From NCBI GenBank assembly GCA_024697705.1, contig JAILFF010000151.1:1-32418 (forward strand): a DNA stretch of 32,418 bases, in the 5' to 3' direction. The DNA comes from Ruminococcus sp. (GTDB lineage Bacteria > Bacillota > Clostridia > Oscillospirales > Ruminococcaceae). Positions 1 to 32,418 of the stretch are shown here, in pieces; positions within the stretch are counted from its first letter, which is position 1; the number at the start of each line of letters is the position of its first letter. A model generated the notes under the pieces. The model had not been told where the DNA came from, searched no databases, and saw nothing but the letters and a program-made list of their open reading frames with translations. A program made the translations under genes and the position numbers.

Positions 1-53
1 CATAAAAAGAGCCTAAATATTCATATATTTATGTAGATTTTTTGTCCGTTTTA

Positions 54-62
54 TGCTATAAT
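54..62 (+). promoter_or_regulatory. extended -10 promoter of degV
   Basis: TGCTATAAT gives a perfect TATAAT (57-62) preceded by the TG of an extended -10. No good -35 hexamer sits 17 bp upstream. It lies about 60 bp before the degV start. Confidence 0.6.
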
Positions 63-120
63 TGTTTTCATAGGGATTTTTCCCGAATGATATGCAAATA
101 ACTCTCGGAGGAGGTTCTTT

Positions 121-1023
121 ATGGGAACTAAGGACACTAACTATGTAATAATTTCCGATGCGTCTGCCGACGTTGATCTTGAGACCGCAAGAGTCGGCGG
201 AATAAAAATAATACCGATGGGATACAGTCTTGGCGACGAAATGAAAACTTTTTCGGGATTTCTTTCATCCTCCGACTATTTGGACTTCTATTACAGCCAA
301 AGACAGGGCGACCTCACCAAGACCACGGAGATATCTCAGGAGGAGTACGAAAAATATTTCCGCTCCTACGCCAAACAGGGGATATCCGTCCTCTACATCT
401 CGCTTTCGAGCGGTCTTTCGGTGTCCTACGATGCTGCTATGAACGCCAGACGACAGATAATGACAGAATATCCCGATGTACAGATCTGCGTGGTGGATTC
501 TCTCTGCGCCACGGGCGGAATGGGCGTATATATAGAAACTGCTTTGCGCAAAAAGGCGGAAGGTCTGACACTGGAGGAGAACTGCCAATATCTGAATATG
601 CTTCACGGTCATGTTCACATCTGGTTCTTCGTTCAGGATCTTGACTACCTAAAACGCGGCGGAAGGATCAGCGGGCTTAAATCGCTCTTCGGCAAGATGA
701 TGAAGGTCAAGCCGATCCTGATGCTCGATGAAATGGGTCAGATCGTTTCCTACAAGAACGCCCGCGGGCTTGATAACGCCAAGGATATGATCTTCGAGCT
801 TTTCAAGATGCATTACGACAACAGCGACGACCCTATCTATATTGTCGATGGCGACAACGAATCAGACGCCGCCGACGTAGCGGAGATGATAAGCCGCTTC
901 AATCCGAGAGGCGAGATACGCCGCAGAACGCTTACTCCGATAATCGGAGCGCACACGGGTCCCGGCATGATAGCGATCTGCCACAGCGGCAAAAAATTGC
1001 AGGTCAAAGCGAACAAGAAGTAA
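121..1023 (+). CDS. degV: DegV family fatty-acid-binding protein
   Basis: A 300-residue protein of normal length for the DegV family. These cytosolic two-domain proteins bind a single fatty acid and, in Firmicutes, can act as FakB-type partners of fatty acid kinase FakA. The N-terminus (VIISDASADVDLE) is the usual DegV opening, the 'LYISLSSGLSVSYDAA' stretch matches the family's T/S-S-G-L-S loop, and 'DLDYLKRGGRISG' is the conserved lipid-pocket segment. The ATG is preceded by a strong GGAGGAGG at 107-114. It is monocistronic, with its own promoter and terminator. No fakA is visible nearby, so the FakB role is family inference. Confidence 0.93.
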   Translation: MGTKDTNYVIISDASADVDLETARVGGIKIIPMGYSLGDEMKTFSGFLSSSDYLDFYYSQRQGDLTKTTEISQEEYEKYFRSYAKQGISVLYISLSSGLSVSYDAAMNARRQIMTEYPDVQICVVDSLCATGGMGVYIETALRKKAEGLTLEENCQYLNMLHGHVHIWFFVQDLDYLKRGGRISGLKSLFGKMMKVKPILMLDEMGQIVSYKNARGLDNAKDMIFELFKMHYDNSDDPIYIVDGDNESDAADVAEMISRFNPRGEIRRRTLTPIIGAHTGPGMIAICHSGKKLQVKANKK

Positions 1024-1050
1024 AGGCGTTTCTTTATCCCCGAATATGAT

Positions 1051-1092
1051 AAAAGGTCTGTACCCGCGTGGGAACAGACCTTTTTCTTTTTT
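1051..1092 (+). terminator. rho-independent terminator of degV
   Basis: AAAAGGTCTGT (1051-1061) pairs with ACAGACCTTTT (1074-1084). The loop contains a further CCC/GGG pairing, and a T-rich tract runs to 1092. Confidence 0.9.
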
Positions 1093-1119
1093 AAAAATGG
1101 CGAACAAGTGAAAGCTCAC

Positions 1120-1148
1120 TTGATTTAATTCACGCCTTGTGGTATAAT
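1120..1148 (+). promoter_or_regulatory. sigma-A-type promoter of the first MoxR gene
   Basis: TTGATT (1120-1125), a 17-bp spacer, then TATAAT (1143-1148). The -10 box overlaps an in-frame ATG at 1147, so that ATG cannot be the translation start of a transcript from this promoter. Confidence 0.8.
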
Positions 1149-1206
1149 GATAACAGGATCACAGACCTTTTACCATTCTCAAACGTCTTATAAGGAGAAC
1201 CAACAG

Positions 1207-2127
1207 ATGATAGCCAAGCTTAAAAAACACATAGCCGAATACTTTGTCGGCAAGGAAGAAACGATAGACAATCTGCTGATATGCCTTTTTGCGGGCGGAC
1301 ACATACTTCTTGAAGGTATCCCCGGCGTAGGAAAGACTACGCTTGCCTCCGTTCTCGCAAGGTCGGTCAGATGCGACTTCGGCAGGATCCAGTTCACGCC
1401 CGATACTCTGCCCACCGATGTTACGGGCACAGAGATATTCAACATGAAAACAGGCGAGTTTGAATACCGCGAGGGCGCCGTCATGCATCAGATAGTCCTT
1501 GCTGACGAGATAAACCGCACCTCCCCGAAAACGCAGGCAAGCCTTCTCGAAGCGATGGCGGAGCAGCAGACCACCGTAAACGGCGTGATACACCCTCTGC
1601 CGCAGCCGTTCATGGTCATAGCGACGCAGAACCCCGCTTCGTTCATGGGTACATATCCGCTCCCCGAAGCGCAGATAGACAGATTCATGATGAAGATAAC
1701 GCTTGATTATCCCGACGAATCGGAAGAGCTGCGCATGACGAAAAATATGCTCGGCGGCAAGACCGTCGAAACGATCGAAAGCGTGATGACCGCGGAGGAC
1801 ATTATTACGCTGAAAGAGCAGTCGGAAAAGGTCGCCGTCAAGGACAATGTGATACTGTATGCGCGGAACATTGCCGAAATGACAAGAACCGAAAAGCGGT
1901 TCGTGCTGGGGGCAAGCCCGAGAGCGGTGACGCAGCTTGTGATGGCTTCCCGTGCGAGAGCGTTTATCGAAGGGCGTGATTTTGTCAAGCCCGACGATGT
2001 AAAGGCAACAGCGCCGTTCGTTCTCGGACACAGGCTTACTCTGACCTCGGAAGCAAAGATAGCCAAGGAGAATAAGGACGAGATACTCATGAAGCTTGTA
2101 AACAAGGCGAAAGTGCCGCTCGAATAA
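1207..2127 (+). CDS. MoxR-family AAA+ ATPase (stand-alone)
   Basis: A 306-residue MoxR AAA+ ATPase, a family of chaperone-like ATPases that usually work with DUF58/von Willebrand A partners. Walker A is GIPGVGKT (residues 37-44) and Walker B is IVLADE (96-101), followed by the family motif INRTSPKTQ. The MoxR signature 'ATQNP' and the C-terminal lid helices are present. The frame is open back to an ATG at 1147, but that codon lies inside the promoter -10 box. The ATG at 1207 has AAGGAG at 1192-1197 and is the better start. Unlike the MoxR at 22.8 kb, no DUF58 gene follows: the next gene is convergent and begins its stop 7 bp away. It is clearly MoxR; its client is unknown. Confidence 0.93.
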   Translation: MIAKLKKHIAEYFVGKEETIDNLLICLFAGGHILLEGIPGVGKTTLASVLARSVRCDFGRIQFTPDTLPTDVTGTEIFNMKTGEFEYREGAVMHQIVLADEINRTSPKTQASLLEAMAEQQTTVNGVIHPLPQPFMVIATQNPASFMGTYPLPEAQIDRFMMKITLDYPDESEELRMTKNMLGGKTVETIESVMTAEDIITLKEQSEKVAVKDNVILYARNIAEMTRTEKRFVLGASPRAVTQLVMASRARAFIEGRDFVKPDDVKATAPFVLGHRLTLTSEAKIAKENKDEILMKLVNKAKVPLE

Positions 2128-2133
2128 GATCAG

Positions 2134-2832
2134 CTATACAAAAAACTTCTTCTGCAATGAAGCTCTCAGCTTCGGACTAACCGCGATTATCAAAAGCAGC
2201 AAGCCGATAAGGATCGCCGCCGCAAACGGATATATCGACCAAACAAGCTTATTGTGCAGCCCGAAGGTCTGATTCAGCAGCCATTCCATCACGAGGACGC
2301 TTATCCCCGAAAGGATCGTCGCTCCCCCGAAAATGAACAGATACCCCCGCCGCAGATACCTGCACAGCGTTATCACAGCCGTTGTGATAACGCACACCAT
2401 TCCCACCGTCGGCAGCGCGAATTTAAGGAACCAGTTCCCACCCGTGCAGAGATTCAGATAGAACAGGAACAGCCCGCAGGCGGCAAAGTCTATCGGCACG
2501 AACACCACGGGATTCGGCGACTTGAACCAGAACGGCAGCACCGTTATGACATACGCAAGCCCTATCGCTCCCATTACCACACCCGACCATGTCACTCCGC
2601 CGTTCATGCTCAGGTCGCAGATAAGCGGCATGGTAAGCCCCAGCAAAAACAGCGAGGTCAGTATGAAAAGTCCGCCCCACCTCGTCACGGTGTAATGCGG
2701 CTCGGGCGGATTATCGGGAAACAGCGGCTCCGCATTCGGTTTTTCTATATCTGGGTGATAAACCGTTGTTCCGCACAGGGGACATCTGTCCTCGCTGTCG
2801 GCAAGCTCCACCCCGCATTTGATACAATACAT
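2134..2832 (-). CDS. zinc-ribbon polytopic membrane protein (DUF6320-like)
   Basis: A 232-residue protein. The N-terminus carries a CxxC...CxxC zinc ribbon (MYCIKCGVEL...RCPLCG, residues 3-21). A hydrophilic linker follows, then about six hydrophobic segments from residue 52 to 220 and a basic tail. This architecture resembles DUF6320 proteins, which are often found beside an HxxxD-type acyltransferase as they are here. The start ATG at 2832 has AAGGAA at 2841-2846. It lies downstream of the acyltransferase on the same strand, separated by a repeat element, so the two are probably co-transcribed. The biochemical role is not known; the family name is given from memory of the architecture. Confidence 0.75.
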   Translation of the reverse strand: MYCIKCGVELADSEDRCPLCGTTVYHPDIEKPNAEPLFPDNPPEPHYTVTRWGGLFILTSLFLLGLTMPLICDLSMNGGVTWSGVVMGAIGLAYVITVLPFWFKSPNPVVFVPIDFAACGLFLFYLNLCTGGNWFLKFALPTVGMVCVITTAVITLCRYLRRGYLFIFGGATILSGISVLVMEWLLNQTFGLHNKLVWSIYPFAAAILIGLLLLIIAVSPKLRASLQKKFFV

Positions 2833-2860
2833 ATTTTCACTTCCTTACACCTGATAAAAG

Positions 2861-3065
2861 TTAATAGTTAATAGTGAATAGTTAATAGTTAAGGTGCGCC
2901 TGCGGCGCATATTATGCGGAGGCGTCGCCCCGCACTAATGATAGTTGTCGCTCAACTGTGAAAATCGAGTGCAGAGCTTCACGAACTTGTTCGTGCCTGC
3001 TTCTGCATATTATGCCGCGAAGCGGCTCCTTAACTGTTCACTGTTCACTATTCACTGTTCACTTC
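2861..3065. repeat. TTAATAG-heptad palindromic element, copy 1
   Basis: The left end is a 7-bp tandem array on the plus strand: TTAATAG, TTAATAG, TGAATAG, TTAATAG (2861-2888). The right end is the inverted heptads TAACTGT, TCACTGT, TCACTAT, TCACTGT (3031-3058). Between them are smaller palindromes such as GGTGCGCC/TGCGGCGCA and GCCGCGAAGCGGC. A second copy lies at 26836-27008. The right arm overlaps the last codons of the acyltransferase and provides its stop. It is a non-coding, MITE- or BIME-like dispersed element. Confidence 0.8.
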
Positions 3066-4349
3066 TTGGTCGTGGCTGTAATTGGATTCCACCTTGATAT
3101 GCAGACCCATATCCCGCAGTTTAAGCAGGAACTTCTGTTCGAGAACAGGCTCCTTTATACTGCGTATCATCTCGATATAGAGCTTTCCGCCGTAGGAGAT
3201 CATGCCGCAGTTGTTGGGCGAGGTGTGCTGAACTCCGAGAGTAAAGCCGAAGCGCTCGATATGCGGCTCCATTTCGTCGGGGACCTTCACCACTCCGAGA
3301 TTCGACATCGTTATGCAGGATTTCTTCTCGCCCGTAAGATCGTAGACGAGCTTCATAAAGAAATTCTTGATGAAAAGCGGCAGTATGCGCACGACCTTCA
3401 TCTGCTCCATTTTGACGTTGGCATATATGCGCGAAGCCATTTTTTTCGCCGAAATATCAAGCGACATCTGATAGTGCGTTTCCTTGATTATCTCGTCAAG
3501 CTCGTATTTGCCGAGCTGCGGATCGACTCCCGGCATACAGTAAAGCACGAAATTGCGAAGCGTCACGCTCGGGAACAGCCGCCGCAGATTCACGGGCACA
3601 AGCACCTTGACGGGACGGCGGCGGCTCTCGGGCACGCGCTCCTCCTGCAATTCAAGAAACGACGAGATCATCACCGCCACCATGAATTCGGTCAGCGTTG
3701 CCCCGTGCGAACGCGCCAGCGCCAGCACCTCGCCCGCGTCGATCTCGGCGATCAGCAGATTGCGGAAGCTGTTTTCCTCGGGTGTGCCTTTCAGCTGAAA
3801 CGAAGTCTCCTCGCTGCGGCTCTTCTTGACACGCCCCGAAAACTTCGGGAAATCATCGGCAAGCTCCTCCTCGCGGGGCGGCTCGGTTATGTCGAACACC
3901 CCCTGAGTGCAGGGTATCTCGATATGGCTGCTTAAGCGGAGATATTCCGCCGCAAGTGTTTTTAAGAATATTATCCCGCTGTTGCCGTCGGCTATCGCGT
4001 GGAAGAACTCGACGGCTATCCTGTTTTTATAGTAAAGCACCCTGAACGCGCACTGCAAGATATCATCAAACGGCATATGCGTCAGCGGGTAGCTGTGATC
4101 GGGGATAACGACGGGGGCGCGGGGTATCTCTTCAAGATAATACCAGAACATCGCCCGTCTGACCCTTACCGCTATCGACGGAAAGCGCGGTATCACGCTG
4201 TCGAGAGCGGCTTGCAGCAGCGGCGGGCGTATCTCCTCGTCGAGCGTCACCGAAAGCCGAAAGATATTGCTCCAGTCGCGGCGTTTGGCAGCGGGGTAGA
4301 GCTTTGCGGCGTTATCAAGCTTCATCCAGCGAAGCTGTCTTTTTTTCAT
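3048..4349 (-). CDS. HxxxD-type acyltransferase (condensation/alcohol acetyltransferase-like)
   Basis: A 433-residue protein related to the condensation-domain/PapA/alcohol O-acetyltransferase superfamily. The active-site motif HAIAD (residues 117-121, in FFHAIADG) is present, with the expected spacing from the N-terminus and an LxxxL core on both sides. Later segments 'VKVLVPVNLRR' and 'ITMSNLGVVKVPDEM' match the second lobe of the fold. The substrate cannot be read from sequence. The start at 4349 is preceded by AAAGGAT (4358-4364). The extreme C-terminus (VNSE then TAG) is encoded by the heptad repeat at 3031-3065, so the original 3' end seems to have been replaced. It is followed by the DUF6320-like membrane protein on the same strand. 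Confidence 0.82.
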   Translation of the reverse strand: MKKRQLRWMKLDNAAKLYPAAKRRDWSNIFRLSVTLDEEIRPPLLQAALDSVIPRFPSIAVRVRRAMFWYYLEEIPRAPVVIPDHSYPLTHMPFDDILQCAFRVLYYKNRIAVEFFHAIADGNSGIIFLKTLAAEYLRLSSHIEIPCTQGVFDITEPPREEELADDFPKFSGRVKKSRSEETSFQLKGTPEENSFRNLLIAEIDAGEVLALARSHGATLTEFMVAVMISSFLELQEERVPESRRRPVKVLVPVNLRRLFPSVTLRNFVLYCMPGVDPQLGKYELDEIIKETHYQMSLDISAKKMASRIYANVKMEQMKVVRILPLFIKNFFMKLVYDLTGEKKSCITMSNLGVVKVPDEMEPHIERFGFTLGVQHTSPNNCGMISYGGKLYIEMIRSIKEPVLEQKFLLKLRDMGLHIKVESNYSHDQEVNSE

Positions 4350-4478
4350 AAGTAATTATCCTTTGTATAATATAAATGAACTTTTACTGCAAATTGCACA
4401 AAATATCGTTTTGCTTCGGTCGGATTCTGCTGACCGTCGCGCAGTCGTTGCACGGAAATCGCTTCGCTCTTCCGCGCA

Positions 4479-4573
4479 AATAAAATCGGCAATTTGCTTG
4501 TTTACGCTCAATTTTGCTGATTTTATCACTTTGTTTGTTTTTGTTAGAATTTCTTGAAATTGCCGATTTTATT
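4479..4573. repeat. palindromic intergenic element
   Basis: AATAAAATCGGCAATTT (4479-4495) is repeated exactly in inverted orientation as AAATTGCCGATTTTATT (4557-4573), giving a 95-bp element. It sits in the 373-bp gap between the acyltransferase start and the end of hflX. No convincing gene lies in that gap. Confidence 0.65.
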
Positions 4574-4628
4574 TTTTGAGCTATCTGCTTTGCTTTTTAC
4601 CGTTAGCTTGCAAGCGCCGCCGGCTTTT

Positions 4629-4665
4629 GTGGGGGAACCCCTTCTGAAGAAGGGTTCTCCCCCAC
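4629..4665. repeat. strong GC-rich hairpin downstream of hflX
   Basis: GTGGGGG (4629-4635) pairs with CCCCCAC (4659-4665), and CCCTT-type inner arms also pair. It lies about 60 bp past the hflX stop, but the minus-strand sequence after it has no T tract. A classic terminator is therefore doubtful; it may instead be a mobile hairpin or a 3'-end stabiliser. Confidence 0.55.
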
Positions 4666-4722
4666 ACCCCTTTCCTAAGATTTTTGGTTTTGCCTTTACT
4701 TGCGATGTTTTTTCTTTTTCTT

Positions 4723-5964
4723 TTAACTACGTATAATCTGTGCGGCTCCTTCGAGCAGGCGCAGGTATTTTCTGTCAAGAGTGATATCCGCTTCGATGCC
4801 GCCTTCCGTGTGCTTGACGTCGGTCACTCTGCCGAGCTCGTAGATCTGCGAGAGAAGACTTCCCTCCCCGTATGGGAAAAGATATCTGCCGCTTATCGAG
4901 TTATCGGGCAGCGCTTCGGCGACGGCTTTCAGCATTTCGTTAAGACCTCTGCCGTGCTTAGCCGAGATCATGCACACGCCCGGAAAATCGGTCACGTTGA
5001 TGCGGTCGCACTTGTTGAAGACGGTCACGGTGGGTATGCCCTCGCAGCCAAGCTCACGGAGCAGACGTTCGGCGACCTGCGTTTTCTGACGACATTCCGG
5101 GTCGGCGGCGTCGATAACGTGCAGAATAACATCGGCATTCGCCGCCTCTTCGAGCGTGGATTTGAACGCTTCGACAAGCTCGTGCGGCAGGCGGCTGATA
5201 AGTCCCACGGTGTCGGTCATGAGTATCCGCCGTCCGTCGGGCAGGATAACTCGGCGCGAGGTGATGTCGAGCGTGGCGAAAAGCTTGTCCTCCGCCATAA
5301 CTCCCGCATCGGTTAGGGCGTTTAGCAGCGTGGATTTTCCCGCGTTGGTGTAGCCCACAATCGCGCAGGTGAGAACGTCGTCCTTTTTGCGGCGGGTGCG
5401 GACGCGGCTGCGGCGCTCGCCTATCGACCGAAGCTCTTCTTCAAGAGCACGGATTCGGCTGCGGATATGGCGCTTGTCGGTCTCAAGCTTAGTCTCGCCG
5501 GGTCCCCTCGTGCCGATGCCGCCGCCCAGTCTCGAAAGCTGAACGCCCATTCCCGCAAGCCGCGGCAGACGGTACTTATACTGCGCCAGCTCGACCTGCA
5601 AGCGCCCCTCGCGTGTCATAGCCCTCTGCGCGAAAATATCGAGGATCAGCGTGGTGCGGTCGATGGTGTGGGTGTCGGTCGCTTTTTCTATATTCCTAAC
5701 CTGCGAGGCGGTAAGCTCGCAGTCGAAGATGACCATATCGGCGTTTTCGTTTTTGCACAATTCCGCCAGCTCTTCGAGCCTTCCCGAACCGAGAATGGCT
5801 GCGTTATCGACGGCGGGACGCTTTTGTATCAGGCGTGCGACTGTCTCGGCGCCCGCGGTATCGGCGAGCTGTTCAAGCTCGTCCATCGAGACCTCCGCGT
5901 CGTATTCGCCCGTATCGACGGCAGCGAGTATCACACGCGGTTTTCCGGTCTTGTTTTCATACAT
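4723..5964 (-). CDS. hflX: GTPase HflX
   Basis: A 413-residue ribosome-associated GTPase that splits stalled or heat-damaged 70S ribosomes. The N-terminal HflX domain is followed by the diagnostic glycine-rich segment GGGIGTRGPGETKLE (147-161) and an Arg-rich coiled segment (165-193). The G domain then has G1 GYTNAGKST (204-212), G3 DTVG (251-254) and G4 NKCD (317-320). The frame is open to 6111, but the start ATG at 5964 has GGAGG at 5975-5979, and the promoter lies upstream of it inside the longer frame. The resulting length is normal for the family. It is transcribed alone. Confidence 0.95.
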   Translation of the reverse strand: MYENKTGKPRVILAAVDTGEYDAEVSMDELEQLADTAGAETVARLIQKRPAVDNAAILGSGRLEELAELCKNENADMVIFDCELTASQVRNIEKATDTHTIDRTTLILDIFAQRAMTREGRLQVELAQYKYRLPRLAGMGVQLSRLGGGIGTRGPGETKLETDKRHIRSRIRALEEELRSIGERRSRVRTRRKKDDVLTCAIVGYTNAGKSTLLNALTDAGVMAEDKLFATLDITSRRVILPDGRRILMTDTVGLISRLPHELVEAFKSTLEEAANADVILHVIDAADPECRQKTQVAERLLRELGCEGIPTVTVFNKCDRINVTDFPGVCMISAKHGRGLNEMLKAVAEALPDNSISGRYLFPYGEGSLLSQIYELGRVTDVKHTEGGIEADITLDRKYLRLLEGAAQIIRS

Positions 5965-6007
5965 AAAAGAAAGTCCTCCAAATTTGACGTATATGATGTA
6001 TATATTT

Positions 6008-6036
6008 ATTATACACCGAATTGCCCCGCTTGTCAA
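6008..6036 (-). promoter_or_regulatory. sigma-A promoter of hflX
   Basis: On the minus strand: TTGACA (6036-6031), a 17-bp spacer, TATAAT (6013-6008). This is a full consensus promoter about 45 bp before the chosen hflX start. Confidence 0.85.
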
Positions 6037-6073
6037 CGTACCGAAGATATTTTGCGCCGTTACAGTTTCGGAC

Positions 6074-6102
6074 AAAAAAAGGCTGTGTCCGAAAACACAG
6101 CC
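6074..6102 (-). terminator. terminator of the transaldolase gene
   Basis: GGCTGTGT (6081-6088) pairs with ACACAGCC (6095-6102) around a 6-nt loop. On the minus strand the stem is followed by seven T (complement of 6074-6080). Confidence 0.9.
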
Positions 6103-6141
6103 AAAAAACAAATCACGAATGGGGGTGATATTTCTATCGGT

Positions 6142-6786
6142 TTAGTGCTTGGCGTTCTCCCAGTCCTTGAGGAAACGCTCGATGCCGATGTCGGTAAGCG
6201 GATGCTTAATCATCTGCTTGATAACGCTCATCGGAATGGTGGCGATGTCACAGCCTGCTCTTGCAGCCTCGGTAACATGGATAGGATTCCTGATGGAAGC
6301 CGCGATGATCTCGGTCTTTATGCCCTGGATCTGGAAGATATCAGCGATCTCCTCGATAAGATCCATACCTCTCGAACCTACGTCGTCAAGTCTGCCGAGG
6401 AACGGGGAAACATAGGTAGCGCCCGCGTTCGCAGCAAGAAGAGCCTGAGCCGCCGAGAAAACAAGCGTAACATTGGTCTTGATGCCCATAGCAGTAAGCT
6501 TTTTGCAAGCCTTAAGACCCTCCGCGCACATGGGGAGCTTGATTACGATATTCTTGTGGATCTTGGAAAGCGGGATAGCTTCCTCGACCATCTTGTCAGC
6601 TTCAAGAGAAATAACCTCTGCGGAGATAGGTCCGTCAACGATCTCGGTGATCTCCTTGACAACCTCTTCAAAAACTCTGCCTTCCTTTGCGATAAGCGAA
6701 GGATTTGTGGTAACGCCGCAGATAACGCCTAAGTCGTTGGCTTCTCTGATGTCGGCGGTGTTCGCGGTATCAATAAAGAATTTCAT
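6142..6786 (-). CDS. TalC/FSA-type small transaldolase
   Basis: A 214-residue member of the short transaldolase/fructose-6-phosphate aldolase subfamily, a class I aldolase of the non-oxidative pentose phosphate pathway. It opens [13 protein letters not shown] with the TTNPSL motif (26-31). The Schiff-base lysine is K83 in IVIKLPM. The '[19 protein letters not shown]' and 'SPFLGRLDD' stretches are typical. An upstream in-frame ATG at 6807 would put the ribosome binding site AAAGGAAG inside the coding region, so 6786 is preferred; the length then equals the family norm. A TATAAT lies upstream on the minus strand at 6830-6825. Transaldolase versus F6P aldolase activity cannot be separated by eye. 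Confidence 0.93.
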
Positions 6787-6948
6787 GGGCTTTGAACTTC
6801 CTTTCAAATAATAAGTATGTATATATTATACCGCTCAGCCCACGTATTTGCTCCACAATTATTGCGGACATTTCAATAATAATTGCTCAATTGTCATATC
6901 ATATTTCTTAAAACCGACCGTACAACTCCGCTATTTCCCTGCGGCGGA

Positions 6949-8433
<1,485 letters not shown>

Positions 8434-8495
8434 GATAAAGCTCCTTTCGGAAAATTATTTAAATTAACAGCAAAGCGAAGGCAAACCAAAAGTCT

Positions 8496-8597
8496 TATAG
8501 TAAACGACATTAGAAATTGCACTTTGAGAACGAGTAAAAGTCCGATTTATGCTTTTGCGAAGTTCGCAAAGTAGCAATTTCAATGTCGTTTACTATA
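8496..8597. repeat. 102-bp terminal-inverted-repeat element (MITE-like)
   Basis: TATAGTAAACGACATT followed by agaaattgc (8496-8520) is mirrored by gcaatttc plus AATGTCGTTTACTATA (8574-8597), so the roughly 24-bp arms differ by one base. The arms flank about 53 bp of unique sequence. It lies in the spacer between GH8 and GH51. No transposase is encoded. Confidence 0.75.
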
Positions 8598-8609
8598 ATT
8601 GCAGACTGC

Positions 8610-9788
8610 TTACCAAATCCTGTATCTTCCCGCAAGCGCCAAAAACGCGAAAATATACAGACAATTATCATAATACCGCCTGTCACCCTTGCGCAGCGGC
8701 TCGTTCCACAAACGTTCAGCCCACTCAGCCGCAAGCCTTACAGCATCGTCTTCCGAATCGAGCGAAAGCGGAGCCTTCACCGCAAGCGACCCCTGCGCCG
8801 TCGTCGCAAGCATACCCACGGGGTGAAGCGCGGGCTTCTCGATGCGCGTGCCGTCAACCTCGTAGATTACAAACGGGTCGTCCTTGTTCACAACACCCAG
8901 CGTGTACTGCAAGCGCTCAGCCGCCGCACGCTGACCCACGTCGATGCCGTCCCACTCGTAGGCAAGCCCGATATTCGCGGCAGTGCGGTAGGCGTCGCTG
9001 TAAAACCAATCGTGCCTGTCCACAGACCACGTCATGGGCTTGGAATAGGGAGAGCCGTCAAACTCGGCGTATTCCGCGTTCATTCCGCTGACGGGGTGAC
9101 ACGCCTTCGCAAGGTATTCATAGCTTGCCTTTGCCGCCTGCGCGAAGAACTCCCTGTCCTCCTCGTAAGCCCACTCCGCAAACAGGCGATAGAAATGCGG
9201 CAGATGATACGAGGGGTCGGTGAAGTCCGAGCCGGGGATAAACAATATCTGCTTGTTGTCATGATCCCACATCGGAGCGCCCTCGCCGCTTTCGCCGTTG
9301 TGGATACAGGCGCGGAGTATCTCCTTAGCCTCGCGTGAATAGTTGAAAATACCCTCGCCGTCGCCCCAGCGGTGCGAAGCAAAGAACAGCGCCATAGCGA
9401 AAAACTCCTCGCCGTCGGGCGCGGGACCGTAGGCGTTCTTGCTGCCGTCCACCCCGCACGACCACGCGAAATAGCCCTTGTGAACGCCGCTGTCCATATA
9501 CATATAGGTCTTAGCCCATTTCCATATCCTGTCAAATTGTTCTTTCATATCGAGCTGAACGCACATCATCATGCCGTAGCTCATGCCCTCCGTGCGGGCG
9601 TCGTGATTTCCCGTGTCCTCAAGATAGCCCATATCCTCGCCGAAATCGTGATATATCCTGTCCTCCGAGAAGAAAAACTCCTCCACTATCTCCGCCAAAC
9701 GGGCGTCGATGTCGCTTTCGGTCTTTCCTATCTCCGCGAAAATGTTTCGGTATTCTTTTTTTATCCCTTTATTATCCATGTCATTCAC
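8610..9788 (-). CDS. GH8 reducing-end xylose-releasing exo-oligoxylanase
   Basis: A 392-residue GH8 enzyme of the Rex type, which trims xylose from the reducing end of xylo-oligosaccharides in the cytoplasm. The general acid is E67 in DARTEGMSYGM. A likely catalytic base is D265 in WFYSDAYR, at almost the same spacing as in the characterised Bacillus enzyme. No signal peptide is present. The frame opens with GTG at 9788; an ATG at 9779 is three codons in, has GGGTG just upstream and may be the real start. It begins 10 bp after the dockerin gene stop, so the two are almost certainly co-transcribed. Its product would pass to GH51 and beta-xylosidase-type steps. Confidence 0.93.
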   Translation of the reverse strand: MNDMDNKGIKKEYRNIFAEIGKTESDIDARLAEIVEEFFFSEDRIYHDFGEDMGYLEDTGNHDARTEGMSYGMMMCVQLDMKEQFDRIWKWAKTYMYMDSGVHKGYFAWSCGVDGSKNAYGPAPDGEEFFAMALFFASHRWGDGEGIFNYSREAKEILRACIHNGESGEGAPMWDHDNKQILFIPGSDFTDPSYHLPHFYRLFAEWAYEEDREFFAQAAKASYEYLAKACHPVSGMNAEYAEFDGSPYSKPMTWSVDRHDWFYSDAYRTAANIGLAYEWDGIDVGQRAAAERLQYTLGVVNKDDPFVIYEVDGTRIEKPALHPVGMLATTAQGSLAVKAPLSLDSEDDAVRLAAEWAERLWNEPLRKGDRRYYDNCLYIFAFLALAGRYRIW

Positions 9789-9798
9789 CCGTTTCGTG

Positions 9799-12066
9799 TT
9801 AATTAAGTTTGACCTTCCACCCGCTGATGTACTTTTGAAGCAGCGTCAGATCGGCGACCTCAAAGGCTCCGTTGCCGTCGGTATCTGCCGTTTCGCTGTA
9901 AACCGCCTCCAGCTTCCAGCCCGCTATGAGCCGCTGCATTATCACCAGATCGTCAACGTTTACCGTTCCGCTGCCGTCAAGATCGCCCCTTGCGCAAAGC
10001 AGGACATCTGTCAGACCCGAAACTCCGTATTTTATCCTGAAAGAGCATCTTCTCTTCGCGCAGCCCGACAGGCCGAGCTCTATAAAATATTTGCCGTCAA
10101 TGAGCTTTTCGGAACCGTATACCGCACCGTTAGCGTCTGTCTGCGCATCAAACAGCTTCGTGCCGTCGCTGCTGTACACCGTTGCCTTGACAGCTTTAAG
10201 GTCTGCCGCAGCGGGCAGAGCGGCTTTTACATTCGCAAGCAGAAATCCGCCCAAAGGAGCGGTAAAGCTGTCGGCAGTCATTATACCGCAGACCGAGCAG
10301 GTATGCTCCGTATAACCTCCCGACTGCTTCGTCGGAGGAACGACCCTGTCAGTAAAGCTGTGACCTTTTGCGGGCACGCTGCTGTCAATATACTTATCTC
10401 CGCATCTTACACAGGTATGCTCGGTATATCCCGCTTCCGTGCAGGTCGGAGAAACAGTTTTTGAAGAATAAGTGTGACCCTTCGCCTTTTCCGTGTTCTC
10501 CATTACCGAATAGCCGCAGACCATGCACTTTTTCAGTGTACCGCCGTCTTCGGTGCAGGTGGCTGAGACCTTCTCCGAGGCAAATTTGTGTCCCGTCGCC
10601 TTGACGGTCTTGGTCTTCTTAGAATCCCCGCAGACAGAGCAGACCTGAAGCGTATAGCCGTCCTCCGTGCAGGTGGGCGCTATCGTTTTTGTGGTATACT
10701 GATGCCCCGTGGCATCGGAGAGCTTCTCGGTATACTTGAAGCCGCAGACAGAGCATACTCCAAAAAACATTCCCGAAGTCGTACAGTCTGCGGATATTAT
10801 TTTGCCTTTGAAAGAATGTCCCGTCGCGCAGACAGCCCTTGTCTGAACGTAATTGCAGGAGCAGATCCTTTGTTCGGTGCCGTCTTCGGTACAGTTGGGC
10901 TTTTTCGTCATCTTCCATTCGCCGAAGGAATGAGTATGGTTACGCGCTATCTGCTTTGACTGCTCATAATTATGCCATGCGATATTGTATGGCAGACCGT
11001 ACAGGAACTGTCTGTCGCTGCTCCAGCCCGAGTTAAGCGGCTTATGATCCGAAAGAAACGTATCTGTTCCTTTAGCAAAATACTTTCTTTTGTCGCTGCC
11101 TTCGTCCCATGTGGCGTCGAAGCAGTAGTAATAGCCGTCGTCCAGCTTAATGAGATTCCAGACATGGTTTCCCGTTCTGCCGCTTTCGTCGGTCCCCTTT
11201 CCGACAACATAAATGCTGTCAAGTCCGCAGTAACCGTTTACGATCTGATACAGCTTGGCATAGCTTTCGCAGACGCCCTTTCCGTATATCAAAGCGCCGA
11301 TGATATTATGCGGCGAATGGTAATAATTGTCGTAAAGGGCATTACCCGAAACGCTGCTGTAAGTGATGGTGTCAAGTATCTTGTCATGCAGTCTCATTGC
11401 ATTATTAAATGCCGAATCGGAAGCTTTGTAAAGCCCCGCTGCCTGCTTGACATATTTTTCTATCTCCGACTGATATTTGGCGCGGGCAGAGGCGCTCATA
11501 TATTCCTTATACGTACATAATACCACATAGTCCTTGTATTTGCCGTTGCTGTCTTTATAAGCGCCCGTACCGTATTTTTTTGAAATATAATAAAAGATCG
11601 GGTTGTCGTAAAGGAAAGAATTAAAGGTCTCCTTCGCCTCCTCACGGGTAAGCCCGATATCGGAGAACGGGATATATGCCAGCTCGTAGTTATAATTATC
11701 GTCTTCGCTTTTTACAAGATTCAAATTGTCGGTGCGGTTCCATATTTTCACCATCTCATCGAGCATACGGTCGTAAAGCTGCTGACGCTTTGCGCCGTTG
11801 CTGCGCTGCGCCAACTCGTTATAGCCCCATCGTGAGCCCGCGCATTTTACAAAAAAGTCCTTTGAGAGCGACTGATTCGCCGCGTTTAAGACCTCGGAAC
11901 AGCTTACCGCGCCGAACTCTTCTTCGCCGATCTGTACCTCGCCAATATATATCTCGGGCTCGGCTTCTTCACGATCGGTCTCGTAAGCAATCGCCGTCAG
12001 GGAAACGGTACAGCCTATCAGCAAAGCGGCAAAGAACCCTCCAAGCTTTTTGAACGCTTTTATCAT
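9799..12066 (-). CDS. secreted transglutaminase-like protein with Cys-rich repeats and C-terminal dockerin
   Basis: A 755-residue exported protein. The signal peptide spans about 1-27 (FFAALLIGCTVSLTAIA). A transglutaminase-like cysteine protease/peptidase domain covers about 215-330 with an intact triad: C266 (GKGVCESYA), H301 (GNHVWN), D317 (FDATWDE). Then come six tandem repeats of about 37 residues (378-610), each opening GH-[SKT]-[FY] and carrying C-x(n)-C-x2-C-G, a likely metal-binding or disulfide stalk. A type I dockerin ends the protein (about 694-755), with two calcium loops, DLDGSGTVNVDD and DTDGNGAFEVAD. The dockerin implies assembly on a cohesin scaffold. AAAGGTGAT precedes the ATG. 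It leads the GH8-GH51 operon. Its substrate is unknown. Confidence 0.9.
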   Translation of the reverse strand: MIKAFKKLGGFFAALLIGCTVSLTAIAYETDREEAEPEIYIGEVQIGEEEFGAVSCSEVLNAANQSLSKDFFVKCAGSRWGYNELAQRSNGAKRQQLYDRMLDEMVKIWNRTDNLNLVKSEDDNYNYELAYIPFSDIGLTREEAKETFNSFLYDNPIFYYISKKYGTGAYKDSNGKYKDYVVLCTYKEYMSASARAKYQSEIEKYVKQAAGLYKASDSAFNNAMRLHDKILDTITYSSVSGNALYDNYYHSPHNIIGALIYGKGVCESYAKLYQIVNGYCGLDSIYVVGKGTDESGRTGNHVWNLIKLDDGYYYCFDATWDEGSDKRKYFAKGTDTFLSDHKPLNSGWSSDRQFLYGLPYNIAWHNYEQSKQIARNHTHSFGEWKMTKKPNCTEDGTEQRICSCNYVQTRAVCATGHSFKGKIISADCTTSGMFFGVCSVCGFKYTEKLSDATGHQYTTKTIAPTCTEDGYTLQVCSVCGDSKKTKTVKATGHKFASEKVSATCTEDGGTLKKCMVCGYSVMENTEKAKGHTYSSKTVSPTCTEAGYTEHTCVRCGDKYIDSSVPAKGHSFTDRVVPPTKQSGGYTEHTCSVCGIMTADSFTAPLGGFLLANVKAALPAAADLKAVKATVYSSDGTKLFDAQTDANGAVYGSEKLIDGKYFIELGLSGCAKRRCSFRIKYGVSGLTDVLLCARGDLDGSGTVNVDDLVIMQRLIAGWKLEAVYSETADTDGNGAFEVADLTLLQKYISGWKVKLN

Positions 12067-12105
12067 TAAGCAAAATCACCTTTCTTAAAAGATCTACACA
12101 ATAAT

Positions 12106-12134
12106 ATTATACCTTTATTAAAGGAAAAAGTCAA
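12106..12134 (-). promoter_or_regulatory. promoter of the dockerin-GH8 operon
   Basis: Minus strand TTGACT (12134-12129), a 17-bp spacer, TATAAT (12111-12106), about 40 bp before the dockerin-protein start. Confidence 0.8.
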
Positions 12135-12174
12135 TAGCATTTTCGGCTCCGTCTCAAAAATACAGCGTCCGATA

Positions 12175-12218
12175 AAACAAAAAAGCTTTGAAACCATACG
12201 GAACAGTTTCAAAGCTTT
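12175..12218 (-). terminator. terminator of tRNA-Thr copy 1
   Basis: A 13-bp stem AAAGCTTTGAAAC (12182-12194) / GTTTCAAAGCTTT (12206-12218), followed on the minus strand by a T-rich run. Confidence 0.9.
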
Positions 12219-12223
12219 CGGGA

Positions 12224-12296
12224 AGCTGATACCCGGATTCGAACCGGGGACCTCATCCTTACCAAGGATGTGCTCTACCGACTGAGCCATATCAGC
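12224..12296 (-). tRNA. tRNA-Thr(GGT), copy 1
   Basis: Read on the minus strand: acceptor GCTGATA/TATCAGC, D arm TGGCTCAGTCGGTAGAGCA, anticodon stem CATCC/GGATG around loop TTGGTAA giving anticodon GGT, and T arm with GGTTCGAATCC. CCA is not encoded. It has its own promoter and terminator. Confidence 0.95.
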
Positions 12297-12365
12297 ACCT
12301 CAACATAATTGTTAAGCGCCGGTCTTTGTTTTCATCTTTTCGATGTCTTTCAACCGACGAATACT

Positions 12366-12394
12366 ATTATACACTATAATCATGCTTTTGTCAA
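12366..12394 (-). promoter_or_regulatory. promoter of tRNA-Thr copy 1
   Basis: Minus strand TTGACA (12394-12389), a 17-bp spacer, TATAAT (12371-12366), about 70 bp before the tRNA. Confidence 0.85.
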
Positions 12395-12442
12395 TAAGAA
12401 ATCTGAAATTTTTTATTAAATAAAAAAGACAGCGTCAACGGA

Positions 12443-12485
12443 AACAAAAAAGCTTTGAAACCGTCTGCAACAGTTTCAAAGCTTT
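12443..12485 (-). terminator. terminator of tRNA-Thr copy 2
   Basis: AAAGCTTTGAAAC (12449-12461) pairs with GTTTCAAAGCTTT (12473-12485), followed on the minus strand by TTTTTGTTTC. The stem is the same as in copy 1. Confidence 0.9.
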
Positions 12486-12491
12486 CCGAGA

Positions 12492-12564
12492 AGCTGATAC
12501 CCGGATTCGAACCGGGGACCTCATCCTTACCAAGGATGTGCTCTACCGACTGAGCCATATCAGC
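12492..12564 (-). tRNA. tRNA-Thr(GGT), copy 2
   Basis: The tRNA sequence is identical to copy 1, 268 bp away, with anticodon GGT. Flanking promoter and terminator are also near-copies, so the whole transcription unit was duplicated. Confidence 0.95.
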
Positions 12565-12632
12565 ACCCTAACAATAATTGTTAAGCGTCAGCTTTGTTTC
12601 ATCTTTTCGATCACTCTCAACTGACAGATTCT

Positions 12633-12661
12633 ATTATACACTAAAAAGCAGTTCCTGTCAA
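12633..12661 (-). promoter_or_regulatory. promoter of tRNA-Thr copy 2
   Basis: Minus strand TTGACA (12661-12656), a 17-bp spacer, TATAAT (12638-12633). Confidence 0.85.
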
Positions 12662-12807
12662 TAGAAAATCGGAATTTTATTATTAAATAATCGTAAACAA
12701 TCAGCAGAGGTTATTTTAACAAGACAACACCGGCGATTTTCCGCGAATAAGCGCACTATTTAAAGACAGATTTAAAGACAGACCAAAGCCGTTCCGATAG
12801 CCGTAAC

Positions 12808-12849
12808 ATAAAAAAGCGGGCGGCGCTTCCGTTACGAAACACCGTCCGC
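12808..12849 (-). terminator. terminator of the sugar ABC transporter operon
   Basis: GCGGGCGG (12816-12823) pairs with CCGTCCGC (12842-12849) with one G-U pair. On the minus strand it is followed by a T run (complement of 12808-12815). It sits 32 bp past the permease stop. Confidence 0.8.
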
Positions 12850-12880
12850 AGTTATCAATTACAGCATATTGGTACCGATA

Positions 12881-13795
12881 TCAGCCCTTTACAGCGCCCG
12901 AGGTAAGACCGTCTACGATCTGGTTGGAGAACGCGCAGTATACTATAATAGTAGGAATGATCGCGATTATGATAGCCGCAAACATCTGCGAATAGTTCGT
13001 GTTGTAGGGACCTACGAACTTCGACAGCGAAACAGGCAGAGTTTTCTTGGCGTCATCGGAGATGAATACCATTGCAAGCAGCAGCTCGTTCCAGTTGCCG
13101 ATGAAGGTCATAAGACCCGTTACGAACAGACCCGTTCTGCCGAGCGGCAGACAGATGATATAGAATATCTGGAAGATATTCGCACCCTCCATGCAGGCGC
13201 ACTCGATAAGCTCGTTAGGCATACTCTCAAAGAAGCCCGTCATTATAAATATGGTTATCGGAAGCGCGAAGGTAAGATAAGGAAGGATAAGTCCCGCGAT
13301 GGAGTTTGAAAGACCTATCTTTGCAAATCTCGTGAAAAGAGGGATAAGCACGCAGTGTACGGGGATCATCATGCCCGTCAGGAAATATGTCAGGGCAAGC
13401 TTTGCGCCCTTCCAGCGCATACGCGCGATTCCGAACGCCGCCATCGAACCGATCACCATGCTGAGTATCAGCGTGATAACGCACACAAGGAACGAATTGA
13501 GCGTCGCTATTCCGAGACGGCCCGCCGTCCACGCAAACGAATAGTTCTCGAATGTGATGTTCTCGGGAAGCGCAAAAGGCGAGGTGAAGATCTCCTTGTT
13601 GGTCTTGAACGATACATTGAATACCCACAGAAGCGGGGCGATATACGTTACGGAAATAACCACCAGAAACGCATAGATCAGTTTCTGTATCGGTGTAAGG
13701 GGTTTCTTCGGAACAGCCTCAAATGATTCCGTCTTCTTTTTCTTCTTCGAGGAGGCGGTTATCGGCTCGGCTGCCGATGTTTGTGAAGTTGTCAT
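12881..13795 (-). CDS. CUT1 sugar ABC transporter permease, MalG-type
   Basis: A 304-residue inner-membrane permease of the carbohydrate uptake 1 family. After a hydrophilic Lys/Glu-rich leader come six predicted transmembrane helices. The EAA coupling loop reads 'ECACMEGANIFQIFYIICLPLGR' in shortened form (EGAN...LPLGR) and contacts the missing ATPase. The C-terminus FSNQIVDGLTSGAVKG is characteristic of MalG/LacG-like subunits. The ATG at 13795 has GGAGGT just upstream. It is the third gene of the SBP-permease-permease operon, 16 bp after the MalF-type gene. Likely cargo is a xylo- or arabinoxylo-oligosaccharide, inferred from the neighbouring GH8/GH51. Confidence 0.93.
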   Translation of the reverse strand: MTTSQTSAAEPITASSKKKKKTESFEAVPKKPLTPIQKLIYAFLVVISVTYIAPLLWVFNVSFKTNKEIFTSPFALPENITFENYSFAWTAGRLGIATLNSFLVCVITLILSMVIGSMAAFGIARMRWKGAKLALTYFLTGMMIPVHCVLIPLFTRFAKIGLSNSIAGLILPYLTFALPITIFIMTGFFESMPNELIECACMEGANIFQIFYIICLPLGRTGLFVTGLMTFIGNWNELLLAMVFISDDAKKTLPVSLSKFVGPYNTNYSQMFAAIIIAIIPTIIVYCAFSNQIVDGLTSGAVKG

Positions 13796-13811
13796 TTTTA
13801 AGCGTACCTCC

Positions 13812-14699
13812 TTACATCTCGTACTGCTCGGTCTTTACGAGCTTGTTGATAAACAGTGTTACAAGCAGGCAGAGTATAAGCAGTACCACGCCTATCGCAC
13901 TTGCATAGCCGTATTTGAAATACTTGAAGCCCTGCTGATAGAGGTGAGTTGCGAGAACCTCTGTCTTGTGGTTGGGACCGCCCTCCGTCATGTTGAAGAT
14001 AAGATCGAAGAATTTCAGCGAACCTATCGCGTTAAGCGACATAGCGGTAGCTACCATCGGTCTTATCAGCGGAAGAGTAATGTGTCTGAACGTCATAGCC
14101 TTAGTGCAGCCATCGATATAGCTTGCCTCAAAAAGCGACTTGCTTATACCCGAGATCTGAGCCATGTAGAGCATCATCGACTGTCCGACATACTGCCACA
14201 GGGAAACAAAAGCGATGACCCACATCGGCAGGATTATGGTTCCCTTGGTATCCATCAGCCAAAGGGGAGGATTCTCAACGCCCCATTTTTCAAGGAGCTG
14301 GCTGATACCGAGCTTCGGGCTGAATATGAACATCCACAGCAGACCGAGAGCCGCAGAAGAAAGAACGCAGGGAAGATAGATTATGTTCTTGAATGCGTTT
14401 CGTCCTTTTTGGATATTTGTCAGCAGTGCAGCATAGAAAAGACCGATAATAAGCTGCGACACGCACGAGAAAATAAGGAAGAAGAACGAGTTCTTTAAAG
14501 CAATACCAAACGTTTTATCGGATAAAAGGTTCTTGTAATTATCAAGCCCGATGAAAACGGGGGCAGTTATGCCTTTGTAATCGCAGAACGAATAGTACAC
14601 CGACTGAACGATCGGTATAAAAAGCACCAGTGTGAACAAAATAAAGGCAGGAAGCATGAAAAAAGCGATGGCTTTTTTGTTCCTAAGCAATTTGTCCAA
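13812..14699 (-). CDS. CUT1 sugar ABC transporter permease, MalF/LacF-type
   Basis: A 295-residue permease with six hydrophobic segments and the EAA loop 'EASYIDGCTKAMTFRHITLPLIRP'-like (EASYIDG...LPLIRP). The frame is open to 14801, but those extra residues are not permease-like. The segment LDKLLRNKKAIAFFMLPAF is the usual N-terminus, preceded by GAAAGGAG at 14710-14717 on the minus strand. A TTG start at 14699 is therefore the best choice and gives a normal length for the family. It pairs with the MalG-type permease to form the channel. Confidence 0.9.
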   Translation of the reverse strand: MDKLLRNKKAIAFFMLPAFILFTLVLFIPIVQSVYYSFCDYKGITAPVFIGLDNYKNLLSDKTFGIALKNSFFFLIFSCVSQLIIGLFYAALLTNIQKGRNAFKNIIYLPCVLSSAALGLLWMFIFSPKLGISQLLEKWGVENPPLWLMDTKGTIILPMWVIAFVSLWQYVGQSMMLYMAQISGISKSLFEASYIDGCTKAMTFRHITLPLIRPMVATAMSLNAIGSLKFFDLIFNMTEGGPNHKTEVLATHLYQQGFKYFKYGYASAIGVVLLILCLLVTLFINKLVKTEQYEM

Positions 14700-14821
14700 C
14701 CTGAACCAACTCCTTTCAAAGAATAGGAAAAAATAATACGCAATCAGTAAATGCGGGAAGCAAAAAGAACGATATTCCGCACTATTGCAAACCCGTTCCA
14801 TGCATTATACCCGCATGAGGG

Positions 14822-14851
14822 AAAAACAAAAGGGGCGTAGGGGACGCCCCT
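14822..14851 (-). terminator. intra-operon terminator/attenuator after the binding protein
   Basis: AGGGGCGT (14831-14838) pairs with ACGCCCCT (14844-14851), followed on the minus strand by TTTGTTTTT. It lies between the solute-binding protein gene and the permeases, as is common where the binding protein must be made in excess. Confidence 0.85.
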
Positions 14852-14893
14852 ATTTGTTCTTTTATTAGAGAGGGTTAGAAAGCTTAGTTAATA

Positions 14894-16228
14894 TTATTTT
14901 CTGCAATTAGCCTTGTAATACTCTTCCATGTCCTTGGCAGCGTCCGCGGGAGTCATATCCTTGAGGAATACGGCAACCATGGTGTCGTCGAAGTGAGCGC
15001 CTGCCTCAGTGGTAGGCAGAGACTCGTTGTAGAAGCCGAAGGTACCCTTTGCATTGCTGAAGATATTCATAACGTCTCCGAGCTGCTTGGGAGCTGCAGA
15101 AGCGTCATACTGAACCTTCGTTACAGGGATCTTACCGCCTTTTTCGGCAGTATACTTCTGAGCGGTGTCGTCGGTGAAATACTTGATAAAAGCAGCGGAG
15201 CCTTCGGGGCACTTGGTGGTAGAGCTCATGCAGAGCGAATCGGACTTGGCGATGATCCTATCAACGCCGGGGAACTGGAATACGCCGCACTTTTCCTCGA
15301 AGTCGGGGCTCTGACCGTTGATCTGACCGATAGCCCACGAACCCTGGATAAGCATAGCAGCTTCGCCGTTGTAGAAGTTAGCAGTCGCTACATCGTTGGT
15401 GTCGCCGGCAGCGGTTCTCTGGAAATACTCGGAGAATTTCAGCAGCTTGTTGCAGGCACTTTCGAGCTTGCCGTCTTCCCAGGAAGCGGAACCGTCGGCG
15501 AGCTTGGCGAGATCAACGCCCTCTGCCTCGCAGAGATAGCCAGCTACCATTGACAGGCACCATGCGGTACCGGCAGAAATGGTAACTGGAGTATATCCGG
15601 CAGCCTGGAGCTTATCGCAGGCAGCGATCATCTCATCCCAGTTGGTAGGAACGGAAGCGCCGGCAGCCTCGAACATTTCCTTATTGTAGAAGCAGCAGGC
15701 AGCGGCGGTGTTCAGCGGAACGGCGTAGATCTTGCCGTCGTAGGTCTGCTGTGTGAATACCGCGTCGCTGGTGAAGGTATCCTTCCAGCCGTCCTTGTTG
15801 AGGTATTCATCAAGGGGAGCGGCATAGCCGGGAGCAACGTAGTCGGTCAGCTGAGGACCGGGGCTTACGATGAATACGTCGGGAGTCTCACCCGCTGCAA
15901 CGAGAGCGTTGAGCTTGTTGTAGTATTCTTCAAGGTTCGTGGTGATGGGAGTAACATGGTACTTGCCCTCATAGTCCTTGTTGAATCTCTCGATAGTGTC
16001 CTTGTAGCCGAGGGAGATAAGGTCTTCGGTCGCGTTGAGGTCGTCCCAGAACATCCAGGAGATCTCCTGAACCCCTTCGGAGCCGCCGCCGCTCGCCTCG
16101 GAACCGCCGCTTGAACCGCCCGTGCTTCCGCCGCCGGATTCACCGCCGGAAGTGCCGCCGCAGCCTACAAGTGAAGTTGCGAGCATAGCCGCTGACAGGA
16201 TCGTTGCTAAGAGTCTTCTTTTTTTCAT
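14894..16228 (-). CDS. CUT1 extracellular sugar-binding lipoprotein
   Basis: A 444-residue family 1 solute-binding protein for an ABC importer. The lipoprotein signal is MKKRRLLATI...SLVGC with C23 as the lipidated residue. A Gly/Ser-rich linker (24-50) comes next, then the binding domain (ISWMFWDDLNATEDL...). Typical SBP_bac_1 features include 'EYYNKLNALVAAGETPDVF' and 'AAMLIQGSWAIGQI'. The frame extends to 16261, but ATG 16228 has AGGAGGT (16234-16240) and yields a proper signal peptide. No ATPase gene is present, so a shared MsmK/MsiK-type ATPase elsewhere is expected. The substrate is probably xylan-derived, from context. Confidence 0.94.
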   Translation of the reverse strand: MKKRRLLATILSAAMLATSLVGCGGTSGGESGGGSTGGSSGGSEASGGGSEGVQEISWMFWDDLNATEDLISLGYKDTIERFNKDYEGKYHVTPITTNLEEYYNKLNALVAAGETPDVFIVSPGPQLTDYVAPGYAAPLDEYLNKDGWKDTFTSDAVFTQQTYDGKIYAVPLNTAAACCFYNKEMFEAAGASVPTNWDEMIAACDKLQAAGYTPVTISAGTAWCLSMVAGYLCEAEGVDLAKLADGSASWEDGKLESACNKLLKFSEYFQRTAAGDTNDVATANFYNGEAAMLIQGSWAIGQINGQSPDFEEKCGVFQFPGVDRIIAKSDSLCMSSTTKCPEGSAAFIKYFTDDTAQKYTAEKGGKIPVTKVQYDASAAPKQLGDVMNIFSNAKGTFGFYNESLPTTEAGAHFDDTMVAVFLKDMTPADAAKDMEEYYKANCRK

Positions 16229-16354
16229 ATTACTACCTCCTGTAAAAGTACCGCTCGGCATATGCTTCCTTAAACCGTATATCCATATACCTCACGGCAA
16301 GCTTTTTATTGTTTTGCATTATTTGAAACAGCGCCCTTTTCGCTGTCTGTGTAA

Positions 16355-16383
16355 ATCTTACCATATCAACATCGAGTTGTCAA
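16355..16383 (-). promoter_or_regulatory. promoter of the sugar ABC operon
   Basis: Minus strand TTGACA (16383-16378), a 17-bp spacer, TAAGAT (16360-16355). The leader to the binding-protein start is about 120 nt and shows no obvious riboswitch. Confidence 0.75.
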
Positions 16384-16618
16384 GAATTATAAGCAAAAAG
16401 CACAAAAATTGATAAAGACAATTCCATTTCGCACGATTTCATAGCAAAAAATGATTAGGTGAAACGAGCAGCGGCTTCCGTATAACAGCAGATCGCTTAC
16501 AAAGCCCCCCTATCGGGCTTGTCGTTATTTGTATATTATGCGCAGACCCCTTCGGTCGTTCGATCATGTCGCGGGATACGAACGCTGCGGCGCTTTTGCG
16601 AATAATCGTTCCGTCCGA
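16384..16618. other. divergent intergenic region, no gene seen
   Basis: It separates the minus-strand sugar operon from the plus-strand riboswitch operon. It holds a short AAGCCC/GGGCTT hairpin (16502-16520). No convincing coding frame or operator was identified. Confidence 0.6.
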
Positions 16619-16647
16619 TTGACAACCGCGGGCTATTGTGATATAAT
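16619..16647 (+). promoter_or_regulatory. consensus promoter of the cobalamin-riboswitch operon
   Basis: TTGACA (16619-16624), exactly 17 bp, TATAAT (16642-16647). A perfect consensus sigma-A promoter whose start point would be about 15 nt before the aptamer. Confidence 0.92.
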
Positions 16648-16668
16648 ATCTATTATCAGGTATAGATT

Positions 16669-16869
16669 CGCCGCGGTTTGAAAGGCGCAATTGTCAGCCG
16701 AGTAGATCAAATGGGAAGTCGGTACAAATCCGACGCAACCGCCATTACCGTGATTGACCTCAATACCCTGCCATGTCCCGCAGCGGACGGTCATTGTTCC
16801 GACACGGAACGAGAAGGCGGCAGGATAAGCATCTCATGCGGGTCATAAGCCGGGAGAACTGCCGCGGCG
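16669..16869 (+). ncRNA. cobalamin riboswitch aptamer
   Basis: Closing stem P1 is CGCCGCGG (16669-16676) with CCGCGGCG (16862-16869). The conserved core GGGAAGTCGGTACAAATCCG is present, followed by CGCAACCGCC and CCGTGA, the degenerate form of the usual CCCGC-ACTGT block. The B12 box AGCCGGGAGAACTGCC lies at 16848-16863. These are the hallmark elements of adenosyl/hydroxocobalamin riboswitches, which turn genes off when corrinoid is plentiful. Confidence 0.93.
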
Positions 16870-17058
16870 TGACGGACTGTCTCCGTCGGAACCGTTTTAA
16901 GCCTTGGGCAAGAGGAAGGCATACGGTCGGTTTGTGGCTGCGGTATATCATTGCTGTTACGGCGCGTTCCGCAAAAGATCAAGGCGGTACGGGCTTTTTG
17001 AGGTATGCCGCAAAGCTCTCTCCGAGCAGCTCTCCCCCGCCCCCGAGCGGGATTTTTT
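16870..17058 (+). promoter_or_regulatory. riboswitch expression platform with long linker and terminator
   Basis: The terminator stem CCCGC (17036-17040) / GCGGG (17047-17051) is followed by A and six T (17053-17058), 33 nt before the first gene. GCTC (17029-17032) can alternatively pair with GAGC (17045-17048). About 165 nt of structured linker separate aptamer and terminator, including the hairpin ACCGT-GCCTT / AAGGC-ACGGT. AAGGAGGG at 17076-17083 then serves the first gene. Confidence 0.75.
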
Positions 17059-17090
17059 ATGCCTGAAAAATACTTAAGGAGGGTCTTTTT

Positions 17091-19445
17091 ATGATGAAAG
17101 GACTGTTCAAAAAAGCGTCTGCGGCAGCCGCGGCTGTCGTTCTCTCGGTCAGCACCCTTACGACAGGTGTCAGCGCGTTCGGCGGAGTCACTGAGACAGA
17201 CACGCCCACATCGGGCGATTCCGCCGTGCTAAAATGGGTGACCCGCGCAGCTGCTCCCGATGACTGGCAGAACGCTCCCGGTATGCCCGCGATAGCAGGC
17301 GATGAGATCGTCTATATCTGCGGCACCGAGCTTTGCGCTCTCGACAAGAAGACGGGCAAGCTGCTCGGCAAGAAGGGCACTCTCGCCTCCGCCGCGTCCT
17401 ACGGACTTTCGGCTCCCGTTTACGCCGACGGCAAGATCATCGTGGCATTGAGCGGCGGCGTTGTTCAGGCTTTTGACGCCGAAACCTTTGAATCGCTGTG
17501 GGTATACCATGACGAACTCGGCGGTCAGGCTGCCTGCACGGTCGCTTACGACAAAGGCTATGTTTATACGGGCTTCTGGACCAGCGAGGCAGATGAGGCT
17601 AACTTCGTCTGCATACCCACTGCCGATACCGACCCGTCTTCCCCCGACGAGGAACAGGCTGCCGCCTGGACCTATACCGCGAACGGTGGTTATTACTGGT
17701 CGGGCGCCTGCATCACCTCCAATCTTGTCATCTTCGGCACCGATAACGGCGACGCTTCGGGCGACGGCGAGGGCAGCAAGATAGTCGCCGTGAGCAAGGC
17801 TAAAAGTATATCCTCCGGCAAGGCATACGTCAGAGGAACTGCTGAGGGACTTTCGGGCGACCTGCGCTCGGGCATTACCAAAGACCCCGATTCCGACTAC
17901 TATTACGTTACCTCGAAGGCGAAAAAGCTTATCAGATTCAAGACCGACAGCACAGGGAAGATCGGCGACGTTGAAGAGCTTGAGCTTCCCGGAATGTCGA
18001 GCTCCACGCCGATAATCGCAAACGGCAGACTGTATATCGGCTTGTGCGGAAGCTCCGCCTGGTACGAATACACGGGACACAAGATAGCCGTTATCGACAC
18101 CAAATCGTTCAAGATAGCCTATACAGCGGAAACAAACGGCTACTGCCAGTCGAGCGCTCTTATCAGCGAGAGTGGCGGCGAGAACTACGTCTACTTCACC
18201 GCGAACATGATGCCCGGAAATGTTTATGTTCTTCATGACAAGCCCGGCATGACCGCTCCCGACCTTACCGAGACCGTCACTGCCGAAAGCGGCACGGTAA
18301 AAGCCTGCCCCGTGCTTTTCAGCCCAGCGGGCGGTTATTCGCAGTATTGCCTTTCGAGCGTTCTTGCCGACACGGACGGCACGCTGATCTTCAAAAACGA
18401 TTCCAACAGCATTTTCGCCGTAGCGAAGAAGCCCGTTTCGATAAAAGCCGATTTCTTAATGACCATCTACAAAGAGGGCGAGAGATTCAGCACCGACGGA
18501 TTTGAGGCTCGTGCGGTCTATGCCGACGGCACCGAAAAGGACATTACCGCCGACGCAAAAGCGAAAGTACCGACCAAAGCGCTCAAAGCTGGCAGCTACA
18601 AGCTCGAAGTGACATACGAATTCGGTCTCGCTCCCGACGGCACCGCTGCCGAGCCTTTCAAGACCGAAGTGAAATACGATGTTCTCGCCGCCGATGATTT
18701 CGACAATTATCAGGATACGGTAAACCTTATCGAAGAGCTGGGCGAGATCACCGAAGACAGCCGCGCCGACGTCGAAAGGGCAAGAAAGCTCTACGATTCG
18801 CTTTCCGATACGGCTAAGAAGCTCGTTTACAATTACGACGACCTCACAAGAGCGGAATGGGTCCTTGCAAGACTGGCGGAGTCAAAAAAGATCACGTTCT
18901 ATGACTGCGAGTTCGGAACGGATAACTCCGTAAAGCTGAGCTGGAGACCCGTAAGCGGAGCTTCTTCCTATCAGCTGTTCATGTACGATAACAACGGCGG
19001 CATGAAAAAGCTTGCCGATCTGAGAACACCTGTCGTAAAGCTCACGGGTCTTAAAGCAGGCAAGGAATACAGGTTCTGCGTAAAAGCCGCAGGCACCGAC
19101 GGCAGCGGCAAGACCGCGATCATCGCCGAATCCGATACGGAGCTCATAACTGCAAAGCTCGGTCAGACAAAGATAACCGACGGTAAGCTCGCTAATAACG
19201 GTCTGCTGCTCACCTATACCCCGTCAGAGGGCGCGGACGGTTACATGATACAGTATTACAGCACGGCGGCGAATGAATGGAAAACGCTTTCCACCGTCGG
19301 CGCGGAGCATACCAAGGTCAAACTGATAGGGATCAGAAGCGGCAAAACTTACAGATTCCGCGTTGTACCCGTGAAGAACACCGGCACGAATATGATAGTC
19401 GGAGACCCCTCCAACGAATTCGAGACAGGGTCATCCGATAAGTAA
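17091..19445 (+). CDS. secreted PQQ-type beta-propeller protein with Ig-like, helical and two FnIII domains
   Basis: A 784-residue exported protein and first gene of the riboswitch operon. The signal peptide (1-29) ends ...TGVSA. Residues about 45-440 are a PQQ/quinoprotein-type beta-propeller, with repeated blades such as 'VYICGTELCALDKKTGKLL' and 'VVQAFDAETFESLWVY'. Next are a bacterial Ig-like domain (about 448-535), a helical segment typical of Gram-positive surface proteins (about 537-600, 'LYDSLSDTAKKLVYNYDDL') and two FnIII domains (about 602-690 and 692-780). No anchor or sortase motif is visible. Control by a cobalamin riboswitch and the ECF genes downstream suggest corrinoid capture, as the Bacteroides BtuG propeller does, but homology to BtuG is not claimed. 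AAGGAGGG precedes the ATG. Confidence 0.85.
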   Translation: MMKGLFKKASAAAAAVVLSVSTLTTGVSAFGGVTETDTPTSGDSAVLKWVTRAAAPDDWQNAPGMPAIAGDEIVYICGTELCALDKKTGKLLGKKGTLASAASYGLSAPVYADGKIIVALSGGVVQAFDAETFESLWVYHDELGGQAACTVAYDKGYVYTGFWTSEADEANFVCIPTADTDPSSPDEEQAAAWTYTANGGYYWSGACITSNLVIFGTDNGDASGDGEGSKIVAVSKAKSISSGKAYVRGTAEGLSGDLRSGITKDPDSDYYYVTSKAKKLIRFKTDSTGKIGDVEELELPGMSSSTPIIANGRLYIGLCGSSAWYEYTGHKIAVIDTKSFKIAYTAETNGYCQSSALISESGGENYVYFTANMMPGNVYVLHDKPGMTAPDLTETVTAESGTVKACPVLFSPAGGYSQYCLSSVLADTDGTLIFKNDSNSIFAVAKKPVSIKADFLMTIYKEGERFSTDGFEARAVYADGTEKDITADAKAKVPTKALKAGSYKLEVTYEFGLAPDGTAAEPFKTEVKYDVLAADDFDNYQDTVNLIEELGEITEDSRADVERARKLYDSLSDTAKKLVYNYDDLTRAEWVLARLAESKKITFYDCEFGTDNSVKLSWRPVSGASSYQLFMYDNNGGMKKLADLRTPVVKLTGLKAGKEYRFCVKAAGTDGSGKTAIIAESDTELITAKLGQTKITDGKLANNGLLLTYTPSEGADGYMIQYYSTAANEWKTLSTVGAEHTKVKLIGIRSGKTYRFRVVPVKNTGTNMIVGDPSNEFETGSSDK

Positions 19446-19472
19446 CAGCAATGAACCAGGGAGCGTGAGAGC

Positions 19473-21452
19473 ATGAAAGCGGGCAGGATAATCATCAGAG
19501 CGGCAGCCGTGCTTACTTCGGCAGCAGCCGCGCTTTCGGCAGCCGTTTTAAAGCCTATCGACGCCGAAATATCCGAAGAGAACACGCCCGCCCGCTTTTC
19601 TCACGCCGTCACCGCCGCCGCTTTTTCAGCCGACACGAAGGACAGCTCCTCCGCAGAAGGAGAAACGGACGCAGGCGATAATTCAACCGAAAACATCACA
19701 GGAGAGGAGGAGCTTTTCACGGAAGAAAGCTCCTCCGTGCTCCCGCGGCTGCCCGATGAAAGCAGCAGTTCGGAAGGCGAAAGTCTGTCCGAAGCCGCGC
19801 ACGAGGAAAACATGAGCCTCGCGGACAGCGGCGGGAACACGGAGACCTCACATCAGACGGATAATACCGACAAGGAAGAGATTTCCAAGCAGACCGAAAG
19901 CGCTCCCGAAACGATCGGCGGAACACCTTCGGCTTCGGAAAGCGGCAGCGACGTTCCGAGTACATCTGCCCGGGAAAATACCGAAAATTCAGCCGTTCAG
20001 CCCGATCAGCCGACCGCCGATGACAGCTCGGACAGCGAAGAGGAACAGACCGTCATCACCGACGACGGCGAAAGCTCCGGCGAGCCGGGCAAGGACACCT
20101 ACCCCGAAGGCGGCATTAACAAAGTTAATGCTGCCGACAAGGTCTATTTCTCCACAGACATCACCGACGGAAAGCACTACGACCAGCCCGAGCTTAAATT
20201 CACCATCACCCACAACTGCCCCGAGCTGAAGATCGGACAGATCGAAGTCAAGCTGGACGGCATGAAACAGCCCTTCGGCGACCGCGTAACTCTTGCGGAG
20301 GGCAAAAACGAGATATACATCTCGGTCTCGTACACCGATAAGGACGGAAAGGTCATCACCGCCTGCCGCGAATATACCGTGTGGCTCGACAAGGCAGAGT
20401 CCGAAAAGACCCCGCCCGTGTTCGTTACAGACCTGTGCGACACAAGCACCGGGAACGCCGAATTTGCTTTCAAGGCGTATTTCGATGGCGGCACAGATGA
20501 TGCGGAAGGACTTTCTCTCGTTGTAAAGCTCGGCGGCAGAACGCTCGAAGGCGCGGGCGGCTGCTATGTCTGCACCCTTTCGCGGGGAGAGAACATCATC
20601 ACCGTGACGGGCGGCTACGATTTTGACGGCAGGCATACCGAGATAAACGAAAGCTATGTCATCACGCTCGAAGCCGATTCCGAAGCGCCGTTTCTCGAAT
20701 ACATAAACGTCCCCGAAAGCACGCGCAGCAGGATATTCACCCTCGACCTTATCGCAAGGGACAGCGGCGGCGGCAGGCTTTACAAGGGCAATATCTGCGT
20801 AAGGCTTAACGGTGCGGAGATAAAGTCCTCATGGAGCGAGACTACCTACACCACCTACGCGCTGAAGCTCGCCCCGGGCGACAATACGCTCGATATCCGC
20901 GTTACGGACAGCGACGGGTTGTTTTCCGACTACTCCTACGTAATAGGCTGCACGGCGGGCGCTGACGGCGAGGTCATCGGAAGTGCGGCTCTTACCGTTG
21001 ACTGCGGCGTACTGGGGCTCGGCAGTATATGCGACAGCGCGGACATCGACATAATTCAGGGGCAGTCAGCCGCCGAAGCCGTGACAAAGGCTCTCGAAGC
21101 GATGGGCTTCACGGTGGGCTATCGCGGCGAATTTGAAGGCGGGTTCTATCTGTACGGGCTTTACAAGGAGAACATAGCGGCGGGCGCCGAGATACCCGCA
21201 GACCTGCGCGGCTGCCTTGAAAACGACCCGACGGTAAGGATAAGCGACAGGACAGACCCCGACAGGCTTTGCGAATACGACTTCACAAGCGGCTCGGGCT
21301 GGATGGTCACGGTGAACGGGCATTTCACGACCTACGGCTTCAGCGACATTCATCTTCAGGACGGAAATTCCCTTGTGCTGAAATTCACGCTTGCGGGCGG
21401 CAGAGACATTGGAGATAAAGGCAGCGGAGCGCTTTATGACGTACAATATTGA
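19473..21452 (+). CDS. secreted Ig-repeat protein with C-terminal DUF4430 (transcobalamin-like C) domain
   Basis: A 659-residue exported protein. The signal peptide is MKAGRIIIRAAAVLTSAAAALSA-like (N-terminal about 24 residues). Residues 45-213 are a low-complexity Ser/Glu/Asp/Thr stalk. Three Ig- or cadherin-like beta domains follow (about 216-310, 313-405, 410-500). The C-terminus (about 505-648) is a DUF4430 domain, with the motif SGSGWMVTVNG and the ending 'DIHLQDGNSLVLKFTLAGG'. DUF4430 corresponds to the beta domain of animal transcobalamin and intrinsic factor, which closes over bound B12. There is no membrane anchor. AGGGAG lies at 19458-19463. Its 3' end overlaps the next gene by 17 nt in another frame; see the finding on a possible split protein. 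Confidence 0.88.
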   Translation: MKAGRIIIRAAAVLTSAAAALSAAVLKPIDAEISEENTPARFSHAVTAAAFSADTKDSSSAEGETDAGDNSTENITGEEELFTEESSSVLPRLPDESSSSEGESLSEAAHEENMSLADSGGNTETSHQTDNTDKEEISKQTESAPETIGGTPSASESGSDVPSTSARENTENSAVQPDQPTADDSSDSEEEQTVITDDGESSGEPGKDTYPEGGINKVNAADKVYFSTDITDGKHYDQPELKFTITHNCPELKIGQIEVKLDGMKQPFGDRVTLAEGKNEIYISVSYTDKDGKVITACREYTVWLDKAESEKTPPVFVTDLCDTSTGNAEFAFKAYFDGGTDDAEGLSLVVKLGGRTLEGAGGCYVCTLSRGENIITVTGGYDFDGRHTEINESYVITLEADSEAPFLEYINVPESTRSRIFTLDLIARDSGGGRLYKGNICVRLNGAEIKSSWSETTYTTYALKLAPGDNTLDIRVTDSDGLFSDYSYVIGCTAGADGEVIGSAALTVDCGVLGLGSICDSADIDIIQGQSAAEAVTKALEAMGFTVGYRGEFEGGFYLYGLYKENIAAGAEIPADLRGCLENDPTVRISDRTDPDRLCEYDFTSGSGWMVTVNGHFTTYGFSDIHLQDGNSLVLKFTLAGGRDIGDKGSGALYDVQY

Positions 21453-22773
21453 TACTCCCACGGCGGCATACGAAAGATATACTCTCACCGACGATAAATA
21501 TATAAAGCTCGTCGAAAACGCCCTCGATTGGGAACGCCGCCGCCTGAAAAAAGATTCGCTCGCGGAGGGCTTTGCCGAAAGCGGTGCAGCGGGCAGTCCC
21601 GAGGGCGACTGGTTCATGATAGCCGAAAAAGCGCTGGGTACAGAGGACGATTACGCCGCCTACATCAAAGCCTGCGAACAGCCCGAAGACCCCTCCCCCA
21701 CAGAAGCGGCGCGGCGGGCGATAACCGAAAGGCTGCTCACGGGCGGCGGAGACTACACGAACTTGTTCGCGCCAATGCCCGAATACGAGCTTAATGAGCT
21801 TGCGGTCAACGAGATAATTTGGGTCGGAACGGCGGAAAGGCTCTGCGGCGAGAGTTACACAGCTTATCTTGACGAGCTTATCGAACGGCAGAATCCCGAC
21901 GGCAGCTTCGGCATGAGGGGCGACAGCGACCCCGACCTCACCGCCATGTCGCTGATACTTCTCCCGAAAGAGAGCGAACAGGCGGTAAAGGCGCTGGGCT
22001 GTCTTTCCGAGATGTGGCAGAGCGGAAAGATCGCTAACTGCGAAGCCGCCGCCTGGTGCATAATAGGCTGCTGTTCACAGGATATCCGCCCGAACGACAC
22101 CGCCGATTTCCCCGCAGGAATTGACGGCAGAAGACCCATCGACCTGTTGGCGCTTGACTGCCTTTGCCGCGACGGAGGGTTCTCGCACCTTCCCGACGGT
22201 GATGATTCGGCGGCGCTCCCGACCGAACAGGCGCTTCTTGCGCTTGCGGCGCTTGCCGAATCGAACGCGAACGGCAACGGTCTTTTCGATGAAATAACGG
22301 TCGATACGGATATTTACAGTCAGCGAAAAATCAGCGGCGAGAGCTTTGACGAATTTGACGAAGCCGCCGCACGCGAACTTTCGCCAAGCACCGCGAATAA
22401 AGAAGCTCTTTGGGCGCTGCATGAACGGGCGAACTACTGCGGCGCGACCGATGAACAAAAGGCGCTTGCAGATGGAAAAATAACGGAGATACGCGAAAAG
22501 CTGCGCGTAATAAGCGAGCTTAATCTTGAAACGACCGTAAATCTTTACCCGCCGGAGGAAGTCGGTTTTACAAAGCTCGGGCAGCTGACCGAGCATAACC
22601 GCCGCGCCGCCGAAATCGCGGACGAGGACAAAGCTCTGCTGCTGGCGGGGGAAGAGCTTATCAAGAGGGAAAAACGGCTCAAAGCCGAGTGCGCCGCGGG
22701 AATCGCGGGGCTTGCCGTAACGACAGCGGGAGCAGTAATTTTATTTGTAAGGAAAAGGAAAAAGAGAAAATGA
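21436..22773 (+). CDS. terpenoid-cyclase-like alpha/alpha-toroid surface protein with C-terminal anchor
   Basis: A 445-residue protein of the prenyltransferase/squalene-oxidase repeat fold, of the secreted type found beside DUF4430 domains rather than a real terpene cyclase. Key segments are GDWFMIAEKALGTEDDYAAYI (family opening, about 58-77 by shortened motif GDW...DDYAAY), RQNPDGSFGMRGDSDPDLTAM (starting at 151) and RDGGFSHLP...TEQALLALAAL (about 245-275). Such alpha6/alpha6 barrels form the other half of transcobalamin. A transmembrane helix (about 420-438) is followed by the stop-transfer tail RKRKKRK. No signal peptide is present at this start, which is odd for an anchored surface protein. 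ATG 21436 has GGAG at 21426-21429; a TTG at 21391 is possible but unlikely. Confidence 0.85.
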   Translation: MTYNIDTPTAAYERYTLTDDKYIKLVENALDWERRRLKKDSLAEGFAESGAAGSPEGDWFMIAEKALGTEDDYAAYIKACEQPEDPSPTEAARRAITERLLTGGGDYTNLFAPMPEYELNELAVNEIIWVGTAERLCGESYTAYLDELIERQNPDGSFGMRGDSDPDLTAMSLILLPKESEQAVKALGCLSEMWQSGKIANCEAAAWCIIGCCSQDIRPNDTADFPAGIDGRRPIDLLALDCLCRDGGFSHLPDGDDSAALPTEQALLALAALAESNANGNGLFDEITVDTDIYSQRKISGESFDEFDEAAARELSPSTANKEALWALHERANYCGATDEQKALADGKITEIREKLRVISELNLETTVNLYPPEEVGFTKLGQLTEHNRRAAEIADEDKALLLAGEELIKREKRLKAECAAGIAGLAVTTAGAVILFVRKRKKRK

Positions 22774-23702
22774 TGAGTGAGATAAAACCGCTTTTCGATG
22801 AAATAAACAAGGCGCTTATCGGGCGCGGAGATACCGTGCTGAAATGCCTTACCGCGCTTGTTGCGGGCGGTCATGTGCTGCTCGAAGACAGCCCGGGCGT
22901 CGGAAAGACCACGCTTTCAAAGGCGGTCGCGGCGGCGGCGGGGCTTAAGACAAAGCGCGTGCAGTTCACGCCCGACACCCAGCCCTCCGACATAACGGGC
23001 TTTACGATGTGGGACGCGGAGCAGAAGAAATTCCGCTTTCACGAGGGCGCTGTACAGACGCACGTACTGCTTGCCGACGAGATAAACCGCACCTCGCCGC
23101 GCACCCAGTCGGCGCTTTTGCAGGCGATGGAGGAAGGCGCGGTCAGCGAGGAGGGTATCACCACCGAGCTCGAAAAGCCGTTCATGGTGATTGCCACGCA
23201 GAACCCCTTCGGCGCGGCGGGGACGATGCAGCTGCCCCATTCGCAGCTCGACCGCTTTATGATGAAGCTCTCTCTCGGCAGACCGACCGCCGATGAGCTT
23301 AAAGAGATGATACTCACACGCGGAACGGGAGCGCCCGAGATTCGCTCTGTCGGCAGCCGCGAGGAGATACTTTCCTTTCGAGAAAAGGCGGCTCGGGTCA
23401 AAATATCCGACGCGGCTTCGGAATGGATAGCCCGCCTTACCGAGCTTACCCACTCAAACGAGAATATCGCTCAGGGCGCAAGTCCCCGTGCGGCGCTTTC
23501 GCTTGCGGCGGCGGCACGGGCGGCGGCTTTCATCGACGGGCGCGACTACGTTCTTCCCGAAGATATCGCGGCGCTTTTCGCCGACTGCTTCGCCCACAGA
23601 CTTGTGCTTTCTTCCGCAGCAGGAATGGAAAGCGGTGCGGCGCGTGCCGTCTGCGGCGAGATACTCAAAAGCTGCCCTCCGCCGCACATACTTAAAAGAT
23701 AA
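22770..23702 (+). CDS. MoxR-family AAA+ ATPase within the corrinoid operon
   Basis: A 310-residue MoxR ATPase. Walker A is DSPGVGKT (40-47) and Walker B VLLADE (99-104), followed by INRTSPRTQ; the ATQNPFGAAGT motif and the C-terminal lid are present. The ATG overlaps the toroid gene stop (ATGA), showing translational coupling. The longer open frame from 22689 would run inside the toroid gene and is rejected. It precedes DUF58 and transglutaminase-like genes, the classical MoxR-DUF58-TGc trio, whose proposed role is chaperone-like remodelling of partner proteins at the membrane. Its place in a B12-regulated operon suggests the client is one of the surface or transport components. Confidence 0.93.
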   Translation: MMSEIKPLFDEINKALIGRGDTVLKCLTALVAGGHVLLEDSPGVGKTTLSKAVAAAAGLKTKRVQFTPDTQPSDITGFTMWDAEQKKFRFHEGAVQTHVLLADEINRTSPRTQSALLQAMEEGAVSEEGITTELEKPFMVIATQNPFGAAGTMQLPHSQLDRFMMKLSLGRPTADELKEMILTRGTGAPEIRSVGSREEILSFREKAARVKISDAASEWIARLTELTHSNENIAQGASPRAALSLAAAARAAAFIDGRDYVLPEDIAALFADCFAHRLVLSSAAGMESGAARAVCGEILKSCPPPHILKR

Positions 23703-23805
23703 AAGATAAGAGATAAAAGATATACTTTAATCCCCGTGTTTGAAATTTAAACTAATATTTCACTGTTGCGTATTATATCTATTATCTTTAATCTTTTATC
23801 TTAAA
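23694..23805. repeat. AAAAGAT-heptad palindromic element
   Basis: The left arm has four 7-bp units: AAAAGAT, AAAAGAT, AAGAGAT, AAAAGAT (23694-23721). The right arm holds inverted units ending in CTTTAAT, CTTTTAT and CTT (about 23772-23802). It straddles the end of the MoxR gene, so the last MoxR codons and its stop are repeat-derived. Confidence 0.75.
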
Positions 23806-23809
23806 GTAA

Positions 23810-24757
23810 ATGCTCATTTATAGTATCTTATATCTTATATCTCATATCTTTTATCTCATATCTTTTATCGCATATCTTTTATCTTATATCTTTTATCTTA
23901 TATCTTTCAACAGTGGGGGGCAGATTATTATTACGGTTATTATAGCGGTCGTTATCCCGCTGATGATAACGGCGGCTGTCATGTATGTGCTTGAAAGGCT
24001 CTCGGACAGGCGCGGGGCGAAGCTTTCTTTCTGCAAAGGGAAAATCGAACTGACGGCTGAGGAAAGCAGACTGTTAAAGCATTACAAGGCTGACATAACG
24101 CTTACGAACCTTTTCACGGGCGAGACCGCCGTCATCAAGGGCGTTCGCTTTTCCTCGCAGGATAAGGCTGTTGTACAAACAAAGCTCGTACCTGCGGCGG
24201 AGGGCTGCTCATGCGGTATGCTCCGCGCCGTGGTTTCAGCCGTGAAATGGCGTTACAGCTTCTGTCCCGCGTATGTTAAGGGCGTTCCTCCGAAAGCGGT
24301 CAGCCGTCTGATAATGCCGCAGGCAGCATCGGGCTTCATTCCCGCTGAGCTTCTTTTTCACATCGCGACTTCCTCCGACGGAATTCCCGACGGCGGCACC
24401 TGCGGCGCGAGAACATACCAACGCGGCGAACGAATGAGCGACATTCACATGAAGCTCTCGGCAAAGATGGGTAAGTACATGGTGCGCGAAAGACTGCCCG
24501 AATACGGTCTGCTGACGTTCGCTTTTTTCTACGAAAAAGGATTTGCCGAAAAAAACGCCGCGCTGCTGCTCGGGTGCGTTGGCGAATGTCTTACACGCGG
24601 AATAAAGTGCCGCGTCTTTTTCGGAGAAGAACAGGCGGCTGTCAATTCTTACGAGGAAATCGAACCTTTATTCGCACAGCTGCTTTCGGCTGAAAGACAA
24701 GCGCCCGCCGAAAAAGCGCAGTTCGGAATAACGCACGGGGAGGTCGTATGCAAATGA
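23810..24757 (+). CDS. DUF58 (von Willebrand A-like) membrane-anchored protein; start uncertain
   Basis: A DUF58 protein, the usual partner of MoxR. The signature RTYQRGERMSDIHMKLSAKM (short form YQRGE..DIHMK.SA) is present, followed by a Rossmann-like C-terminal half. The N-terminus is unusual. Residues 2-34 (315-residue version from ATG 23810) are translated from a 12-unit heptad repeat and form a hydrophobic stretch. A second hydrophobic segment, IIITVIIAVVIPLMITAAV (about 39-57), looks like the ancestral anchor. ATG 23810 has no ribosome binding site. GGGGGG at 23915-23920 could serve an AUU start near 23927-23930; ATG 23963 would cut the anchor. The 3' end overlaps the next gene by 10 nt. 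DUF58 identity is firm, the start is not. Confidence 0.8.
   Translation: MLIYSILYLISHIFYLISFIAYLLSYIFYLISFNSGGQIIITVIIAVVIPLMITAAVMYVLERLSDRRGAKLSFCKGKIELTAEESRLLKHYKADITLTNLFTGETAVIKGVRFSSQDKAVVQTKLVPAAEGCSCGMLRAVVSAVKWRYSFCPAYVKGVPPKAVSRLIMPQAASGFIPAELLFHIATSSDGIPDGGTCGARTYQRGERMSDIHMKLSAKMGKYMVRERLPEYGLLTFAFFYEKGFAEKNAALLLGCVGECLTRGIKCRVFFGEEQAAVNSYEEIEPLFAQLLSAERQAPAEKAQFGITHGEVVCK
23824..23907. repeat. 12-unit heptanucleotide tandem array
   Basis: Twelve contiguous 7-bp units of consensus TATCTT[A/T] with variants TATCTCA and TATCGCA. It is the inverse complement of the AAAAGAT heptads and lies inside the open reading frame of the DUF58 gene. Confidence 0.9.
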
Positions 24758-26820
24758 ATTTGACCGCACGAACAATGTTTGTGCCGGATCCCGCTTCGGG
24801 AAAGACGGTCTCCGCGGGGGCGCTCTGCCGAGTTCTCTGCGCGTTTGCCGCCGCGTTCTTCTCGCTTATCTTCGCGGGCTTCGGCTTACCCGTTTATGCG
24901 CTTATCGTCGGCTTGGCGGCTGTTTCTGCGGCTTATTTAAGCGACCGTTCCGAAAGAAAACCCGCCTTTCTGCCGCTGATACTGCTTGCCGCTGTCCCCG
25001 CCGCCATTGCGGGAAGAGACATTCCCTCGCAGGCGGGCAGGATATTCAATGTACTTTCGGACAAGTGGCTCGTCAGGCGGGAGACGCTCACTCCGCTGCT
25101 TGATACGGAAAGCCCGTCTGCGGCGGCGATATGCTTTTTCGCGGCGCTTGCGGGAGCGGTGTTCTTCTTTGCCGCCGTTTCGCGGATAAAGGCTGTACGG
25201 CTCGGGCTTGCGGCGGCGGAGGTGCTTTTCGCGGCGCTTTTTGCCGATGACGCCTTGTCCGTGATGTTCGCGGTCTGCTCGGCGCTGCTTGCCTTTTCGG
25301 ACGAACGATTCGGCATTAACTTCGCTAATGCCGCCGAACCTGTTCTGCGGACGGTCGGAATATCTGCTTGTGTCTGGGCGCTTATCGTCACGGGTGCGGC
25401 GGGGAGCGTTTCCGAGCGGCTTGTCTCGTGCTGTTCGGCAGGAAAGATAAGTCAGGCTAACGGCTCGCTCGACAGGGCTTTTTCGGGCGAAACCGATATT
25501 AAGGCGCTCGAAGTGTCTATGAACGTTCCCGAAGCTATGTATCTTCACGGCTTTCTCGGCTGCAAGCTTGTCGGCGACAAATGGCGGGGCTATGAGCTTA
25601 CGGCACGAGGGACTCGCGAAAAAAACAGAACGGCGCACACCGACATGATATATCTCGCCAAAAGCGGCACCGACGCACAGACCGCGCTTTACACGCTTGC
25701 AAAGAACTCGGGCTGCCGAATGAACAGCGTTACCGTTCGGAATATCGGCGCGGACAAGGGGCTTCTTTATCTGCCCGTGACTTCTTCTGACTGCGGGCAT
25801 AAGCAAGCTTATGCAAACTTCCCTGCCGAATTGAATCTTCCCGCGCACGGGCGAAATACCGTTACGGTCGAAACGCCGCTTGCGCTTCACTCGCTGACGG
25901 ACAGGCTCTCGCAGGCGGCGGCTGACCCCGCGCTTTCGGACGAAGGTGCAGTCAACAGACTTGACGCGCTCTACCGCGAGGAATATCTCGACATTCCCGA
26001 CGGGACGGCTCACTTTTTGGAGACACTGTTTCCCCATGCCGAACAGTACGACATAACGGCGGCGGCAAAGGCGGCTTACGAGTTCTGCAAAGGCTGCGAG
26101 CTTGACAATTCCGCCGCCTGTTCGCTTGCCGAATTCATGCAGCAGACGAAAACAGGCAGTGCGGCGCATTTCGCCTCTGCGGCGGTGATGATCTTCCGCT
26201 ATTACGGTATTCCCGCGAGGTACGCGGAGGGCTTCGCGCTGACACGCAGTCTTGCGGCGGGCAAAGTAAGCGGTTCGCCGATAACTCTGACCGACAAGGA
26301 GCTTCACGCATGGGCTGAGTATTATCTTGACGGCGCGGGCTGGCTGCCGTTTGAGACTGTCCCCTATTATCTCGAGGAAATGCCGCAGCCCGAGGGCTTC
26401 TCCGTAGGCAAGGCAATTTCCGGCAGCGGTCAAAAAAACACCGACAAGCCCGTCAGGGAGCTTTCGGGAACGCGCCCCGCCATGCTCATAAGAGAGGAAC
26501 AGCCGAAGGAAGAAAGCCCGCTCATCGTGCCGATAATCGTTGTTTCGGCGGCTGTCTGTCTGCTGACTGCGGCGGCTTGCAGACATTACCTGTATGTAAA
26601 AAAGCTCAAAGCCGACCCGTGCCGTGCGCTTTCGGAATGTGCGGCTGTACTCGGGAAAAGCTGCGACGAAGCGGGGAATTACGACTTCTCGGACTGCGCT
26701 CCCGACCTTAAAGAAGAGCTTGACGGCTTGCAGGCGGATTGTCTGAACATCGTTTATTGCGGCGGCGAAATCTCCTGCAAACCGTACAGCATACTAAAGC
26801 ATTGCAAAAAAAGTGTATAG
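24748..26820 (+). CDS. polytopic membrane protein with degenerate transglutaminase-like domain
   Basis: A 690-residue protein with the TgpA/DUF3488-TGc layout: an N-terminal multi-helix membrane domain (about 26-215), an extracellular linker, a transglutaminase-like core (about 440-545), a Pro/Glu-rich stretch and a final transmembrane helix (about 591-610) with a cytosolic tail. The core motif normally reads G-[YF]-C-x-H-F-A, but here it is G-S-A-A-H-F-A: the catalytic Cys position is Ala472. H520 (ELHAWAEYY) is kept, and the usual Asp in VDPTP is Glu536 (FETVP). It is therefore probably a non-catalytic binding module. It overlaps the DUF58 gene by 10 nt, completing the MoxR-DUF58-TGc trio. 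The 3' end is followed by a heptad element. Confidence 0.88.
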   Translation: MQMNLTARTMFVPDPASGKTVSAGALCRVLCAFAAAFFSLIFAGFGLPVYALIVGLAAVSAAYLSDRSERKPAFLPLILLAAVPAAIAGRDIPSQAGRIFNVLSDKWLVRRETLTPLLDTESPSAAAICFFAALAGAVFFFAAVSRIKAVRLGLAAAEVLFAALFADDALSVMFAVCSALLAFSDERFGINFANAAEPVLRTVGISACVWALIVTGAAGSVSERLVSCCSAGKISQANGSLDRAFSGETDIKALEVSMNVPEAMYLHGFLGCKLVGDKWRGYELTARGTREKNRTAHTDMIYLAKSGTDAQTALYTLAKNSGCRMNSVTVRNIGADKGLLYLPVTSSDCGHKQAYANFPAELNLPAHGRNTVTVETPLALHSLTDRLSQAAADPALSDEGAVNRLDALYREEYLDIPDGTAHFLETLFPHAEQYDITAAAKAAYEFCKGCELDNSAACSLAEFMQQTKTGSAAHFASAAVMIFRYYGIPARYAEGFALTRSLAAGKVSGSPITLTDKELHAWAEYYLDGAGWLPFETVPYYLEEMPQPEGFSVGKAISGSGQKNTDKPVRELSGTRPAMLIREEQPKEESPLIVPIIVVSAAVCLLTAAACRHYLYVKKLKADPCRALSECAAVLGKSCDEAGNYDFSDCAPDLKEELDGLQADCLNIVYCGGEISCKPYSILKHCKKSV

Positions 26821-26835
26821 TTGAAAAGTTAGTTA

Positions 26836-27008
26836 AAGTGAATAGTGAATAGTTAAGGAGCGCCTTACGGCGCGAATTATGCGCAGGCTGCGCCGCGCAC
26901 TGATTATCGTTATTGAACAACAACTTTTTGCGGCGCTTGCGTCCGCATAATATCGTCCGCGAAGCGGACACCACAACTATTCACTATTCACTATTAACTA
27001 TTCACTTA
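26836..27008. repeat. TTAATAG-heptad palindromic element, copy 2
   Basis: Left units TGAATAG, TGAATAG, TTAAGGA (26839-26858); right units CAACTAT, TCACTAT, TCACTAT, TAACTAT, TCACTTA (26974-27008). The interior shares GCGAAGCGG and GCATAATAT-type palindromes with copy 1. It fills the gap between the transglutaminase-like gene and the DUF4430 lipoprotein gene. Confidence 0.8.
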
Positions 27009-27025
27009 TTTTGGGGGAGCGTATA

Positions 27026-27553
27026 ATGATGTTAAGAAAGATGATCGGGCTGTTTGCCGCCGTTCTGATAGCTCTCGGCGGGTCGGGGTGTAAGCTTATC
27101 AGCACTGCGCCACCTACGGTGGTGCCGCCGCCGGAGGATTCGCCCCCTGCCGCCGAGCAGTCAGCCGCAGAGATAAGCGTTACGCTCGACATTGATTTTT
27201 CGGCGGTCTATGAAGCGGCAAATTACGAAAAGCTCGACCCCGCACTGAAAAACGCCGCTCTGCCGCAGGACGGCACGTTCGGCAAGGCGGCTGTGCGTTC
27301 GGCGAAGGAGGGCAGCACCGCGCTCGACGTGCTTCGCGGCTACTGCGACGAGAACGGCATCATGCTCGATGTGCGGCACGGAATGGCGGGTATCTCGGAC
27401 TACGTGCGCGGCATAGGAGGGCTTTCGGAGGGCGACTGCACGCGCAATTCGGGCTGGGTCTACGAGATAAACGGCACCCTCCCCGACGTGGGTATGTCGG
27501 ACACCGTGATGAAGGACGGCGAACATCTTTTCGTGCGGTACATTGTGTATTAA
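27026..27553 (+). CDS. DUF4430 lipoprotein (predicted corrinoid-binding beta domain)
   Basis: A 175-residue protein. A lipoprotein-like signal (MMLRKMIGLFAAVLIAL...GSGC, Cys about 22) and a Pro-rich linker (27-46) precede a stand-alone DUF4430 domain. This shows TALDVLRGYCDENG, then the hallmark NSGWVYEING and the ending DGEHLFVRYIVY. The lipobox -3 residue is Gly, which is atypical. The open frame starts at a TTG at 27011, but ATG 27026 with GGGGGAG at 27013-27019 is the better start. Located immediately before the ECF genes, it could be the membrane-proximal binding partner that hands cargo to the S component. Function is inferred from fold and context. Confidence 0.87.
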   Translation: MMLRKMIGLFAAVLIALGGSGCKLISTAPPTVVPPPEDSPPAAEQSAAEISVTLDIDFSAVYEAANYEKLDPALKNAALPQDGTFGKAAVRSAKEGSTALDVLRGYCDENGIMLDVRHGMAGISDYVRGIGGLSEGDCTRNSGWVYEINGTLPDVGMSDTVMKDGEHLFVRYIVY

Positions 27554-27625
27554 AAGATGTAAGATAAAAGATAAAAGATATTTATGCAGTTCGGGGCTTT
27601 GCGCAAAAAAATATCTTATATCTTT
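27531..27625. repeat. duplicated segment copy A (lipoprotein 3' end plus heptad hairpin)
   Basis: It begins with 28 bp (27531-27558) repeated exactly at 27911-27938, which includes the last codons and stop of the lipoprotein gene. It continues as heptads AAAAGAT, GTAAGAT, AAAAGAT, AAAAGAT, then the loop TTCGGGGCTTTGCGCAAAAA and inverted TATCTTA, TATCTTT. Confidence 0.8.
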
Positions 27626-27660
27626 TGCGGCTGTCGGACAGCGAACGGAAACGTTCAATA

Positions 27661-27832
27661 CATCACAACACATTACATCGGAATCGGTTTCCGTTGTAAT
27701 GCCCGAAACCCTTGATTTTACGCGGTTTTGAGAGCTTTCATTACAACACTTCATCAAAATAGGCAAACTTTAAAAAATTTACAGAAGAAAAAATATATAA
27801 AGTTTGGGAAAAGTGTTGTAAGTGTTGTGATG
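27661..27832. repeat. nested inverted-repeat insertion with TGTTGTAA motifs
   Basis: The outer arms CATCACAACACATTAC (27661-27676) and GTAAGTGTTGTGATG (27818-27832) are near-inverse, and the inner arms TTACAACACTT (27741-27751) and AAGTGTTGTAA (27811-27821) are exact inverses. It lies between the two duplicated segments. No protein is encoded. Confidence 0.6.
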
Positions 27833-27910
27833 CTGTAAGACAAGCTGTAATAGCGTAGGGTTTTAATTTAACTGTCCTAAATTATGTACCGCATTTCATG
27901 AAGTCTGAGG

Positions 27911-28025
27911 TCGTGCGGTACATTGTGTATTAAAAGATAAAAGATGTAAGATAAAAGATATTAATTCGGTTCGGGGCTTTGCGCAAAAAAAATCTTATAT
28001 CTTATATCTTATATCTTTTATCTTA
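27911..28025. repeat. duplicated segment copy B with vestigial DUF4430 C-terminus
   Basis: The 28-bp exact copy (27911-27938) could encode the last codons VRYIVY-stop of a DUF4430 gene, but no gene precedes it. It is followed by the same heptads, the shared loop TTCGGGGCTTTGCGCAAAAA and five inverted units to 28025. Confidence 0.75.
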
Positions 28026-28054
28026 CAACTATTAACTTTTTACAGGTGTGGGTC

Positions 28055-28945
28055 ATGAAAGCATTTTCACGGTTGAATCCGTTTGTACTGATGATATTCT
28101 TCGCCGCCGCCATCGGGACGGGCGTGTTCTGCTATGTTCCCGCTATCCGCGCCGTTTCGCTTGCGGGGGCGGTACTTTCGTTACTCGTTTCGGGGATATG
28201 CCGAAAGCCCGTGCGGGAGCTTCTCGGCTATGCGGGGATAATACTTGTCTCGGGCGTGATAAACCCCGTTATCGTGACGCTCGGGAACACCCCGCTGTTC
28301 TGGCTCGTCGGGCGACCCTACACGCTCGAAGCCCTTCTGTACGGGGCGAATAACGGTATGGCGATAGTCTCGGCGCTTTTGTGGTTCAGGCTATTTTCGG
28401 CGGTGATGACTGCGGAAAAACTGAGCTTTCTCATGTCGGGGACGGTGCTTTCGGGCTTCGGCACGGCGTTCACGCTGACCCTGCGGTACGTTCCCGAGCT
28501 GATACGCCGCTTTAAGGAATGTTGCGCTGCACACCGTGCGAACAAGTTCGCACCGGCGGCGGGAGCCGTTTGCGGCAAGGGCTTTCTTTCGAGGGCGGCA
28601 TTTTATCTTAACGTGTTCATGTCGGTGGCTTCTTCGGCGCTTGAATCGTCGGCGCAGACGGCTGACAGCATGAAGGCGCGGGGGTGTCTGCTTTCGCCCA
28701 AATCGCGGCTGACAACGTATTCTTTGCGGGCTGCGGACGTTCTCTGCGCGGCGCTTTCCGTGACCGCCGTCTGTTCGGCAGTTTTCGCTTCGAGGGCGGG
28801 CAGGCTCTGCGCGGCGTTTTATCCGTCGGTAAAGTCGGAATATCCCCCCGTAACAGCTGTAATGTACGGAGCGCTTTGCCTGCTGCCCGTACTGTTTTCG
28901 ATAATGGAGAGTATAAAATGGCACTTTTGCAGACCGAAAACTTAA
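28055..28945 (+). CDS. ecfT: ECF transporter transmembrane coupling subunit EcfT
   Basis: A 296-residue polytopic protein. EcfT is the membrane scaffold that couples ATP hydrolysis by EcfA to toppling of the S component. It has about five to six hydrophobic segments, and the diagnostic coupling-helix motif appears as TADSMKARG near residue 205 (Ala-Arg-Gly). ATG 28055 has AGGTG upstream; an upstream GTG at 28046 is possible. The gene overlaps ecfA by 28 nt. As the first of three ECF genes downstream of a cobalamin riboswitch, it most likely belongs to a dedicated corrinoid importer. Confidence 0.9.
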   Translation: MKAFSRLNPFVLMIFFAAAIGTGVFCYVPAIRAVSLAGAVLSLLVSGICRKPVRELLGYAGIILVSGVINPVIVTLGNTPLFWLVGRPYTLEALLYGANNGMAIVSALLWFRLFSAVMTAEKLSFLMSGTVLSGFGTAFTLTLRYVPELIRRFKECCAAHRANKFAPAAGAVCGKGFLSRAAFYLNVFMSVASSALESSAQTADSMKARGCLLSPKSRLTTYSLRAADVLCAALSVTAVCSAVFASRAGRLCAAFYPSVKSEYPPVTAVMYGALCLLPVLFSIMESIKWHFCRPKT

Positions 28946-30597
28946 GCTTTGCGTACCCCGGCGGCGGCAAAGTCCTTGATAACATCGGCTTTTCGGCGGA
29001 GAGAGGCGAGCTTGTGCTTATCTGCGGCAGCTCGGGCTCGGGGAAGACGACTCTGCTTAGGCTTTTAAAGCCCGATATCGCGCCTTTCGGGGAGCGTTCG
29101 GGAAAAATCATTTATGACGGAAGTGACATATCTGCGCTTGACAACCGCCGCTCGGTCGGCGAGATAGGCTATGTCGGGCAAGACCCGAACGCCGCCGCCG
29201 TCACCGACACCGTTTTAGCCGAGCTTGCCTATCTGCCCGAAAACTTAGGGCTGCCGCGGGGGACAATATTGCGCCGTATCGCCGAGCTTTCGGCGTACTT
29301 CGGGCTGGAGCATCTTATCGACAGGAGGATAAGCGAGCTCAGCGCGGGGCAGAAGCAGCTTGTTCAGCTGGCGGCGGTTGCACGAGCATACCTCGTGCCG
29401 TCGGCTTCGCCCTCGCTGCTGCTGCTCGACGAGCCGACGGCGCAGCTCGACCCGCGTTCCGCAGAGGTTTTCCGCAATATCATACTGAAAATCCGTTCGG
29501 AGCTCGGCACGACGGTCATCATCTGCGAACACGATACAAGAGGGCTTTTCGGCAGCTGCGACCGTCTGCTTTATCTCGAAAACGGCAGACAGCGCTTTTT
29601 TGTACAAAATCCGTTTGTGCCGCCGCACGAACAGTGTACAAACTCCGTTTGTACCGCGGCAAGGCTTATCGGCACCGAAGCGGAGGACGCTCTCCCCTGC
29701 TGCTATCGGCTTTCGGCGGCGCTCGGGCTTGATAAGCCGCTCAAAGACGCAGCCGCCGCAAGAAATTATCTGCTTGAAAATAAGCCCTCTGCTTTGCCCG
29801 AGACAAAAGAATATCAGCCCGATAAGGAGATAGCCGTCAGCATAAAGAACATATATTTCAGCTATACGAAGCACGGCAGAGACGTTCTTGCGGGGCTCAC
29901 GCTTTCGATACCGAAGGGCAGTATCACAGCGGTTTTCGGCGCGAACGGCACGGGCAAAAGCACTCTCTTGAAGATAATTTCGGGCGTGTACCGACCGTTC
30001 GAGGGCAGCATTAAGATATTCGGCAAGAGCGTCAAAAGCTGCTGCGGGACAGCCATGCTTCCGCAGGACCCGCATCTGATACTGACCGAGAAGACGCTTC
30101 TTAAGGACATCAAACGCGGCTGCGACCTGCCCGACATCGAAGGCGAAATTGCGCGGCTTTCGGAAACGCTCGGGCTTTCTGCCGAAACACTCGGAAGGTA
30201 TCATTACGACTGCTCGGGCGGCGAGCTTCAGCGGGCGGCGCTCATGAAGCTTCTGATAAAAAAGCCGCGTCTGCTGCTTCTCGACGAGCCCGAAAAGGGG
30301 CTTGACTGCGGGAACAAAAGGCGGCTGACGGGAATACTTAAGCGCTTTGCTGAGGGCGGCGGGACGGTCATATTCGTGACCCACGACGCGGAATTTGCCG
30401 CCGAGACCGCCGACAGCGCCGTTATGATGTTCGGAGGTATCTGCGCCGCTCACGAGCCGATTAACGCCTTTCTTTCGGAGGGCGAGCTTTTCACGACCGA
30501 AGCGGCGCGTATCGCAAGGGGCATTATTCCGGGCTGCGTCACCGCCGAACAGCTGATAGACTGCTGCCGAAGGGGGCTGACGGCTGACGATGAATAA
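28918..30597 (+). CDS. ecfA: fused ECF transporter ATPase (EcfA-EcfA')
   Basis: A 559-residue protein carrying both ABC ATPase domains in one chain. Domain 1: Walker A GSSGSGKTT (37-45), signature LSAGQ (141-145), Walker B LLLLDEP (167-173), switch H205. Domain 2: Walker A GANGTGKST (341-349), signature CSGGE (432-436), Walker B LLLLDEP (452-458), switch H489. All catalytic motifs are intact in both halves. The open frame runs back to 28684, inside ecfT, but ATG 28918 starts right at the conserved MALLQTENLSFAYPGG N-terminus. It ends overlapping the S-component start by 8 nt, so ecfT-ecfA-S are translationally coupled. Confidence 0.95.
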   Translation: MALLQTENLSFAYPGGGKVLDNIGFSAERGELVLICGSSGSGKTTLLRLLKPDIAPFGERSGKIIYDGSDISALDNRRSVGEIGYVGQDPNAAAVTDTVLAELAYLPENLGLPRGTILRRIAELSAYFGLEHLIDRRISELSAGQKQLVQLAAVARAYLVPSASPSLLLLDEPTAQLDPRSAEVFRNIILKIRSELGTTVIICEHDTRGLFGSCDRLLYLENGRQRFFVQNPFVPPHEQCTNSVCTAARLIGTEAEDALPCCYRLSAALGLDKPLKDAAAARNYLLENKPSALPETKEYQPDKEIAVSIKNIYFSYTKHGRDVLAGLTLSIPKGSITAVFGANGTGKSTLLKIISGVYRPFEGSIKIFGKSVKSCCGTAMLPQDPHLILTEKTLLKDIKRGCDLPDIEGEIARLSETLGLSAETLGRYHYDCSGGELQRAALMKLLIKKPRLLLLDEPEKGLDCGNKRRLTGILKRFAEGGGTVIFVTHDAEFAAETADSAVMMFGGICAAHEPINAFLSEGELFTTEAARIARGIIPGCVTAEQLIDCCRRGLTADDE

Positions 30598-31288
30598 CGA
30601 GCATTTTAAAAGAGCGCTGTTCATTCTCTCGGTGCTGACGCTCGGCGCGGCGGCGGGTATGGGTGCTGTTAACAGCGGGAGCGGCAGAAATATGTCTCTT
30701 TCGATAACGGCGGCGGCGGCTTCGGGGCTGCTTGCGATGGCGGCTTTCTCGGGCAGGATAAAGGAGCCGCATTACATAACGCTCGTGTCGGTGCTTTCGG
30801 CGCTTTCGGTCACGGGGAGGATTGTTTTCGCGCCGTTTGCGGGGTTCAAGCCCTGCACGGCGGTGATCATCACGGCGGGAATGTGTCTCGGCTGCGATGC
30901 GGGGTTCATCACGGGGGCGCTGACGGCTTTGGTGTCGAATTTCTACTTCGGGCAGGGCTCATGGACGCTCTATCAGATGCTCGCGTGGGGGATAGTCGGC
31001 ATCGCGGCGGGCTTATCGGGAAAGCTGCTGCAAAAAAGCCGTGCGGCGCTTCTGATCTTCGCGGCGCTTTCGGGCGGGGTGTATTCGCTCATTATGGACG
31101 TTTTCTCGACCTTCTGGGCTGACGGCTACTTCAATATGCTGCGGTTCGCGGCGCTTACGGCAAGCTCTCTGCCGCTGACGATAACCTACGCGGTGTCGAA
31201 CGTGGTCTTTATCGCCGTGCTTTCGGACAGGTTGTGCTTTACCGTTCTGCGGATAAAAAACAAATACGGCATCGGAAGAAAGATATAA
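30590..31288 (+). CDS. ECF transporter S component, predicted cobalamin/corrinoid-specific
   Basis: A 232-residue membrane protein with six predicted helices. The blocks GRIVFAPFAGFKPCTAVII, LGCDAGFITGALTALVSNFYFGQGSWTLYQM and GIVGIAAGLSGKLL are typical of the S-component group predicted for cobalamin (CblT-like) in Firmicutes. ATG 30590 overlaps the ecfA stop. The riboswitch at the head of the operon and the DUF4430 genes support corrinoid as cargo. The specificity is inferred and the exact S-family name is not certain. The last residues (RKI then TAA) are partly encoded by heptad repeat sequence. Confidence 0.85.
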   Translation: MNNEHFKRALFILSVLTLGAAAGMGAVNSGSGRNMSLSITAAAASGLLAMAAFSGRIKEPHYITLVSVLSALSVTGRIVFAPFAGFKPCTAVIITAGMCLGCDAGFITGALTALVSNFYFGQGSWTLYQMLAWGIVGIAAGLSGKLLQKSRAALLIFAALSGGVYSLIMDVFSTFWADGYFNMLRFAALTASSLPLTITYAVSNVVFIAVLSDRLCFTVLRIKNKYGIGRKI

Positions 31289-31312
31289 GATAAAAGATAT
31301 AGGATAAAAGAT
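31278..31312. repeat. AAAAGAT-type heptad array at the operon end
   Basis: Five 7-bp units: GAAAGAT, ATAAGAT, AAAAGAT, ATAGGAT, AAAAGAT (31278-31312). It covers the S-component stop codon. No inverted partner follows here. Confidence 0.8.
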
Positions 31313-31320
31313 AACAGACT

Positions 31321-31345
31321 AAGGCTCTCCGGAATTTTTCGGGGA
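31321..31345 (+). terminator. terminator of the corrinoid operon
   Basis: AAGGCTCTCCG pairs, with two wobble pairs, with CGGGGAGCTTT across the GAATTTTT loop, followed by a run of T. Confidence 0.85.
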
Positions 31346-31463
31346 GCTTTTTTTCTGCATAAATGCCTGCTTGTCTGCATACAATTTAACAAGCACTAAA
31401 AAAGATAACCTCGTCCCGCGAAAACCGTAAAAATCACTTTCCCACCGACAAATAAAATTCGTT

Positions 31464-31607
31464 CTCACTACGGTAAAAAGCGTGTAATTACGTGGGGTTT
31501 ACGTAATGAGATCAAAATCTCACTACGGTAAAATAACGGTATATCGTGTTTTCTCCGTAGTGAGATTGAAATTATATATTTAGGGATTTGAATCTCACTA
31601 CGGTAAA
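31464..31607. repeat. CTCACTACGGTAAA repeat cluster upstream of spoIIIAA
   Basis: Three direct copies of CTCACTACGGTAAA (31464-31477, 31519-31532, 31594-31607) and one inverted copy CCGTAGTGAG (31555-31564). There is also the palindrome ATTACGT/ACGTAAT (31487-31493 and 31501-31507). The spacers are unequal, so this is not a CRISPR. It fills the roughly 300-bp gap before spoIIIAA, where no gene is seen. Confidence 0.75.
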
Positions 31608-31646
31608 TCATCGTCTGAGGGTCAGCCCGAAAGAAAGGAAAAAGCC

Positions 31647-32418
31647 ATGAACACCGAAACGTCGTCAAAATTCGCGCAGGCGGTGACGCTTCTTCCCGAG
31701 CCGCTCAAAGCCGCCGCTTTAAGCATAGACCGCTTTCAAGCAGAGCGCGTCCGAGAGCTCAGGCTTCGGCGGGGACGGCGCTTCACGGCGAGCTTGCCCG
31801 ACAGAGAATACTTCATCACGGCGGACGGCGCTCTTTCCGATTCGCCCGAAAACACGCTGACGGTAAGCTCCGCCGACATCGAATATACGTTCAAGACTGC
31901 CTTTCAAGGCTCGGTGTACGCCTTTCCGAAGGAGCTTTCGGAGGGGTTCATCACCTGCGGCGGCAACAGGGTGGGCTTCTGCGGGAGCGCCGTGCTTTCG
32001 GACGGCAAGCTTACGGTGGTCAAGGAGATATCGTCGGTCAATATCCGAATAGCAAGCGAGATCGTCGGCTGTGCGGAGGAGCTTTACGAAAAAGCCTTTG
32101 CGGGAGGGCTGCGTTCGCTCATCATCGCCGCGCCGCCCTGCGGGGGAAAAACGACCGTGCTGCGCGACCTCTGCCGTATTTTAGGCAATACGCGCCGTGT
32201 GACCCTTATCGACGAGCGCGGGGAATTCGCCGCCGCAAGCGGAGGTATCCCTCAGAACGACGTAGGGGCGCACACCGACGTTTTCAGCGGCTACCCGAGA
32301 CACGAGGGCATAATGACCGCCGTTCGCGTGATGTCGCCCGAGGTCATCGTCTGCGACGAGCTAGGCGCTCCCGAAGACCTGAAAGCTCTCGGCTTCGCGG
32401 CTAATTCGGGCGCGGCGC
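31647..32418 (+). CDS. spoIIIAA: stage III sporulation protein AA (5' part, runs off the window)
   Basis: The first 257 codons of SpoIIIAA, a secretion-type ATPase of the SpoIIIA-SpoIIQ channel between mother cell and forespore. Recognisable blocks are VRELRLRRGR, GGNRVGFCG, EISSVNIRIASEI, the P-loop APPCGGKTT, LIDERGEFA and the C-terminal VRVMSPEVIVCDELG. The P-loop has Cys-Gly where many homologues have Gly-Cys/Ser. AAAGGAA at 31634-31640 precedes ATG 31647. Normal proteins are a little over 300 residues, so most of the gene is here and the spoIIIAB-AH genes are expected to follow outside the window. It shows that the organism has a sporulation pathway. Confidence 0.93.
   Translation, partial: MNTETSSKFAQAVTLLPEPLKAAALSIDRFQAERVRELRLRRGRRFTASLPDREYFITADGALSDSPENTLTVSSADIEYTFKTAFQGSVYAFPKELSEGFITCGGNRVGFCGSAVLSDGKLTVVKEISSVNIRIASEIVGCAEELYEKAFAGGLRSLIIAAPPCGGKTTVLRDLCRILGNTRRVTLIDERGEFAAASGGIPQNDVGAHTDVFSGYPRHEGIMTAVRVMSPEVIVCDELGAPEDLKALGFAANSGAA

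Follow-up and report, generated by a model that had tools for sequence, protein, structure and literature searches.

A 32,418-nt stretch of a Ruminococcus sp. contig (the window) was found to carry an operon that encodes homologues of both domains of transcobalamin (TC) and intrinsic factor (IF), an alpha/alpha toroid and the DUF4430 protein DUF4430-B, as separate membrane-attached proteins. The operon is probably a B12-repressed corrinoid scavenging operon, with corrinoid binding and transport as its predicted activities. Reading it as a putative transcobalamin-like B12 uptake system receives strong support from comparison of homologous loci and from structural modelling.

Organization of the operon and its leader

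Ten genes lie in one direction 3' of a promoter, a cobalamin riboswitch and a terminator (Table 1), in the order beta-propeller, DUF4430-A, alpha/alpha toroid, MoxR, DUF58-like, TGc, DUF4430-B, EcfT, EcfAA' and EcfS. Pfam and NCBIfam searches, together with homologues, confirmed the co-directional gene set listed in a preliminary description of this DNA. The window toroid, the DUF58-like protein and EcfT had no significant Pfam match and were identified via their homologues, the toroid additionally by a 61-row alignment and an AlphaFold model. While the gene identities of that description stood, it had missed the overlap of the toroid and DUF4430-A genes, the absence of a toroid signal peptide, and a 490-nt AT-rich gap full of repeats that separates DUF4430-B from EcfT. 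The stretch from 26700 to 31700 showed no strong internal promoter.

Table 1. Features of the operon and its leader in the window.
Feature	Position	Strand	Evidence
Sigma-70-type consensus promoter	16619..16647	+	TTGACA-17-TATAAT, 12/12 matches, extended -10
Cobalamin riboswitch aptamer	16657..16880	+	RF00174, 61.9 bits, E 3.4e-13
Leader intrinsic terminator	17036..17061	+	5 G-C pair stem (CCCGC/GCGGG), then T-run
Secreted PQQ-type beta-propeller, Big_3-like and two fn3	17091..19445	+	PQQ_2 1.7e-7, fn3 6.1e-13 (Pfam)
DUF4430-A: signal peptide, cadherin-like domains, C-terminal DUF4430	19473..21452	+	Cadherin-like 1.1e-7, DUF4430 1.4e-5 (Pfam)
Alpha/alpha toroid, C-terminal transmembrane anchor	21436..22773	+	profile E 1.6e-42
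MoxR-family AAA+ ATPase	22767..23702	+	AAA_3 1.5e-52
DUF58-like membrane protein, divergent	23810..24757	+	positional homologues L041, L079, L087 match PF01882
Membrane transglutaminase-like (TGc) protein	24748..26820	+	Transglut_core 5.3e-15
DUF4430-B, probable lipoprotein	27011..27553	+	DUF4430 1.5e-11 (Pfam)
EcfT, CbrV-like transmembrane component	28046..28945	+	phmmer 1e-34 to L023 EcfT
EcfAA', duplicated ATPase, CbrU-like	28915..30597	+	two ABC_tran domains, 2.2e-49
EcfS, CbrT-like substrate component	30590..31288	+	PF07155 1.6e-6 (Pfam)
Intrinsic terminator closing the operon, strong	31321..31357	+	13-pair stem, then T-run

The consensus promoter and the terminator-linked B12 riboswitch named in the preliminary description were both borne out. 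The aptamer spans the full length of the RF00174 model, for which the gathering score is 31.5. The leader terminator is probably the expression platform of the riboswitch, and the first gene begins 30 nt downstream of it. An RF00174 aptamer with such a platform upstream places the operon in a cobalamin riboswitch regulon. At low cellular cobalamin the leader terminator would not form and the operon would be expressed.

The MoxR-DUF58-TGc triad was seen again in six B12-linked toroid/DUF4430 loci. In the window TGc protein the corresponding motif reads GSAAHFA, with an alanine at the position of the active-site cysteine, and the cysteine is absent from 6/6 B12-linked copies. Of 17 further homologues in which the motif is readable, 14 keep it; because the three remaining, unlinked copies share the loss, this loss is not B12-specific and was rejected as a mark of B12-linked copies. 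An unbiased sample of the order revealed no new case of the triad near a toroid (120/295 genomes with a TGc match), so the triad is an occasional companion. A probable, weakly supported role of the triad would be to assist assembly of the surface proteins.

The ECF importer and homologous loci

EcfT was recognized through its relatives, of which those in L023 and L079 contain PF02361. The substrate component EcfS was labelled ECF-ribofla_trS by Pfam and, weakly, as a folate-family protein by NCBIfam, labels that would suit an importer of another vitamin (folate or riboflavin type) which stands downstream of a cobalamin riboswitch by chance in this genome. However, a profile of the S family (five S proteins) had its best PDB match in the ECF-CbrT complex (6fnp_A, 1.6e-19), with the next match at 0.004. 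The S component is thus homologous to CbrT, an ECF S component proven to transport cobalamin (PMC5997447). The profile comparison supports assignment of the window S component to the CbrT type, with cobalamin transport as its predicted function.

A survey of Clostridia and Bacilli seeded with the S component yielded 61 assessable loci. Toroid, DUF4430, T, AA' and S were present together in ~85% of the S-seeded loci, so that the combination of DUF4430, toroid and ECF genes sought by genome context does recur. A B12-class riboswitch was located at the 5' end in 37/61 loci, comprising 35 RF00174 aptamers, five of them scoring under the gathering threshold, and 2 AdoCbl-II aptamers. An all-Rfam scan of 16 riboswitch-negative loci found no other riboswitch class; L018, whose operon is the most similar to that of the window, had no riboswitch above threshold, which weighs against the scavenging reading. 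Control of homologous loci by other riboswitches, which the preliminary description had named as a refuting observation, was not encountered in the loci scanned, and B12-class riboswitches recur at homologous operons across lineages. This recurrence and the CbrT match led us to reject the folate/riboflavin importer, which we regard as highly improbable. The toroid that adjoins a THF riboswitch in L019 does not change this, since it belongs to a different family and has no DUF4430 or ECF T/A genes nearby; as a neighbourhood of another toroid family, L019 was rejected as a counterexample. Other toroid families of the order sit in unrelated loci (L019, L025-L027 and L029).

Toroid and DUF4430 are joined in one polypeptide in 31/61 loci, and in nearly all of these single-chain fusions the toroid comes first, which is the domain order of transcobalamin. 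The window carries them as two separate genes. The "split" arrangement is thus one form of a family in which about half of the relatives are fused.

Likeness to transcobalamin, intrinsic factor and haptocorrin

L018 and L021 each have a propeller homologue at the corresponding place, and DUF4430-A has a homologue in L018 (8e-64). The DUF4430 domain of DUF4430-A is part of a larger cadherin-like protein, and it is DUF4430-B, not DUF4430-A, that is the partner travelling with the ECF genes. The family profile of DUF4430-B matched a profile of TC, IF and haptocorrin (HC) in hhalign at 92.5% (E 4.9e-7), whereas against single PDB sequences it gave no match at E 10. The profile match supports DUF4430-B as the homologue and putative counterpart of the transcobalamin beta domain.

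The toroid open frame starts at 21391 and overlaps the end of DUF4430-A by ~60 nt, with GGAG located 6 nt upstream of the ATG at 21436. The core of the toroid in the AlphaFold model of the window protein has a pLDDT of ~95. A signal peptide, present in its homologues, is absent from the window toroid, which makes a surface location of this copy doubtful; an assembly error, a genuine loss or a fusion to DUF4430-A may account for the absence. Of the "alpha/alpha-toroid surface protein" described earlier, the fold held (model and profile) and a C-terminal transmembrane anchor is present, but the missing signal peptide casts doubt on the surface location. Compared with known structures, the window model matched FTase best (1.8e-3) and TC at 0.05. 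The sequence likeness of the toroid family to TC was weak (hhalign 26%), and a direct sequence search from the toroid failed to detect TC. As modelled, the window toroid alone is a generic alpha/alpha toroid, not distinguishable from others, and its model was rejected as proof of a TC-type toroid.

A PDB search with an AlphaFold model built for the L071 single-chain fusion (mean pLDDT 87) put human IF, transcobalamins and haptocorrin at ranks 1-15, with E values from 4e-9 to 2e-6 and matches that span the entire target. Conserved residues, in L071 numbering, are D193, D195, T197, E243, Q247, H288, W490 and Y518. The structural comparison with transcobalamin proposed earlier therefore succeeded for the global fold of the fusion, whereas the window toroid did not discriminate. 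In the apo model of L071 the domains are packed otherwise than in holo-TC (rmsd 8.6-15 over both, pTM 0.61). When produced as separate chains, the alpha and beta domains of human TC come together only if cobalamin is present (PMC5599065), and a split clamp would for this reason be workable.

The FTase match, a match of the toroid sequence profiles to squalene-hopene cyclases (3.5e-12), weak matches to the Pfam SQHop_cyclase/Prenyltrans models and the presence of other toroid families at unrelated loci would all agree with a toroid that is an enzyme (terpene cyclase/prenyltransferase type) or a polysaccharide-binding surface domain, lying near a B12 importer incidentally. A cyclase match is nevertheless expected, because the alpha/alpha toroid is common to TC and the terpene cyclases. 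Moreover, the toroids are secreted or membrane-anchored, their 31 fusions to DUF4430 occur within these operons, and the full fusion model matches IF/TC/HC ahead of any cyclase, all of which makes an enzyme quite improbable. The transcobalamin-like reading is largely supported, by the DUF4430 homology, the fusions, the CbrT-type S component and the B12-class control, but not by the window toroid on its own; a shared corrinoid pocket, corrinoid binding and hand-over to the importer are its predicted parts.

Relation to known corrinoid uptake systems

A transcobalamin-like capture system is not a new idea, having been predicted in 2007: Burroughs et al. described toroid+SLBB proteins at the surface of Gram-positive bacteria, encoded together with CbiO/CbiQ, as predicted B12 scavengers (PMC1796856). 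Their systems have secreted toroid and SLBB (DUF4430) domains, which may be separate or joined with either one first, and share these domains with the window operon (secretion of the window toroid being doubtful), along with another SLBB protein paralogous to the first, beta-propeller and Ig-type partners, and CbiO/CbiQ-type genes. In the window these parts are the toroid (by profile and modelled core), a transcobalamin-type DUF4430/SLBB domain in a secreted protein (two DUF4430 proteins), the CbiO-like EcfAA' and the CbiQ-like EcfT (via CbiQ-positive relatives). Riboswitch evidence, an S-component assignment, the structure of a bacterial member and the MoxR-DUF58-TGc triad were not part of that work (PMC1796856). 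CbrUVT has already been predicted to transport cobalamin, and CbrT/CbrUVT are cobalamin ECF transporters (PMC5997447; PMC6593275), with which the window importer shares a CbrT-family S component, T and duplicated A components and a B12-linked context. In the studied ECF-CbrT of L. delbrueckii the ECF module is a shared one, and surface-capture proteins have not been described for it, whereas the window module is dedicated and operon-encoded.

Animal IF, TC and haptocorrin agree with the single-chain relatives both in the two folds and in their order. The bacterial proteins differ in being membrane- or wall-attached, and often split or joined by two transmembrane helices; the animal proteins have an endocytic receptor, which the bacterial system lacks, and hand-over to the ECF importer would take its place. 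BtuG of Bacteroides is a beta-propeller, as is the product of the first gene of the operon, the likeness being one of fold type. Both BtuG and BtuH are surface B12 lipoproteins of Bacteroides (PMC6143338, PMC8941943) and share with the window operon surface B12 capture in gut bacteria, predicted for the latter, but they feed the outer-membrane BtuB, unlike the window system.

In the proposed scavenging pathway, the outer propeller and DUF4430-A proteins would concentrate corrinoid at the wall, the toroid and DUF4430-B would capture it and pass it to the importer, and EcfT and EcfAA' would power import. A much fuller version is unlikely: in it, a membrane clamp of two parts would close around a single corrinoid and dock directly on the CbrT-type ECF complex, and a MoxR-DUF58-TGc module dedicated to its assembly, with a Cys-less TGc, would complete a Gram-positive equivalent of the entire intrinsic factor pathway. 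The imported compound might also be something other than cobalamin itself, either a precursor or an analogue (cobinamide, cobyrinate diamide, non-DMB cobamides), with a clamp haptocorrin-like in breadth, an appreciable though lesser possibility. The host has a second riboswitch-linked cluster, of BtuC/BtuD type, so that its B12 need not depend on the window operon; CobQ and CobD, kept near this second cobalamin riboswitch, suggest that late assembly steps may exist. CbrUVT is listed with cobyrinate diamide uptake (PMC8123684) and uptake by ECF-CbrT extends to a cobalamin precursor (PMC5997447). The riboswitch class answers finished cobalamins, yet can also govern precursor salvage.

According to one proposal, animals acquired IF and transcobalamin from Gram-positive bacteria (PMC1796856). 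A widespread bacterial operon that combines the two domains with B12-class riboswitch control and an importer of the CbrT type points to proteins, and to cultured relatives such as Siminovitchia thermophila and Lysinibacillus macroides, that allow this proposal to be tested. The same operon opens a test of whether Gram-positive gut bacteria capture B12 at their surface, a route which would add competitors for dietary B12 beside the BtuG/BtuB systems of Bacteroides.

Layout and transcription of the operon

The window corresponds to a single contig from a metagenome-assembled genome (3.14 Mb, 83.6% complete). The promoter, the B12 riboswitch with its terminator and the co-directional genes of the preliminary description were all recovered, with ten genes on the same strand downstream of the leader. 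No strong promoter was found within 26700-31700, so that a single transcript for the ten-gene operon is plausible, with the reservation that the 490-nt gap 5' of EcfT is AT-rich and full of repeats. The operon's intergenic gaps carry AT-rich 7-nt repeat blocks as well as an 81-nt direct repeat which takes in the final codons of DUF4430-B, and these may be MITE-like or REP-like elements. The gene downstream of the CTCACTACGGTAAA-type motifs was judged by eye to encode a SpoIIIAA-like ATPase.

Features of the window and of two other loci
Sequence	Position	Feature	Details
Window	12224-12296; 12492-12564	two tRNA genes	minus strand; identical alignments and scores; ~200 nt apart
Window	16619-16647	promoter	perfect; upstream of riboswitch
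Window	16657-16880	cobalamin riboswitch (RF00174)	full-length; 61.9 bits
Window	17036-17051	leader terminator	between riboswitch and first gene
Window	21436	toroid ATG	GGAG upstream; inside final codons of DUF4430-A, other frame
Window	27531-28040; 31270-31327	repeat blocks	TAAAAGA / ATCTTAT; inverted arms
Window	31321-31350	terminator closing operon	13-pair stem
Window	31440-31610	CTCACTACGGTAAA-type motifs	several copies, both orientations; 5' of next gene
L030 (G000:C284)	671-9903	second riboswitch locus of host	
L030 (G000:C284)	6375-6584	cobalamin riboswitch	minus strand
L022	11180-13954	EcfAA' and EcfS fused	one reading frame

By a crude test, 69 of 71 toroid open reading frames start with an N-terminal hydrophobic signal. 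The window toroid is the clear exception; the other, in L088, looks like a missed signal. In the loci closely related to the window, L018 and L041, toroid and DUF4430 are separate genes with signal peptides. An assembly error, a real loss and a frameshifted fusion are possible explanations, with which these data agree alike.

Behind the host's second cobalamin riboswitch come a CbiK-like cobaltochelatase whose N-terminus is of lipoprotein type, two further genes and ABC genes of the BtuC/BtuD type; CobQ and CobD are found on the opposite side of this riboswitch. The host thus has another uptake route for corrinoid or metal.

Conservation and riboswitch linkage of homologous loci

Among 199 genomes of the host's family, a toroid search found matches in 13, the window's own included. 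Five loci around these matches (L017, L020, L021, L022 and L023) combine cobalamin riboswitch, DUF4430 and toroid, with ECF genes where the contig permits. In L018 the genes stand in the same order as in the window, propeller and MoxR-DUF58-TGc triad among them; no riboswitch above threshold was found there. In a further sample, drawn from the order, 107 of 295 genomes had the toroid at E 1e-10, and two loci chosen among the best of these matches (L145, L146) likewise have the complete operon downstream of a cobalamin riboswitch. A second toroid family, possibly with a different ligand, adjoins DnaJ-like and small membrane genes in L019, L025, L026, L027 and L029; L019 also has a THF riboswitch nearby, and L027 a DUF4430 protein on its own.

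An independent search of GTDB species genomes used the S component as sole seed. The best 80 loci include Anaerosalibacter and the named cultured Bacilli Siminovitchia thermophila, Viridibacillus soli, Kurthia sp., Lysinibacillus macroides and Bacillus ndiopicus; 72 have an EcfT gene and 61 of these enough upstream sequence to judge. Toroid and DUF4430 both lie within 8.5 kb of S in 51 of the 61 (52 with L041 at a wider radius), and 37 have, at their 5' end, a B12-class riboswitch in the correct orientation. The latter comprise 35 RF00174 members (30 above and five below the gathering score; some positions inferred from contig coordinates of whole-genome listings) and two AdoCbl-II, both in Ruminococcus. 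Positions were directly confirmed in L080, L094 and L061, and a near-consensus B12 box is present in many other RF00174 loci. As these genomes mostly have one or two B12-class riboswitches per about 2 Mb, we estimate that chance placement would account for well under one of the 61. Consistent control of homologues by other riboswitches, which would contradict the proposal, was not seen: a scan of 16 of the 24 riboswitch-negative loci against all Rfam found no other class.

Four loci (the window, L018, L021 and L041) have the triad among the genes of the operon; in L079 (Siminovitchia) and L087 (Anaerosalibacter) it follows immediately after S. The operon MoxR of the window is slightly closer to the MoxR proteins of the other operons (44-48%) than to the window's second MoxR (43%). 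The active-site cysteine is absent from all six TGc proteins of triad loci; most, not all, unlinked relatives keep it. Cysteine-less transglutaminase-like proteins also occur without B12 link in L141 and L143, beside MoxR and a DUF58-sized gene, and in L142, adjoining an ABC ATPase; they form a wider subfamily. We regard the triad as an occasional accessory that may serve in surface assembly.

Proposed capture proteins and importer

The preliminary description had toroid and DUF4430 as separate proteins, which holds for the window but not as a general rule, since they form a single open reading frame in 31 of the 61 assessable loci. Nearly all of these run toroid, two transmembrane helices, DUF4430. 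L017, L022 and L031 encode a single chain with DUF4430 ahead of the toroid.

The transcobalamin fold proposed for both proteins was supported for DUF4430-B and for the fusions. The DUF4430-B family (65 sequences) aligned over the beta domain with a profile built from transcobalamin, intrinsic factor and haptocorrin of human, rat and cattle (92.5%, E 4.9e-7); the conserved tryptophan lines up, as do the Gly, Tyr and Asp-Gly that follow it. A structure model of the natural fusion L071, built from 31 relatives with a mean pLDDT of 87 and values mostly above 90 in both domains, retrieved intrinsic factor, transcobalamins and haptocorrin at PDB ranks 1-15 over the whole target (E 4.4e-9 to 1.8e-6), followed by terpene cyclases (3e-5). 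With an rmsd of 8.6-15 across the two domains and a pTM of 0.61, this model does not establish how the domains are placed relative to each other. The window toroid model (61 relatives, core pLDDT about 95) was non-discriminating (farnesyltransferase beta 1.8e-3, transcobalamin 0.05), and the toroid family aligned weakly with transcobalamin by sequence (26%); its assignment therefore rests on partner, fusions and operon.

In human transcobalamin, separately expressed domains assemble only with cobalamin (PMC5599065), so that an apo model need not display the clamp. In the window toroid and DUF4430-B are separate genes; by analogy, a split clamp would be mechanically possible.

Searched against PDB sequences, a profile of five S proteins had its top match in ECF-CbrT (6fnp_A; 1.6e-19; next 0.004). 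ECF-CbrT of Lactobacillus delbrueckii takes up both cobalamin and a precursor (PMC5997447), and CbrUVT is listed among B12 transporters of gut genomes (PMC6593275).

Relation to the 2007 prediction

The idea of a split transcobalamin is a rediscovery, because Burroughs et al. (2007; PMC1796856) published the same prediction, and the operon is a further case of the kind they predicted. No experimental follow-up was found in the literature searched, which covered few subscription papers. The present analysis adds the riboswitch linkage over many lineages, the identification of the S component as CbrT, the structural match of whole bacterial fusions, as predicted models, to intrinsic factor and transcobalamin, the counts of split and fused forms and the recurrent triad. 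The operon is a real, conserved, B12-linked system for capture and import, and the predicted clamp is its likely mechanism.
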